Assembly (NCBI GenBank): GCA_028277845.1 | Contig: JANQFL010000095.1 | Coordinates: forward strand, 1 to 58,833 | Length of the DNA: 58,833 nt | Direction of reading: 5' to 3' | Source of the DNA: Sneathiellales bacterium | GTDB lineage: Bacteria; Pseudomonadota; Alphaproteobacteria; JANQFL01 | Part shown: positions 1 to 58,833 of the stretch, one piece after another | How the letters are laid out: every line of letters begins with the position of its first letter | Numbering within the stretch: position 1 is the stretch's first letter | Notes under the pieces: model-generated | What the model was told of the DNA's origin: nothing | The model's input: the letters and a program-made list of their open reading frames with translations, nothing else | Database searches by the model: none | Position numbers and translations under genes: made by a program

Positions 1-252
1 CTTGCGCGATGCCCGGCATCGCGCTGCCCCGTCTTCCTGGTGGATGGGCAGGCCGCTCGAGAAACAGAATGGATTCCATCTAAAGAGGAACTGCTCTAGC
101 ACCACATCCTGTGGTAGGGCCACGAAGAGTTCGGCCGTTAACCTGTATGCCCTTGCCAACACACGGAAATTCCGCCATCGTTTTGGCCAAACCCGCCACG
201 GAGTGTGGGCGGGATGAAGAGCCTCGCGTAGGCCGCACAACAGGAGAGGACT
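1..252. other. Noncoding leader before the ABC importer operon
   Basis: No convincing gene is seen here. Short open frames have no family resemblance and no good ribosome-binding site. The last part carries AGGAGAGG at 242-249, the ribosome-binding site of the binding-protein gene that follows. No clear promoter or operator could be assigned. Confidence 0.5.
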
Positions 253-1824
253 ATGTTCCAAAAGATTGGACTTTTGGCTGCGGGCGTTGCTGCGTCGGTT
301 GCCGTGAGCGGTGTGGTTCAGGCCGCCGATGTAACCATCGGTCTGGCCTCCGAGCCCAGCGCCCTCGATCCCCATTACCACAATCTGGGCCCGAACAACT
401 CGATGGTCCAGCACATCTTCGACCGCCTGGTGCACCAGGACGCCAACCAGAACCTGCAACCGGGTTTGGCCGTGTCGTGGAAGCCGACAACCCAGACCAC
501 CTGGGAATTCAAGCTGCGTCAGGGCGTCAAGTTCCATGACGGCAGCGATTTCGACGCGAACGACGTGACGTTCACCTTGAATCGAGTACCAAACGTACCG
601 AACAGCCCGTCGCCGTTCACCCGTTACACGAAAGCCATTGCGAGTACGGAAGTCGTCGACAGCCACACCATCCGCTTCACCACCAAAGATCCAGCGCCAT
701 TGCTGCCTGTGTTCTTGGCACAGGTCAACATTTTGTCTGACCAGATTGCCTCGGATAAACCGGAAGGCAAGACGACCGAACAGCTCAACAACGGCGACGG
801 CACCATCGGCACCGGCCCGTACAAGTTTGTCGAGTGGGTCCGCGGCGACCGCATCGTGCTGGCCCGCAACGACAACTATTGGGGCGGCAAGGAGCCCTGG
901 GACAAGGTCACCTTCAAGCCGCTCAGCAACAAGGGCGCCCGGGTGGCCGCGCTGCTGGCCGGCCAGGTCGACATGATCGAGAAGCCGCCGTCCGCCGATC
1001 TCGCCAACCTGCGCACGAACGACAAGGTCAGCATCTCGCAAGGCCCGTCCAACCGTGTGATCTACGTGCACCTGGACAGCCACGCCGAACCGTCGGTCGC
1101 CATCACGGACACCGGCGGCAAGAACCCGCTGAAGGACGCGCGGGTGCGCCAGGCCCTGTCGATCGCCATCAACCGCAAGGCCATTTCCGACCGGGTGATG
1201 GAAGGCCTCGGCATGCCGGCCGGCGAACTGTTGACGCCGGGCATGTTCGGCACCACGCCGGGCATCGCGCCGATCGCCTATGATCCCAAGAAGGCCAAGG
1301 AACTCCTGACCGCGGCCGGTTATCCCAACGGCTTCTCCACCAACTTGGGTACGCCCAATGACCGCTACATCAACGACGCCCAGGTGGCGCAGGCCGTGGC
1401 GGCCATGTGGGAGCGCATCGGCATCAAGGTGAACGTGCAGGCCTTCACCAAGAGCGTGTTCTTCAAGTCGCGCAATCAGTACAAGTTCTCGACCTATCTG
1501 GCGGGTTGGGGCGCCGGCACCGGCGAAATGTCGTCGCCGCTGGTCGCGCTGGTCGCCACGCGCAACAAGGAGAAGGGCATGGGCGGCACCAACCGCGGCC
1601 GGTATTCCAATCCCAAGCTCGACGCCTTGCTGGAACAGGCCACGTCGACGGTCGACGACGCCAAGCGTGAAGCCCTGCTGCAGCAGGCCAGCAAGATGGC
1701 GATGGAGGACTACGCCATCATCCCGCTGCACTTCGAGGTCACGCCCTGGGCCACGCGCAAGGGTCTGAAGTACAACCCGCGCGCCGACCAGTACACCATG
1801 GCCATGTCGCTGCGGCCGGAATAA
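253..1824 (+). CDS. Peptide/dipeptide ABC transporter substrate-binding protein
   Basis: Periplasmic solute-binding protein of the SBP_bac_5 (DppA/OppA) family, which captures peptides or related solutes and hands them to the permease pair encoded downstream. The 523-residue product has a typical Sec signal peptide with likely cleavage after VQA at about residue 24. The family hallmark GTGPYKFVEW followed by NDNYWG is seen in the first half, and the length is normal for the family. The ATG is set by AGGAGAGG ending three bases upstream. It is the first gene of a five-gene importer set, separated from the permeases by a terminator-like hairpin, which would allow excess binding protein. The substrate cannot be told: peptides, nickel, glutathione and opines all use this family. 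Confidence 0.93.
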   Translation: MFQKIGLLAAGVAASVAVSGVVQAADVTIGLASEPSALDPHYHNLGPNNSMVQHIFDRLVHQDANQNLQPGLAVSWKPTTQTTWEFKLRQGVKFHDGSDFDANDVTFTLNRVPNVPNSPSPFTRYTKAIASTEVVDSHTIRFTTKDPAPLLPVFLAQVNILSDQIASDKPEGKTTEQLNNGDGTIGTGPYKFVEWVRGDRIVLARNDNYWGGKEPWDKVTFKPLSNKGARVAALLAGQVDMIEKPPSADLANLRTNDKVSISQGPSNRVIYVHLDSHAEPSVAITDTGGKNPLKDARVRQALSIAINRKAISDRVMEGLGMPAGELLTPGMFGTTPGIAPIAYDPKKAKELLTAAGYPNGFSTNLGTPNDRYINDAQVAQAVAAMWERIGIKVNVQAFTKSVFFKSRNQYKFSTYLAGWGAGTGEMSSPLVALVATRNKEKGMGGTNRGRYSNPKLDALLEQATSTVDDAKREALLQQASKMAMEDYAIIPLHFEVTPWATRKGLKYNPRADQYTMAMSLRPE

Positions 1825-1863
1825 CGGCGGCAGCGGTCAGGTCGGACTGATCGTGTGATCGGA

Positions 1864-1902
1864 GCGGGCGCCGTCAAGGATACACGGCGCCCGCTTTCTT
1901 TA
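1864..1902 (+). terminator. Terminator or attenuator after the binding-protein gene
   Basis: GCGGGCGCCGT (1864-1874) pairs perfectly with ACGGCGCCCGC (1884-1894) around a nine-base loop, followed by the T-rich tract TTTCTTTA. This is a classical intrinsic terminator shape. It stands inside the operon, before the first permease gene, so partial readthrough would give more binding protein than membrane components. Confidence 0.75.
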
Positions 1903-1925
1903 ATTCCTTTATTCGAAGCAAGGCC

Positions 1926-2903
1926 ATGCTGGTCTATATCATCCGACGCATCATGCAAGCCGCGTTCGTTATCGTGGTCATGTCGGTGCTGGTCTATGTC
2001 GGCATTTTTCTCGTCGGCAGCCCGGTCGACATCCTGATCAATCCGGAAATGTCGGAAGCCGAGATGGAGGCGGTGACCAAGGCGCTCGGCCTCGACCGGC
2101 CGATCTGGGAGCAGTACTTCATCTTCGTCGGCAATGCCCTGCAGGGCGACATGGGCAAGTCGTTCGTCTTCGGCCAGTCGGCCATCAAACTGATCGTCGA
2201 GCGCATTCCCGCCACCATGGAACTGGCGATCATCTCCATCATCATTTCGCTGGTGATCGGCATCCCGCTCGGCATGTACGCCGGTTTGAGGCCCGATTCG
2301 GTGGGTGGCCGCTCCATCATGGCCGGCTCGATCCTGGGATTCAGCCTGCCCAATTTCTGGGTCGGGTTGATGTTGATCATGTTTTTCGCCGTCATGGTCG
2401 GCTGGCTGCCGGCGGCGGGACGCGGGCCGACCGTCGACGTGCTCGGTATCGACGTCAGCTTCCTGTCCCTCGAAGGCCTCAAGCATCTCATTCTGCCGGC
2501 GATAACACTGGCACTTTCGAAGACTGCGCTGGTGGTGCGCCTGGCCCGGGCCGGTGTGCGTGAAGTGCTGCCCATGGACTACATCAAATTCGCCCGGGCC
2601 AAGGGTCTGCCGCGCCGCCGCGTCGTGTCGGTGCACGTGCTCAAGAACATCATGATTCCCATCGTGACGGTCACGGGACTGGAACTGGGGTCGGTCGTCG
2701 CCTTCGCCGTCGTCACCGAAACCGTGTTCGCCTGGCCCGGAATGGGTAAGTTGCTGATCGACAGCATCGGCAACCTCGACCGTCCGGTCGTGGTGGCCTA
2801 CCTCATGCAGATCGTCTTCCTGCTGGTGGTGCTCAACCTGATTGTCGATGTGCTGTATTCCATTCTCGATCCGCGCGTCCGGCTGCAGGAGCAAAAGGCA
2901 TGA
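1926..2903 (+). CDS. ABC transporter permease, DppB/OppB type
   Basis: Inner-membrane permease subunit of a peptide-type importer (BPD_transp_1 family). The 325-residue product begins with the usual LVYIIRRI segment and a first membrane helix, then a periplasmic stretch and further helices. The EAA loop that contacts the ATPases is seen as DYIKFARAKGLPRRRVVSVH near residue 220. It overlaps the next permease gene by four bases (ATGA), so the two are translationally coupled. It pairs with the DppC-type protein and the two ATPases downstream. Confidence 0.93.
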   Translation: MLVYIIRRIMQAAFVIVVMSVLVYVGIFLVGSPVDILINPEMSEAEMEAVTKALGLDRPIWEQYFIFVGNALQGDMGKSFVFGQSAIKLIVERIPATMELAIISIIISLVIGIPLGMYAGLRPDSVGGRSIMAGSILGFSLPNFWVGLMLIMFFAVMVGWLPAAGRGPTVDVLGIDVSFLSLEGLKHLILPAITLALSKTALVVRLARAGVREVLPMDYIKFARAKGLPRRRVVSVHVLKNIMIPIVTVTGLELGSVVAFAVVTETVFAWPGMGKLLIDSIGNLDRPVVVAYLMQIVFLLVVLNLIVDVLYSILDPRVRLQEQKA

Positions 2904-3820
2904 CCGACACCGCGCTGCAATCCCAGGGGGCAGAAACGGGGCAGGGCGGGTCGCTACTTCGCCGCTTCGCCGCCGAGTTTGCGGAGAGCAAGCTGGCGCT
3001 GGTCGGCCTGGTCGGTTTTGCCATCATCGTCTTCATCGCCCTGTTTGCCCCGTTCGTCGCGCCGCAGGACCCCTATGATTTGGCCTCGCTCGATATTTTC
3101 GACGTGCGCCTGCCGCCGGGCTCGGTGGGGCAGGAAACGGGCATTACCTATTGGCTCGGCACCGATGCCCAGGGCCGCGACATGCTCAGCGCGATCATGT
3201 ACGGTCTGCGGGTCAGCCTGTTCGTCGGCGCTGTCAGCGCCGTGGTGTCGTTGATCATCGGTGCGGCGGTCGGACTGACGGCGGCCTATTTCGGCGGCCG
3301 GGTCGACAGCATCATCATGCGCATCGTCGATATCCAGCTCAGCTTTCCGGCCATCCTGGTGGCACTGATCCTGCTGTCCATCCTGGGACAGGGCGTCGAC
3401 AAGGTGTTGATTGCCCTGGTCATCGTGCAATGGGCCTACTACGCCCGAACGGCGCGGGGCTCGGCCCTGGTCGAACGTAACCGGGAATATGTCGAGGCGG
3501 CAACATGTCTGGGCCTGGGCCACGGCCGTATCATGTTCCGCCACATCATGCCCAACTGCATGCCGCCGCTGATCGTTATCGTTACGATCCAGGTCGCCGA
3601 CGCCATTGCCCTGGAGGCGACGCTGAGTTTCCTCGGCGTCGGCGTGCCTGTGACCGAACCGTCGCTTGGCCTGCTGATCTCCACCGGCTTCGACTATCTG
3701 CTGTCGGGCAAGTACTGGATCAGCGTCTTCCCCGGCGTTGCGCTCGCGCTCGCCATCGTCAGCATCAACCTGGTCGGCGACCAGTTGCGCGATGTCTTGA
3801 ATCCGAGGCTAAAGCGATGA
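2900..3820 (+). CDS. ABC transporter permease, DppC/OppC type
   Basis: Second membrane permease of the importer, 306 residues. It has an N-terminal cytoplasmic tail, a first helix near residues 31-52, the OppC-type periplasmic segment with GTDAQGRDMLS, and an EAA loop near REYVEAATCLGLG. The start ATG overlaps the end of the preceding permease gene, and its own stop overlaps the next ATG (ATGA at 3817-3820). It forms a heterodimeric channel with the DppB-type protein. Confidence 0.93.
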   Translation: MTDTALQSQGAETGQGGSLLRRFAAEFAESKLALVGLVGFAIIVFIALFAPFVAPQDPYDLASLDIFDVRLPPGSVGQETGITYWLGTDAQGRDMLSAIMYGLRVSLFVGAVSAVVSLIIGAAVGLTAAYFGGRVDSIIMRIVDIQLSFPAILVALILLSILGQGVDKVLIALVIVQWAYYARTARGSALVERNREYVEAATCLGLGHGRIMFRHIMPNCMPPLIVIVTIQVADAIALEATLSFLGVGVPVTEPSLGLLISTGFDYLLSGKYWISVFPGVALALAIVSINLVGDQLRDVLNPRLKR

Positions 3821-4794
3821 GTGGGCCGACATTGACGGTCGAAAACCTGTCAACCGCCTTCTTCACCAAGGCCGGCGTGGTCAAGGCCGTCGACGATGTC
3901 AGTTTCTCCGTCGGCCGGGGCGAGGTGTTGGGCTTGGTCGGCGAATCCGGGTCGGGCAAATCGGTCACCGGGTTTTCCATCCTCGGCCTGGTCGATCCGC
4001 CGGGACGGGTGACGGACGGCCATATCCGCTTCAACGGCCATGACCTGGTTGGCCTGGACGAGGAAGCCATGCGCCAATTGCGCGGCCGGCGTATTTCCAT
4101 GGTGTTCCAGGACCCGATGATGACCCTCAACCCGGTCTTGCGGGTCGATACCCAGATGATCGAGGCGATCCAGGCCCACGAGAAGGTCGACGACGACACG
4201 GCGCGTCAGCGGGCTCGCGACGCCCTGGCCCTGGTCGGCATTCCGTCGCCCGAGGAACGGCTTAAATCCTATCCGCACCAGTTTTCCGGCGGCATGCGCC
4301 AGCGGGTCGCCATCGCTATCGCCATGATCAACCGGCCCGACCTGATCATCGCCGATGAGCCGACTACGGCGTTGGATGTCACCATCCAGGGCCAGATCCT
4401 CTACGAGGTGCAGAAACTGTGCCGCGAGTCCGGGACGGCGCTGATCTGGATCACTCACGACCTGACCGTGGTCGCCGGGTTGGCCGATAAAATCTGTGTC
4501 ATGTACGCCGGCAACGTCGTCGAACAGGGCGCCATCGACGACGTGCTCGACAAACCGCTGCATCCTTACACCCGGGGCTTGATCGGTTCGGTGCCCAGCC
4601 GCAACCGGCAGAACAAGCGGCTCTATCAGATCCCCGGAATGACGCCGTCGCTGTTGAACGTGCCCGAGGGTTGCCGTTTTCGCAGCCGCTGCCCGCGCGC
4701 CGACGACTCCTGCGCTACCATGCCGCCGCTCGGCGAGCTGGAGCCCAACCATTGGGCACGCTGTGTCCATCCCCACACGGGGGAGCCGCTATGA
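3817..4794 (+). CDS. ABC transporter ATP-binding protein, DppD/OppD type
   Basis: One of the two ATPase subunits that power the importer. The 325-residue product shows Walker A GESGSGKS, the signature FSGGMRQR and Walker [13 protein letters not shown], then the C-terminal oligopeptide-transporter extension with GCRFRSRCP, typical of OppD/DppD rather than other ABC ATPases. The start at the ATGA overlap with the permease gene was preferred over upstream in-frame codons because it gives the normal N-terminus and coupling. It overlaps the next ATPase gene by four bases. Confidence 0.93.
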
Positions 4795-5795
4795 CCGGCA
4801 CCACACCCATCGTCGAACTGCGCAACATTTCCAAGCGCTTCGTCAAGCCGGTCGACCTTGCCGGCAAGATCGCCAACACCCTCGGCGCCAAGGTGCGCGA
4901 GATCGTCGTGCGGGCGGTCGACGATGTGACGTTGAACATCGCCGAGGGCGAGGTCGTCGGCCTGGTCGGTGAATCCGGTTGCGGCAAGTCGACCCTCGGC
5001 CGGGTGGTTGCCGGCATTCATGACGCCACAGAGGGCACCATGTCCTATCGCGGTGCCGATATCGCCGCCTTGAAAGGCAAGGCGGCGCAGGACGTGGCAC
5101 TGGCCGTGCAGATGATCTTTCAGGACCCGTTCGCCTCGCTCAATCCGCGTATGCGGGTGGCTGACATCATCGGCGAGGCACCGCGGGTGCACGGCACGGT
5201 GGGCCGGGGCGAATTCAACGACTTCCTCGACGACATCATGCTGCGGGTTGGATTGGATCCCGATTTCAAGCGCCGCTATCCCCATCAGTTCTCCGGCGGT
5301 CAGCGCCAGCGCATCGGTATCGCCCGAGCTTTGGCGGTCAATCCCGAGTTCATTGTCTGCGACGAGGCGGTGGCGGCGCTGGACGTCTCCATCCAGGCCC
5401 AGGTGCTCAACCTGTTTATGGACCTGCGCGAAGACCTCGGCTTGACCTACCTGTTCATTTCCCATGACCTGGGTGTGGTCGAACACATCAGCGACCGGGT
5501 CGTCATCATGTACCTCGGTCGCGTGGTCGAAATCGCCGCCCGTGACGAGCTGTTCGCCAAACCCAATCACCCGTACACCCAGGCCCTGCTGGCCGAGGTG
5601 CCCAGGCTGGAGAACCGCCACGCCACGTTCGAACCGGTCAAGGGCGAGATCCCGTCGCCGATCGATCCGCCGCCCGGCTGCCATTTTCATCCGCGCTGTC
5701 CCCATGCCACGGAACAGTGCCGCGCCGGCTGGCCGGAACTGCGGGAAATTGCCCCGGGCCATTTCTCGGCCTGTTTCCTCAACGAGGGATCGTGA
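4791..5795 (+). CDS. ABC transporter ATP-binding protein, DppF/OppF type
   Basis: Second ATPase subunit of the importer, 334 residues. It shows Walker A GESGCGKST, signature FSGGQRQR, Walker B FIVCDEAVAALD and the C-terminal HFHPRCPHATEQC extension. The catalytic glutamate after Walker B is present; the DEAV form is usual in DppF-type proteins. An insertion before the Walker A motif (about residues 18-45) is also common in this subfamily. It is the last gene of the operon: the next gene is on the opposite strand and ends five bases away. Confidence 0.93.
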   Translation: MTGTTPIVELRNISKRFVKPVDLAGKIANTLGAKVREIVVRAVDDVTLNIAEGEVVGLVGESGCGKSTLGRVVAGIHDATEGTMSYRGADIAALKGKAAQDVALAVQMIFQDPFASLNPRMRVADIIGEAPRVHGTVGRGEFNDFLDDIMLRVGLDPDFKRRYPHQFSGGQRQRIGIARALAVNPEFIVCDEAVAALDVSIQAQVLNLFMDLREDLGLTYLFISHDLGVVEHISDRVVIMYLGRVVEIAARDELFAKPNHPYTQALLAEVPRLENRHATFEPVKGEIPSPIDPPPGCHFHPRCPHATEQCRAGWPELREIAPGHFSACFLNEGS

Positions 5796-5800
5796 CGGGT

Positions 5801-6658
5801 TTAACGGATCAATTTCGCCGCCGGTCCGTGGTCGAAGGACAAACCGCCGTGGAGTACCGGGTGGGAGAAGGCGCGCAACAGCTTGGTGCGCTGGCGCCTG
5901 AGGCCTTCGTCGCGGATATTCTCGGCGATGAATCCATCCAATGGCATGCCCGGTGCCAACAGGTCGCGCACCAGGGCCTGCACTTGTTGCTGGGCGATCG
6001 GCTGCAAACCGGCATGGTTGCCGTGGCTGGGATCGAGAGTGAAGTGATCGCCGTCCACGTGCAGACTGCCGCGCAGACTGATATAGGCGTACGCCCGGTC
6101 GAGCAGGGCGTCGGGAAAGGCGAGGCGAATGTCACTGACCCGGGCGAAGCCGTAGTTGACACCGAGTGCCTCGGTCTCGTGCATGCGGTCGAGCTGTGCC
6201 GGCGTCAGCCAGGTGACGAACACGGCACTGGACAGGCCGGCGGCGTACTGCAGGGTTGCCGGGATCGAGCCGTACCTGGCGATGTGCGCGGAATAGACCG
6301 GGGCGAAGTCGTGCAGCTCGGCGCGCACCACCGGGATCACCACGTCGCGGTGGCCGTCGGCGAAGGCATCGGTGAATTTCTGTGCCAGTCGTTCCGGCGC
6401 TGCGTTGGAGCCGCTGGCGATCACCGGCAAACGAGGCGTTCTGATCACTGCCGGGTCTATGTCCGCCGCCCGCAAATAGTGGACAAGCGAGGCCTGCCCA
6501 CCGGGTGCTTCGATCAGGCTCTCGCCCGGATGTTCGCGGCGAAAGGCCGCCAACGGCAGGGTCTGGCCGTTGACGAAGACATACGAGCGCGCCGGCGCTG
6601 CAAACGGATAGGCCATGGCACGTGCGATCTTGCCGCTCATCGGGATGTCATCGCGCAT
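5801..6658 (-). CDS. Conserved protein, possible gamma-glutamylcyclotransferase-like fold
   Basis: About 286 residues, no signal peptide or membrane segment. A central ASGSNAAPERLAQKF stretch resembles the substrate-binding GSN loop of gamma-glutamylcyclotransferase-like proteins, and the later LTPAQLDRMHETEALG resembles the segment that carries the family's acidic residue. This is a motif-level impression only and I would not name a reaction. It faces the ABC operon tail to tail and is divergent from the amidohydrolase gene. The ATG at 6658 is chosen; a GTG nine bases further upstream is possible, and no start has a clear Shine-Dalgarno sequence. Confidence 0.7.
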   Translation of the reverse strand: MRDDIPMSGKIARAMAYPFAAPARSYVFVNGQTLPLAAFRREHPGESLIEAPGGQASLVHYLRAADIDPAVIRTPRLPVIASGSNAAPERLAQKFTDAFADGHRDVVIPVVRAELHDFAPVYSAHIARYGSIPATLQYAAGLSSAVFVTWLTPAQLDRMHETEALGVNYGFARVSDIRLAFPDALLDRAYAYISLRGSLHVDGDHFTLDPSHGNHAGLQPIAQQQVQALVRDLLAPGMPLDGFIAENIRDEGLRRQRTKLLRAFSHPVLHGGLSFDHGPAAKLIR

Positions 6659-6723
6659 GCAGTGCACTATATGCAGAATTTATGTGCCGGGCGTAAAGAC
6701 GGCGATTAACCCAGGAGTATGCG

Positions 6724-7623
6724 TTGTCCGAACGTGACTTAGACACCGAAACCGTATTGTCCAAACCGAGTTTCACCATTCCCGGCGTGCTCGAGTGCTT
6801 TGATCCGGAAACCAAACCCGTGCCGGTGTTGTTCGAATCGCCCCATAGCGGCGATTTGTATCCCGACGATTTTGCCTATCAGGTTCCGCTAAACGAATTG
6901 CGTCAGGGCGAGGATGCTTGGGTAGACGAACTGTACGCCGCGGCGCCGGCCCATGGCGCGTTTCTCATCCGCGCCCTGTATCCGCGGGTCTACATCGATC
7001 CCAACCGCCATCCGCGCGATATCGACACGCAGATTCTCGACGGCGAATGGCCGGAAAAACTGGTGCCGACGGAGAAGACCAGGGCCGGCGTCGGCCTGAT
7101 CTGGCGTCTGGTGCCGTCGTCCAAGGCGATCTACGCCAGACCTCTGACCGTGGCGGAGACCCGGGCCCGGATCGATACCTATTACCACCCATATCACGAG
7201 GCGATCGCCCAGACCCTGGACCGGCTGCAGGAGATGTTCGGCGCCACCTGGCACGTGGACTGCCATTCCATGCCGAACATCGCCCACGAACGGGCGCCCG
7301 ATCCCGGCGAGACCCGGCCCGACTTTGCCATCGGCGACCGAGATGGCACCACCTGCAGCCCCATGTTCACCGAGTTTATCGTCGAGACCCTGAAAGGGAT
7401 GGGCTACGATGTACGCATCAATCATCCTTACAAGGGCGTCGAACTGGTGCGTCGCCACGGCGATCCAGTGAACCGCCGCAACAGCGTACAGGTCGAAATC
7501 AACCGGCGACTCTATATGGATGAAGCGACGCTGGAAAAGAACAGCGGTTACAACGAATTACGGGTAAATATAACCAAATTGGTGGAAGCGATTACCGACT
7601 ACGCCAAATCGGCGACGGTTTAG
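6724..7623 (+). CDS. N-formylglutamate amidohydrolase family protein
   Basis: Member of the FGase family (HutG type), zinc hydrolases that release formate and glutamate from N-formylglutamate at the end of one histidine-degradation route. Conserved segments visible in the 299 residues are FESPHSGDLYP near the start, DPNRHPRDID and the metal-site region DCHSMPN. Start is a TTG six bases after AGGAG (6713-6717); the nearby ATG at 6719 is out of frame and stops at once. No other hut gene is present, so the substrate may be another N-acyl amino acid. It is followed after ten bases by a DUF2817 gene, probably in one operon. Confidence 0.88.
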   Translation: MSERDLDTETVLSKPSFTIPGVLECFDPETKPVPVLFESPHSGDLYPDDFAYQVPLNELRQGEDAWVDELYAAAPAHGAFLIRALYPRVYIDPNRHPRDIDTQILDGEWPEKLVPTEKTRAGVGLIWRLVPSSKAIYARPLTVAETRARIDTYYHPYHEAIAQTLDRLQEMFGATWHVDCHSMPNIAHERAPDPGETRPDFAIGDRDGTTCSPMFTEFIVETLKGMGYDVRINHPYKGVELVRRHGDPVNRRNSVQVEINRRLYMDEATLEKNSGYNELRVNITKLVEAITDYAKSATV

Positions 7624-7633
7624 GGAGTGGACA

Positions 7634-8713
7634 ATGTCAGTTGAAGAGTATTTTGCCGCCGATTACGCCGAGGCACGCAACCGTTTTCTTGCTGCTTGCG
7701 AGACGGCGGGGGCTGTCGTCGAGACATTCCGGAATCCCAATTCCGGACCGGAAGGCGGTCCCCTGTTCACGGACGTCGCGCGGATCGGCGATGAAAATGC
7801 CGAGAACATTCTCCTTGCGATTTCGGCGACCCATGGTGTGGAGGGGTTCTTCGGTTCGGGGTGTCAGGTCGGATGGCTTCGGGAGGAACGCTGGCGCGAC
7901 CTGCCGGACGGCACGGCGGCCGTGCTGGTGCATGCCATCAACCCTTACGGCTTCGCCTGGGTCCGGCGCGTCAACGAAGACAATATCGATATCAACCGGA
8001 ATTTCGTCGATTTCGCCGGCATTCCGGAAAATCCCGACTACGCCGGTTTAGCCGATATTCTTCTGCCGGACACCTGGTCCGAATCCTCGGTACGGGACAT
8101 GACGACACAGATCGATGATTTCATCGAGGCAAATGGAGAGAAAGCCTATCGGGCGGCTGTCGTGGGTGGTCAGCGCACCCATCCGCAGGGGCTGTTTTAC
8201 GGTGGCCGCGAACCGTGTTGGTCGAACCGGACGATCTCCGAAATCACCAAACGGTATCTTTCGCAAGCCAAGCGATTGGCCGTATTGGATTTTCATACCG
8301 GATTGGGGCCGTATGCCTATGCGGAGCTGATTTGCCGTCACGCCCCCGGAAGTGCCGACCTCGCCCGGGCGCGTTCCTGGTACGGCGACTCCGTGACGTC
8401 GCCGCAATCGGGTGAGTCCGATTCCCCACCGATCGAAGGCAATTTGCGCATGGCTTTCGTGGATTTGTTGCCTGGGACCGAAGTCACATCCATTGCCGTT
8501 GAAATGGGAACGCTACCGAGCGATCAAGTGCTTTTGTCGCTGATCGGGGACAATTGGCTTCATTTGAGAGGGGATGTGGATTCCGAACAGGGACGAAGCA
8601 TCAAGCAAGCCATCCGCGACGCCTTTTTCCCCGATAAGCCGGACTGGAACGGACCGGCGTTCTCACGCAGCATGGAGATCATGTCCGATGCGGTTTCCGG
8701 GCTGAACGGTTAG
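7634..8713 (+). CDS. DUF2817 (M14-like zinc peptidase-related) protein
   Basis: 359 residues matching the DUF2817 family, which is distantly related to M14 zinc carboxypeptidases. The segments SATHGVEGFFGSG, DINRNFVDF and LDFHTGLGPYA resemble the zinc and carboxylate-binding positions of that fold, and VEMGT near residue 290 could hold the catalytic glutamate. No signal peptide is seen, so it acts in the cytoplasm. It sits between an amidohydrolase and a DOPA dioxygenase-like gene, which suggests breakdown of imported peptides or modified amino acids. The true substrate is unknown. Confidence 0.85.
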   Translation: MSVEEYFAADYAEARNRFLAACETAGAVVETFRNPNSGPEGGPLFTDVARIGDENAENILLAISATHGVEGFFGSGCQVGWLREERWRDLPDGTAAVLVHAINPYGFAWVRRVNEDNIDINRNFVDFAGIPENPDYAGLADILLPDTWSESSVRDMTTQIDDFIEANGEKAYRAAVVGGQRTHPQGLFYGGREPCWSNRTISEITKRYLSQAKRLAVLDFHTGLGPYAYAELICRHAPGSADLARARSWYGDSVTSPQSGESDSPPIEGNLRMAFVDLLPGTEVTSIAVEMGTLPSDQVLLSLIGDNWLHLRGDVDSEQGRSIKQAIRDAFFPDKPDWNGPAFSRSMEIMSDAVSGLNG

Positions 8714-8741
8714 GCGTTTCATATGACGGAAGGGCGACTAC

Positions 8742-9086
8742 ATGGCATTTGAAGACATAACGCTCATCTCCGATTACCACGCGCACGTTTATTACGACGG
8801 GCACGAGAAGCCGGAAGCCGCCGCATTGCGGGATGCCGTCGATGCGCGCTTCGATATCCGCATGGGCCGGTGGCATGACAATCCGGTCGGGCCGCACCCT
8901 CGAGGCAGTTACCAGATAGCGTTCAGCACGGCAATGTTCGCCGAAATCGTACCGTGGCTGGTGCTGAACCGTGGTGGCCTGACCGTGTTCCTGCACCCCA
9001 ACACCGGTGACGACGTCAGGGACCACACCGAATTGGCTATTTGGCTGGGTGACAAGGAGAAACTGAACCTGGACGCTTTGCGTTAG
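8742..9086 (+). CDS. DOPA 4,5-dioxygenase family protein
   Basis: A compact 114-residue protein of the DOPA 4,5-dioxygenase family. The N-terminal DYHAHVYY and the C-terminal HPNTGDDVRDHTELAIWLG are the recognisable conserved blocks, with histidines suited to bind iron. Plant and fungal relatives cleave DOPA rings, whereas bacterial members are mostly uncharacterised and often sit near general metabolism genes. It lies 28 bases after the DUF2817 gene on the same strand and faces the NAD kinase gene. Confidence 0.87.
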   Translation: MAFEDITLISDYHAHVYYDGHEKPEAAALRDAVDARFDIRMGRWHDNPVGPHPRGSYQIAFSTAMFAEIVPWLVLNRGGLTVFLHPNTGDDVRDHTELAIWLGDKEKLNLDALR

Positions 9087-9104
9087 GGAACGGCCTGACA
9101 AAGC

Positions 9105-9890
9105 TCAGGGCACAAACTGTTCACTGAGGATTCGTTCTTCCAGATTGTGTTCGGGATCGAACAGCAGGTTCAGCGTAATATCCCGCTGTTCCTGGACGTC
9201 CACCATGGCGACATCGCGGACTTCTCGTGAGTCGGCGACTGCGCTGACGGGACGTTTGGCACCTTCCAACACCTCGAACGAAACATGGGCTTCACGGGGC
9301 AGCAAGGCACCCCGCCACCGGCGCGGGCGGAACGCGCTGATCGGCGTCAATGCGAGCACACCGGCGCTGAGCGGCAGTATCGGACCATGGGCCGACAGGT
9401 TGTAGGCGGTACTTCCAGCCGGCGTGGCCACGAGAACGCCATCGCAAACCAGTTCTTCCAGCCGGATCTTGCCGTCGATCGAGATGCGGATTTTTGCGGT
9501 TTGGCTGGTCTCCCGCAGCAACGAAACCTCGTTGATGGCAAGCTCCGTCGATTCGTCGCCGTGTACGGTTTTCGCCGTCATCTGTAGCGGGTGCAGTTGT
9601 ACCGCCTCGGCTTGCGAAAGCCGATCAACGAGTTTGATGTCGCTCGTGGCGTTCATCAAGAACCCGACCGAGCCATAGTTCAGCCCGTAGATCGGTTTGG
9701 TTTCGGCGCCGGAGTTTTCGTTTTTCATGATTCCATGCAGGGTCTTCAGCATCAGGCCGTCACCGCCGATGGCGACGATAACGTCCGCGTCGCCCAAAGG
9801 GTTATTGCCGTATTCGTGGCTGAGCGTTTTCAATTGCGCCTGTGCCATATCCGTTGTGTCGGCGACAAAAGCGATGTTCTTGTAGGGCAT
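9105..9890 (-). CDS. nadK: NAD kinase
   Basis: Cytoplasmic enzyme that phosphorylates NAD to NADP with ATP or polyphosphate. The 261-residue product shows the diagnostic [12 protein letters not shown] with the GGDG motif, [13 protein letters not shown] and the [15 protein letters not shown] segment. The ATG at 9890 ([11 protein letters not shown]) is preferred because it gives the usual N-terminal strand; an open frame continues about 34 codons upstream without family resemblance. It converges on the DOPA dioxygenase-like gene. Confidence 0.93.
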
Positions 9891-10034
9891 GGGACCGAAT
9901 TCCGCACTAACTGTCGTGGGGAGTATAACGATGCCTGGGCGACTCGCCACCGAAACCGGCCCCTTGTCAAAACCGGCTGGGCCGGACATCATCGCGGGCG
10001 GCCATTTCGGCCGGACGGGGATCAGGCTGACATC

Positions 10035-10514
10035 ATGACACGCGTGATTTGGGGCATCGTAATTGCCCTGGTATTGCCGCTACAGGCGCTGGCGGACAAC
10101 GGTGGTGACAGGCATGCCGGCTATTACTATCCGGAGCCGGTGACAAAGGAGACATATGTCGCCCGGTCGCGAACCGCGGCGGATTCCGTTCGTCAAACCC
10201 GGCTCGGATTCGTTACCGCCTTGACCAGGGTCGCCTATGACCGTTCCTATCCGCCGACCTACGCCATTTTCGCCAAGGGCGCGGAAGCGGAGAAGCTCAT
10301 TGTCATGTCGATGGGGGACTCAGGGTTCCGAAACCTGTACCAGGCACGGGGATTGATGGCCCAGATGACGGCGATCGCCCGTACGACACCGCTATTTCAG
10401 AAACTGGCGGTCGAGGATTTCTTTACTTTCTTTGATCTGCTCAAGCTGCTGGGATTCCGGCAGTTGACCATCAGCGATGGCGAGACTTTCAGTCATCAGA
10501 TTGAAATCAAATGA
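10035..10514 (+). CDS. Small exported protein of unknown function
   Basis: 159 residues with a clear Sec signal peptide (hydrophobic core near residues 5-18, likely cleavage after ALA). The mature part opens with a tyrosine-rich [16 protein letters not shown] stretch and has no metal or catalytic motif that I can recognise. I recall similar exported proteins in other Rhodospirillales, sometimes mislabelled as molybdopterin-guanine dinucleotide proteins; nothing here supports that label. It is divergent from nadK and converges on a DUF2336 gene. Confidence 0.75.
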
Positions 10515-10550
10515 GGTGAAACGCGGACCTCACGTCGCCGCCCGGCAGGT

Positions 10551-11693
10551 CTAAAACATGCCTTTGAGCTGATTGACGGCTTCAAGATAGTCGGGGTTGC
10601 GCAGCCAATTGCGCAGCACCAGCCTGGCCGTCTTTTTGTTCATATTGTCGTAGAGTTCGCGCAATTCCGCTATGCGGACTTCGTCCACCCTCTCGCGCTG
10701 CGCCTTTGCGTGACGCGTCAGTTCGAAGATTGTCAGAAACACCGACCGGTCGATGTCGATTGACTTGCAGGCGATGGCAAGGCCCTCGCCGCCCGGTTCG
10801 TAGATGATGCGCCGCATGAGCGTGAGGCGCAGTCCGGTCAGTTTGGCCATACCAAGTTCGAACAAGGCGATTTGGCCCTCTCGCAGGGATTTGAGGACAA
10901 ACCCGGCGGTCAATTGTCCCGCGTCATGCAATTTGTCGATCAGCTTCGTGGCGGCGTCCCAGTCGTGTTCATCCTTTTGGGGCTCTTTCCCGCTCAGCTC
11001 GTCAACGGTGCCGGACAAGGCATCATCGAGATCATCGGGATCGATTTCGAAATTCTCGACAATATGCTGACGCAGAGCGGCCGACACCCAGGCGTACATT
11101 TTACGGGCCAGGTCCGCCGGCAGTTCTTCACGCGACAGAAGAGGTTCCTGATATTCTTCCTTGCTGCGCGATTGCTCGACAAGTTGCTCAAGAAGTTCGT
11201 CGGAAATGGAAGACGAACCGTTCTTGATCATTTCGATGATCACTTCGTCGTTGCCGGTCTCAACCAGGGCGTCGCATACCAGCGTGCTGATATCGGACCG
11301 CATGGCGATGGCCAGTTGATGATGCATGCTGCGGTGATGAACGATCTCCACCAGATCCGCGTCGTGTAGCACCTTGCTGTTGATCAGAATCGGATGGGCG
11401 ATATCGATCTCATCGCCTGCCAGCATCTTGACCAGCTCGCGGGGCGCGTTGGGCCAATTGGAAACCCGTTCGGACAATTTGACCCGAACGGTTTTTTCCA
11501 TCTCGTTGTTGAGTTGTTTGAGAATGTCGGTCATCAGTGAGCGTTCGTTGTCGGTGAACGCTTCACCCTTCGACTCGAACAAATCCCATACATTCTGGAA
11601 CAGCGCCTGCCGGCCTTTGCGGGATTTCTCTCGCGCAAGGCTAAAAAGCCACTCGGCATCCATATTTTCCACGGCTGGCGTTTCGCTATCCAT
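10551..11693 (-). CDS. DUF2336 protein, first paralogue
   Basis: 380-residue soluble, mostly helical protein of the DUF2336 family, which is common in Rhodospirillales and has no assigned function. It is clearly paralogous to the protein encoded at 13643-14779: both share ERSLM near residue 60, an AIAMR or VIAMR segment in the middle, a QEPLL block and a following MYAWVSA or MYWWVSA stretch. The two paralogues flank a histidine kinase gene, all on the same strand, which suggests a common signalling role. Confidence 0.85.
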   Translation of the reverse strand: MDSETPAVENMDAEWLFSLAREKSRKGRQALFQNVWDLFESKGEAFTDNERSLMTDILKQLNNEMEKTVRVKLSERVSNWPNAPRELVKMLAGDEIDIAHPILINSKVLHDADLVEIVHHRSMHHQLAIAMRSDISTLVCDALVETGNDEVIIEMIKNGSSSISDELLEQLVEQSRSKEEYQEPLLSREELPADLARKMYAWVSAALRQHIVENFEIDPDDLDDALSGTVDELSGKEPQKDEHDWDAATKLIDKLHDAGQLTAGFVLKSLREGQIALFELGMAKLTGLRLTLMRRIIYEPGGEGLAIACKSIDIDRSVFLTIFELTRHAKAQRERVDEVRIAELRELYDNMNKKTARLVLRNWLRNPDYLEAVNQLKGMF

Positions 11694-11965
11694 TTTACTT
11701 ACGTATTGGAGCCGATGCTCATCCTGACGGGCGTAAAATCACAGTCTTTTAGTTGATCCCGCCTTACACGGCAGGTAAAACCGACGCCATGCCGAGCACC
11801 GGTGTAAATACAATATTGTTTTCAGGAAGTTAAAAAGCCGTGAACTTAAAGTGGTAGTTTTAGTCAAACTATCCTTAGATTACAACTTGGCCGATACTTG
11901 CCGCAACTATCGGACGATCAACCTATAGTGCAAAGTGAAATGCGAAACTTAACCAATTACTCCTT
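11694..11965. other. 272-base intergenic region, upstream of a DUF2336 gene
   Basis: AT-richer than the flanks and without a credible gene. It holds the promoter region of the DUF2336 gene to its left and the 3' end of the kinase gene to its right. TTAACC at 11949-11954 resembles a CtrA half-site, but no second half at the right spacing is present. No clear terminator hairpin was found. Confidence 0.4.
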
Positions 11966-13609
11966 TCAGGAAGGATTCATTAAATAGGGAAGGGTGATCG
12001 TCAGACGGCTACCGACGCCAACCTTACTATCCAGGGTCAAATCACCATCCATCATTTGCGCCAGATTACGCGAGATGGTCAGGCCCAATCCGGTTCCTTC
12101 CTGGGTCCGCGACATAATGCCGTTGTGTACTTGGTGGAATTTTTCGAATACCCGTGCCTGTTCGTCCTTGGGGATGCCGATGCCGGTATCCCAGACCGTG
12201 ATCGCCAGTTTGTTTTCCGAAACCGGCACAACTTCCACCCCGACGGCACCTCCGGGTTCGGTGAACTTGACTGCGTTATTGAAAAGGTTGAGGAAGATCT
12301 GCACGGAACGGTGTTTGTCGGCTTTGACCAGCCAGTCGCCACAACGGATGGCGGTCGTATCGAGGGACTTGGATCGGGCCTGGTCAGCAACCATGGCAAA
12401 AGCGTCGTTGACGATATCGGACAATTGAATGGTTTCGATGTGGATATCGAAACTGTCGCTTTCCATTCTGGCGATTTCCAGAACGTCATTGATGATGGAC
12501 AGCAGATGCTGGCCGGCCTTCTGGATATTCCCGGCATAATCCTGGTAGTTGTCGCTCAGCGGACCAAAGGCATTGAGGGTCATGACCTCCGAAAAACCGA
12601 TGATGGCGTTCAGCGGGGTCCGGAGCTCGTGGCTCATGGCCGCCAGGAACTCGCTTTTAGCCTGCGTTGCGGCGTTGGCCTGCTCCAGTGCGAGATCAAG
12701 CTGCAGGTTTTTGGTGGTCAGTTCTTCCAGCGTATGTTCCAGCTCCCGGCGCGATAACGTGGCTTCCGCTTCTGCCGTGCGTAGTGCGCTGACATCAGTG
12801 CCGGTACCGCGATATCCCTTGAAACTTCCGTTGGAATCGAACATCGGCACCGCACTCAAATGGAACGAGCGGGTCTGTCCTTCGCGGTCGGCAATGGCAA
12901 ACAGGCAGTTCCGGAACGGAATGCGCCGGTCTATGGCGTCCTGCGCGTCCACGGAATGTGTTTCGTCCGTGACGAACCGTCCGATATCGCTGATCAAACG
13001 ACCCTTCAGCATCGTTGGCGGAAGTCCAAGCGTCTCGGTGATCCGGTCGGATATGAAGCTGATGACTCCTTCGTGGTCGATTTCCCACACCCAGTCCGAT
13101 GTGGAACGTACAAAATCGTTGAACCGCCGCCGTTCGTCTTCGGCCGACTCCAAGGCAACCGTACGCCTGGTGACGTCAAAATATGTTCCGCCGACAGCGA
13201 TGACCTTGTTGTCATGATCGAACACGGGAAAATGCCGGGCGTCGAAGTGCTTCGTTTTGCCAAGGACCTTTAGGGACTCCTTGCCGATACGGATCTTACC
13301 GTCCCTGGCGACTGCCGCGATGTGTCTTCGCAAGGAACCGGGAACGGTGTAATTCAGCGCCCCGACGTCTCTTTTCGGCGAAACATCGAGACCGACCAGT
13401 TCCCGGTAAGCACGGTTGGCGTAGATCAGGCTTCCCGACAGATTCGCCACGTAAAGCGGAGGGGCTTCTTGATAGACAACGGCTTCGACGATGTCGCGCA
13501 GCGACTCCCGACTCGTTTCGTTGCCCGACTGTTTGCCGATATAGGAGACATTGTTGCCGACTTGCCCCCCAGGCAATTTGTCCAATCGGGTTTTGAAGTT
13601 ACGGTTCAT
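11966..13609 (-). CDS. Soluble PAS-domain sensor histidine kinase
   Basis: 547 residues with no membrane segment, so a cytoplasmic sensor. Two PAS-like regions lie at about residues 40-155 and 160-280, followed by a short coiled segment (280-320). The phosphoacceptor motif SHELRTPLNAIIGFSE has its histidine at residue 327. The HATPase part shows the N box (LFNNAVKFTEPGG), G1 (DTGIGIPKDEQ) and G2 (GTGLGLTISR). There is no receiver domain and no response regulator next door, so its partner is encoded elsewhere. It lies between two DUF2336 genes on the same strand, 33 bases downstream of one of them. Confidence 0.92.
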   Translation of the reverse strand: MNRNFKTRLDKLPGGQVGNNVSYIGKQSGNETSRESLRDIVEAVVYQEAPPLYVANLSGSLIYANRAYRELVGLDVSPKRDVGALNYTVPGSLRRHIAAVARDGKIRIGKESLKVLGKTKHFDARHFPVFDHDNKVIAVGGTYFDVTRRTVALESAEDERRRFNDFVRSTSDWVWEIDHEGVISFISDRITETLGLPPTMLKGRLISDIGRFVTDETHSVDAQDAIDRRIPFRNCLFAIADREGQTRSFHLSAVPMFDSNGSFKGYRGTGTDVSALRTAEAEATLSRRELEHTLEELTTKNLQLDLALEQANAATQAKSEFLAAMSHELRTPLNAIIGFSEVMTLNAFGPLSDNYQDYAGNIQKAGQHLLSIINDVLEIARMESDSFDIHIETIQLSDIVNDAFAMVADQARSKSLDTTAIRCGDWLVKADKHRSVQIFLNLFNNAVKFTEPGGAVGVEVVPVSENKLAITVWDTGIGIPKDEQARVFEKFHQVHNGIMSRTQEGTGLGLTISRNLAQMMDGDLTLDSKVGVGSRLTITLPYLMNPS

Positions 13610-13642
13610 TGTCTTTTTGTCCCCTCAGACCGATCCGCCCGT

Positions 13643-14779
13643 TTATAGCCTGACCATGGCAGGTTGCAGATCTTCTTCTACGGCGTTGATGGCGGTCACA
13701 TAACCGCTGTCGCGCATCCAATACTTGACCGCCGAGCGTGCTTTCTCGGTCGTCGTGGAGTCGAACAACTCCAGCATATCCGTGAGAATGTTGGGGTCCG
13801 AACCCGTTCCGTCATCGTGTGCCTGCCGGGTCAACAGATAGACCGCCGCAAAACTCTGACGTTCGAAGCTGCAGGCGCGCCATGCCACGGCGAGGGCAGC
13901 GCCTTCCGAATCGAAGACGATGCGTTGCATGGATGCCTTGTCGATCTCGCACAAACGCGCCAGCCCAGCAACAAACAGCGAAACACGGCCCGAGCGGAGC
14001 GTCTGAACCATGAAACGTTCTGTCAGATCGCCCTTGCGCATCAGCTGTTCCGCCAGTTCCTCTGTCTCGCTCAGCGCCGGAACCGGCCGGTCAATGGCGA
14101 CGTTCGCTGAATCCTGGATAAGCTGGTCGACCAGTCCTTCGTCTATCTCGAATTCGCTCAGTATGTATTTGCGGAGAGACGCGGACACCCACCAGTACAT
14201 GCGGTAGGCCAGCTCCGTCGGCATGTCGGGACGGTGCAGCAGGGGTTCCTGGAACCTGTCCAGACGTTTCGTCTCCTCGACCAGGTAGTCCATGGTCAGG
14301 CGCGAAATCATGGCGTCGTGATTGTTGATCAAGGCATCGATAACATCTTCTTCACCGAATTCCACCAACGCCTCCGCGACATCCTCGCCCAATCCTTCGC
14401 GCATGGCGATGACAAGGCGATGTTCGTGACTGCGGCGTTTGACGATATCGATCAGGTCGGTATCTTGCAGGACACGGCTACGCAGGAGGACCGGTTTGGC
14501 GATTTCGGCTTCGTCGTTGGCAAGTTGGACAATGAGGTCTTTCGGGATTTCGGGCAGGCGGGCGAGGCGGAGCGACAACTGCTGGCGGACATCGCGCTCT
14601 ACTTCTGTCACCAGCTTGCCAAGAATGTCCGACATCAGTGAGCGCTCACGATCGCTCAGACGACCTTCCTGACTGACGAAGAGATCGGCGACGTTTTCCA
14701 CCAACATGCGTCGGCTGTCCTTCGCCCGGTCTTTCGCGAGCGTGACGAGTTGTCCGATTTCCCCCTGGTCTGACACCAT
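13643..14779 (-). CDS. DUF2336 protein, second paralogue
   Basis: 378-residue soluble helical protein, paralogue of the DUF2336 protein at 10551-11693. Its stop is 33 bases before the histidine kinase start, so the two are probably co-transcribed. A perfect TTAA-N7-TTAA sequence, the CtrA-type consensus, lies at 14789-14803, just upstream of the start. I recognise no catalytic motif. Repeated short helices suggest a HEAT-like scaffold, but that is an inference from the residue pattern only. Confidence 0.85.
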   Translation of the reverse strand: MVSDQGEIGQLVTLAKDRAKDSRRMLVENVADLFVSQEGRLSDRERSLMSDILGKLVTEVERDVRQQLSLRLARLPEIPKDLIVQLANDEAEIAKPVLLRSRVLQDTDLIDIVKRRSHEHRLVIAMREGLGEDVAEALVEFGEEDVIDALINNHDAMISRLTMDYLVEETKRLDRFQEPLLHRPDMPTELAYRMYWWVSASLRKYILSEFEIDEGLVDQLIQDSANVAIDRPVPALSETEELAEQLMRKGDLTERFMVQTLRSGRVSLFVAGLARLCEIDKASMQRIVFDSEGAALAVAWRACSFERQSFAAVYLLTRQAHDDGTGSDPNILTDMLELFDSTTTEKARSAVKYWMRDSGYVTAINAVEEDLQPAMVRL

Positions 14780-15633
14780 CTCAACAAGTTAACAAAAGAT
14801 TAAATCCAAAAGTTCGTTCGACACCACCTGTTGATCACTTTATCGCCGCCAAGTAGACGACCTGAATCACCATAGTGTCATAGTTATGGCACACATTTGC
14901 CCACAGTTTAGTTAATTGTGCAACGGTTTCTTTTGTTACGCGATATGAACGCACTGCGTTGACCTGTCGGTGGAAAGTCCGTGGATAGAATGCATAAGAG
15001 CTTGGAGTCGCAGGTGAATCCGCAACAGATTGCGGTTCTTCTTCGGGCTGCAACTATATCTTCGCGCGACAGGGGCCATTAATCTTTGCTTTGGAGACCA
15101 AGTTCTTGTCTTTGTAACGACTTGATGACCCCAACGAGCGCTTCCAAGCCGATCACGTTCCGCCGTCATTGGAGAACAGATCGGGACCACTGTGCTTCAG
15201 GCGTTCAACGAGCCGTGATCGTTCCGATTGCGAATGGCACAGATTTGACACAACGATACGCGCATTGACGCAGGCCATCCGATATGAGCCTGGCCGCGCT
15301 GGCGGCCAGTCGATAAGTCAAGGACGGGGGGCAGGGAGCAGTCGATCAATAATGTTCTCGCCGCGAAAAGGTCTGGCGGCGGCGACACGTGTCGTATCCA
15401 ACCAGGTGCCTCAGGACCGTATTTATAGGCTCTGGTGCGGCGTTTGAAATTCTCCAAATTTTAGCAAAATTTTAGCTGAATAAATAAAAGATTTAGAGAT
15501 AAATAAATAAAAACAGTACATTTATTTAAAGCAAACATCCAAATACTATTTTTTGTTTTGATTTTACCTTTCGTTAATACATGTGTTTCATTATCGGCGT
15601 GTTGCGAGTTCCTAATTAGTAAAGGTTTAAGTC
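14780..15633. other. 854-base intergenic region before the flp pilin gene
   Basis: The longest gene-free stretch. The left half has ordinary composition and only short open frames without family resemblance or good starts. From about 15450 to 15620 it becomes strikingly AT-rich, with runs of A and T, which fits a strong promoter or regulator-binding region for the pilin gene. TTAG-N7-TTAA at 15616-15630 is a one-mismatch CtrA-type sequence overlapping the pilin ribosome-binding site. No tRNA or known RNA was recognised. Confidence 0.5.
14789..14803. promoter_or_regulatory. CtrA-type box TTAA-N7-TTAA
   Basis: TTAA, seven bases, TTAA: an exact match to the core consensus of the alphaproteobacterial cell-cycle regulator CtrA. 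It ends about ten bases upstream of the DUF2336 start codon (14779, minus strand), so binding would be expected to block rather than activate transcription or initiation. Chance matches are possible in AT-rich spacers. Confidence 0.4.
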
Positions 15634-15822
15634 ATGACCAAGATTCTTCGTAGCCTCGTTAAGGACGAAACCGGTGCCACCGCCATCGAGTATGGCCTGA
15701 TTGCCGCTCTGGTTTCCGTTGCCGCCATTGCCGCCCTGAGCGCCATGGGCGGTTCGCTGAAAGATATCTTCGGCGTTGTCGAAGGCGAGCTGACCAAAGC
15801 GTCGTCCTCCGCGTCGTCGTAA
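15634..15822 (+). CDS. Flp/Fap-type pilin
   Basis: Structural subunit of the type IVc (Flp/Tad) pilus. The 62-residue precursor has a short basic leader ending in DETG, then the invariant ATAIEYGLIAALVSVAAI core, which is the cleavage and assembly signal read by the prepilin peptidase encoded next. The glutamate five residues into the mature protein is present. The tail is serine-rich. AAAGG at 15621-15625 is the likely ribosome-binding site. Three consecutive hairpins follow the gene, which would favour pilin over downstream products. Confidence 0.95.
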   Translation: MTKILRSLVKDETGATAIEYGLIAALVSVAAIAALSAMGGSLKDIFGVVEGELTKASSSASS

Positions 15823-15895
15823 GCCTTAGGCTTAGTGGAACTTGGGGCAAGCCTCCGGCTTGCATGGCGAGGCACCCATTTTAGGTGCCTCGCCA
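15820..15895 (+). terminator. Three tandem hairpins after the pilin gene
   Basis: TAAGCC/GGCTTA (15820-15834) starts on the stop codon itself. GCAAGCC/GGCTTGC (15847-15863) has a three-base loop. TGGCGAGGCACC/GGTGCCTCGCCA (15865-15895) has a perfect 12-pair stem. There is no good U tract after the last stem, so transcript protection or partial termination is as likely as full termination. Confidence 0.65.
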
Positions 15896-15959
15896 CCCTG
15901 TTTCCGCCAAGTCCGTGGTCACGGCCCGGAAATTACGCCGGGCTCGGGAATAACATGAT

Positions 15960-16475
15960 ATGCAACCCGGCCTATTTGAATCTCTTTTGGTTTTTTGTTT
16001 CGTGGTTCTTCTTGTCTGGGCCGCGATCAGTGACATTCGTTCTTTCATTATTCCCAACAAACTGTGCCTGGCCGTTGCCGGCCTTTATCCGCTCTACGTA
16101 TTTTCCGCCGCACAACCACCGGACTGGCCGTTTGCCGCCGCCATGGCGTTCGGTGTGTTCATCGTCGGCGCAGGGCTGTTTGCATTCAATCTAATTGGGG
16201 GTGGCGACGTGAAACTTCTGGCCGCCGTATTGCTTTGGGCGGGCCCCGAATACGGCGTCACTTTTCTCGTTCTGACCGTTCTGTTCGGCGGGGCGCTGGC
16301 CGTCGTCATGCTGTTCTGGGGCAAGATGCTTCAATTCACACCATTTCTATGGCGGCTTGTCGGCCCGCCCGTCGTGACCGATGGGCATGCCAGTAAACAG
16401 AGTATGCCGTATGGCGTCGCCATTTCCTTCGGCGGTTTGTTTGTGGCAGGCGCCCTGATGGGCGTTTGGGCTTAG
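15960..16475 (+). CDS. cpaA: Prepilin peptidase CpaA/TadV
   Basis: Membrane aspartic protease (A24 family) that removes the leader of Flp pilins. The 171-residue product has several hydrophobic helices, a first catalytic aspartate in AAISDIRSFIIPN and a second in the FNLIGGGDVKLLAA block (GxGD motif). The size fits the short CpaA/TadV form, which lacks the N-methylase domain. The ATG at 15960 is followed by an acceptable membrane start. It is the second gene of the pilus locus and lies 15 bases before cpaB. Confidence 0.92.
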   Translation: MQPGLFESLLVFCFVVLLVWAAISDIRSFIIPNKLCLAVAGLYPLYVFSAAQPPDWPFAAAMAFGVFIVGAGLFAFNLIGGGDVKLLAAVLLWAGPEYGVTFLVLTVLFGGALAVVMLFWGKMLQFTPFLWRLVGPPVVTDGHASKQSMPYGVAISFGGLFVAGALMGVWA

Positions 16476-16490
16476 GAGAGGGAGCAAACC

Positions 16491-17411
16491 ATGCGAACAC
16501 GCGCCATTTTGCTCGTACTGGTCGCCCTGGTCCTGGCCGGCGGCACAGTGTTCCTGGCCCGCGGCTGGCTGAACGCGCAGCGCCTGGCGATGCAGGAAAA
16601 CCAGTCGACCGTCGTTGTCGAAAAACCGTCGATCCGCGTGCTGGTCGCCAAGGAAGATTTGCCGGCGGGCCGGTTCGTCAAACCCGAACATCTGCGCTGG
16701 CAGGCTTGGCCCGATGACACGGTCGCCCCGACCTATGTCATCGAAGACGATCGTCCGATGGAGGATTTCGTCGGCGGCGTGGTGCGCGCCTCCATTGCCG
16801 CCGGTCAGCCCATCACCGACATCCGGGTCGTGAAACCCGGCCAGCAAGGTTTTCTGGCCGCCGTGCTGGAACCGGGCATGCGGGCGGTCTCCGTATCCGT
16901 CAATGCGGAAACCGGATTGGCCGGTTTCGTCTTTCCCGGCGACCGTGTCGATGTGATCCTGACCCACGGTATGAAAGAAGAAGATGCCGAAGGCAATCAG
17001 TTCACCAAGCGGGCCAGTGAAACCGTTCTGCAGAACGTACGGATCCTTGCGGTCGATCAAAGCATGAACGATCAATCCCAGGAAGCCGCGATCGCCAAGA
17101 CGGCGACTCTGGAATTAACGCCGAAGCAGGCTGAAATATTAACCGTTACGGCGCAACTTGGAGTCCTGTCCTTGTCCTTGCGGGGATTGCAGGAGGAAGA
17201 GGCCCAGATTGCCGGCGGCTTCTTGGCCCCGCCGGTGCCGAACGTTCCCGGATTGCCGCAGCGGATCAAGAAAAAGCCGACCAAGCCGTCTCAGGCCAGG
17301 ACCTATACCTGGGACACCGAGGTCAGCCGGCTGATCAACCGGTCCCTGGGAAGCGGACAGACAGTGGAGGTATTCCGCGGTACGGAAGCGAAAACGGTAG
17401 AATTGAAATGA
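16491..17411 (+). CDS. cpaB: Flp pilus assembly protein CpaB/RcpC
   Basis: 306-residue periplasmic assembly protein anchored by one N-terminal helix (about residues 5-24). The SAF-type region VLVAKEDLPAGRFVKPEHL and the following NAETGLAGFVFPGDRVDVIL block are characteristic of CpaB/RcpC. It probably works with the secretin CpaC in the outer part of the machine. It overlaps the secretin gene by four bases. Confidence 0.92.
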   Translation: MRTRAILLVLVALVLAGGTVFLARGWLNAQRLAMQENQSTVVVEKPSIRVLVAKEDLPAGRFVKPEHLRWQAWPDDTVAPTYVIEDDRPMEDFVGGVVRASIAAGQPITDIRVVKPGQQGFLAAVLEPGMRAVSVSVNAETGLAGFVFPGDRVDVILTHGMKEEDAEGNQFTKRASETVLQNVRILAVDQSMNDQSQEAAIAKTATLELTPKQAEILTVTAQLGVLSLSLRGLQEEEAQIAGGFLAPPVPNVPGLPQRIKKKPTKPSQARTYTWDTEVSRLINRSLGSGQTVEVFRGTEAKTVELK

Positions 17412-18820
17412 CCAGCATGATGAAGACATTCCGGAAGTGGGTCATGGTGATGCTGGTGGCGACCGTTGCCACCGGTTTTTCGTCATTTCATTTCGCCCAT
17501 GCCGTTAAGGTTATCAACGCGAACGGTACGACGATCGACATGGATGCCGGCAAGGGCCGTTTGATCCGTCTAAGCCGCGCCGCGTCCACGGTTTTTGTCG
17601 CGGAACCCGAGATCGCCGATATCCAGGTGAAATCGCCGCGATTGGTTTACCTTTTCGCCAAGAAGCCCGGCGAAACCAGCCTGTATGCCGTCGATGGCGG
17701 CGACCGTGTCCTCGTCAACGCCCACATTCGTGTCAGCCACAATCTCGGCCGGCTGCGTCGGACTTTGCGTACGGTCTTACCGAATTCACGTATCAACGTC
17801 CGTTCGATCGATGGCGCCGTCATCCTGAGCGGTAACGTCGAAACCGCTTCCGAGGCGGAAGAGGCCCGGCGCATCGCCGCACGGTTCTCGCCCGAGGAAA
17901 ACGGCGTGATCAATCAACTGGCCGTTACCACGCCGAATCAGATTTCGCTACGCGTCCGAATCGCGGAAATCAGCCGCGAAGTGACCAAGACGCTCGGCTT
18001 CAATTGGGAATCGGCTCTGAGCTCCAATGGCTGGGGTTTCGTGCTGGGAACCGGACGCGACGTGATTCCGGATGGCAGCACGTCGTTCCTGCGGTCCACG
18101 CCGGATGCGTTGGGCGTGACCCTGTCGCGTGGCGGTATCAACCTCAATGTCCTGATCGATGCGCTGGAAAACCAGGGATTGGTCTCCATTTTGGCGGAGC
18201 CGAACCTGACGGCCATGAACGGCGAGACCGCCAGTTTCCTGGCCGGTGGCGAGTTTCCCATTCCGGTGGCCGAAGACGACGGTAAGGTCACCATCGAATT
18301 CAAGAAATTCGGTGTCAGTCTGGCGTTCACGCCGACGCTGCTGAACGGCTCGCGCATCAGCATGCGCGTGCGTCCCGAAGTCAGCCAATTGACCACGACG
18401 GGTTCGATCAAGGTCAACAACTTCGACATTCCCGCCTTGTCCGTGCGGCGGGCGGAAACCACCGTTGAACTGGGGTCCGGACAAAGTTTCGCCATCGGCG
18501 GATTGCTGCAGGACAACATCAACAACGAGGTACGCCGTTTCCCCGGTCTTGGTAGCGTGCCGATCCTGGGTTCGTTGTTCCGCTCCAACACATTCCAGCG
18601 CGACGAAACAGAACTGGTCATCATCGTGACACCGTACTTGGTGCGGCCGGTCGATTCCGCGCGCATGGCGGCACCGACCGACGGACTGACCATGCCCAAT
18701 GATACCGAGCGGGTGATGGAAGGCATGCTGTATCGCCCGAATACGCCTCAGGGTGAATCCGCGCCCAATGCGCCTCAGGGTCGCCGGTTGCATGGCCCGA
18801 CCGGGTTCGAGTTGGATTAG
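17408..18820 (+). CDS. cpaC: Flp pilus outer-membrane secretin CpaC/RcpA
   Basis: 470-residue secretin that forms the outer-membrane pore for the Flp pilus. It has a signal peptide with likely cleavage after AHA near residue 31, an N-terminal pilus-formation domain (residues about 35-110), a BON-like segment near 115-175, and the secretin core ending in ETELVIIVTPYLVRPV near residue 415. The VxxPxLxxxxG-type core region is present at NLTAMNGETASFLAGGEFPI. Coupled to cpaB by an ATGA overlap. Confidence 0.94.
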   Translation: MTSMMKTFRKWVMVMLVATVATGFSSFHFAHAVKVINANGTTIDMDAGKGRLIRLSRAASTVFVAEPEIADIQVKSPRLVYLFAKKPGETSLYAVDGGDRVLVNAHIRVSHNLGRLRRTLRTVLPNSRINVRSIDGAVILSGNVETASEAEEARRIAARFSPEENGVINQLAVTTPNQISLRVRIAEISREVTKTLGFNWESALSSNGWGFVLGTGRDVIPDGSTSFLRSTPDALGVTLSRGGINLNVLIDALENQGLVSILAEPNLTAMNGETASFLAGGEFPIPVAEDDGKVTIEFKKFGVSLAFTPTLLNGSRISMRVRPEVSQLTTTGSIKVNNFDIPALSVRRAETTVELGSGQSFAIGGLLQDNINNEVRRFPGLGSVPILGSLFRSNTFQRDETELVIIVTPYLVRPVDSARMAAPTDGLTMPNDTERVMEGMLYRPNTPQGESAPNAPQGRRLHGPTGFELD

Positions 18821-18829
18821 GAGGGCGGC

Positions 18830-19486
18830 ATGATTTCGTTTCAATTCGTTCGCAACGCGAGTTTGGCCGTCGCGGCCGTCGGCTTTGCCGCCGCATGCAC
18901 GCCCATCCCGGATTCGCACAACATGCACTGGTCGCCTCCGGAGGCGAAAAAGGAAAACAAGATCGATTGGGTAGAACTGGAACACGATGTCCTGTTTGAG
19001 CCCGGCAGTAAAAAGATCTCGACCGCCGAACAGCGTCGTCTGCGTGATTTTCTCGCCCGGAGTAAATTCGGCTACGGCGACAAGCTGTTTGTCAGCGCGG
19101 GCGACTTTGCGTTTGCCGACGAGCGGCGCAAGGCCGTCAACTCGGCGCTTACCGGTTTGGGGTTCCGCACGGTTTCGCAGTTGAAGGACAACGATGACTC
19201 CGGCGCCGTCACGGTCGTGATCGGCCGCTATGTGGTCACGGCGCCCAATTGTCCCGACTGGCGGAAACCCGCGGACGCTGACCGCGGCAACACGACCATG
19301 AGCAACCACGGTTGCGCCACGGTCACCAACTTCGGCGCCATGGTCGCCAATCCGCAAGACCTGCTGCGAGGCCGGGCGATGGGACCGGCCGATGGTGATG
19401 CGGCGTCCCTGGCGATCCGCCGGTACAAGGCCGGCGAGATCAAGCCGCTCGACACAGAAAATACCAGTTCAAACAAGAAAGAATGA
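18830..19486 (+). CDS. cpaD: Flp pilus lipoprotein CpaD
   Basis: 218-residue outer-membrane lipoprotein with a lipobox-like FAAAC near residue 23, followed by the CpaD-type domain. The conserved C-terminal part NHGCATVTNFGAMVANPQDL is the clearest family signature. CpaD is thought to support secretin assembly. It begins ten bases after cpaC with AGGAGG-like sequence upstream and is followed by cpaE after ten bases. Confidence 0.92.
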   Translation: MISFQFVRNASLAVAAVGFAAACTPIPDSHNMHWSPPEAKKENKIDWVELEHDVLFEPGSKKISTAEQRRLRDFLARSKFGYGDKLFVSAGDFAFADERRKAVNSALTGLGFRTVSQLKDNDDSGAVTVVIGRYVVTAPNCPDWRKPADADRGNTTMSNHGCATVTNFGAMVANPQDLLRGRAMGPADGDAASLAIRRYKAGEIKPLDTENTSSNKKE

Positions 19487-19496
19487 GTTCTGTCGA

Positions 19497-20708
19497 ATGA
19501 ACCTGGCGGCGATGTTGAAAGTGGCCCCGCAAGGGGGAGAGTCGGACGCGTTCCTGGCGTTTGCGACCGATGCTGCGACACGCAAGGTGTTGGAGGCGGT
19601 TGCCGGCGAGCATGATTGGCCGGCCGAATGCGTCCACGACGGCAACATCGCCGGCGCGGTCAAATTGATGGAAGATGGGCTGGCGCCGCAGCGCCTGGTC
19701 ATCGACCTTGAAGGTATCGACGACGTGCTGGGCGCCATCGATCAGCTGGCCGAGGTCTGCGACCCGGGAATCACCGTTGTCGCCGTGGGCAACCAGAACG
19801 ATGTCAATCTGTACCGGCAATTGATCGAGGCCGGCGTCGCCGACTATCTGCTCAAACCGGTTAACGCGTCCGCTTTGACCGACGCGTTGTTCACGGTCGC
19901 CGAGGAACCCGAACCGGCGTTCGAGACGCCGTCCTGCCGGTTGTCCGTCGTCATCGGAGTGCGCGGCGGTGTCGGCGCAAGCACCATCGCCGTCAACACG
20001 GCTTGGCTGATCGCCCACGAATCCAATCAGTCCGTTGCCCTGGTCGACTTGGATCTGCAATTCGGCAGCGTGGCCCTCGCCCTGGATCTTGAACCGGGCC
20101 GCGGGCTGCGCGAAGCCGTCGAAAATCCCGGCCGGATCGACAGTCTGTTCCTTGAACGCGCCATGGTGAAGGAAAGCGAGAACCTGTCCGTTCTCTCGTC
20201 CGAGGAACCGCTGGAGCAAAGTTTCCGCTTCCACGAACAGGCGGTGGAAACCCTGTTCGGGGAAATGACAGGCAAGTTCAAGAACATCGTCATCGATCTG
20301 CCTCGGACAGCGCTGTCGCAGCACCGTTCGTTGTTGGAAAAGTGCGAAAACGTCATCGTCGTGACCGACATGAGCATTGCCGGTGTGCGAGATGTCACCC
20401 GCATCAACAATATGATCAAGGAAGTCGCGCCGACGTCTTCGATCTCCGTTGTTTGCAACCGGGTCGGCCAGAAACCACCTATGAGTAAGGCCGAGTTCGA
20501 ACGGGGCGCTGAAGTCAAGGTGTCGCAAAGCATTCCGGAGGACATCAAATCCGCCACGGCCGCCATGAACGCAGGCAAGCCCCTGGCGCAAGTCGCGCAA
20601 CGCAGCAAGATGACCGATGAGCTGCGCAAACTGAGCACCAAGGTCACGGGCGAGGGCGCCGCCGCCGGTAAGGATTCCGTCTGGCAGCGGCTGAAGAAAA
20701 GGAAATGA
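19497..20708 (+). CDS. cpaE: Flp pilus localisation ATPase-like protein CpaE/TadZ
   Basis: 403 residues: an N-terminal receiver-like domain (about 1-130) without an obvious phosphoacceptor set, then a MinD/ParA-like domain with GVRGGVGASTIAVNTAWL and DLDLQFG. The usual Walker lysine is replaced in GGVGAST, as is known for many TadZ/CpaE proteins, so nucleotide hydrolysis may be weak. The family directs the pilus machine to its pole. The start at 19497 gives a normal N-terminus; the frame stays open 35 codons further upstream over cpaD. Confidence 0.92.
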   Translation: MNLAAMLKVAPQGGESDAFLAFATDAATRKVLEAVAGEHDWPAECVHDGNIAGAVKLMEDGLAPQRLVIDLEGIDDVLGAIDQLAEVCDPGITVVAVGNQNDVNLYRQLIEAGVADYLLKPVNASALTDALFTVAEEPEPAFETPSCRLSVVIGVRGGVGASTIAVNTAWLIAHESNQSVALVDLDLQFGSVALALDLEPGRGLREAVENPGRIDSLFLERAMVKESENLSVLSSEEPLEQSFRFHEQAVETLFGEMTGKFKNIVIDLPRTALSQHRSLLEKCENVIVVTDMSIAGVRDVTRINNMIKEVAPTSSISVVCNRVGQKPPMSKAEFERGAEVKVSQSIPEDIKSATAAMNAGKPLAQVAQRSKMTDELRKLSTKVTGEGAAAGKDSVWQRLKKRK

Positions 20709-22480
20709 AGAAGGGCCGCTTCGGCCGGCGCGGAACCGATCAATCGGCTGGCCCGGCCACTGTCACAAATCTCTTTCCGGACGACGACGGCGAAAGCAAA
20801 GAACCGTCGCCAAGTCTCGACGACGACTCCACCGTACAGGACCAAATGGCGGCATTGGAAAACAGTGCCGATACCTTGTCCGACGAAAAGATCACGTCCG
20901 AGGGTGCCTTCGACCTACAAGCGGCGCTCGAACGGGTGCTTCCCGCGGCCAGGGAACGGTTTGATCCCGTTGTGGCCGCGCGCCAGGCGCGGCGTGACCT
21001 AGCCAGCGATGTCGAGTACCTGCTGGCGGAAGTTCTCGACACCGATTTCGAGCGGATGGAGCGCAAGGAAACACGCGACCTGATCACCATGGTGATCAAC
21101 GCCATCCTTGAGGATCACACGGCCGAGACATCGTCCGAAGAATCTTCTGACGCCGCGCCCTTGCAGCCGCCGGTATCCGATACGCCGACGGAAGTCGTCG
21201 GTTCCAAGGAAGACCAGAAAAACGCTATTGTCGAAGAAGCCAAGGAACACATTCAGCCGATCCTCGTCGAACGCATCGATGTGACGGCTGCGAGCCAACT
21301 GCCGCGCGGCGAATTGGCCAGGCAGGTGGGCGAGCTGGTTGGCGACATTCTGGTCGAAGAAAAAATCCGCCTGAACCTCATCGAGCAGCGTGACCTCATC
21401 ACCATGCTGCTGAACGACATGCTGGGCCTGGGTCCGCTGGAACCGCTGCTGTCCGACGAAGCGATTACAGACATCCTGGTCAATGGCCCCAAGCAGATCT
21501 ACGTCGAGAAGAAGGGCAAGCTGACCCTGACCGATGTGACGTTCCGCGACAACGCCCACGTCATGAGCATCGCGACCCGCATCGTGACCCGGGTCGGCCG
21601 GCGTATTGACGAATCACAGCCGCTGGTCGATGCCCGCCTCGAAGACGGCAGCCGCGTCAACGTCATCGCCCCGCCGCTGGCCATCGATGGCACCTCGATC
21701 TCCATCCGTAAGTTCTCCAAGATGAAGATCACCCTCGACAAGATGGCCGAGCAGGGGAACGTGTCGCCGTCGCTGTGTCAGGTACTCAAGATTGCTTCGG
21801 CGGCGCGGTTGAACATCCTGATTTCCGGCGGTACCGGTTCCGGTAAGACGACTCTGTTGAACGCCCTGTCGCAAATGATCGATCACGGCGAACGTATCGT
21901 CACCATCGAGGATGCCGCCGAATTGCAGTTGCAGCAGCCCCACGTGGTGCGGCTGGAAACCCGTCCGGCCAACCTGGAGGGCGAGGGCGAAATCACCATG
22001 CGGGATCTGGTCAAGAACTCGTTGCGTATGCGCCCGGACCGCATCATCCTCGGTGAAATGCGTGGTTCCGAGGCGATCGACGTACTGCAGGCCATGAACA
22101 CGGGCCATGACGGGTCCATGTGTACGATCCACGCCAACCGCCCGCGCGAAGCCTTGACCCGGCTGGAGAACATGGTGGGCATGGCCGGCATCAACCTGCC
22201 GTCCAAGGCGATCCGCACCCAGATCGCCTCGGCGGTGCAGATGATCGTTCAGGTCAGCCGCATGCGCGACGGCATGCGCCGCGTTACCAGTGTCATGGAA
22301 GTCGTGGGCATGGAAGGCGACGTCATTACCACCCAGGATCTGTTCAACTACGAGTTCCAGGGTGAGAATACCGACGGCATCCTGGTCGGTGAGTACAAAT
22401 CGTCCGGCTTGCGCCCGGCGTTCACGCCGCGGGCTGAATACTTCGGTCTCGACCGCGCCTTGCTGGAGGCGATGTCGTGA
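20705..22480 (+). CDS. cpaF: Flp pilus secretion ATPase CpaF/TadA with duplicated N-terminal domain
   Basis: Cytoplasmic hexameric ATPase of the VirB11/PilT superfamily that drives Flp pilus assembly. At 591 residues it is clearly longer than usual CpaF proteins (about 450-500). Walker A is GGTGSGKTT near residue 380, followed by a Walker-B-like and His-box region ([17 protein letters not shown]). The normal helical N-domain lies at about 180-241. A second, related copy lies at about 76-137: both end in RDLITM, followed by VINAIL or LLNDML. An acidic, low-complexity linker joins the two. Four-base overlaps couple it to cpaE and tadB. Confidence 0.95.
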
Positions 22481-23484
22481 GCGGGATCACGTTCAACGGC
22501 GGTATGGACATCATGCCCTTGTTGATCGGGGCGGGGGTGCTGCTGACCGGCATCATCCTGACCTTCGCCCTCGTGGTCAACAGCGGTGCGTCGCGCCGCA
22601 AATTCCGTCAGCGCATCGACACCATCAAGATGCGCAATGCCGGCGCCGCACCGGAGGCGATCGCGCACATCCGGCGCGACAATGAAGGCCAGAAGATCAA
22701 GGGCATCGACTGGATCGTCAAACATTTGTTGCCGCGTCCGGCGGTTCTGAAGGACCGGTTGAACCGGACCGGCAAGGATATCTCGCCGGCCCAGTACGTC
22801 CTGGCATGCATCGTGCTTACCCTGGTTTCGGCACTGGTCAGTTTCTTCGTCCTGAGCCAGCCGGTCTTTATCGTCGTGCCCATGTCGGTCATTTTCGGCA
22901 TTGGCCTGCCGCACCTGATCGTCAGCCGGATGATCGTCCGGCGCATCAACAAGTTTCTCGACAGTTTTGCCGAAGCCATCGACCTGATCGTGCGTGGCCT
23001 CAAATCGGGCCTACCGGTGACGGAATCCATCACCGCTGTCGGCCGCGAAATGCCCGATCCGGTTGGCACCGAGTTCCGCCAGATTTCGGACAGTGTGCGT
23101 TTCGGACAGTCCATGGAAGATGCGCTGCTGGACGCGAGCAAAAGAATTGACACGCCCGACTTCAAGTTCTTCGTCATTTCGCTCTCGGTGCAGAAGGAAA
23201 CCGGCGGTAACTTGAGCGAAACCCTGGAAAACCTGTCCGATATTCTGCGCCGGCGCCGCCAGATGAAACTCAAGATCAAGGCCATGTCGTCGGAGGCCCG
23301 GGCCAGTGCCTACATCATCGGTTCCTTGCCGTTCATCCTGCTGGTCATTCTGTACATGATGAATCCGGAATACATCGAACTGCTGTGGACCGACCCGCGC
23401 GGCAACATCATGTCAGGTATTGGGCTCGGTCTGCAGCTGATCGGTGTCGCCGTCATGGCCAAGATGGTGAAGTTCGAGATATGA
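22477..23484 (+). CDS. tadB: Flp pilus inner-membrane platform protein TadB
   Basis: 335-residue GspF-type membrane protein that forms the assembly platform with TadC. It has an N-terminal helix near residues 11-30, a pair of helices near 110-150, the cytoplasmic T2SSF domain with the FAEAIDLIVRGLKSGLPV segment, and C-terminal helices. GTG start overlapping the cpaF stop. It is coupled to tadC by a four-base overlap. Confidence 0.94.
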   Translation: MSGITFNGGMDIMPLLIGAGVLLTGIILTFALVVNSGASRRKFRQRIDTIKMRNAGAAPEAIAHIRRDNEGQKIKGIDWIVKHLLPRPAVLKDRLNRTGKDISPAQYVLACIVLTLVSALVSFFVLSQPVFIVVPMSVIFGIGLPHLIVSRMIVRRINKFLDSFAEAIDLIVRGLKSGLPVTESITAVGREMPDPVGTEFRQISDSVRFGQSMEDALLDASKRIDTPDFKFFVISLSVQKETGGNLSETLENLSDILRRRRQMKLKIKAMSSEARASAYIIGSLPFILLVILYMMNPEYIELLWTDPRGNIMSGIGLGLQLIGVAVMAKMVKFEI

Positions 23485-24461
23485 CGGTCGCGGACTATCT
23501 TCCGTTCGGGATCACGCCCGATGACATCATCGCCTTTCTCGCGGGGATCGTGGCGTTTGTGTCCGTGTACGCCGTATGGAACGGCCTGTTGGCCAAGGAT
23601 CCCTTGGCGGGCCGCCTGAAATCATTGAATGAGCGGCGTTCCGAGCTGAAGGCCGAAATGATGTCGACCCGTCGCCGCAACAAGAACGCCGAAACCAAAA
23701 GCGTCGACTTCATGCGTCAGGTGGTCGACAAGCTGAAGCTTCTCAAATCGTCGCAAACCACCAAGATCGAACAACAGCTCGCGCAGGCCGGCTGGCGGTC
23801 CCGTGACGGTGTCGTGATCTTTCTGTTCTTCAAGGTCGTCTTGCCGCTGGTCCTGGCGACCGTTTCCGCTGTGCTGTTCTACGGCCTGCAGCTCTATGAT
23901 CTGCCGCCCATGGCCCGGCTGGCGATCTCGCTCGGCAGCGTGTTGCTGGGTTTCTATGCGCCCGACTTGTACGTCAAGAACCAAGCTTCCAAACGCCAGC
24001 ACATGTTGCGCAAGGGCCTGCCCGACGCCCTCGATCTCATGGTCATTTGCGCCGAAGCCGGTTTAACCCTGGACGCCTCCCTCAACAGGGTGGCGCGGGA
24101 GTTGGGAACCTCATGGCCCGAACTGGGTGAGGAGTTCAGCCTGACCGCCATCGAGCTGGGCTTTCTGCCGGACCGGCGCCGGGCGCTGCACAACCTGACC
24201 GACCGCACCGGCCTGCCGGGCATTCGCGGCATGGTCAATACGCTGTTGCAGTCCGAAAAATACGGTACGCCATTGGCCCAATCGCTGCGGGTTCTGGCAT
24301 CCGAATTCCGCGACGAGCGCATGATGCGCGCGGAGGAAAAAGCCGCCCGCTTGCCGGCCACCATGACCGTGCCGCTGGTCATCTTCGTGCTGCCGGCCCT
24401 GTTCGTCGTGCTGATCGGCCCGGCGATCATCGGCACCATCGACAATCTGTCGAAGCTCTAA
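23481..24461 (+). CDS. tadC: Flp pilus inner-membrane platform protein TadC
   Basis: 326-residue partner of TadB, also GspF-like. It has one N-terminal helix (about 12-34), two helices near 110-160, the T2SSF segment GLPDALDLMVICAEAGLTLD and a C-terminal hydrophobic helix. The ATG at 23481 overlaps the tadB stop. The pilus operon ends here: the following gene is on the other strand, and no tadE, tadF or tadG gene is present in the locus. Confidence 0.94.
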   Translation: MTVADYLPFGITPDDIIAFLAGIVAFVSVYAVWNGLLAKDPLAGRLKSLNERRSELKAEMMSTRRRNKNAETKSVDFMRQVVDKLKLLKSSQTTKIEQQLAQAGWRSRDGVVIFLFFKVVLPLVLATVSAVLFYGLQLYDLPPMARLAISLGSVLLGFYAPDLYVKNQASKRQHMLRKGLPDALDLMVICAEAGLTLDASLNRVARELGTSWPELGEEFSLTAIELGFLPDRRRALHNLTDRTGLPGIRGMVNTLLQSEKYGTPLAQSLRVLASEFRDERMMRAEEKAARLPATMTVPLVIFVLPALFVVLIGPAIIGTIDNLSKL

Positions 24462-24473
24462 TCCCTCACGAAA

Positions 24474-25127
24474 TCAGTTCAGCGGGATGATGTTGTCCTC
24501 TTTTGACGCTTGGTAGGTCTGTGACAGATCGTCATAGGCCCGCCGGATTTGTTCGATCTGCGCGAGGCGATCCGGATTGTCGCCGCAGAGATCGATCAGA
24601 CTATGGCTGGTCCAGAAGCTGTTCGATCGCCTGTATGCGCCGTCGTCGATTTTGAACACTTCCCGCAGGATTTTCAGGTCGTGGGGGATATTGAAGGCGT
24701 CCCGTGTCGCCTCGTAGCCAAAGAAATAATAGAAATTGTCGAAGCCGGCCCAGGTGATCGCGGACAGGCACAACGAACAGGGTTCGTGAGTTGTCAGGAA
24801 GATGCAGTCCGCCGTGTCCGGGCGTTCGCCCGCCGGAATTTCGTAAAACCCCTTCAATGTCGCCACTTCCCCATGCCAGAGAGGGTTGTCCAACTCGGCG
24901 TTGGTGGCGGCGATGACCAATGACAGATCGTCCTTGCGCAGGATGGCGGCGCCGAACACCTTGTTGCCCGCTTCGACGCCGGCTCTGGTCAACGGCACGA
25001 TGTCATGCTCGATGACGTTTAGTAGACGTTGGGTCAAACTGCTCTGCTGGTCACTTTTCACGCCGCGCCTGTGCCGTCGTTCGCTGGATCCCTCGGCAAT
25101 GTGAACCGGATTGCCGGATGATTTCAA
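24474..25127 (-). CDS. Cytidine/deoxycytidylate deaminase family protein
   Basis: 217-residue zinc-dependent deaminase-like protein. The zinc site is visible as LWHGEV (His and catalytic Glu) and PCSLC (two cysteines) about 30 residues later, the pattern of nucleoside, nucleotide and guanine deaminases. It is longer at the C-terminus than tRNA adenosine deaminases, and its substrate cannot be told. A TTG start at 25127 preceded by an AGGG-like site is the best upstream choice; a GTG at 25064 is an alternative. It is divergent from the NCS2 permease gene by 63 bases, which points to purine or pyrimidine salvage. Confidence 0.82.
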   Translation of the reverse strand: MKSSGNPVHIAEGSSERRHRRGVKSDQQSSLTQRLLNVIEHDIVPLTRAGVEAGNKVFGAAILRKDDLSLVIAATNAELDNPLWHGEVATLKGFYEIPAGERPDTADCIFLTTHEPCSLCLSAITWAGFDNFYYFFGYEATRDAFNIPHDLKILREVFKIDDGAYRRSNSFWTSHSLIDLCGDNPDRLAQIEQIRRAYDDLSQTYQASKEDNIIPLN

Positions 25128-25190
25128 GTTGCCCTGCCGGAATTTGCGTTCCTATACTTTGTCACAAATCTAACAAACAGGGGACAAGGC

Positions 25191-26552
25191 ATGGCGGGGC
25201 AATCAAACATCGGTACACCGGAACAATTGCGGGATCCGAATTACACACCTGCACTGGCGAAGGCCGTGCCGCTGGGCATACAGCACGTCTTGGCCATGTT
25301 CGTTTCCAACGTCACTCCGGCGATCATTGTGTGCGGCGCGGCCGGTTTCGGCTTCGGGTCGAACTCGCCCGACTTCCCGCAAATGATCTACATGATCCAG
25401 ATGGCCATGTTTTTTGCCGGCGTCGCCACGCTGTTTCAAACCATCGGGCTCGGACCGGTCGGCGCGCGGCTGCCCATCGTGCAGGGCACCAGTTTCGCCT
25501 TTTTGCCCATTATGATTCCCCTGGTTGCGGGCAAGGGGGTGGATGCCATGGCGGCGTTGTTCGGCGGTGTCATGGTCGGCGGCCTGTTTCACGCTCTTTT
25601 GGGCACGGTAATCGGCCGCATCCGGTTCGCCCTGCCGCCGCTGGTCACGGGACTGGTGGTGCTGATGATCGGCCTCAGCCTGGTCAAGGTCGGCATCCAA
25701 TATGCGGCCGGCGGGGTACCCGCCATGGGTAAACCGGAATTCGGCAGTCTGGAGAACTGGTCGGTGGCGCTTGTGGTCGTCGTTGTCACCTTGGGATTGA
25801 AATTCTTCACCCGCGGCATGGTGTCCGTCGCCGCCGTGCTGCTGGGATTGATTGCCGGATATATCGTCGCCTATTTCATGGGTATGGTCAGTTTCGGTAA
25901 CGTGGCCAAGGCCGCCGTGTTCGCCGTACCGGACCCGCTGCATTTCGGATTCGAATTCAGTTTGGCGGCGGTCATCGGATTTTGCCTGATGTCGTTCGTA
26001 TCGGCGGTCGAAACGGTCGGAGACGTTTCCGGAATCACCAAGGGCGGCGCGCAACGCGAGGCGACCGCGAACGAGATCTCCGGCGCCACCTATGCGGATG
26101 GATTCGGCAGCGCCGTCGCCGGTGTGTTCGGTAGCTTGCCCAATACGTCGTTCAGCCAGAACGTCGGTCTCGTCGCCATGACGGGCGTCATGAGCCGTCA
26201 CGTCGTGACGTTCGGTGCCATATTCCTGGTTCTGTGCGGCCTGATCCCGAAAGTCGGCGCCATCATTTCGACCGTGCCGATCGAGGTGCTGGGCGGCGGC
26301 GTCATCGTCATGTTTGGCATGGTCTGTTCCGCCGGCATATCCATGCTTTCGGATGTCACGTGGAACCGGCGCAACATGGTCATATTTGCCGTGTCGCTAT
26401 CGGTCGGCTTGGGTCTGCAACTGGTCCCGGGTGCGCTTCAGCATTTGCCCGGAACGGCCAAAGTCCTGCTTACCTCCGGTCTGCTGCCGGCGGCATTTCT
26501 GGCGATCGTCCTGAATTTGGTGTTGCCGCAGGAACTGGCGGAAGAGCAGTAG
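25191..26552 (+). CDS. NCS2-family nucleobase:cation symporter
   Basis: 453-residue inner-membrane permease of the NCS2 (xanthine/uracil permease) family with about 12-14 hydrophobic segments. The signature FGSLPNTSFSQNVGLVAMTG, read by many NCS2 proteins, lies near residue 310, and QGTSFAFLP matches the transmembrane 3 motif region. It imports xanthine, urate or uracil with protons or sodium. The divergent deaminase-like gene suggests the imported base is processed there. It converges with a TPR lipoprotein gene. Confidence 0.92.
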   Translation: MAGQSNIGTPEQLRDPNYTPALAKAVPLGIQHVLAMFVSNVTPAIIVCGAAGFGFGSNSPDFPQMIYMIQMAMFFAGVATLFQTIGLGPVGARLPIVQGTSFAFLPIMIPLVAGKGVDAMAALFGGVMVGGLFHALLGTVIGRIRFALPPLVTGLVVLMIGLSLVKVGIQYAAGGVPAMGKPEFGSLENWSVALVVVVVTLGLKFFTRGMVSVAAVLLGLIAGYIVAYFMGMVSFGNVAKAAVFAVPDPLHFGFEFSLAAVIGFCLMSFVSAVETVGDVSGITKGGAQREATANEISGATYADGFGSAVAGVFGSLPNTSFSQNVGLVAMTGVMSRHVVTFGAIFLVLCGLIPKVGAIISTVPIEVLGGGVIVMFGMVCSAGISMLSDVTWNRRNMVIFAVSLSVGLGLQLVPGALQHLPGTAKVLLTSGLLPAAFLAIVLNLVLPQELAEEQ

Positions 26553-26567
26553 GATTGAGCGGCGACG

Positions 26568-27488
26568 TCAGTTGGTGGCCGCTCGCCGTGGCGCGGCACT
26601 GACGCGGGACGGCGTACGGCTGTAGATGCCGAAGACGGCGGCCGTCTTCCCGCTGTCGCCCATGGAGCGGAGCGTGTGGTAGTAGAGCAGGTTGTCGCGA
26701 ACCTCGTCTTCATTGAGTTCGCGGCGTGCCCAGCGTGCGGCACGCCGATAGTCACCGGCCAAGCCGTGGACAAGGGCTAAATTCAAGCGATGGCGGCGCT
26801 TGGCCGCGGGCTCGTTTGACAATTCGGTCAGCAAACTGACGCTTTCCTTGAAGTCTTCCGTCAGCGCTAACGAAAGCGCGAGATTGTTGCGGATCGCCGG
26901 CTCGCCGGGCCGTTCCATCAGGCCAACCCGGTAATGGGCCTGCGCTGCCCGGTGATCACCGGAAATGTCGTAGGCGACGCCCATGCCGTTGTAAGAGCGG
27001 TAGTCGGCAGGGTCCAGACGCAACGCGGCATCGAATTGGTCGATGGCCAGGTAAGGCTGGTTGAGGGCGATCAGCGCACCACCTAGGCCGCGCAGGGCCA
27101 CCGTGTTGTTGGCTTGGCGGGTCAGAGCGGCCCGATAGGCCTCCGCCGCCTGATTGTATGCACCCATCAGGGCAAAGGCCCGGCCCAAGGAGACCAGGGG
27201 ATCGGCCTTGACCGGTTCGATCTGATGCGCCCGGCGCAAGAAGAACACGGCGGCTTTGGGTTCGCCGGCGGCGATGGTGGAATTGCCCAGCCGCAACAAA
27301 CTGCTGTAGGAACCCGGTTTGGCCGTCAGGCCCGCCTTGGGTCCCTTGTCACCCTTCTCGGCAGCCGCTTCCTCCGGACGCGGACGCAGGAAGCCGAATA
27401 TGGCGTCGCTCGCGCAGCCGCTGAGTACCAGCGAACACAGGATCATCGCGGCGGCGGTCCGGAAACGGCGTGTAATGTCGAGACTCAT
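26568..27488 (-). CDS. TPR lipoprotein, probable TadD
   Basis: 306 residues beginning with a lipoprotein signal (LVLSGCASD, cysteine near residue 25), then an EEAAAEKGDKG linker and several tetratricopeptide repeats between about residues 60 and 260. Size and layout fit TadD, the lipoprotein that supports secretin stability in Tad pili, and the pilus operon ends about 2 kb away. It is separated from that operon by the deaminase and permease genes and lies on the other strand, so the assignment is inferred, not certain. Confidence 0.8.
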   Translation of the reverse strand: MSLDITRRFRTAAAMILCSLVLSGCASDAIFGFLRPRPEEAAAEKGDKGPKAGLTAKPGSYSSLLRLGNSTIAAGEPKAAVFFLRRAHQIEPVKADPLVSLGRAFALMGAYNQAAEAYRAALTRQANNTVALRGLGGALIALNQPYLAIDQFDAALRLDPADYRSYNGMGVAYDISGDHRAAQAHYRVGLMERPGEPAIRNNLALSLALTEDFKESVSLLTELSNEPAAKRRHRLNLALVHGLAGDYRRAARWARRELNEDEVRDNLLYYHTLRSMGDSGKTAAVFGIYSRTPSRVSAAPRRAATN

Positions 27489-27750
27489 AGATCGGGCAAA
27501 TCCATTCGATGCCGGGCCGCAAACTTACCGTCAGCGGACCACGGCCTTGACGCACCGGGATCGTAGCGCCGCCGTCGTTACCACATGGTAAAGGGGAAGG
27601 GTGATTTTCTATGCATCTCGGTCAAAAACGCAGGCTTTCCGGTCCGTTGCAACTTTGACACAGGATTGCCCCAAACAAGCTAACGGTTTCTTAGGAAAAT
27701 CGGCCAAAACTGAATGCTATTCCTATGCAATTTTGTTGAACGAGGGTCCT

Positions 27751-28209
27751 GTGTCTGAGGCGTATTACAGCATTACCCAGCTGATCGAACGCCTGCACCG
27801 CCGGTATCTGGATGTGTTGCGGTCTGAACTGAACAAGGACGGGGTGAAAGATATCAACCCGGTCCAGTGCCTGTTGCTGATGAACATCGGCGAAGAGGAA
27901 ATCAACGTGCGCAACCTGATGGATCGTGGCTACTACCAGGGTTCAAACGCGTCGTACAACATCAAGAAGCTGGTGGAAAACGAGTATCTCGTACAAAGGC
28001 GCTCGGATCACGATCGGCGCTCCACCATCATCAAGGTGACCGAAAAGGGCATTGCCCTGGTCAATCGCATCAAGGAGTTCCAAGGCAAGCACGCCGAGGT
28101 GATTCAGAGCGAGCAAAGCGGCCGTACGGTCGATCTGGACGCCGCCGCGATTGCGCTGCGTGAATTGGAGCGGACCTGGACGGATTATCTCCGGTTCCAG
28201 TTGTACTGA
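27751..28209 (+). CDS. MarR-type winged-helix transcription regulator
   Basis: 152-residue DNA-binding protein. The winged helix is visible as LLLMNIGEEEINVRNLMDRG, a recognition helix region near YYQGSNASYNIKKLV and a wing with RRSDHDRRSTIIKVTEKG. It resembles the alphaproteobacterial MarR-like regulators of the LdtR kind. A GTG start at 27751, five bases after GAGG, is chosen; the frame stays open 50 codons upstream, but that part does not resemble any domain. It lies between the TadD-like gene (divergent) and a GNAT-like gene (convergent); its targets are unknown. Confidence 0.85.
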   Translation: MSEAYYSITQLIERLHRRYLDVLRSELNKDGVKDINPVQCLLLMNIGEEEINVRNLMDRGYYQGSNASYNIKKLVENEYLVQRRSDHDRRSTIIKVTEKGIALVNRIKEFQGKHAEVIQSEQSGRTVDLDAAAIALRELERTWTDYLRFQLY

Positions 28210-28243
28210 CCGTTCAAGGTCTGTTTGGCCGCCGGCCCTGGTC

Positions 28244-28714
28244 TCACGATGCTGCGCCGTTTTCCTGCTTCACTTGTCCCCGGAAGCGATAGCTCTCGAC
28301 CAGATGTCCACGGTCGGTCAGTCGCTGAATCGTCCAGGCCGACTTTTTCGGTACCGTCAGCAATAGGGTTTCGCAGCGGTGGGTAAGGGCGATCCGCTCG
28401 GCGCCCTTGATCAGTTCCTCGGCGATGCCGTCGCGGCCGGCCATTTCCAGGACGGCAAAATTTTGAACATCGAGAACCCGGTTGCCATTCAGGCCCTGCC
28501 GCACCAAGTAGCTGAACAGGCCGCGGATATAGTCATTGCGTTCGACGATAATGACGCCTTGTTCCGGGTGCGTTCCATCCTCGGGCTTGGTCAAGGGCTC
28601 GGCAAACGCCGTCCAGTCATCGATGGAGAGGCAGCCGAGAATGTCTCGAGCCAGAGGGTAAGCCTGGACCAGTCTGTCGGCAGTGAGATGTTTGACAGAG
28701 TAATCGGATTTCAT
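28244..28714 (-). CDS. GNAT-like protein of unknown function
   Basis: 156 residues with the layout of an N-acetyltransferase: a central GVIIVERNDYIRGLFSYLV strand pair, a segment near VLEMAGRDGIAEELIKGAE where acetyl-CoA would bind, and LTDRGHLVESYRFRG at the C-terminus. The acetyl-CoA loop QxxGxG/A is not well conserved, so catalytic activity is doubtful. It converges on the MarR-type regulator gene and diverges from the cbb3 operon. Confidence 0.7.
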   Translation of the reverse strand: MKSDYSVKHLTADRLVQAYPLARDILGCLSIDDWTAFAEPLTKPEDGTHPEQGVIIVERNDYIRGLFSYLVRQGLNGNRVLDVQNFAVLEMAGRDGIAEELIKGAERIALTHRCETLLLTVPKKSAWTIQRLTDRGHLVESYRFRGQVKQENGAAS

Positions 28715-28795
28715 ACGAGATATTTGAAGTGTACCTTGCGCACAGGGTGCTTTGGTGGTTCATCTTAGAGAACTTGATCGGCGGTTGCCTTGTCG

Positions 28796-28809
28796 TTGAT
28801 CCAAATCAA
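28796..28809. promoter_or_regulatory. FNR/FixK box, distal, before ccoN
   Basis: TTGATCCAAATCAA is a perfect TTGAT-N4-ATCAA palindrome, the consensus for FNR-family regulators. It lies about 220 bases before the ccoN start. An activating site centred near position -41.5 would place a transcription start near 28844. The FNR-type regulator encoded at 36961-37800 has the expected recognition helix. Confidence 0.8.
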
Positions 28810-28883
28810 TGCCGGTCTGCGACAATCCGCCATGTTGCGGCGCAGTAAGACCAGAAGTAGTTGATGCACTGACGGTCGTCGAA

Positions 28884-28897
28884 TTGACGGCGGTCAA
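28884..28897. promoter_or_regulatory. FNR/FixK box, proximal, before ccoN
   Basis: TTGACGGCGGTCAA is a perfect TTGAC-N4-GTCAA palindrome, also within the FNR/FixK consensus TTG-N8-CAA. Its centre lies 88 bases downstream of the centre of the distal box. It may be a second activating site with its own start point, or a site that represses the upstream promoter. Confidence 0.65.
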
Positions 28898-28977
28898 TCA
28901 TTCGCTTGCACTAGGTATCGTCTTACGCACATCTCTCTGGGGAGAAAGAGAGTGTCGATGTGTGTTAGCTGTCACTG

Positions 28978-29000
28978 CGGCATCCGCATATCGGATGCCG
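28978..29000 (+). repeat. Perfect inverted repeat in the ccoN leader
   Basis: CGGCATCCG (28978-28986) and CGGATGCCG (28992-29000) form a perfect nine-pair stem with a five-base loop, 28 bases before the ccoN ATG and upstream of the purine-rich ribosome-binding region. It may be an RNA hairpin in the leader or an operator. Confidence 0.6.
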
Positions 29001-29028
29001 TCTGTTTGGATCTGGAGAGGAGACGGGG

Positions 29029-30480
29029 ATGAGCGATCGTGCCGTGGCCGATACGGTCACCTATAACGAGAGCGTCGTCAAAGTCGGGGCCATCGCCACC
29101 ATGTTCTGGGGCGTGATCGGCTTTGTCGCAGGCCTGTATATCGCGGCGCAACTGGCTTGGCCGGTTTTGAATTTGGGATTGGAGTGGACCACGTTCGGCC
29201 GCCTGCGCCCGGTACACACTTCGGCGGTGATTTTCGCATTTGGTGGCACTGCGTTGCTGACTACGTCGTTCTATGTCGTGCAGCGGACGTGCCGTGCCAG
29301 CCTTTGGGGCGGGCCATTGGCCTGGATCGTGCTTTGGGGCTACCAGATATTCATCGTCATGGCGGCGCTGAGCTACGTGCTGGGCTATTCCCAGAGCAAG
29401 GAATACGCCGAGCCGGAATGGTGGATCGACCTATGGCTCACCGTGGTCTGGGTGCTGTATCTGCTGGTCTTCCTCGGCACCATCATCAAGCGGCGTGAAC
29501 CGCACATCTATGTCGCCAACTGGTTCTACCTCGCCTTCATCGTCACCGTCGCCATGCTGCACATCGTCAACAATCTGGCGATCCCGGTGTCGCTCACGGG
29601 CGCCAAGAGTTATTCGCTGTTTGCCGGTGTACAGGACGCCCTGACCCAGTGGTGGTACGGCCACAATGCCGTCGGCTTCTTCCTCACCGCCGGCTTCCTC
29701 GGCATGATGTACTACTTCATTCCGAAGCAGGTCGACCGCCCGGTCTATTCCTACCGGCTGTCGGTCGTGCACTTCTGGTCGTTGATCTTCCTCTACATCT
29801 GGGCCGGACCGCACCACCTGCACTACACCGCCTTGCCGCAGTGGGCGCAGACGCTGGGCATGACGTTTTCCGTCATGCTGTGGATGCCGTCCTGGGGCGG
29901 CATGATCAACGGGATCATGACCCTGTCGGGGGCGTGGGACAAACTGCGCACCGATCCGGTGCTGCGCATGATGGTCGTTGCCGTGGCGTTCTACGGCATG
30001 AGCACCTTCGAAGGCCCGGTCATGTCGATCCGCGCCGTCAATGCGCTGAGCCACTACACCGACTGGACCATCGGCCACGTGCATTCGGGTGCGCTGGGCT
30101 GGGTCGGCTTCATCAGCTTCGGCGCCCTGTATTATCTGGTGCCGGCGTTGTGGAAACGGCAGCGGCTCTATTCGCTCAAGCTCGTCAACCTGCACTTCTG
30201 GGTATCGACCATAGGAATCGTGCTGTACATCACCGCGATGTGGATTTCGGGCATCCTGCAGGGCCTGATGTGGCGGGCCTACGACAGCCTCGGCTTCCTG
30301 GAGTATTCCTTCGCCGAGACCGTCGAAGCGATGCACCCGTTTTATGTGATCCGCGTGATCGGTGGCGCCTTGTTCGTCCTCGGTTCGCTGGTCATGGCTT
30401 ACAACCTCTGGCGCACCGTCAAGGGTGACCTGGCTGACGAGGCCGTTCCGGTACCCGCGGCCGCGGCCGCCGGCGCATAA
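29029..30480 (+). CDS. ccoN: cbb3-type cytochrome c oxidase subunit I
   Basis: Catalytic haem-copper subunit of the high-affinity cbb3 oxidase, 483 residues with about 12 membrane helices. The ligand histidines are in place: [15 protein letters not shown] early, the copper-site region [16 protein letters not shown], and [13 protein letters not shown] for the haems near the C-terminal third. The length is normal. It starts the ccoNOQP operon, preceded by two FNR-type boxes, and is followed by ccoO after 11 bases. It supports respiration at low oxygen. Confidence 0.96.
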
Positions 30481-30491
30481 GGGGAATTGTC

Positions 30492-31214
30492 ATGAGTTTC
30501 CAAAAAACCATGGAAAAGAATTCCATTCTGCTGACGATCGTGACCCTGATCGTGGTCTCGATCGGCGGCATCGTGGAAATCGCGCCGCTGTTCTACCTCG
30601 AAAGCACCATCGAGAAAGTGAAGGGTATGCGGCCCTATTCACCGCTCGAGCTGGCGGGCCGGAACATCTACATCCGGGAAGGCTGCTACACCTGCCACAG
30701 CCAGATGATCCGTCCGTTCCGCGACGAAGCCGAACGCTACGGTCACTACAGCCTGGCGGCGGAAAGCATGTACGACCACCCGTTCCAGTGGGGTTCCAAG
30801 CGGACCGGGCCGGACCTGGCCCGGGTCGGTGGCCGCTATTCGGACGAGTGGCACGTGGCGCATATGAAGGAGCCGCAAAGCGTGGTGCCTGAATCCGTCA
30901 TGCCGCCTTATGCCTTCCTGGCGAGCAAACCCCTGGCCATGGATGATGCCGCGGCTCATTTGAAGGCCCTGCGCATCACCGGCGTGCCCTATACCGACGA
31001 GATGATCGCCAACGCCCAGGCCGACCTGACTGTCCAGGCCGAAGCCGACGGCGATTATGACGATCTGTTGGCCCGGTATCCCAAGGCGCAGACCCGCGAC
31101 TTCGACGGCAATCCGAACATGCTGTCGGAAATGGATGCCCTGATCGCCTATCTGCAGATGCTCGGTACGTTGGTCGATTTCGCCGACTATGATCCGACTG
31201 CGGATTACCGGTAG
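30492..31214 (+). CDS. ccoO: cbb3-type cytochrome c oxidase subunit II (mono-haem c)
   Basis: 240-residue membrane-anchored cytochrome c subunit. One N-terminal helix (about residues 12-36) is followed by [15 protein letters not shown], the CxxCH haem c site with the typical FixO surroundings. [18 protein letters not shown]-like sequence (here [12 protein letters not shown]) and a later methionine supply the other conserved features. It passes electrons from CcoP to CcoN. AGGGGA just upstream serves as ribosome-binding site. Confidence 0.96.
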
Positions 31215-31223
31215 GAGGCGGCC

Positions 31224-31373
31224 ATGGAATATCAGGACGTCGTGCAGTTTTCCGGCGTGTTCGGGCTGCTGTTGTTTATCGCACTATTTGGCGCCGTTCT
31301 GTACTGGGTTCTGAAACCCGGTGCGAAAGAGCGTTTCGAGGCGGATGCGCAAATTCCGCTGAAGGAGGATTGA
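31224..31373 (+). CDS. ccoQ: cbb3 oxidase small subunit CcoQ
   Basis: A 49-residue protein starting MEYQDVVQFSGVF with one membrane helix (about residues 11-30) and a charged tail ending LKED. Size, position between ccoO and ccoP, and the YWVLKP segment after the helix identify it as CcoQ/FixQ, which stabilises the oxidase. GTAGGAGG nine bases upstream is a strong ribosome-binding site. It ends three bases before the ccoP start. Confidence 0.92.
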   Translation: MEYQDVVQFSGVFGLLLFIALFGAVLYWVLKPGAKERFEADAQIPLKED

Positions 31374-31376
31374 TCC

Positions 31377-32246
31377 GTGCCGACAAAAGACGAAAAGGAT
31401 ACCTTCGCGGCCGAGAACACCACCGGCCACGAATGGGACGGAATTGCCGAGTTCAACAATCCTCTGCCGCGCTGGTGGCTGTGGATCTTCTACGCCACCA
31501 TTGTCTGGTCGGTCGGCTACTGGGTGGTCTATCCGTCCTGGCCGCTGGTGCAGAGCTATCTGCCGGGCGTGTTGGGACAGTCGGACCGGGCCGATCTGGC
31601 GACCACGATCGCCGAGGCCAAGCAACGCCAGGGCACCTACCTGGCCAAGATCGAGGCCTCGGACGTGTCCGAAATCGTGGCTGACAAGGAGTTGTTCGAC
31701 TTCGCGTCCGCGGGCGGTCGCTCGGCGTTCGGCCTGCATTGTTCGCAATGCCACGGATCCGGTGCCGCGGGTTTCGTCGGATATCCCAACCTGGCCGACG
31801 ACGACTGGCTGTGGGGCGGTACGCTGGCGGACATCCAGCATACGATCCAGTACGGCATTCGCTCGGATCACGACGAAACCCGCAGCAACGACATGCCGGC
31901 TTTCCTGACCGACGAAACCCTGGACAAGGAACAGATCAACGATGTGGCGGAATACGTTCTGGCCCTGTCCAACAGCGGCAGCGACGCCGAGGCGGCCAAG
32001 CGGGGCGAACCCCTGTACGCCGAAAACTGCGCGTCGTGTCACGGTGACGACGGCAAGGGCCTGCGTGAAATGGGCGGTCCGCGCCTGACGGATGCGATTT
32101 GGCTTTACGGCGGCGACAAGGCGTCGGTGGTCAAGACCATCTCGTTTTCCCGCAAGGGCGTCATGCCGGCCTGGGAAGACAAGCTGGATCCGGTCACAAT
32201 CAAACAATTGGCCGTCTACGTCCATTCCTTGGGCGGCGGCGAATAA
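31377..32246 (+). CDS. ccoP: cbb3-type cytochrome c oxidase subunit III (di-haem c)
   Basis: 289-residue subunit that receives electrons from soluble cytochrome c. The N-terminal HEWDGIAEFNNPLPRWW segment and the following helix are the FixP signature. Two haem c sites are visible, CSQCH near residue 120 and CASCH near residue 218. GTG start three bases after the ccoQ stop, with AAGGAGG immediately inside the ccoQ end. Last gene of the structural operon. Confidence 0.95.
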   Translation: MPTKDEKDTFAAENTTGHEWDGIAEFNNPLPRWWLWIFYATIVWSVGYWVVYPSWPLVQSYLPGVLGQSDRADLATTIAEAKQRQGTYLAKIEASDVSEIVADKELFDFASAGGRSAFGLHCSQCHGSGAAGFVGYPNLADDDWLWGGTLADIQHTIQYGIRSDHDETRSNDMPAFLTDETLDKEQINDVAEYVLALSNSGSDAEAAKRGEPLYAENCASCHGDDGKGLREMGGPRLTDAIWLYGGDKASVVKTISFSRKGVMPAWEDKLDPVTIKQLAVYVHSLGGGE

Positions 32247-32268
32247 TAATATAATAAGATACCTACGA

Positions 32269-32297
32269 GCCGCCGGCGGCCCCGTGCCGCCGGCGGT
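32269..32297 (+). repeat. Paired self-complementary GCCGCCGGCGGC repeats after ccoP
   Basis: GCCGCCGGCGGC at 32269-32280 and the near-copy GCCGCCGGCGGT at 32286-32297 lie five bases apart. Each is its own reverse complement or nearly so, and together they can form a very stable hairpin. There is no U tract, so a simple intrinsic terminator is not shown; it may stabilise the ccoNOQP transcript end or separate it from ccoGHIS. Confidence 0.55.
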
Positions 32298-32380
32298 CAC
32301 TGATCGCAGGCGATTAACCGGGCTTGTGGGGAGGAAGGGTCCGGTAACCGCGTTGACAAGGATTTTCCGGGGATCAAGCG

Positions 32381-33841
32381 GTGACCCACACGACTGAAGC
32401 GTTGCGCGAGGAGCATGCGGAGCCCGTCAACAAACGGGAGACGCGCTCGCTCTACAAGAAACGCGTACCCATCTATCCGAAGTCCATCAAAGGCCACTTC
32501 CGCCGTATCAAATGGACTTTCCTGACCATTTTACTGGGTATCTACTATGTGGTGCCCTGGCTCCGTTGGGATCGTGGCCCAAACGCCCCGGACCAGGCCG
32601 TGTTGATCGATTTTCCGGCGCGGCGGTTCTATTTCTTCTTCATCGAAATCTGGCCGCAGGAAGTCTATTACCTGACCGGGATCCTGATCCTTGCGGCGCT
32701 CGGGTTGTTTGCCGTGACCAGTATGTTCGGCCGTCTATGGTGCGCCTGGGGCTGCCCGCAAACCGTTTGGACCGACCTGTTTCTGTGGGTCGAACATCAG
32801 ATCGAAGGGGATCGCAGCGCCCGGATCCGTCTGGACAAGGCTGCGTGGTCGCCCTCGAAGGTGGGCAAAAAGGCCTTCAAGCACGTTGTCTGGATCATGA
32901 TCTCCGCCGCGACGGGCGGGGCCTGGGTATTCTATTTCGCCGATGCGCCAACCCTGGCGCGGGACATCGTCCTTTTCCAGGCGCCGGCCGCCGCCTGGCT
33001 GACCATCGGGTTTTTGACGCTGTCGACGTATCTTTTGGCCGGGCATGCCCGTGAGCAGGTTTGCACCTATATGTGCCCCTACGCGCGGTTTCAGGCGGCC
33101 ATGCTCGACGAACAATCGCTGATCGTAACCTACCGGTCCGACCGGGGTGAGCCACGTGGCAAATACAAGCGCGGCGAGTCCTTGGAAAACCGCGGGCATT
33201 GTATCTCGTGTAACCAGTGTGTCGTTGTCTGTCCTACCGGCATCGATATCCGCGACGGTCAACAGTTGGAGTGTATCAACTGCGGCCTCTGCATCGACGC
33301 ATGCAACCGGGTCATGGACGGCGTCGGTTTTCCCCGCGGCCTTATTGCGCTGGACACATTGTCGAACGTGGAATCACGCCGCAAGGGCGGCAAGGACACG
33401 TTCCGGCTTATCCGCGGCCGGACCGTCGTCTACAGCTCGATCATGCTGGTTGTCGGGGGAATCATGCTGTTCGGCTTGATCAGCCGCTCGCCGTTGGACA
33501 TCAATGTCCTGCGTGACCGGAACCCGTTGTTCGTTGCCTTGAGTGACGGTAGCATTCGCAACGCCTATACCTTCAAGATCATCAACAAGTTGCACGATAC
33601 CCGGACGTATTCGCTTTCGGTCAAAGGGTTGAGCGGTGCCGAAATATCGGTCGCCGGTGGCGTCGCGCCCGACAAAAAATTCACCGTTGCCCCGGACAAG
33701 CTGGCGAGTTATCGGATTTTCCTCAAAGTCGACCGCGAGGCATTGGAAAACGAAGCCACCGACATAGAGTTCGTCCTGACGGATAGTGTTAGCGGCACCG
33801 AAGCGACCTATGATTCCGTGTTCAGGGGACCGGACAGATGA
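32381..33841 (+). CDS. ccoG: cbb3 oxidase assembly protein CcoG (RdxA/FixG)
   Basis: Membrane-bound ferredoxin-like protein, 486 residues, thought to reduce copper for oxidase assembly. It has about five membrane helices, the FGRLWCAWGCPQTVW segment, and two 4Fe-4S sites in CISCNQCVVVCPTG and CINCGLCIDACN. The C-terminal part is an immunoglobulin-like domain outside the membrane. GTG start at 32381. Its stop overlaps the ccoH start (ATGA), opening the ccoGHIS assembly operon. Confidence 0.95.
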   Translation: MTHTTEALREEHAEPVNKRETRSLYKKRVPIYPKSIKGHFRRIKWTFLTILLGIYYVVPWLRWDRGPNAPDQAVLIDFPARRFYFFFIEIWPQEVYYLTGILILAALGLFAVTSMFGRLWCAWGCPQTVWTDLFLWVEHQIEGDRSARIRLDKAAWSPSKVGKKAFKHVVWIMISAATGGAWVFYFADAPTLARDIVLFQAPAAAWLTIGFLTLSTYLLAGHAREQVCTYMCPYARFQAAMLDEQSLIVTYRSDRGEPRGKYKRGESLENRGHCISCNQCVVVCPTGIDIRDGQQLECINCGLCIDACNRVMDGVGFPRGLIALDTLSNVESRRKGGKDTFRLIRGRTVVYSSIMLVVGGIMLFGLISRSPLDINVLRDRNPLFVALSDGSIRNAYTFKIINKLHDTRTYSLSVKGLSGAEISVAGGVAPDKKFTVAPDKLASYRIFLKVDREALENEATDIEFVLTDSVSGTEATYDSVFRGPDR

Positions 33842-34344
33842 ATGACGCAAGCCCAAAACCGATTACGGGACGGAAAGTCTTCATCTGGTTGGCCGGGTTT
33901 TTCCTGCTGGTCATCATCATGAACATCATCATGGTCTATCTCGGCAATCAAAGTTGGACCGGCCTGACCACCGAGAAGGCTTATGACAAGGGCATCAAGT
34001 ACAACGACGTTATCGAAGAAGCCGCCAAGCAGACGGCATTGGGCTGGTCCGTGACGATCGGACCCGTTGTCGAGACGCGGCAACAGGAGGGCACGGCCAA
34101 CATCCAACTCGCCGCCGAAGTCGTTGGCAAGGGTGGAGAGACATTGCCGGGCCTCGAAGTATCCGCCCGGTTGACGCGGCCAACCAGTGAGGGTAGCGAC
34201 CAATCCGTTGATTTCTCATCGGAAAATGGACGCCGGTATTCCGCCCAAGTGGCATTGCCGTTGCGGGGGCAGTGGGATGTCCATTTGACAGCCAGGAATT
34301 CCCAAGGCACCTATCGGGTCAGACACCGGATCCATATACCCTGA
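33838..34344 (+). CDS. ccoH: cbb3 oxidase assembly protein CcoH (FixH)
   Basis: 168-residue protein with one N-terminal membrane helix (about residues 14-35) and a periplasmic domain. GLTTEKAYDKGIKYND directly after the helix is the FixH signature. It works with the copper ATPase CcoI in assembling the binuclear centre. Coupled to ccoG by a four-base overlap and followed by ccoI after nine bases. Confidence 0.92.
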   Translation: MNDASPKPITGRKVFIWLAGFFLLVIIMNIIMVYLGNQSWTGLTTEKAYDKGIKYNDVIEEAAKQTALGWSVTIGPVVETRQQEGTANIQLAAEVVGKGGETLPGLEVSARLTRPTSEGSDQSVDFSSENGRRYSAQVALPLRGQWDVHLTARNSQGTYRVRHRIHIP

Positions 34345-34353
34345 CGGCCTTGC

Positions 34354-36693
34354 ATGAGCAGTATATGTGAGCATTGCGGCGGCCCCCTGACGGCGGACCA
34401 GAAGCGGTTCTGCTGTTCCGGGTGTGAGGCGGCCTACGCCATTATTCATGATCTGGGGCTGGATAAGTGGTACGAGCGCCGCATCCTGCAGACCGGTGTC
34501 CGTGCGCCGAAACCCGAAGATAACTCGCTGCCGTTCGATGCCGTGTCTTTCGTTCGTGAAGTCGATGCGGAGACATGTGAAATCAATCTTCTTGTCGAGG
34601 GCCTGCACTGTGCCGCCTGCGTCTGGTTGATTGAAAATGTCTTGGCGCGGGAAACGGGCGTTGTACAGGCCCGGCTCAATATGACCACGCGTCGCTTGCG
34701 GATCCGTTGGGAAAAGGACGTCACCGACGCCGTGACGCTGATTGCCGCGGTCAACAGGCTGGGGTATCGGCTCGTCCCGTATGATCCCGCGGTTCTGGCC
34801 GCCGTGGACGACAAGGCCGACAAGGATTTGTTGAAAGCGCTCGCGGTTGCCGGTTTCGCCGCCGGCAACGTCATGCTCTTGTCCATTTCCGTCTGGGCCG
34901 GCGCGTTTTCCGACATGAACGCCGTCACGAGGGACTTCCTGCACTGGATTTCGGCGCTGATCGCGTTGCCCGCAATCGCCTATGCCGGCCGGCCGTTCTT
35001 CTTGTCGGCAACCGCCGCGTTGCGCGCCGAACGGTTGAACATGGATGTGCCCATCAGTCTGGCCGTCGTCGTCGCGGCGGCCATGAGCCTGTTCGAAACG
35101 GCAACCGGCGGAGAACATGTCTATTTCGACGCATCGGTGACATTGCTGTTTTTCCTGTTGATCGGCCGGTACCTGGATCGCCGCGCACGATCACGTGCAC
35201 GGTCCGTGGCGGAACATCTGCTGGGTCTGACCGCAAAGGCGGCGACGGTGATTGCCGAAGACGGCACGCCGGCGGCCGTTCCGTTGGGGTCGGTCAAACC
35301 CGGTATGTTGGTTGCTGTCGCGGCCGGAGAACGCGTCCCGGTTGACGGTACGGTTGCCAGCGGCCAATCGGATGTCGATGTCAGCTTGGTTACGGGGGAA
35401 AGCATACCGGAGCCGGTTGCCGTGGGCGGGCAGGTGTTCGCCGGAACCAGTAACCTGACAGGCGCGCTGCGTGTCCGGGTAACGGCGGCAAGTGACGATA
35501 CTCTGCTGGCGGAGATCGTCCGCTTGATGGAGGCGGCGGAGCAAGGGCGCGCAAAGTATGTCGTATTGGCGGACAGGGTTGCGCGCCTGTATGCACCCGG
35601 AGTGCATGCCCTCGGGTTGCTGACATTCGTCGGATGGATGCTGGCCGGACTGGCATGGCAGGACGCATTGCTGATCGCAGTAGCCGTTCTGATCGTCACG
35701 TGCCCCTGCGCGCTGGGACTGGCCGTGCCCGCGGTTCAGGCGGTGGCGACCGGTCGCCTGTTCCGCAAAGGCATCCTGGTCAAATCGGCGGATGCCCTGG
35801 AACGCCTGAACGATGTGGATGTCGTGGTATTCGATAAGACCGGCACCCTGACGATGGGGCAGCCGCAGCTCGAAGCCGCCAATACGAACGATTCCGACCT
35901 GTCTATCGCGGCATCCATCGCCGCCACCAGCCGTCACCCGCTATCGCGGGCCCTGGCCCGATCGGTCTCGAGTGCGCCGGTCATGGCAAACGTCCGTGAA
36001 TTGCCGGGGGAGGGTTTGGAGGCGGTCATTGACGGCAATACGGTGCGTCTCGGTCGTCGCCAATGGTGTGGGATCGAAGGAGAACCGGAAAAGGACAGCC
36101 AGGGGCCGGAACTGTGGCTTTCCGGTCAGGGCCGGGCGCCTAGACGGTTCGGATTTGTGGAGGATTTGCGGCCCGACGCGGCCAATACCGTGGTCGCGTT
36201 GGTCGCGCGTGGGTTGGACGTCGTATTGCTGTCCGGCGATCGTGAAACCGTGGTCCGGCACACCGCGGATGCTGTTGGCATCGTGGATTGGCACGCCAAT
36301 CTGCGGCCCGATGAAAAAGTGCAATATCTGGAGCACCTGCGGTCGCAGGGACGCAAGCCGTTGATGGTCGGAGATGGATTGAACGACGCGCCCGCTCTTG
36401 CGGCCGCGTCGGTGTCGGCCTCTCCATCAGCGGCGTCCGATGTCACTCAGACCGCCGCCGACCTCGTGTTTCAGGGTGACAGTCTGGATGCAATCGTCGC
36501 GGCTCTCGATGTTGCCAGCCGCAGTGATCGCCTTGTCAAACAGAACCTTGGGCTGGCGTTCGCCTACAATCTGGTGGCTGTTCCGGCAGCCATGGCGGGC
36601 TTGGTCACGCCTTTGATCGCGGCCGCTGCCATGTCGTTGTCGTCGCTGGCGGTTACCCTGAACGCGCTACGACTTGGGATACCTACGCGATGA
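34354..36693 (+). CDS. ccoI: Copper-exporting P-type ATPase for cbb3 assembly (FixI)
   Basis: 779-residue P1B-type ATPase that supplies copper for the oxidase. The N-terminus has a cysteine-rich segment (C5, C8, C20, C21, C24) typical of FixI, then a heavy-metal domain with GLHCAAC (C86, C89). Membrane helices carry the TCPCALGLAVP ion site. The phosphorylation motif DKTGT, the nucleotide-binding SRHPLSRAL and the hinge GDGLNDAP are all intact. It overlaps ccoS by four bases. Confidence 0.95.
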   Translation: MSSICEHCGGPLTADQKRFCCSGCEAAYAIIHDLGLDKWYERRILQTGVRAPKPEDNSLPFDAVSFVREVDAETCEINLLVEGLHCAACVWLIENVLARETGVVQARLNMTTRRLRIRWEKDVTDAVTLIAAVNRLGYRLVPYDPAVLAAVDDKADKDLLKALAVAGFAAGNVMLLSISVWAGAFSDMNAVTRDFLHWISALIALPAIAYAGRPFFLSATAALRAERLNMDVPISLAVVVAAAMSLFETATGGEHVYFDASVTLLFFLLIGRYLDRRARSRARSVAEHLLGLTAKAATVIAEDGTPAAVPLGSVKPGMLVAVAAGERVPVDGTVASGQSDVDVSLVTGESIPEPVAVGGQVFAGTSNLTGALRVRVTAASDDTLLAEIVRLMEAAEQGRAKYVVLADRVARLYAPGVHALGLLTFVGWMLAGLAWQDALLIAVAVLIVTCPCALGLAVPAVQAVATGRLFRKGILVKSADALERLNDVDVVVFDKTGTLTMGQPQLEAANTNDSDLSIAASIAATSRHPLSRALARSVSSAPVMANVRELPGEGLEAVIDGNTVRLGRRQWCGIEGEPEKDSQGPELWLSGQGRAPRRFGFVEDLRPDAANTVVALVARGLDVVLLSGDRETVVRHTADAVGIVDWHANLRPDEKVQYLEHLRSQGRKPLMVGDGLNDAPALAAASVSASPSAASDVTQTAADLVFQGDSLDAIVAALDVASRSDRLVKQNLGLAFAYNLVAVPAAMAGLVTPLIAAAAMSLSSLAVTLNALRLGIPTR

Positions 36694-36887
36694 GTGCTCT
36701 CCTTTACTTGATTCCGGCAGCGTTGTTCCTTGGCCTGATCGGTTTGTTGGCGTTCCTGTGGTCGTTGAAGTCCGGTCAGTTCGAAGATATGGACGGGGCG
36801 GCCAGCCGCATCCTGTTTGACGATGACGATACGGAAAAAACAGCGGAAAACCGGGAAAGACAGGACAAAAATTCAACGTCGGGGTAA
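36690..36887 (+). CDS. ccoS: cbb3 oxidase maturation protein CcoS
   Basis: 65-residue protein with a single N-terminal membrane helix (about 3-27) followed by the conserved SLKSGQFEDMDGAASRILFD block, the CcoS/FixS signature. It is needed for cofactor insertion into the oxidase. The charged tail is variable. It ends the ccoGHIS operon, 73 bases before the FNR-type regulator gene. Confidence 0.93.
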   Translation: MSALLYLIPAALFLGLIGLLAFLWSLKSGQFEDMDGAASRILFDDDDTEKTAENRERQDKNSTSG

Positions 36888-36960
36888 TCTGAGTTGCCTG
36901 GGCCTTCCAATTGTGAGAAAACGCCCGGCGACGGATTGAGCGGTTGCGTCCGGGTGGCAA

Positions 36961-37800
36961 TTGCCGCACATTAACCCCAATGAATTTCAGACTTGGAGTG
37001 GCGTTATTCCCACAAAAAACTCAAGCAGAGCCACCGATGGCCCTTCGCATCTCAGGCTGGTGCCCAATCCACCGGCCGGGAAGAACCCGATCGGTGAACA
37101 CCGGATCGTTCATAACTGCGAGGCCTGTGCCGTTCGGGATCTGGCTTTGTGCTCCGGATTGGAAGGCAACGAGCTGGATGATCTGGAACGAATTGTCACA
37201 CGTATCGCTTTGGAACCGGGTAGGACACTGTTCTATGAAGGGGATGAGGCGCGCAACGTCTTCAATGTGACATCTGGCGCCATTCGTCTTTACAAACTGC
37301 TGTCGGACGGTCGCCGCCAGGTTACCGGATTCATGCTACCGGGCGACTATCTGGGATTGTCTGTCCACGGCATTTACGCCTATTGCGCCGAAGCCATTGG
37401 CGAAACTCATCTTTGCCGTTTCCCGGTGAAAGATCTGAACCAGTTGCTGGATGCCTATCCGCGCCTTGAAAAGCGTCTTTTGGGCATGACGCGTGACGAA
37501 CTGGCGGCCGCGCAGGACCAGATGTTGCTGCTTGGGCGTAAATCGCCGGTTGAAAAGGTGGCTTCGTTCCTACTCGATCTGTGCGGCAGGGAAGAACGGC
37601 TCGGAGAGGATGAGATCGACATCGTCACCTTGCCCATGAGCCGCAGTGACATCGCCGATTACCTTGGCCTGACCGTGGAAACGGTTAGCCGGACATTCAG
37701 CCGGTTGAAAACGGAAGGGGTCATCGATCTGCCGGAATCGAGCCGGATCGTCTTCAAGGAACGCGACAAACTCGAAGAGCTGGCAGAAGGCATGATCTAA
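36961..37800 (+). CDS. fnrL: FNR-type oxygen-responsive regulator (FnrL-like)
   Basis: 279-residue Crp/Fnr family regulator. Cysteines 53, 56 and 64 (NCEACAVRDLALC) and a further cysteine near residue 141 can hold an oxygen-labile 4Fe-4S cluster, which separates FnrL from cluster-free FixK. The effector domain is followed by a helix-turn-helix SDIADYLGLTVETVSRTFSR, whose E..SR pattern reads TTGAT half-sites. Such sites lie before ccoN and hemN. A TTG start at 36961 is taken; its N-terminal 50 residues are longer than usual, so a later start is possible. Confidence 0.93.
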   Translation: MPHINPNEFQTWSGVIPTKNSSRATDGPSHLRLVPNPPAGKNPIGEHRIVHNCEACAVRDLALCSGLEGNELDDLERIVTRIALEPGRTLFYEGDEARNVFNVTSGAIRLYKLLSDGRRQVTGFMLPGDYLGLSVHGIYAYCAEAIGETHLCRFPVKDLNQLLDAYPRLEKRLLGMTRDELAAAQDQMLLLGRKSPVEKVASFLLDLCGREERLGEDEIDIVTLPMSRSDIADYLGLTVETVSRTFSRLKTEGVIDLPESSRIVFKERDKLEELAEGMI

Positions 37801-37820
37801 CGGGGAGACCCGTAAAACCG

Positions 37821-37834
37821 TTGATTTCGGTCAA
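37821..37834. promoter_or_regulatory. FNR box before hemN
   Basis: TTGATTTCGGTCAA fits TTGAT-N4-GTCAA. Its centre lies about 42 bases before the ATG at 37870. A class II FNR promoter would start transcription about 41.5 bases after the centre, essentially at that ATG. Confidence 0.75.
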
Positions 37835-37869
37835 TGCGGATTTCCGCTCGTACCCGCATTTTCAGGTCA

Positions 37870-39225
37870 ATGGACGCACATCTGATCAGTAAGTACGACC
37901 GACGGGTAGCGCGCTACACCAGCTATCCAACGGCGCCGCATTTCCATGCCGGCGTCGATGCGGATCAGTATTGCAAGTGGCTCGCCGATATTCCTCAGGA
38001 CAGCCCGCTCTCCCTCTACATGCATATCCCGTTTTGTGGAGTTCTGTGCTGGTATTGCGGCTGCCAGGCCACGGTGATCAACCGCTACAGCCCGGTGTCC
38101 AGTTATCTCGACAATCTCGGGCGGGAACTGGACCTGCTGATCGACGTCCTCGGCGAGGGGCGCCCCGTATCGGCCCTGCATTGGGGCGGCGGTACGCCCA
38201 ATACCATGAACCCAGATGATATCCGCGGTTGGGCCGATCGTTTGAAACAGCGTTTCCTGTTTCAGGAGGGGTACGACTTTTCCATTGAGATCGATCCCAG
38301 GCTGCTGACCCGGGAACAGGTCGATGCCTTTGGCGATGCCGGCGTGACCCGGTTGAGTTTCGGGGTGCAGGATTTCGACCATCGGGTCCAGAAGGCGATC
38401 AACCGAATCCAGCCTTACGAGGAGACCAAACAGTCGGTCGACTGGTTCCGTGAAGCGGGCGTGGAGAAAATCAACTTCGATCTGCTTTATGGCCTTCCGC
38501 ACCAGACGGTGGAAACTATCGAACGTACCGTCGATCAGGCCATGGAATTGCGGCCGGATCGCATAGCCTTGTTCGGCTACGCTCATGTGCCCTGGATGCG
38601 CAAACATCAGAATCTGATCGATGAATCGGTCCTGCCGGGCGCGGAACTGCGTTTGGACATGGCACGTGCCGCCATGCAGCGCATAGAATCCCATGGCATG
38701 GTCGCCATTGGCCTGGATCATTTCGCCCAGCCGGATGATTCGCTGACTGTGGCCCAGCGTGAGGGCCGCCTGCGGCGCAATTTCCAGGGATATACCGATG
38801 ACCCGTGCGACGTCCTGATCGGCATCGGCGCGTCCTCCATCGGATCGCTACCGCAGGGGTATATTCAGAATGCGGCTGAAGTGAACGATTGGCGCGCAGC
38901 GCTGGACGCGGGGCGTCTTCCGGTGGTGCGCGGCATTGCCTTGAATCAAGATGACAAATTGCGCCGTAGCGTGATCGAGCGGCTGATGTGCGACCTGACG
39001 GTCGATTTGGGCGACGTGTGCCGCCAATTCGGGCGACCGGAAGACTATCTGGACGGTTGCCTGCCTGATTTACGCACACAAATGGACGACGGGCTCGTGA
39101 TCGTGGACGGGCGTTCCGTCACCGTACCCGAAGAGCAGCGGCAGTGGATGCGTATTCCCGCAGCCACGTTCGACGCGTATTTTTCGGATTCACCGGGTCA
39201 GCCGCGGCACGCCCGCGCGGTCTAA
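37870..39225 (+). CDS. hemN: Oxygen-independent coproporphyrinogen III oxidase
   Basis: Radical SAM enzyme that decarboxylates coproporphyrinogen III for haem synthesis without oxygen. In 451 residues it shows YTSYPTAPHF near the start, the radical SAM cluster motif CGVLCWYCGC, the WGGGTPN motif and the long C-terminal HemN domain. Starting at 37870 is preferred over an ATG at 37834 because that one lies inside the FNR box. Haem supply under low oxygen fits the neighbouring cbb3 genes. Confidence 0.95.
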   Translation: MDAHLISKYDRRVARYTSYPTAPHFHAGVDADQYCKWLADIPQDSPLSLYMHIPFCGVLCWYCGCQATVINRYSPVSSYLDNLGRELDLLIDVLGEGRPVSALHWGGGTPNTMNPDDIRGWADRLKQRFLFQEGYDFSIEIDPRLLTREQVDAFGDAGVTRLSFGVQDFDHRVQKAINRIQPYEETKQSVDWFREAGVEKINFDLLYGLPHQTVETIERTVDQAMELRPDRIALFGYAHVPWMRKHQNLIDESVLPGAELRLDMARAAMQRIESHGMVAIGLDHFAQPDDSLTVAQREGRLRRNFQGYTDDPCDVLIGIGASSIGSLPQGYIQNAAEVNDWRAALDAGRLPVVRGIALNQDDKLRRSVIERLMCDLTVDLGDVCRQFGRPEDYLDGCLPDLRTQMDDGLVIVDGRSVTVPEEQRQWMRIPAATFDAYFSDSPGQPRHARAV

Positions 39226-39238
39226 ACGGCACCAGTCT

Positions 39239-41947
39239 CTAGATCAACAACGATCCGGAACTGACGGGCTGCGCTGCCAGGCTTTGCACGAAGTTCAGGG
39301 TGCCTTGGAGCTGATTGATTTTCTCCATGTCCTCTGCCGAAATCGGCGGAAGGATCTCTTCCTCCTCTTGCGGACCCAGGAGAATGAAATCGTAAGCCTC
39401 GCGGATCACTTTCATTGCGTTGGCGACAATATCGCCGGCGGCTTCCGCGTTCTTCTCATCCAAAATGTCGAGGCCGTCGATGATTCCCAGCGCAAAAACC
39501 GACATGTCCTTTTCCGCCGCTTCCTCGCTGGTCGTATCGGATATCTCGCCATACAAGGTCGCTTCCGCCAGACCCAACGACGCGAGGGCGTCGTAACCTT
39601 CCGGTCCGCTGCGAATGACGACCTTCGACGCATTCAGCGCCTCGATCACCAGATATTCGTCGGTACCGTTCTGTTCAATGTTGGCGGTACCGGCCGTGCC
39701 CAGCGCGGAACGGATCTTGAACGCCAGATTGGTGAACGTGTCGTCGTTTTCGAGGGTGACGATCTGGGGGGCTTCGTTCTCCACCTCGATGACGAAACTC
39801 TGGCCGGCCCGGGCCGTGGTCTGGCTGACGACCGTGGCGGCGGAGGCACCGGGCGCCGACCCGGTGGGCAGTCCGAGGCGTGACAGAACGGACGTGCCCG
39901 TACTGTCGAAAGCGATGTCATAGCCGGTGGTGTCAAAGGCGCCGCCGAACTGTTTGGCCCATTGCTGAATGCCCGAATCGTCGAGCTTGACCACGAAACC
40001 GTCCTGGTCGCCGACCGGCGTCGCACCGGACAGGGTGCCGTCGGTCGAGCCGGTGACATAGACGTCGGTCCCGTTCACCGCCAGGTTCATGGCCTTGTCG
40101 TCGCCCGACGAGCCAATATAGCTGACGAAACTGATGGTGCCGCTGCTGTCATCCAGCTTGGTGACGAAACCGTCATGGCTGCCGGAATGAGCCTGCGCGA
40201 CCGTACCGTTTAGGCTCGAACTTGATGTGTGTCCGGAGACATAGACATTGCCCGACCCATCCAGTACCAAGCCGGTAACATCGCCATCGGACCCCACGGC
40301 GCCCAGGTCGGTTTCGAATACGGGGGGATTGTCAGTGGTCTCGTCCACGTACTTGCGGACATAGGCGTTGGTGCCGTCGCTGTAGGAAACGAAGACGTTG
40401 CCCGCATTGTCGACGGCCACGTCGGACGCCACGTCGTTGCCGGTCGTGCCGAACTGTTTGTTGTATTGCAGCGCGCCGTCGCCATCGAGCTTGGTCAGGA
40501 AGGCGTCGGAGCCGCCGGCGTTCGTGGCACTTGAATCAATGACGCCATTGACGAAACCGGTGACGAAGATGTTGTCGCTCGAATCGATGGTGACGGCCGT
40601 CGCGCCATCCGCTACGTACGGCGCGGCTTGGCGGGTCCATAATTCCTGACCGGTTTCATCAAACTTGGTGACGAAAGCATCGCCGGTTCCGCCATAGGCG
40701 GTATCGGTCAGGGGTACGGACGTTTGCCCGACCACAACGACATTGTCGCTGCTGTCGACCGCAACCGAGAAGCCGTTGGCGGTATCGCTGGCCCCCAGTA
40801 CGCGGGTCCAGATCAGATTGCCGGCTGCGTCGAACTTGTTGAGATATACGTCGCCATTGCCGTTATTGACCTGGTCATCCAGATTGCCCGATGTGGTGCC
40901 GACGATATAAACGTTGCCCGAGCTGTCGATCGCCGTGCCACGTGCGTTGTCGGCCTTGTCGGTATTGATGTCGGTACGGACCGACTCGTTGGGGGAAGCG
41001 GCCGCCAGGTCATCCAGTTTTTGAAGAAATCCGCCGCTCAAGTCGGCGCCGCCGAAAGTGCCCGCGACATATACGGCTTCTTCCGTGGTGCCGGCGCCGG
41101 CCGAGAACGAGATTTCCTCGCCGACGGACAGGTTGATCTGCACCTTGTAGGAGTATTCGTGTTCGCGCTCGACTTCGAATGTGGTCGCAACATTGCCGTC
41201 CGCCGTCAGCGCGTCGTTGATGTGACCGACGATGTTGTCGATATTCAGGTCGCCGGACATAGTCGACAGGTCGACGACGATATCGCGGCTGGCGCCGTCT
41301 TCGGTGACGGTAATGGTGAAGGTTTCCGTGCCCGTCAGACCGGCAATCGGGTCGTCACGCACCGTTGTCGCCGTATTGCCGTAAAATTCGGTCTGCGAGT
41401 TGATCAGCTTGAAGCCATAAACGCTGTACTGATCACCGGATGAATCCGGCCGTTTGATCGACGATTCGAACGTGGATTGTTTCAGGCCTTCGATCATCGA
41501 AACCCGGTCGAAAGCCGTTTCGTTGATGAAATTGCGTATTTCCGACAACTGGGTCTGGAACTGGCGGTCCAGGATCGACCGCATGCTGTCGGCCTTCCTC
41601 TCGGTCGTCGCGAAATCGGTCAACTGGCTCAGGGCGCTCAGCCCCTTCCACAGAACGAACAGATTCTTGTAATCGTTGCTGAGATCCTCTCGGTCGAAGA
41701 CCGGGTCGTTCTTGTCGATCACGGACTTGCTGGCTAGAAGATCGCCCAGCCGCTCATTGACGTCCTCAGAAGGTTCCGGCTGTTGCAATTGCCACGGCGG
41801 TACGATGCCTTTGTTGTTGAGAATATCCTTAAGGACGCCGTTTTCAAGGATCGTCGCATGCTGATTCGAGCCAAGACGCGCGCCCGTGGTGTACAGGGGG
41901 GTCAGGGCATTCATATCGAACGATACCGGTGGCGTCAGGCTGATCAT
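39239..41947 (-). CDS. FlaEY-like flagellar protein with SBBP-type beta-propeller repeats
   Basis: About 902 residues. The N-terminal quarter is helical and resembles flagellar hook-associated or flagellin-like sequence (FRDQFQTQLSEIRNFINETA-type pattern). The middle has at least six repeats with a GNVYVxGxT core (for example SGNVYIVGTTSG, SDNIFVTGFVNG, SGNVYVSGHTSS), the SBBP beta-propeller pattern. The C-terminal part is helical again. I recall proteins called FlaEY in Caulobacter with this size and region; they are linked to flagellin export or assembly. The ATG at 41947 is chosen; a GTG at 42001 is possible. No signal peptide. Confidence 0.8.
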   Translation of the reverse strand: MISLTPPVSFDMNALTPLYTTGARLGSNQHATILENGVLKDILNNKGIVPPWQLQQPEPSEDVNERLGDLLASKSVIDKNDPVFDREDLSNDYKNLFVLWKGLSALSQLTDFATTERKADSMRSILDRQFQTQLSEIRNFINETAFDRVSMIEGLKQSTFESSIKRPDSSGDQYSVYGFKLINSQTEFYGNTATTVRDDPIAGLTGTETFTITVTEDGASRDIVVDLSTMSGDLNIDNIVGHINDALTADGNVATTFEVEREHEYSYKVQINLSVGEEISFSAGAGTTEEAVYVAGTFGGADLSGGFLQKLDDLAAASPNESVRTDINTDKADNARGTAIDSSGNVYIVGTTSGNLDDQVNNGNGDVYLNKFDAAGNLIWTRVLGASDTANGFSVAVDSSDNVVVVGQTSVPLTDTAYGGTGDAFVTKFDETGQELWTRQAAPYVADGATAVTIDSSDNIFVTGFVNGVIDSSATNAGGSDAFLTKLDGDGALQYNKQFGTTGNDVASDVAVDNAGNVFVSYSDGTNAYVRKYVDETTDNPPVFETDLGAVGSDGDVTGLVLDGSGNVYVSGHTSSSSLNGTVAQAHSGSHDGFVTKLDDSSGTISFVSYIGSSGDDKAMNLAVNGTDVYVTGSTDGTLSGATPVGDQDGFVVKLDDSGIQQWAKQFGGAFDTTGYDIAFDSTGTSVLSRLGLPTGSAPGASAATVVSQTTARAGQSFVIEVENEAPQIVTLENDDTFTNLAFKIRSALGTAGTANIEQNGTDEYLVIEALNASKVVIRSGPEGYDALASLGLAEATLYGEISDTTSEEAAEKDMSVFALGIIDGLDILDEKNAEAAGDIVANAMKVIREAYDFILLGPQEEEEILPPISAEDMEKINQLQGTLNFVQSLAAQPVSSGSLLI

Positions 41948-42001
41948 ACGGCTTGAAGGCTTTCGAAAACGGCAACGGGTAGAATCCCGGCGGAATCCCA
42001 C

Positions 42002-42160
42002 GCTCTTATTAAAAGGTGCCTCGCTTAATGGTTGGTAAAAATTTGTGGTTAACGCCAGCGGGGCTGTCCGTTAACGGAAAGCCCGGGATTTAACGAATTC
42101 TCAACCCTGCTTTTTCACAATTCGAAAAGGAATTCGTAGAGTCCAAGAGCTGAGACCGTC
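42002..42160. promoter_or_regulatory. Divergent promoter region between flaEY-like gene and sugar cluster
   Basis: It contains TTAA-N7-TAAA at 42025-42039, one mismatch from the CtrA consensus, an imperfect palindrome at 42061-42084 (GGGCT and AGCCC around TCCGTTAACGGA), and ACGAATTC (42093-42100) inverted as GAATTCGT (42130-42137). These may be regulator sites for the two divergent transcripts. No sigma-54 consensus was found here. Confidence 0.4.
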
Positions 42161-43756
42161 ATGCCTTTGCGTCCCGTAGCGTCAAATACAGAGATTCAAT
42201 CCAAGGCTGCCAACACCGACAAGCCCGATCGTGCCCGCGATAAGATCCGGTCCGTCGAAGAGTTGGCTGAAATTGCCGAACATGCCCGCCAGAGCGGTCG
42301 TTCCGTTGTCTTGGCCCATGGTTGCTTCGACCTGATGCATATGGGCCATGTCCGCCATCTGGAAGCGGCGCGTGAAGAAGGCGATATGCTCTTTGTGACG
42401 CTCACAACGGACCGCTACATCAACAAAGGGCCGGGGCGGCCTGTATTTCCGGAACTCTTCCGGGCCGAAATGATCGCCGCTTTAGAATGTGTCGACTATG
42501 TCGGTGTGAGCAATTGGCCGACCGCCGAAGGCGTGCTGCGGCTGGTCAAGCCCGGCGTGTACGTCAAGGGCTCCGATTACAAAAACGAAAACGACGACAT
42601 TACCGGCAAAATCAAGAACGAGCGGGATATCGTCGAATCCAACGGTGGCCGTATCGCCTTTACCGACGACATCACGTTTTCCTCATCGGCCCTGATCAAC
42701 AGGCATCTGTCGGTCTTCGACCCGTCGGTCAACGCCTATCTCGGCGAACTGCGCCAGGCCGACGTCATGGAACAGGCCATGGAAGCCCTGGAAGCCATTC
42801 AGGACAAGCGGGTTTTGCTGATCGGCGACGCCATCATAGACGAGTATCAATACGCCGCGCCCATGGGCAAGTCGGCCAAGGAAAATATCATCGCCAGCCG
42901 ATTCGAAAGCAGCGAAATCTTTGCCGGCGGCGTGGTCGCTGCGGCCAATCATGTGGCCGATTTCTGTGCCGAAGTCGAAGTCATGACCGTTCTTGGCGAG
43001 ACGGACTCCCACGAGGGCCTGATCCGTGACAGCCTGAAAAGTAACGTCAACGCGGACTTTCTGGTGCGTCACAACGTGCCGACTACCCGTAAGTGCCGTT
43101 TCGTCGACCCGGGCCACATGCGCAAACTGTTCGAGGTCTATCACTTCGACGACAGCCAGTTGGAAAGCCGCCAGGAGCAGCAGCTGTGTGACCTGATCGC
43201 CCGCAAGGCCGGCGATTTCGACGTGGTCATCGTGACCGACTTCGGGCACGGCATGATCACGCCGAAGGCGATCGACGCGATTACGGAAAACAGCCAGTTT
43301 CTCGCCATCAACGCGCAATCCAACAGCGCAAACCATGGTTACAACCTGGTCACCAAGTACAAGCGGGCCGACTACATTTGTATCGATGCGCCGGAGGCCC
43401 GTTTGGCCATTGCAGACCGCACCAGCGACCTTGGCGACGTTATCGAGTTTGGTCTCTCCGACCGGGTCAATTGCGACAAGATCATCGTTACCCATGGTCA
43501 GAACGGCTGTGTCACATGGGCCTTGGGCGATGGTGTGCACCGGGTGCCGGCGTTTACGCAGCAGGTGGTGGATACGGTCGGTGCCGGCGACGCGTTCCTA
43601 TCGATTACGGCCCCTGTGGTCTCGGTGGGTACGCCCATGCAGGTCGCCGGGTTCATCGGCAATGCGGTAGGCGCGCTGAAGGTCGGCATCGTCGGTCATC
43701 GGGAATCGGTGCAAAAAGTGCCGTTGATGAAGTTCATTACGGCATTATCAAAGTAA
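42161..43756 (+). CDS. Bifunctional nucleotidyltransferase / PfkB-type sugar kinase, reversed HldE order
   Basis: 531 residues with two enzymes in one chain. The N-terminal cytidylyltransferase-like domain shows AHGCFDLMHMGHVRHL (about 52-67) and VKGSDYKNE. The C-terminal PfkB domain begins near residue 213 (RVLLIGDAIIDEY) and ends with DTVGAGDAFLSI. HldE, which makes ADP-heptose, has the kinase first and the nucleotidyltransferase last, so the order here is reversed. The next gene is GmhA-like, which supports a heptose-type substrate. It opens a cluster before flagellin genes. Confidence 0.88.
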   Translation: MPLRPVASNTEIQSKAANTDKPDRARDKIRSVEELAEIAEHARQSGRSVVLAHGCFDLMHMGHVRHLEAAREEGDMLFVTLTTDRYINKGPGRPVFPELFRAEMIAALECVDYVGVSNWPTAEGVLRLVKPGVYVKGSDYKNENDDITGKIKNERDIVESNGGRIAFTDDITFSSSALINRHLSVFDPSVNAYLGELRQADVMEQAMEALEAIQDKRVLLIGDAIIDEYQYAAPMGKSAKENIIASRFESSEIFAGGVVAAANHVADFCAEVEVMTVLGETDSHEGLIRDSLKSNVNADFLVRHNVPTTRKCRFVDPGHMRKLFEVYHFDDSQLESRQEQQLCDLIARKAGDFDVVIVTDFGHGMITPKAIDAITENSQFLAINAQSNSANHGYNLVTKYKRADYICIDAPEARLAIADRTSDLGDVIEFGLSDRVNCDKIIVTHGQNGCVTWALGDGVHRVPAFTQQVVDTVGAGDAFLSITAPVVSVGTPMQVAGFIGNAVGALKVGIVGHRESVQKVPLMKFITALSK

Positions 43757-43781
43757 GATATGAAATAATCTTCTTAAATAT

Positions 43782-44396
43782 ATGAAAAATAGAACAGAAT
43801 CATACTTTGAAGTGCTGACTTCCCTACCGTTACGGAGTCAGGTGACCGACGCCTCCGGACGGCATCTCGAGCTTAATGGCTTTTTCGAGCAAGCCTGCGT
43901 TCTGGCAAGGCAGACGCACGACTCCGGAAACACACTGATGTTCATCGGCAATGGTGGCAGTGCGGCGATTGCCAGCCACATGGCCAACGATTTTTGCAAG
44001 AACGGGAAGATGCGGGCGGTCTGTTTCAACGATGGCGCTGCCTTGACATGTCTCGGAAACGATTACGGTTATGACGAGGTGTTTGCCTATCCCATCGGTT
44101 TGCACGGTAACGCCGGCGACCTGCTGGTCGCCATCTCCAGTTCCGGCAATTCCCAGAACATTCTCAATGGCGTGAACGCCGCGCGGGAACGCGGCATACA
44201 CGTCATCACTCTGTCGGGATTTCAGCCCGACAACAAACTCCGCAAGCTCGGCGACTACAACGTCTACGTTCCCTCGGGCGAGTACGGCTTCGTCGAGGTG
44301 ACCCACCAGGCGCTGTGCCATGCCTTCATCGATCTCGTCATGGGATGGGGTCAGGCAGCCGGCGATGACAACAAACCAGTGAGACTCTCGGCATGA
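43782..44396 (+). CDS. SIS-domain sugar isomerase, GmhA-like
   Basis: 204-residue SIS-fold protein. FIGNGGSAAIASHMANDF matches the active-site region of phosphoheptose isomerase GmhA, which converts sedoheptulose 7-phosphate to a heptose 7-phosphate. A second SIS signature, LLVAISSSGNSQNIL, binds the sugar phosphate. It lies just after the kinase-nucleotidyltransferase fusion and overlaps the epimerase gene by four bases. It may be specific to the modification sugar rather than LPS heptose. Confidence 0.88.
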   Translation: MKNRTESYFEVLTSLPLRSQVTDASGRHLELNGFFEQACVLARQTHDSGNTLMFIGNGGSAAIASHMANDFCKNGKMRAVCFNDGAALTCLGNDYGYDEVFAYPIGLHGNAGDLLVAISSSGNSQNILNGVNAARERGIHVITLSGFQPDNKLRKLGDYNVYVPSGEYGFVEVTHQALCHAFIDLVMGWGQAAGDDNKPVRLSA

Positions 44397-45400
44397 CAAA
44401 CGAAAACAAACAGTGGTCCGTCCTCGTTACCGGTGGCGCCGGCTATGTCGGCAGCATGCTGGTGCCCAAACTGCTCGATGCCGGGCACAAGGTCACGGTA
44501 TTGGACCTGTATCTCTATGGCGACGACACGTTCGGGGACCTCAAGGGACGTGATGGCCTGCGCGAAGTCAAAGGTGATCTGCGGGATCCCGCCGTTGTCC
44601 AGGATGCATTGACGGGATGCGATGCCGTCATTCATTTGGCCTGCATCTCCAACGACCCAAGCTTCGAATTGAACCCGAATTTGGGTAAATCAATCAATTT
44701 CGATGCGTTCGAGCCGTTGGTGAAAGCGTCCAAGGCCGCCGGTGTGAAGCGTTTCATCTACGCCTCGTCGTCGAGCGTTTACGGCATCAAGGACGAAGCC
44801 AGTGTCACCGAGGATCTGGAGTTGGAGCCGTTGACGGATTACTCCAAATTCAAGGCCATGTGCGAGGACGTGCTGGAGCGGGAGCGGGAGCCCGGCTTCG
44901 TCACCCTGACCATCCGCCCGGCTACGGTCTGCGGCTATGCGCCGCGGCTACGCCTGGATTTGACGGTCAATATTCTGACCACCCATGCCGTCAACAACGG
45001 CAAGATCACGGTGTTCGGCGGCGACCAGAAGCGTCCCAATATTCACGTCGAGGACATGACGAACCTGTATCTGCACTGTCTGGCGTTACCCGACGAGCGG
45101 ATTGACGGTGGCATCTATAACGCGGGTTACGAAAACCACACCGTCGGTCAAATCGCCGAAATGGTGCGCGATGTGGTCGGCAAGGATGTGGATATCGTCA
45201 CCACGCCGACGGATGACAATCGGTCCTACCACGTGTCTTCGGAAAAACTGAAGCGCGAGCTTGGTTTCGAGCCGGTGCATACCATCGGTGACGCGGTACA
45301 GAGCCTGGTCGACGCTTTCGATGCCGGCAAAGTGACCGATCCGATGCAGAACAAGGTCTACTACAATATCAAGACCATGCAGGCGGTCCATCTGACCTAG
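44393..45400 (+). CDS. NAD-dependent sugar epimerase/dehydratase (SDR)
   Basis: 335-residue extended SDR enzyme. The Rossmann start VLVTGGAGYVGSMLVPKLL, a catalytic serine region YASSSSVYG and the YSKFK motif (Tyr-x3-Lys) are all present, along with the RPATVCGYAPRLR substrate segment. It acts on nucleotide sugars, but whether as epimerase or dehydratase cannot be told. It is the third gene of the sugar cluster and is followed by a gap of 113 bases. Confidence 0.9.
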   Translation: MTNENKQWSVLVTGGAGYVGSMLVPKLLDAGHKVTVLDLYLYGDDTFGDLKGRDGLREVKGDLRDPAVVQDALTGCDAVIHLACISNDPSFELNPNLGKSINFDAFEPLVKASKAAGVKRFIYASSSSVYGIKDEASVTEDLELEPLTDYSKFKAMCEDVLEREREPGFVTLTIRPATVCGYAPRLRLDLTVNILTTHAVNNGKITVFGGDQKRPNIHVEDMTNLYLHCLALPDERIDGGIYNAGYENHTVGQIAEMVRDVVGKDVDIVTTPTDDNRSYHVSSEKLKRELGFEPVHTIGDAVQSLVDAFDAGKVTDPMQNKVYYNIKTMQAVHLT

Positions 45401-45513
45401 CGATCTGGTGGGGACAACCCCGTGACAAACCGCTTCTAAGAGCCGGATTTTAAGCGAAAATTTACCGTAACGCTTCAGGCTGACAGACGGGAACGTTAAC
45501 CGTCTGGACAGCC

Positions 45514-46137
45514 ATGCGAATCGGCGTCGACTTTGACAATACCATTGCGGGTTATGACCGGCTGTTTGCTTCGCTTTCGGTGGAGCACGGTTTTTTCGAT
45601 GCACCGCCGGCCGGCGGCAAGAAGGCCGTGCGGGACCGGGTGCGCGAAAGCCATGGCGACATCGCCTGGCAGGATCTTCAGGCACAGGCCTATGGACATC
45701 GCATGTCGGAGGCCGAAATGTTCAGGGGCGTCACGCGCTTCTTCGCTTTGTGTCGCGAATCCCACATTCCGGTCTATATCGTCAGTCACAAGACCCAGTT
45801 TGCCAGCCGCGATACGAACGGAACCGATCTGCGCTGTGCGGCACTGAACTGGATGGAAAATCGCGGATTTTTCGAATACGCCGGTTTTGGTCTGTCCACC
45901 GACAATGTGTTTTTCGAGGACACGCGCAACGAAAAGATCGCGCGCATCGCATCGCTCAACTGCGATGTCTTCATCGATGACCTGATCGAGGTGTTCTCCG
46001 AGCCGTGCTTCCCCGGTGATATCTCAGCCATTTTGTTCTCTCCCGATGGCGAAGAGGCGCCGTCGCCGGTGCCCCTGTTCAAGGCGTTCTCCCATTGGGA
46101 CGAAATTTCCGATTATGTCTTCGGCGTTCGACACTGA
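45514..46137 (+). CDS. HAD-superfamily hydrolase
   Basis: 207 residues with the HAD nucleophile motif DFDNT at residues 6-10, a second motif near VSHKTQF, and DDL near the third motif (VFIDDLIEVF). Probably a sugar-phosphate phosphatase for the pathway encoded around it. The start has no strong ribosome-binding site, but the reading frame begins with the typical MRIGVDFDNT. It overlaps the kinase-like gene that follows by 23 bases. Confidence 0.82.
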   Translation: MRIGVDFDNTIAGYDRLFASLSVEHGFFDAPPAGGKKAVRDRVRESHGDIAWQDLQAQAYGHRMSEAEMFRGVTRFFALCRESHIPVYIVSHKTQFASRDTNGTDLRCAALNWMENRGFFEYAGFGLSTDNVFFEDTRNEKIARIASLNCDVFIDDLIEVFSEPCFPGDISAILFSPDGEEAPSPVPLFKAFSHWDEISDYVFGVRH

Positions 46138-47155
46138 CACATTGATTGCGGACGCGGCGGTTCTGGCGGGTGGAGACATCCTGGCTCTGGAACCGGTGGC
46201 GCGTGGTGGGAACAACCGCCTTTTCCGCCTGCGCACCGCCGACGGCAATGCCTATGCGCTCAAAACCTATCTGCCGGCTTTGGCCGGAGAGCGGGACCGC
46301 CTGGGAGCCGAGTGCGCGTCGCTGGCGTTCCTGCAGGATGCCGGTGAGCGGCGCATTCCCCGTTTCCTCAACGCCGCGCCGGAAAAGAACCTGGCCCTGT
46401 TCGATTGGGTGTCCGGTGACGAAGTATCAGAGATTTCCGAGGCCGATATCGATGAAACGGTGTCTTTCAGCGCATCCTTGAAACAGGTCGCTGCTAGGGC
46501 TGCCGCGCGGGCACTTCCGCTGGCGGCGGAAGCCTGTTTGTCGGCTGATGAACTGATCAGACAGGTCAAGCGGCGTTATGAACGCTTGTCGGAAGTTTCC
46601 GCCGATCACGGTGAATTGGAACAGTATCTTCAATCGGATTTCAAACCGGTGTTCGACGACCGGACCGCCAGTGCCGAAGCGGTTTACGAGGCGCTCGGCT
46701 GGTCCATGTCGGACATCACGCCGTGGACGCTGCTGACCCTGTCGCCGTCCGATTTCGGGTTCCACAATGCCTTGCGCCAGCGCGAAGGGCTGGTGTTTCT
46801 GGATTTCGAGTATTTCGGCTGGGATGATCCGGTCAAACTGGTCGCCGATTTCCTCCTGCACCCCGGCATGTCGCTCAGCGACCGGCAGCGTCGGCGTTTC
46901 ATCGACGGCACCGAGGCGGTCTTCGAAGACGATCCCGATTTCCGCATGCGCCTGTGCCAGCTTTATCCGCTCTACGCCTTGCGTTGGGCGATGATCGTGC
47001 TGAACGAATTTCTGCCTGAAAAATGGCGCCGGCGTGAATTCGCGGGTCACGACGTCGAGCGTGAATCGGCGCAACGCCGGCAACTCGAAAAAGCCAAACG
47101 TTTCCTGGCGCTGGCCATCAGCGCCAACGAGGGAGGAGTACTGTATGATGCCTAA
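46115..47155 (+). CDS. APH/choline-kinase-like phosphotransferase
   Basis: 347 residues of the aminoglycoside phosphotransferase fold: a small lobe with GNNRLFRLRTADGNAYALK and a catalytic stretch SPSDFGFHNALRQ followed by LVFLDFEYFGWDDP, where the aspartates bind metal and ATP. The usual HxD is here SxSD, a common variation. In this context it probably phosphorylates a sugar rather than an antibiotic. The start at 46115 lies inside the HAD gene; the transketolase gene begins inside its last codons. Confidence 0.82.
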   Translation: MSSAFDTDTLIADAAVLAGGDILALEPVARGGNNRLFRLRTADGNAYALKTYLPALAGERDRLGAECASLAFLQDAGERRIPRFLNAAPEKNLALFDWVSGDEVSEISEADIDETVSFSASLKQVAARAAARALPLAAEACLSADELIRQVKRRYERLSEVSADHGELEQYLQSDFKPVFDDRTASAEAVYEALGWSMSDITPWTLLTLSPSDFGFHNALRQREGLVFLDFEYFGWDDPVKLVADFLLHPGMSLSDRQRRRFIDGTEAVFEDDPDFRMRLCQLYPLYALRWAMIVLNEFLPEKWRRREFAGHDVERESAQRRQLEKAKRFLALAISANEGGVLYDA

Positions 47156-48005
47156 CGCCCAAGCCGTCGCCGAAGCGCAGGCGGCGTTTAACCGGACGGA
47201 GCTGGACGAGAGATCGCTCTATCTGCGCCGGCTGATCGTCGACGGTCTCGACGGCGGTGGCCGGGGACACCTGGGCTCGGCGTTTTCCGCAATCGATGTC
47301 ATGCGCGTTCTGTACGACGACATCCTGCATGTCGACCCGAACAATCCCGACATGCCGGATCGTGACCGCTGCATCCTGTCGAAGGGACATGGCTGTCTGG
47401 CCCACTATGCGATCCTGGCCGACAAGGGATTCTTCGATACCGCCGAGTTACGCAAATTCTGCCACTTCGACGGCATCCTCGGCGGGCATCCGGACGCCGG
47501 CAAGGTACCGGGCGTCGAAGCGTCGACCGGCGCATTGGGGCACGGCCCCTCCATCGCCGTCGGCATGGCGCTGGGCGCCCGTCTGCAGGGCCGGGACAAC
47601 CGCGTGTTCGTCGTGACCGGTGACGGCGAAATCAACGAGGGTTCGGTCTGGGAAGCGGCCATGAGCGCCGGCAAGCACGGCCTCGACAATCTCGTCGTCA
47701 TCGTCGACTACAACAAACACCAGTCCTATGCCTCGACGGCCATCGTGCAGGACCTGGAACCGCTGGCCGACAAATGGCGGGCCTTCGGCTTTGCCGTGCA
47801 GGAAGTCGACGGCCACGACGTCGACGCCGTGCGCGCGGTGTTGCAGGGCGTGCCGTTCGAGAAAGGCAAGCCCAATGCCGTGATCAGTCATACGGTGAAG
47901 GGCCGCGGCATCTCCTTTGCCGAGAACAATATGGAATGGCATCACAAGTCGCGGGTTCCGGCGGAGCAACTGGAAGAGATTTACCGCGAGTTGGGAGGAC
48001 GGTAA
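47145..48005 (+). CDS. Transketolase, N-terminal (thiamine diphosphate-binding) subunit
   Basis: 286-residue first half of a split transketolase. HLGSAFSAIDVMRVLY and the thiamine diphosphate/magnesium motif GDGEINEGSVWEAAMSAGKH, with a matching asparagine in DYNKHQSY, are clear. Such split enzymes transfer two-carbon units between sugars. Two adjacent ATGs (47145, 47148) follow GGGAGGAG at 47131-47138. The C-terminal half is encoded directly downstream after three bases. Its place in a sugar cluster suggests a dedicated role rather than the pentose phosphate pathway. Confidence 0.9.
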   Translation: MMPNAQAVAEAQAAFNRTELDERSLYLRRLIVDGLDGGGRGHLGSAFSAIDVMRVLYDDILHVDPNNPDMPDRDRCILSKGHGCLAHYAILADKGFFDTAELRKFCHFDGILGGHPDAGKVPGVEASTGALGHGPSIAVGMALGARLQGRDNRVFVVTGDGEINEGSVWEAAMSAGKHGLDNLVVIVDYNKHQSYASTAIVQDLEPLADKWRAFGFAVQEVDGHDVDAVRAVLQGVPFEKGKPNAVISHTVKGRGISFAENNMEWHHKSRVPAEQLEEIYRELGGR

Positions 48006-48008
48006 GAC

Positions 48009-48944
48009 ATGCGCAAGACATGCCTCAACATGGTCTACGAACTGGCCAAGCGCGATCCCCGCGTGGTGTTCGTGGGGTCCGATCTCGGGGTGAACACCCT
48101 CGATCAGTTCCGCGACGAAATGCCCGACCGCTTCTTCATGGAAGGCGTGGCCGAACAGAACGTCATCGGCATGGCCGCCGGCCTGGCAATGGAAGGGTAC
48201 ATTCCCTACGTCAACACCATCGCCACGTTCATCACCCGGCGTTGTTACGAGCAGGTCGCCGTCGATCTGTGCATGCACAATCTGCCGGTCAAGCTGATCG
48301 GTAATGGCGGCGGCCTGGTCTACGCGCCTCTCGGCCCGACCCATCTGGCGACCGAAGACGTCTCCATCATGCGCGCGCTTCCCAACATGACCGTCACCGC
48401 GGTCAGCGATGCCGAGGAAATGACCCGTCTGATGGCGGCGTCCCTGACCCACGAAGGACCCATGTACATCCGTCTGGGCAAGGGCGGTGATCCCGTGGTG
48501 TCGCGGGAGGAGAACGGCTTCAGCATCGGTAGGGCCGTCCAGATGAAACCCGCCGGCCGTTATTTGATGATTTCGTCGGGTGTCATGACCGGCCGGGCAC
48601 TTGACGCCGCCAAGCTTCTGGAAGATCAGGGCATCGATTGCGGCGTTCTGCACGTCCACACCATCAAGCCTCTCGACGCCGAAACCATTCTTTCCCTGGC
48701 CCGCAAGGTCGACGGTATCGTCACGGTGGAAGAGGGCACATTGGTCGGCGGTCTCGGCAGTGCCGTGGCCGATCTGCTGATCGACGAGATGCCGGGACGG
48801 GCGCCGGCTCTGGTGCGTCTCGGCATTCCCGATCGCTTTCCCGAAAAGTACGGCAGCCAGGACGAACTGCTGGCCCATTTCGGCCTGCAGCCCGCCGGTA
48901 TCGCGGCCGCCGTGGAAGGTTTTGTCGGAAAGATCGCGGCATGA
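48009..48944 (+). CDS. Transketolase, C-terminal (pyrimidine-binding) subunit
   Basis: 311-residue second half of the split transketolase. The pyrimidine-binding domain has EGVAEQNVIGMAAGLAMEG, with the glutamate that activates the cofactor. The C-terminal domain shows MYIRLGKGGDP and LEDQGIDCGVLHVHTIKPLD. It forms the heterotetramer with the preceding subunit. It overlaps the oxygenase gene by four bases (ATGA), so it is firmly in the sugar operon. Confidence 0.9.
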   Translation: MRKTCLNMVYELAKRDPRVVFVGSDLGVNTLDQFRDEMPDRFFMEGVAEQNVIGMAAGLAMEGYIPYVNTIATFITRRCYEQVAVDLCMHNLPVKLIGNGGGLVYAPLGPTHLATEDVSIMRALPNMTVTAVSDAEEMTRLMAASLTHEGPMYIRLGKGGDPVVSREENGFSIGRAVQMKPAGRYLMISSGVMTGRALDAAKLLEDQGIDCGVLHVHTIKPLDAETILSLARKVDGIVTVEEGTLVGGLGSAVADLLIDEMPGRAPALVRLGIPDRFPEKYGSQDELLAHFGLQPAGIAAAVEGFVGKIAA

Positions 48945-49825
48945 CCGCACAGCCCAAGATCGTCAGACCGGACGCGATGGCCAATCCGTGCGCACCGGAC
49001 ATGGTGGGCGACGTCGACGGCTTTCTCGACGCTTGGGAAGTCCAACTGACCCGGGCCTTCCTGTCGGAAGGGCATGTGGTATTGCCGGTGGAGGACCGTG
49101 CCGGACTCAAGAAACTGCGCAACGGTATCGCCGCGGCGGCCGCAGATTACATGGGCGAACCGGCACCCGAAGGCGAAGACGTCGACGGTTTCCTGAACAC
49201 CATCCACGACAAGGTGGATGTCGCCGGACTGAATGATTTCCGGCTCAAGGTCATCGGTCAAATCAGCGCCATGCCGTGGGCCCGCAAGACATACTTCAAT
49301 CTGGCCCGCAGGGCGCTGGAAACCATCGTCGGCAATGAACTGGCCATGCAGCGGCGCCTGAACCTGTCGATCCAGCTGCCCGGCGATGACAGCTCGTTGC
49401 TGCACGTGCATGCCGATGTCTGGGATGGTGATTCGCCGTTCGAGGTGGTGGCCTGGCTGCCCCTGGTCGACTGTCACGATACCAAGAGCATGTACCTGCT
49501 GCCGCCCGCCGCCGCCCGTGGCGTGGAAAAGGACTTTTCGCAGTTCCAGAACAAAAGCGCCGACGCCTTGTTCGATGTGATCAAGAACGACGTCGCCTGG
49601 TTGACCGTACCTTATGGATCGATTTTGCTGTTCAGCCAGAACCTGATGCACGGCAACGAGGTCAACCGGGAAAGCGAGACACGCTGGTCCATGAACTGCC
49701 GCTTCAAGAGCCTGTTCAGTCCCTATGCGGGCAAACGGCTAGGTGAATTCTTCGAACCCATATCCATTCGCGCCGCCACCCGGCTGGGCATGAACTACAA
49801 GTTCCCGGAAGGCCTGCATGAATAA
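48941..49825 (+). CDS. Sporadic-carbohydrate-cluster 2OG-Fe(II) oxygenase-like protein
   Basis: 294 residues with an HxD metal site in LLHVHADVWDGD, a later histidine in NLMHGNEVNRE and a basic residue in ETRWSMNCRFKSLF, the layout of 2-oxoglutarate/iron oxygenases. I recall it as the oxygenase family of the sporadic carbohydrate cluster set (named from memory). It is followed, with an eight-base overlap, by the partner protein of that set. It may oxidise or rearrange the sugar. Confidence 0.82.
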   Translation: MTAQPKIVRPDAMANPCAPDMVGDVDGFLDAWEVQLTRAFLSEGHVVLPVEDRAGLKKLRNGIAAAAADYMGEPAPEGEDVDGFLNTIHDKVDVAGLNDFRLKVIGQISAMPWARKTYFNLARRALETIVGNELAMQRRLNLSIQLPGDDSSLLHVHADVWDGDSPFEVVAWLPLVDCHDTKSMYLLPPAAARGVEKDFSQFQNKSADALFDVIKNDVAWLTVPYGSILLFSQNLMHGNEVNRESETRWSMNCRFKSLFSPYAGKRLGEFFEPISIRAATRLGMNYKFPEGLHE

Positions 49826-50225
49826 GCGTTTCGGATACCGGGGTTACATCGCCAGCCGGCCGGTGCGCGGCCTCGATCAGCCGCAGAACGTGCAGAACCT
49901 TGTCATCCGTGACTATGCGCAACGCAATGGTCTGCCCTATCTGCTGAGCGCCACGGAATATGCCATGGACGGCTGCTACATGATCTTGGAATCCGTGCTT
50001 GAAGAACTGCCCAAGATCGAAGGCATCATGTGTTACAGCCTGTTCATGTTGCCGCAGAAACAGGACCGCCGCATGGACATCTACGACCGGGTGTTCCGTG
50101 CCGGCGCTGCGTTGCATGGCGCGCTGGAAAACATGGCGCTAACCGGCGAAGCCGACATGCATAAGGTCGAGGATATGTTCCTGGTGGAACAATTCGCGCC
50201 GCAACAGGTGCCGATGGGGCTCTGA
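49818..50225 (+). CDS. Sporadic carbohydrate cluster protein, LIC12192-like
   Basis: 135-residue protein starting MNKRFGYRGYIASRPV, with VQNLVIRDYAQRNGLPYLLS and SATEYAMDGCYMILE. This pattern fits the LIC12192-type protein of the sporadic carbohydrate clusters, as recalled; the function is unknown and no catalytic motif is plain. It overlaps the oxygenase gene and precedes a methyltransferase gene by four bases, as expected of a conserved gene pair. Confidence 0.8.
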   Translation: MNKRFGYRGYIASRPVRGLDQPQNVQNLVIRDYAQRNGLPYLLSATEYAMDGCYMILESVLEELPKIEGIMCYSLFMLPQKQDRRMDIYDRVFRAGAALHGALENMALTGEADMHKVEDMFLVEQFAPQQVPMGL

Positions 50226-50229
50226 CACC

Positions 50230-50892
50230 ATGGCCGAGATCGATTTCATCACCCGGGTGCACACCGCGACCAAACGGGATTACCTGGAACGGGTCGTCGA
50301 GCACGACAAGGCGGAATGCGCCGAAATCGCCGGCCGGTTCGGCAAAGACTACTGGGATGGCGACCGGCGCCACGGCTTCGGCGGTTACCGTTATGACGGC
50401 CGATGGAACGTGGTGGCCCAGGCCATGGTCGATCATTACGGCCTGAAACCGGACGCCAGTATTCTCGATGTCGGTTGCGGCAAGGGTTTTCTGCTCTACG
50501 AATTCACGCGGATCCTGCCGCAGGCCACGGTCGCCGGTATCGATGTGTCCGCATACGGCATTGAGAACGCCAAGGAAGAGGTTCAGCCGTTTCTTCAGGT
50601 CGGAAATGCCAACAGCTTGTCGTTCGAGGACGACAGCTTCGATCTCGTCGTTTCGATCAACACATTTCACAATCTCTACAATTACGACCTGCATGCTGCG
50701 CTGTCCGAGATGCAGCGTGTCTCCCGCGGATCCGCCTATCTCACCGTGGAGTCCTACCGGACCGAACGGGAGAAGGTGAACTTGATGTATTGGCAGTTGA
50801 CCTGCCGTGCCTTCATGACGCCTGCCGAGTGGCAGTGGGCGTTTCAGCAGGCCGGATATACGGGCGACTGGGGATTTATCTATTTCGAATAA
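50230..50892 (+). CDS. SAM-dependent methyltransferase, cluster type
   Basis: 220-residue class I methyltransferase. Motif I is ILDVGCGKGFLLYEF, motif II is near VAGIDVSAYGIENAK and the acidic loop near DDSFDLVVSINTFHNLYN. No signal or membrane segment. It probably methylates the sugar or its precursor, since every neighbour on this strand is a sugar enzyme. It starts four bases after the preceding gene. Confidence 0.87.
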   Translation: MAEIDFITRVHTATKRDYLERVVEHDKAECAEIAGRFGKDYWDGDRRHGFGGYRYDGRWNVVAQAMVDHYGLKPDASILDVGCGKGFLLYEFTRILPQATVAGIDVSAYGIENAKEEVQPFLQVGNANSLSFEDDSFDLVVSINTFHNLYNYDLHAALSEMQRVSRGSAYLTVESYRTEREKVNLMYWQLTCRAFMTPAEWQWAFQQAGYTGDWGFIYFE

Positions 50893-50918
50893 GCCGGTCG
50901 GCTGACAGAGAAAACACT

Positions 50919-51611
50919 ATGAGCCAGTCAAACGCGACACGGACCGTCGAGGCCCAGTATGAAGATTGCCTGACCGTGGATGAAGTCCACGGCCGGGCGC
51001 GATTCGGTGTCATGAGCAACCAGGTATGGCACGACGATCCAAAACGTCTGGTGTTCGTTTTGTCCCGCTATAAATTCGTGGCCAAGATGCTGGCGGGACG
51101 CAACCGGGTGCTCGAGGTCGGCTGCGCCGACGCATTCGGTACCCGTTTGGTGCAGGCCGAGGTCGGCCGGGTGACGGCGTTGGATATGGATCCGTTGTTT
51201 ATCGCCGACGCCAGGGACAACATGGATCCGGATTTCCGCATCAACCTGGATGTCCACAATATGCTGGACGGACCGTATTCCGGTACCTTCGACGCCGCCT
51301 ACAGCCTGGATGTGCTGGAACACATCGACCGGAAAGATGAAACCCGCTTTCTTGCCAACATATCCGCGTCTCTGTCCGACCAGGGAACGTTGATTATCGG
51401 CATGCCGTCGCTCAGTTCCCAGGAACACGCTTCGCCGCAAAGCAAGATCGGTCATATCAATTGCAAGCACGCGCCCGACCTGAAGGCGCTGTTGGAGCGG
51501 TTCTTCCACAATGTCTTCATCTTCTCGATGAACGACGAAGTCGTGCACACGGGCTTTTATCCCATGTCCCACTACTATTTTGCCCTGTGTTGCGGTAAAC
51601 GGGACACGTGA
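50919..51611 (+). CDS. SAM-dependent methyltransferase
   Basis: 230-residue class I methyltransferase. Motif I is RVLEVGCADAFGTRLVQ, the acidic residue after the second strand is in TALDMDPLF, and the catalytic-side loop is SLDVLEHIDRKDE. It differs clearly from the methyltransferase just upstream. The start at 50919 is preceded by a purine-rich stretch. It overlaps the reductase gene by four bases. Confidence 0.85.
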   Translation: MSQSNATRTVEAQYEDCLTVDEVHGRARFGVMSNQVWHDDPKRLVFVLSRYKFVAKMLAGRNRVLEVGCADAFGTRLVQAEVGRVTALDMDPLFIADARDNMDPDFRINLDVHNMLDGPYSGTFDAAYSLDVLEHIDRKDETRFLANISASLSDQGTLIIGMPSLSSQEHASPQSKIGHINCKHAPDLKALLERFFHNVFIFSMNDEVVHTGFYPMSHYYFALCCGKRDT

Positions 51612-52477
51612 TCGAAAACTTACGCGTTCTTATTGTCGGCGAGGGATTGATCGGCGGCGCACTCGCCAAGGGGCTCGCGCGTCGGGGTGCCCGTATTGTC
51701 CGAACATCACGCAGGCCGGACGCACCAGAAGATTTTCTGCGTCTCGATCTGGCTCGAGTCAACGAATGGCCCGATGCATGGCCTGACTTGCCTCAATTCG
51801 ATGCCGCTGTCATATGCGCCGCGATGGCCAGGCTGGGGGATTGCGATGCGGATCCGGATCTCAGTCACCGTGTCAACGTCACCGGCGCCGTCGCGCTTGC
51901 CGAGAGGTTGGCGGGGCAGGGGGCGCATGTCGTATTTCTGTCCACCGACAAGGTCTACGATGGCTCCGAGCCGCTTAGGCGTCGCATCGTACCGCCCAAT
52001 CCGCTGACGGAATACGGAAGGCAGAAAGCGCTGGCCGAAGAAGGCGTGCTCGACGCCGGAGACCGTACCGCCGTCGTTCGACTCAGCAAGGTGCTGTCGC
52101 CCGATCTGCCTTTGCTGGTGGACTGGCGCCAGAATTTGCGTCAGGGACAACGCATCACACCTTTCGACAACCTGCGTCTGGCGCCGGTCGATTGCGGGCT
52201 GGTGTCGGAGGTGATCGAAAAGGTCCTTACCCAGAACCGCGCGGGTATCTTTCATTGTACGGGAGGCGAGGATCGTAGCTATGTCGATCTTGCGTCCAGG
52301 CTATGCCGGTTGTGGCAGGCCGATGAGGCGTTGATCACGCCGGTGTCATCCGCGGCGCCCGAAGCGCACCGGTCACGGTTCACGACACTGGATATGAGCT
52401 TGGAATCGGTGTTGTTCGATATCGAACAGCCGGCGTTCGAGAAGGTCGTCGATCGGGTCGGAAAGGACGTATCCTAG
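51608..52477 (+). CDS. RmlD-like nucleotide-sugar reductase (SDR)
   Basis: 289-residue SDR enzyme with VLIVGEGLIGGALAKGLARRG at the start (NADPH site), FLSTDKVYDG and the YGRQK active-site pair. It resembles dTDP-4-dehydrorhamnose reductase, so it may reduce a keto group late in sugar synthesis. GTG start overlapping the methyltransferase stop. Its stop codon shares the palindrome CTAG with the stop of the opposing gene. Confidence 0.85.
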   Translation: MIENLRVLIVGEGLIGGALAKGLARRGARIVRTSRRPDAPEDFLRLDLARVNEWPDAWPDLPQFDAAVICAAMARLGDCDADPDLSHRVNVTGAVALAERLAGQGAHVVFLSTDKVYDGSEPLRRRIVPPNPLTEYGRQKALAEEGVLDAGDRTAVVRLSKVLSPDLPLLVDWRQNLRQGQRITPFDNLRLAPVDCGLVSEVIEKVLTQNRAGIFHCTGGEDRSYVDLASRLCRLWQADEALITPVSSAAPEAHRSRFTTLDMSLESVLFDIEQPAFEKVVDRVGKDVS

Positions 52478-53514
52478 CTTCCGTCGTCAAACTTTGGGTT
52501 GACCGCCGTCAGTATGCCGTCGCTGGTCGTGAAGTTGCCCCACAATGTCGCATGTTCAGCGAGCGGCAGAAAATCGAACACTTGTCGCCACCCTCTGTCT
52601 TGCAACAGGGCACGCAATTCAACGTGAATATCCCGCGAATGCGTCCCAATGTGCACGCGCTTCACGCGGTCTTCGATCATATCGATGCTGGCCGGTATGA
52701 CCGCGTGTTCGGCGTACTGAATGTCCACATCGAGATAGTCGACGAAATCCAATGGCTGTAGCAACGTATTCAGCGTCACGGCGCTGATAAATCCGATTTG
52801 CAGTGGTACTTTGCCGTAGAAGTCGTCGTCGATCGTGAATTCGGTGCCGATGTCGGCGTGCCGCAGCAGATTGCCAAGAATGGAATGGGACAGGTTCAGG
52901 CGGTCGATATTACCCAGAATTTCCTCGATCGCCTTGTCATTGACGATCATATTGCAGTACCGCCCGGCTGCATGCACGAAGAGTTCGGGCATACCCGTCG
53001 CGTTGACCAGAGCAGGCACGAACCAATGTCCGTTGGGATCGGCACCGTTGAATTTGAAATGCTCCTGCGCCCAGGCAAAGTGCTGACGTTCGCCTTCGAC
53101 AACGACAAACTTGCGGGGCACGGGATTGCAATAGTCCAGGGCGGCGTTGGCGTTGACGGAGCGTGCCGCATAACCGGCACCCAATTCAATCATCGTGAAT
53201 GAATTTCGCGCCGAGCGTACCGCGGCCAGTACATCGATCCACTCGAAAAACTCCTCGCCGTCACAGACTTCCGGATGATGCATTCTGACGTCGTAGGCGC
53301 CGTTTTCCGCATAGGCATATAACTCACGTTCATTGCCGATCAGAAAATCTTGCGATCGCAGTACCCCGAGAAAATTTGCCACGTAACCGGAAGGAACGTT
53401 ACCGGACCAAGGCACAATGTCCTCGAATATGGCTTCGTATTTCTTGATGGACTGCTGATTTTCCTCGATCGACTCGCATTGTGTGAGGTCGATCTCGGCT
53501 GCCGGTTCATTCAT
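52474..53514 (-). CDS. FkbM-like methyltransferase-type protein
   Basis: 346 residues. FTMIELGAGYAARSVNANAAL is the SAM-binding motif, followed by FVVVEGERQHFAWAQEH and a distal DYLDVDIQYAEHAVIP, which is the FkbM-type arrangement. It probably O-methylates a sugar or glycan. The start at 53514 overlaps the stop of the glycosyltransferase gene by four bases, so both are in one operon running towards the sugar cluster. Confidence 0.82.
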   Translation of the reverse strand: MNEPAAEIDLTQCESIEENQQSIKKYEAIFEDIVPWSGNVPSGYVANFLGVLRSQDFLIGNERELYAYAENGAYDVRMHHPEVCDGEEFFEWIDVLAAVRSARNSFTMIELGAGYAARSVNANAALDYCNPVPRKFVVVEGERQHFAWAQEHFKFNGADPNGHWFVPALVNATGMPELFVHAAGRYCNMIVNDKAIEEILGNIDRLNLSHSILGNLLRHADIGTEFTIDDDFYGKVPLQIGFISAVTLNTLLQPLDFVDYLDVDIQYAEHAVIPASIDMIEDRVKRVHIGTHSRDIHVELRALLQDRGWRQVFDFLPLAEHATLWGNFTTSDGILTAVNPKFDDGS

Positions 53515-56468
53515 GACCGGTACTCCTCGGCCAATGGTACGCGTATCGTCTGCGGCGCATTGCCCTCTTCGTGGTTGGCCCACATGAGCCGGTAAGCCTC
53601 CTCCAGATGCCGGGTCAGGCGTTCGGCATCGAACAAGGCGGCGGTTTCGATATTGACTTTCAGTTTCTGCTTGATCGCGGCCAGACGGTCGGGGTCGGTT
53701 GCCAGCTCATAAGCCAATTCTTCGTATTCTTCTATGCTTTCGGTGACGAGTTCTTCCAGACCAACGGCCGTCAGCAGGGTCGCGCCGTTGCGGGAAGGCG
53801 GGCTGTCGCCGGCGACTGTCAGAACGGGGGTGCCGACCCAGAGAGAATCCGTCGTCGTGACGCCACCGCCGTGGTAGAGGTTGTCGAGCGCCAGGCCGAC
53901 CAACCGCTGCCGCGATAAATGGAATTCATGTTTGATGGACTCGGCGAAGATCAGGCGGTCCGGGGCGACACCGCGTACCTCGGCTTCACGGCGCAAATTG
54001 GCTCGGCTGACTTCGGTACCCTGAATCAACCAAAGCACACTGTCCGGAATGCGTTTCAATAGACGCATCCAGATGCTGAACATCTTCGGATCGAACTTGT
54101 AGTGGGAATTGAAGTTGGCGAATACGAAGCCGTTTTCCGGTAACCCGCAGCCTTCTCGTGTGACGGGATCCGGATCGATCTTCGATTTGGTCGTGGCCAT
54201 GAACGTGTCGGGAAGATAAACGAGTTCCTCGGCGAAGTACTGTTCCATGCCGGGCTTCACCTGGCGCGGATCGGTGATCAGGTACTGGATGTAATCTCCA
54301 CCGACCGTGGACGAATAGCCCAGATAATGGGCCTGGATGGGGGCCGGCTTGAGGGCGAATATGCCGGGCCGCGAAAATCGTGTCGGTCCGGCCAGGTCGA
54401 TGAGAATGTCGATGCCGTCGTCGTAGATCAGTTTTGCCGCGTCTGCCAGCGACGCTTTGCTGATGTCGTGAAACCGGTCGAAGTTTTCAGCAAAATACTC
54501 GGTCATCTCGTCCTTGGCGACGGGAGACAGGGAATAGCCGCAATATTCGAATTCATCCCGGCTGTGTCGCTCCAACAGACCTTTGAATGCGACGGCAACC
54601 GAATGGAAGCGGAAATCCGGTGACACATAGCCGACACGGATCTTGTCCTTCGGCATGCGGTTGCCGTGATCGAAGTGCAGACCTTCGCTGATGCCTTTGA
54701 CGGCCATGGCCGTACGTCTGGCGGCGGCCTTGGCGACTCCGTGGCGCAAATCCATCGAGGCGGACGTGCACAGCAACTCGAAACCGGTTATGGCCGGAAT
54801 GCGGTCGGCGTCGATATCCTGCTGCGCCAGGGAAATCATGCGGTCGGTGACGGCTTCCAGATTCGTCCAATTGCAGGTTTGCATGAGCGAATGGGCGAGG
54901 TAGGAATAGGCAATCCGGTATCCTGGCCGGGCTTCCAGCGCCTTTTTGAAGGTCACCACCGATTCGTCGAACCGGCCCATGACCTGCAGAACATTGCCGA
55001 GATTGAACAGGACTTCGGGTTGGTCCGGATAATCGGACAACAGGTCCCGGTAGACCTCAAGCGCATCGAAATAGTGTCCGAGTGCCTGATAGGCGAGCGC
55101 CAGATTGTTCCGGGCTTCCAGATGCTTGGGTTTCAGCTCGATCGCGGATTTGAAGTATTTGACCGATTCTTCGTGCCGCGCCTGATTGTTGAGCAGCAAT
55201 CCCAGTGTGTTGTGAATGTTGGGCGAATCGGGAATACGTTGCAGTCCTTCGTCGAGGACCTTGTATGACTCGTCAAAGCGCCCCGCTTCCCGCAAGGCGT
55301 TGCCGAGGTTGCTCACCGCCATTTCAAATGTCGGCTCCAACGCGACGGCACGGGAATAGGCTTTGATGGCGTCGTCTTTGCGTTGCAAGGATGACAACGA
55401 ATTGCCGAGGCTGTTATGGAGCAGAATGTTGTCGGGCCATTTGGTGAGGCCGGCTTCCAAGATCTCGATCGCTTCGCCGAATTTGCTGTCTGCGTGCAGG
55501 GTTGCGCCCAGATTGTTGTAGATGTCCGCGATGGAATCGTTCAGTTCCAGGGCGCGCCTGAAATACTTGGTGGCTTTTACCCACTTTTTCTTGGCATGGA
55601 ACAAATTCCCAATGTGAAAGGCGGTGCTTGTTTCATCGGACGTTTGATCGAGATATGCGTCGAACAGGGCAATCGCGCCCTTTTCATCGCCGCCGTCGTA
55701 CAGAAGCTGGGCCAGTCCGTTTACGGCGTCGAGATGTTCCGGCTGCAGCTCAAGCACTTTGCGGAACAGTGTTTCCGCTTCTGAACCACGGCCTTGATTG
55801 CGGGTCAGCAAGGCCAGATTGAAATAGGCCTGCGGCCATTCCGGTCTGCTGTCGATCGCTGCCCTGTAGTGCTCTTCGGCTTGCTCCGACTTGCCCATAT
55901 GGGTTTGGACGTTGGCCAAATTCGAGCGGATTTCCGGGTCGTCCGGTTCGTGCTTCAAGGCTGTTTCGAATGCCTGTTCGGCGTCCTCGACCTTGCCCAG
56001 GTGCCAGTAGGCGACTCCCAGGCTGCTGTGGACCTGGCCTTGACTGTCGTCCAATTTAAGCGCCTGCTGCAGACAGGGGACTGCGTCCTCATGCCGGCCC
56101 TGGGCCGAAAGCAGATTGCCGAGATTGGAATGCACTTGCGGCAGCATCGGATTGACCGCCAAAGCTTTGCGATAGCAGTCTTCCGCTTCATCAAATCTGC
56201 CTTGAACCTGGCGCAGATTTCCGAGATTCGTCAGGGTGTCGGGCTCGGACGGCAGGATTTCGAGAATTTTCTCGTAGCACACCGCGGCGCTGTCCAAATC
56301 GCCGTCGGCCGCGGTCAAGGCGGCCAAGTTGAACAGGGCGCCGATGTGATTCGGGTTGATTTCGAGCGCGTGAAGGTAATGTTGTGCCGCCTCGGAATGT
56401 TGACCTGCTCGGTGATACGCCAGGGCACTCGTGAACAGGGAATCAAAATCTTGTGCAATCTCGGACAT
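53511..56468 (-). CDS. TPR-containing GT41 (O-GlcNAc transferase-like) glycosyltransferase
   Basis: 985-residue soluble protein. About 15 tetratricopeptide repeats fill residues 10-570; the catalytic domain of the O-GlcNAc-transferase (GT41) type lies at about 600-970. It shows KIRVGYVSPDFRFHSVA, the FANFNSHYKFDP segment and DNLYHGGGVTTTDSLWVG, the UDP-site region. The TPR part should bind protein acceptors. Caulobacter FlmG, a flagellin glycosyltransferase, has the same layout. The nearest protein gene beyond its promoter is flagellin, so flagellin is the likely acceptor. Confidence 0.9.
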   Translation of the reverse strand: MSEIAQDFDSLFTSALAYHRAGQHSEAAQHYLHALEINPNHIGALFNLAALTAADGDLDSAAVCYEKILEILPSEPDTLTNLGNLRQVQGRFDEAEDCYRKALAVNPMLPQVHSNLGNLLSAQGRHEDAVPCLQQALKLDDSQGQVHSSLGVAYWHLGKVEDAEQAFETALKHEPDDPEIRSNLANVQTHMGKSEQAEEHYRAAIDSRPEWPQAYFNLALLTRNQGRGSEAETLFRKVLELQPEHLDAVNGLAQLLYDGGDEKGAIALFDAYLDQTSDETSTAFHIGNLFHAKKKWVKATKYFRRALELNDSIADIYNNLGATLHADSKFGEAIEILEAGLTKWPDNILLHNSLGNSLSSLQRKDDAIKAYSRAVALEPTFEMAVSNLGNALREAGRFDESYKVLDEGLQRIPDSPNIHNTLGLLLNNQARHEESVKYFKSAIELKPKHLEARNNLALAYQALGHYFDALEVYRDLLSDYPDQPEVLFNLGNVLQVMGRFDESVVTFKKALEARPGYRIAYSYLAHSLMQTCNWTNLEAVTDRMISLAQQDIDADRIPAITGFELLCTSASMDLRHGVAKAAARRTAMAVKGISEGLHFDHGNRMPKDKIRVGYVSPDFRFHSVAVAFKGLLERHSRDEFEYCGYSLSPVAKDEMTEYFAENFDRFHDISKASLADAAKLIYDDGIDILIDLAGPTRFSRPGIFALKPAPIQAHYLGYSSTVGGDYIQYLITDPRQVKPGMEQYFAEELVYLPDTFMATTKSKIDPDPVTREGCGLPENGFVFANFNSHYKFDPKMFSIWMRLLKRIPDSVLWLIQGTEVSRANLRREAEVRGVAPDRLIFAESIKHEFHLSRQRLVGLALDNLYHGGGVTTTDSLWVGTPVLTVAGDSPPSRNGATLLTAVGLEELVTESIEEYEELAYELATDPDRLAAIKQKLKVNIETAALFDAERLTRHLEEAYRLMWANHEEGNAPQTIRVPLAEEYRS

Positions 56469-56611
56469 GACCGGATTGTCGGTCGGTTATGCTTAACATT
56501 CCCTTTAACGATTTGAATTATGTCAATTGATGGAAGGCGTTACGTGCACTTGGTCTTGCACGTGGCGCGAGCATCCGGGGCACTAGTTTCTGTGGATAAA
56601 ATTGACCGGGT

Positions 56612-56640
56612 TTGCCGAATTTGCCCGGCAAAAGCTGCGC
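56612..56640. promoter_or_regulatory. Candidate FlbD-type enhancer sites before flagellin
   Basis: TTTGCCCGGCAAA at 56620-56632 is a perfect 13-base palindrome, and CCCGGCAAAAGCTGCGC at 56624-56640 resembles the ftr element bound by the sigma-54 activator FlbD in Caulobacter. It lies about 130 bases before the sigma-54 promoter, a typical enhancer distance. The consensus is recalled, not computed. Confidence 0.5.
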
Positions 56641-56760
56641 TTGGAGGCAGATTTTTCCCATTAACCATAACTGATATTGGCCGTTTGGCACGAATTTTGA
56701 TTAGAAAAAACACTATAAAAAACAATGCGTTATCGAGAATTTTCTCCGTTTGGCACGGTT

Positions 56761-56776
56761 TGGCACGGCGGTTGCC
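56761..56776 (+). promoter_or_regulatory. Sigma-54 promoter of the first flagellin gene
   Basis: TGGCAC-GGCGG-TTGC matches the -24/-12 consensus of RpoN promoters exactly, with correct spacing. Transcription would start about 56786-56788, leaving a leader of about 75 bases before the flagellin ATG at 56863. Class IV flagellin genes in Caulobacter relatives use this sigma factor. Confidence 0.88.
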
Positions 56777-56824
56777 ATGGTTAGGTCAGGCCGAATTGCC
56801 ATGAGGCCGACGTGCAAGAAGCCG

Positions 56825-56854
56825 ATCCGCGCAAAATCACATGCGGATAAGGAG
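56825..56854 (+). promoter_or_regulatory. Leader hairpin and ribosome-binding site of first flagellin
   Basis: ATCCGC (56825-56830) pairs with GCGGAT (56843-56848), and the stem ends immediately before AAGGAG (56849-56854), the flagellin ribosome-binding site. FlbT, encoded two genes away, is known in Caulobacter to act on flagellin mRNA leaders, so this stem is a plausible target. Confidence 0.5.
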
Positions 56855-56862
56855 AAAAACCG

Positions 56863-57684
56863 ATGACGCTCTCTGTTAACACCAATCTTGGGGCAATGAT
56901 TGCCCTGCAGAATTTGAATTCGACAACCGGCGATCTCGAAAAGACCCAATTGCGTATCACCACGGGTCTGAAGGTCAACGGTCCGAAAGATGACGCATCC
57001 ACCTATGCGATCGCTCAGAACATGCGCGGCGACATCGCCGGTTACCACGCTGTCAAGACGGCGATGGCCGGCGGCGAATCGACCGTCAATGTGGCGATCA
57101 ATGGTGGTAAGTCGATTTCCGACCTGCTGATCCAGATGAAAGCCAAAGTGGTGCAGGCCAACCAGGCCGGCCTCGATGCCGCATCGCGGACGGCATTGCA
57201 CAATGACTTCGTGCAATTGCGCAATCAGATCGAGACCATTGTCGCCACGGCGGAATTCAATGGATCCAACCTGATCAAATCCGGCGCATCCAACCTCAGC
57301 GTGTTGAGCACGGTCGACGGGTCCACGATCACCGTTTCGGCGCAGAACATGAGCACGACGGGTCTGAGCATTCAGTCCGCCAGCCTCCTGACGTCCGCCA
57401 ATGCCCAAAGCGCCCTGACGTTGATCAATACCGCCATGGTGACCTTGTCGGACAAGCTCGCGAACCTGGGTTCGTCGTCCAAGCGGATCGAGATTCAGAG
57501 CGAATTCACCACCAAACTGGTCGACATCCTGGATGCCGGCGTGGGCAACCTGGTGGATGCCGACATGGCCAAGGAAAGCGCCCAATTGCAGGCCCTGCAG
57601 ATCAAGCAACAGCTTGGTGTTCAGGCCTTGGCGATTGCCAACCGGAACCCGCAGACGATCCTGTCCCTGTTCCAGGGCGGCTAA
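56863..57684 (+). CDS. Flagellin
   Basis: 273-residue flagellin of the small alphaproteobacterial kind. The N-terminal helical D0/D1 region has LGAMIALQNLN and the family signature LRITTGLKVNGPKDDAS, and the C-terminal D0/D1 region ends with VQALAIANRNPQTILSLFQ. The central region is short and lacks the large variable domains, but keeps serines and threonines (SSVL-type stretches such as NMSTTGLSIQ) that could carry sugars. It has a strong sigma-54 promoter and is followed by flbT. Confidence 0.95.
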   Translation: MTLSVNTNLGAMIALQNLNSTTGDLEKTQLRITTGLKVNGPKDDASTYAIAQNMRGDIAGYHAVKTAMAGGESTVNVAINGGKSISDLLIQMKAKVVQANQAGLDAASRTALHNDFVQLRNQIETIVATAEFNGSNLIKSGASNLSVLSTVDGSTITVSAQNMSTTGLSIQSASLLTSANAQSALTLINTAMVTLSDKLANLGSSSKRIEIQSEFTTKLVDILDAGVGNLVDADMAKESAQLQALQIKQQLGVQALAIANRNPQTILSLFQGG

Positions 57685-57694
57685 TCATAATTAT

Positions 57695-57730
57695 AGGAGG
57701 GGGAGCCGGAGAACCGGCCCCAAGAGCAAA
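57695..57730 (+). promoter_or_regulatory. flbT initiation region with hairpin between ribosome-binding site and start
   Basis: AGGAGG at 57695-57700 is an ideal ribosome-binding site but lies 31 bases before the flbT ATG. Between them GGG-A-GCCGG pairs with CCGGC-CCC (57701-57721) around an AGAA loop. With the stem folded, the effective distance to the ATG is nine bases. A weak AAGAG site at 57722-57726 could serve instead. Confidence 0.55.
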
Positions 57731-58156
57731 ATGGCCTTAAAAGTAACCCTCAAGCCCGGTGAGAAGTTCGTCATCAACGGCGCGGTCGTCGTCAACGGCG
57801 ACCGACGCGCCAATTTGGTGATCCAGAACAAGGTCTCGATCCTGCGGCAGAAAGACATTCTGTTGCCCGAGGAAGCCGACACACCGGTAAAACGCATCTA
57901 CTTCGCCGTCATGATGATGTATCTGGAGGAAAAATCCCATGCGGAATTCCACCAGGAGTTTATGCAGCGCATGACGGAGTTCATCGATGCTATCAGCGAC
58001 CGCGACGCGCTGCATCAATGCCTCCAGATCATCGAACACGTGAATTCCGGAGAGTATTACAAGGCGCTCATGGGTTGCCGCGTATTGTTACCGTTTGAGA
58101 AGAAGAGACTGGAATATGTCGCTCCAAGCTTACCAGAACACGCAGAATGCAACTGA
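57731..58156 (+). CDS. flbT: Flagellin mRNA regulator FlbT
   Basis: 141-residue RNA-binding regulator. The family start MALKVTLKPGEKFVINGAVV, the NGDRRANLVIQNKVSILRQKDI block and the helical C-terminal half are clear. In Caulobacter FlbT binds flagellin mRNA leaders and promotes decay until the hook is finished. It lies between flagellin and flaF, the order known from many alphaproteobacteria. It is translated from a start preceded by a stable hairpin (see the separate entry). Confidence 0.93.
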   Translation: MALKVTLKPGEKFVINGAVVVNGDRRANLVIQNKVSILRQKDILLPEEADTPVKRIYFAVMMMYLEEKSHAEFHQEFMQRMTEFIDAISDRDALHQCLQIIEHVNSGEYYKALMGCRVLLPFEKKRLEYVAPSLPEHAECN

Positions 58157-58454
58157 AGATCCGCGTATGACCGAGTACCGGTTGATGGCCAACGTCACCA
58201 ACGCGCTGATTGATGTCGAAGGCAAGGATGGCCCGGAGTTCTACCAGGCCGTGGATTGGAACCGCCGGGTCTGGCTGAATTTCCAGGTCGACCTGGCCTC
58301 GGAAGAAAACGCCTTGCCCGATGACCTGAAGGCCCGGCTGATTTCCGTCGCCATCTGGGTCGACAAGCATTCTACCCGGGTCTTGCGCGGCGAAGACAAG
58401 ATCACGCCGCTGATCGACGTGAACCGGACCATCATGGAAGGCTTGGCCGCCTGA
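58116..58454 (+). CDS. flaF: Flagellar protein FlaF
   Basis: 112 residues with the FlaF-type segments RMTEYRLMANVTNAL, NRRVWLNFQVDLASEENALPDDLKARLIS-like sequence and the SVAIWVDKHS helix. FlaF helps translate or export flagellin and works against FlbT in Caulobacter. The ATG at 58116 lies 41 bases before the end of flbT, so the genes overlap and are co-translated. No catalytic motif is expected. Confidence 0.92.
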   Translation: MSLQAYQNTQNATEDPRMTEYRLMANVTNALIDVEGKDGPEFYQAVDWNRRVWLNFQVDLASEENALPDDLKARLISVAIWVDKHSTRVLRGEDKITPLIDVNRTIMEGLAA

Positions 58455-58503
58455 CCTGACCGTGCCTGGCGTGATGGAAAGGCGAGGGAGGACATGCTGT
58501 CAC

Positions 58504-58556
58504 TCGGCAAAATTTTCTGCCTAGGCAATTGTTGCCGGGCAGAAATTGCTCCCGGT
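58504..58556. promoter_or_regulatory. Cluster of FlbD-like palindromes before second flagellin
   Basis: GGCAA-TTG-TTGCC (58524-58536) is a perfect palindrome, flanked by CGGCAAAATTTTCTGCC (58505-58521) and CCGGGCAGAAATTGC (58535-58549). The repeated CGGCA/TGCCG pattern matches the FlbD-type element before the first flagellin. They lie about 85-130 bases upstream of the sigma-54 promoter. Confidence 0.45.
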
Positions 58557-58633
58557 GCCAAGTCAAACACGGTAAACAAGCCATTAATGTAATAAAAACA
58601 ATAAGTTATAGGCTCTTCGCCACTAGGTAATTT

Positions 58634-58649
58634 TGGCACGGGCATTGCT
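58634..58649 (+). promoter_or_regulatory. Sigma-54 promoter of the second flagellin gene
   Basis: TGGCAC-GGGCA-TTGCT is an exact -24/-12 match with the correct five-base spacing. Transcription would start near 58659, about 60 bases before the second flagellin ATG at 58720. Confidence 0.88.
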
Positions 58650-58662
58650 TGCCTAAAGCCCT

Positions 58663-58688
58663 GGACAAAATGTCCTCGGCAAAATGCC
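58663..58688 (+). promoter_or_regulatory. Tandem leader hairpins of the second flagellin
   Basis: GGACA-AAA-TGTCC (58663-58675) and GGCA-AAA-TGCC (58678-58688) stand side by side with identical AAA loops at the very start of the predicted transcript. They may protect the mRNA 5' end or be read by FlbT. Confidence 0.5.
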
Positions 58689-58719
58689 AATCAACTAACC
58701 TAGTATAAGGGGAGCCAAA

Positions 58720-58833
58720 ATGGCTTTTTCAGTAAATACCAATCAGGGGGCGATGATCGCCCTCCAGAACCTGAACACCACGGGCATGGCCCTGGAAAAG
58801 ACCCAGCTCCGTATTACCACGGGTCTGAAGGTC
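58720..58833 (+). CDS. Second flagellin, N-terminal part (cut by window end)
   Basis: The first 38 codons of a second flagellin: MAFSVNTNQGAMIALQNLN, then EKTQLRITTGLKV, nearly the same as the first flagellin with a few substitutions. The reading frame runs off the window. AAGGGGAG at 58707-58714 is its ribosome-binding site. Two flagellin genes in tandem, each with its own sigma-54 promoter, are common in this lineage. Confidence 0.93.
   Translation, partial: MAFSVNTNQGAMIALQNLNTTGMALEKTQLRITTGLKV

Follow-up and report, generated by a model that had tools for sequence, protein, structure and literature searches.

A candidate flagellin O-glycosylation locus with a heptose-type sugar gene set in a Sneathiellales bacterium

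The locus and its setting

The DNA under study is contig JANQFL010000095.1 (contig label C97) of a Sneathiellales bacterium, taken from assembly GCA_028277845.1. We refer to the whole stretch of 58,833 nt as the window. In the genome collection this genome is the sole representative of its order, and comparisons were made at the level of the class, across 385 genomes.

A set of eleven sugar-type genes (ten, plus a glycosyltransferase of family GT41) and three methyltransferase-like genes sits between a gene for an SBBP beta-propeller protein (39239-42001) and a flagellin gene that starts at 56863 (table 1). From position 42161, the start of the HldE-like gene, the plus strand is close-packed with few gaps, from a nucleotidyltransferase-PfkB fusion to an RmlD-like reductase. 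A gap of 113 bases follows the short-chain dehydrogenase/reductase (SDR) gene on its 3' side, so two transcription units are possible. The remaining two genes of the set lie on the minus strand and overlap by 4 nt: an FkbM-like methyltransferase and the GT41 glycosyltransferase with tetratricopeptide repeats (TPR-GT41), which starts at 56468 and is separated from fliC by 394 bases. That is, a glycosyltransferase and sugar-synthesis genes adjoin fliC, the arrangement that marks a flagellin glycosylation island, and this arrangement is repeated in relatives.

Most of this layout had been described in a first-pass annotation of the same DNA. When gene positions were rechecked, its coordinates and gene list proved correct, as did its count of ten sugar-type and three methyltransferase-like genes, the spacing between GT41 and flagellin, and the presence of two flagellin genes, the second of which (58720-58833) runs off the end of the contig. 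Its label for the gene at 39239-42001, FlaEY, has no family-model support. We dropped that name because the match to NF047494 falls below its cut-off and PF06739 is matched, and we call the product an SBBP beta-propeller protein, which may act at the cell surface or in the flagellum. Elsewhere in the window there are genes of a Flp/Tad pilus (CpaB, secretin, CpaE-like and TadA ATPase; 16491-22480), and the region 29029-36693 holds a haem-copper oxidase subunit of the COX1 family, a FixG-like ferredoxin and a heavy-metal P-type ATPase.

Table 1. Genes and promoters of the locus, with positions in the window.
Feature	Position	Strand	Evidence and remarks
SBBP beta-propeller protein	39239..42001	-	PF06739 E 7.6e-22; NF047494 below cut-off; start uncertain; divergent from operon
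HldE-like fusion, reversed order: nucleotidyltransferase then PfkB kinase	42161..43756	+	PF01467 + PF00294
GmhA-like SIS-domain phosphosugar isomerase	43782..44396	+	SIS_2
SDR nucleotide-sugar dehydrogenase	44393..45400	+	nearest solved structure 6vo6, phmmer E 2.1e-38
HAD-superfamily phosphatase	45514..46137	+	fold and motifs
APH-like small-molecule kinase	46142..47155	+	PF01636 E 4.7e-4, below cut-off; start codon uncertain
Split transketolase, TPP-binding subunit (TktN)	47148..48005	+	PF00456; best PDB match 6yak, N chain, 2.9e-68
Split transketolase, pyrimidine and C-terminal subunit (TktC)	48009..48944	+	PF02779, PF02780; best PDB match 6yaj, 4.6e-59
TIGR04324 sporadic carbohydrate cluster 2OG-Fe(II) oxygenase	48941..49825	+	313.5 bits, cut-off 150
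TIGR04323 sporadic carbohydrate cluster protein (LIC12192 family)	49818..50225	+	153.2 bits, cut-off 55
SAM methyltransferase 1	50230..50892	+	PF13847 and others; in most core modules
SAM methyltransferase 2	50919..51611	+	PF13649; mainly in flagellar-type loci
RmlD-like NAD(P) sugar reductase	51608..52477	+	PF04321 7.3e-32
FkbM-like methyltransferase	52474..53514	-	assigned by eye
TPR-GT41 glycosyltransferase, 985 residues, presumed flagellin O-glycosyltransferase	53511..56468	-	PF13844 1.5e-80, 271 bits; many TPRs
Sigma-54-type promoter of fliC1	56759..56775	+	TTTGGCACGGCGGTTGC
Flagellin 1, 273 aa	56863..57684	+	PF00669, PF00700
FlbT	57731..58156	+	NF001995 above cut-off
FlaF	58167..58454	+	NF009435 above cut-off
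Sigma-54-type promoter of fliC2	58632..58648	+	TTTGGCACGGGCATTGC
Flagellin 2, first 38 codons	58720..58833	+	sequence; cut by contig end

Candidate enzymes for a heptose-type precursor

The early half of the set encodes sugar-phosphate and nucleotide-sugar enzymes. HldE proper has a kinase followed by a nucleotidyltransferase, whereas the fusion in the window has the reversed domain order; it scores 168 bits with the HldE model, against an equivalog cut-off of 521, and its HxGH and GAGD motifs are invariant among 86 sequences. Similarly, the GmhA-like isomerase reaches 101 bits with the gmhA model (equivalog cut-off 209), keeps the SIS fold, and its Ser and metal-site positions are conserved among relatives. 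Because both scores lie below the NCBIfam equivalog cut-offs, we treat the two proteins as relatives, rather than members, of the named families.

By phmmer, the solved structures nearest to the SDR are 6vo6 and 6vo8, the first of which we take to be Cj1427 of Campylobacter jejuni. Its Ser-Tyr-Lys residues are invariant in 83 sequences, and we regard the protein, on sequence similarity, as a putative Cj1427-like C4 dehydrogenase of an NDP-heptose; Cj1427 acts with bound NADH and 2OG. The gene at 45514-46137 has no Pfam match. Its AF2 model (pLDDT 94.8) is matched by Foldseek to HAD phosphatases and deoxyribonucleotidases, and DxDxT, S, K and DD are conserved in 80 sequences; by these motifs and the predicted model it is a HAD phosphatase. 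The APH-like kinase, at 20.4 bits (Pfam cut-off 23.2), is kept by most relatives.

Taken as families, the isomerase, C1 kinase, HAD phosphatase and nucleotidyltransferase correspond to each of the steps from a heptulose phosphate to an NDP-heptose. The phosphoheptose-like origin suggested in the first-pass annotation is supported by these four predicted activities, and by the dehydrogenase whose nearest structure is 6vo6.

The early half also contains a transketolase in two chains, both closest in a PDB search to the split transketolase of Carboxydothermus. The TPP and proton-relay positions (His, Asp, Asn and Glu) of the two chains are conserved in 89-94 of 92-97 sequences, and a transketolase step, also proposed earlier, is thus backed by a pair with all catalytic residues. 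The positions of the canonical H469 and D477 are occupied in TktC by G100 and L108, and this Gly and Leu are invariant in 95-96 of 97 sequences. The canonical residues presumably contact acceptor and phosphate (as in yeast transketolase), and the substitution suggests that the split enzyme likely uses a special acceptor.

A variant of the pathway proposed below, and one compatible with it, builds on these substitutions. The transketolase pair could give a two-carbon unit to a 4-keto group instead of making the C7 precursor, and the flagellin sugar would then be branched (C9). Besides the missing acceptor residues, the SDR is expected to yield a 4-keto intermediate, and sedoheptulose 7-phosphate normally comes from the housekeeping transketolase. 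However, in genomes where the locus is split the transketolase genes stay with the early, precursor half, which favours a role as precursor supplier; moreover, no branched product is known, and the residue roles are presumed from the yeast enzyme. On balance we consider the branched variant doubtful.

Two families of blank function and the late half

The oxygenase and the short protein that follow the transketolase genes belong to TIGR04324 and TIGR04323, which adjoin in their usual order and had both been missed in the earlier reading. NCBIfam names the two families ‘sporadic carbohydrate cluster’ and describes a function for neither, and the literature search found no paper that names them. 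The oxygenase has a metal triad (HxD...H) and an Arg that are invariant in 110 sequences.

The AF2 model of the TIGR04323 protein, built from 36 sequences, has a pLDDT of 91. Its best matches are the catalytic domains of serine recombinases (VIA Z up to 13.8): serine recombinases or putative relatives fill the top 32 rows, and the first clear non-recombinase has a Z of 7.2. Homology to recombinases at the level of sequence was rejected, since Pfam gives no Resolvase match and hhalign assigns a probability of 0.3% (with a small six-sequence profile). In 111 sequences there is no invariant Ser at the N-terminal loop, the position of the nucleophile; Q26, E47, P79, R85 and E104 are invariant in the same set. 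The protein is also too short to hold a DNA-binding domain. Judged from the model, TIGR04323 looks like a recombinase fold put to another use.

Late methylation and reduction, as the first-pass annotation had supposed, find support in the methyltransferase genes and the RmlD-like gene. The FkbM-like methyltransferase (52474-53514) has no Pfam or NCBIfam match; two homologues adjoin two GT41 genes on another contig of the genome (C37).

The GT41 gene combines N-terminal TPRs with a C-terminal glycosyltransferase, the combination expected of FlmG. Its catalytic part aligns with human OGT (E 2e-68) over both lobes. The middle of flagellin 1 is rich in Ser/Thr (18/46).

Recurrence of the core module

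We define the core module as the HldE-like fusion, GmhA-like isomerase, Cj1427-like dehydrogenase, HAD phosphatase, APH-like kinase, split transketolase, 2OG oxygenase, TIGR04323 and a methyltransferase. It occurs at dozens of loci in many Alphaproteobacteria and other phyla, mostly in polysaccharide contexts. TIGR04323 is above cut-off in 28 of the 385 genomes of the class. A species-level scan (one genome per species, one short pattern) gave 130 stretches that encode TIGR04323. Among the best 80 of these, roughly half of them from Bradyrhizobium and some truncated at a contig end, methyltransferase 1 is found in 74, the transketolase chains in 72 and 70, the APH-like kinase in 68, the HAD phosphatase in 61 and the fusion in 60.

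The order of genes is largely constant in Bradyrhizobium, Azospirillum, Terasakiella, Phaeospirillum, Reyranella and many MAGs, and is rearranged in an Oscillatoriales cyanobacterium, a Chitinophaga-labelled MAG and a Myxococcales MAG. The Azospirillum locus is flanked by GT2/GT4 and UDP-sugar dehydrogenase genes, and that of Bradyrhizobium by genes for a C-methyltransferase and a GFO/IDH oxidoreductase. Given these polysaccharide-type settings in Bradyrhizobium, Azospirillum and others, with no flagellin nearby, the core module itself is not specific to flagellin. Many non-photosynthetic Bradyrhizobium genomes carry the module. Frequent as the module is in Bradyrhizobium, it could not be matched to the bradyrhizose cluster, whose published description (PMC4743980) is limited to eleven genes with a dTDP-glucose 4,6-dehydratase, from photosynthetic strains.

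The first-pass annotation knew of no described pathway with this set of genes. In part this holds, as the combination was not found in the literature searched; two of its families do have names, however, and most of the set is widespread.

A flagellar branch

Flagellar settings were followed through the long GT41 proteins, that is, those longer than 950 aa (in the 385-genome count, a GT41 match above 600 bits). TIGR04323 is present in 10/11 genomes with a long GT41 and in 18/374 others (Fisher p 8e-12), a value that overstates independence because the 11 genomes fall in only six families. The HldE-like fusion is in 9/11 (p 7e-10) and was not found in G066. The co-occurrence of TIGR04323 and long GT41 holds also where the two are unlinked.

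A search for the set beside flagellin in related genomes, as the first-pass annotation had advised, finds TIGR04323, GT41 and flagellin in one stretch in the window and in eight further stretches. In G159, G193 and G286 the set is divided: the SBBP gene is the neighbour of the early half (fusion to transketolase), and GT41-fliC that of the late half (TIGR04324 to RmlD). In G186, G280 and G358 the long GT41 is divergent from fliC-flbT-flaF, as in the window, and the sugar module is elsewhere, beside SBBP. The claim of a flagellin linkage is strengthened by this recurring GT41-fliC-flbT-flaF unit and by its co-occurrence with the module even when unlinked. In a tree of TIGR04324 and TIGR04323 the flagellar-type sequences group together: the flagellar label requires 7 changes, where shuffled labels require 13.8. 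The flagellar branch has moderate support (84), and a single flagellar locus is placed outside it.

One genome, G043, has a long GT41 without TIGR04323. It carries an SBBP-linked locus in which an SDR and a methyltransferase accompany a fusion that has diverged (181 bits), perhaps a variant pathway that feeds the same GT41.

The SBBP gene raises the question of the target. It adjoins the HldE-like gene in ten genomes of the comparison (G159, G193, G286, G186, G280 and G358 among them), and lies next to the fusion in 9/9 long-GT41 genomes that have the fusion, the window included. In flagellar-type loci no gene accompanies the early half more constantly than SBBP, and this beta-propeller, or another surface protein, could be what GT41 and its sugar mainly act on, with flagellin a mere genomic neighbour. 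Against this, it is fliC-flbT-flaF that goes with the long GT41 from genome to genome, and GT41 and FkbM genes beside fliC are the established layout of a flagellin glycosylation island (PMC4875605). We therefore think it very unlikely that flagellin is a bystander.

Nonulosonic acids as a possible alternative sugar

The first-pass annotation had taken the lack of a NeuB gene as an argument for another sugar. A search of the genome agrees that there is none in the cluster or anywhere on C97, but finds four NeuB genes on other contigs. We reject the argument from absence, which fails because of these four genes and because the pseudaminic acid genes of Caulobacter are likewise scattered (PMC7591256).

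The main rival explanation starts here: the flagellin would bear a nonulosonic acid made by NeuB loci elsewhere in the genome, as in Caulobacter, and the cluster in the window would serve a surface polysaccharide or another protein. In particular, contig C37 pairs two NeuB genes and a cytidylyltransferase with two TPR-GT41 genes and the two FkbM-like homologues. (The locus, with its NTP- and CTP-transferases, also holds a deacetylase.) Across the class, NeuB is present in 172/385 genomes, a background of 45%, and is enriched with long GT41 (10/11 genomes vs 162/374 others; p 0.002), which leaves room for a nonulosonic acid on flagellin, instead of the heptose-type sugar or in addition to it.

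Several observations speak the other way. TIGR04323 is far more specific to long GT41 than NeuB is (odds ratios of about 198 and 13). No flagellin gene is seen on C37, and the only Flagellin_N match of the genome is on C97. Even where the early and late halves have separated, they remain beside SBBP and GT41-fliC. Finally, G358 has GT41-fliC and the module with no NeuB match, which argues that long GT41 does not require NeuB, with the caveat that this genome is 93% complete. A nonulosonic acid as the flagellin sugar, with the cluster serving something else, hence seems to us unlikely, if less so than the SBBP protein as main target.

Proposed pathway and its implications

Our preferred reading, to which we give a probability of roughly 0.6, is that the window contains a dedicated flagellin O-glycosylation locus, in which an NDP-heptose-type sugar is made, modified and put on flagellin by GT41. 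The enzyme set is conserved and looks built for a heptose-derived sugar, which GT41 probably attaches to flagellin. What was observed are the gene families, their catalytic residues, the layout of the operon, its recurrence and its association with the GT41-fliC unit. The substrates, the sequence of reactions, the identity of the product as a heptose and its attachment to flagellin are inferred from these, as follows.

The split transketolase would make or reshape a ketose phosphate, which the GmhA-like isomerase would convert to an aldose phosphate. The kinase domain of the fusion would then phosphorylate C1, the HAD enzyme would take off the terminal phosphate, and the nucleotidyltransferase domain would activate the sugar to an NDP-heptose-type product. 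Oxidation at C4 by the SDR would give an NDP-4-keto-heptose, to be modified by the TIGR04324 oxygenase, TIGR04323 and the methyltransferases; the placing of these between C4 oxidation and reduction is by analogy. The RmlD-like enzyme would be the final reductase of the 4-keto sugar. In the cytoplasm, the TPR part of GT41 would bind flagellin and the transferase part would link the sugar to Ser/Thr, and the sugar may be capped by the methyltransferase of FkbM type that is coupled to GT41.

New here are the sugar set, its recurrence with one GT41-flagellin unit and the assignment to it of two families of blank function. TIGR04323 and TIGR04324 thereby gain a defined pathway and a testable setting. 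The locus also points towards a flagellin sugar that is not a nonulosonic acid, a member of the sialic-acid-like family to which most reported sugars of bacterial flagella belong. It further suggests that a single sugar module is used for polysaccharides in Bradyrhizobium and Azospirillum and for flagellin in other organisms. A bolder form of the proposal, which is speculative and which we would not expect to hold in full, is that a branch of the Alphaproteobacteria decorates flagellin with a novel heptose-derived sugar, possibly two-carbon-branched by the split transketolase and built with a TIGR04323 protein of serine-recombinase fold that has lost the nucleophile and been recruited to sugar chemistry.

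Comparison with known systems

Enterobacterial flagellin glycosylation islands share with the window GT41 and FkbM genes that lie with sugar genes beside fliC. They differ in gene set and host group, and the text of PMC4875605 mentions no transketolase, heptose or dioxygenase.

FlmG of Caulobacter crescentus (PMC7591256) shares a cytoplasmic TPR plus glycosyltransferase architecture, and a flagellin with FlbT and FlaF. It has 596 residues and needs pseudaminic acid, whose genes are dispersed, for the most part at a distance from flmG; in the window, a GT41 of 985 residues stands next to a sugar cluster that lacks NeuB. The ‘same layout as FlmG’ of the first-pass annotation thus applies to the pairing of TPRs with a glycosyltransferase only, as the transferase part of FlmG is shorter (residues 309-596 of 596). 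At the level of the genome, Caulobacter does match PF13844.

The closest parallel in sugar chemistry is the GDP-D-glycero-heptose pathway of C. jejuni (PMC10680097, PMC7949155). There, Cj1427 introduces a keto group at C4 of GDP-manno-heptose, and once the sugar has been modified a C4 reductase completes the route (PMC10680097). Both sets include an isomerase, a C1 kinase, a phosphatase, a nucleotidyltransferase and a C4 dehydrogenase (putative in the window), with modification and a C4 reduction to follow. The C. jejuni pathway serves the capsule; its kinase and guanylyltransferase are separate enzymes, and it has a C3/C5 epimerase (PMC10680097, PMC7949155); no cupin epimerase was seen in the window cluster. 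What sets the window apart from C. jejuni is the reversed nucleotidyltransferase-kinase fusion, the split transketolase, the 2OG oxygenase, TIGR04323 and the flagellar setting.
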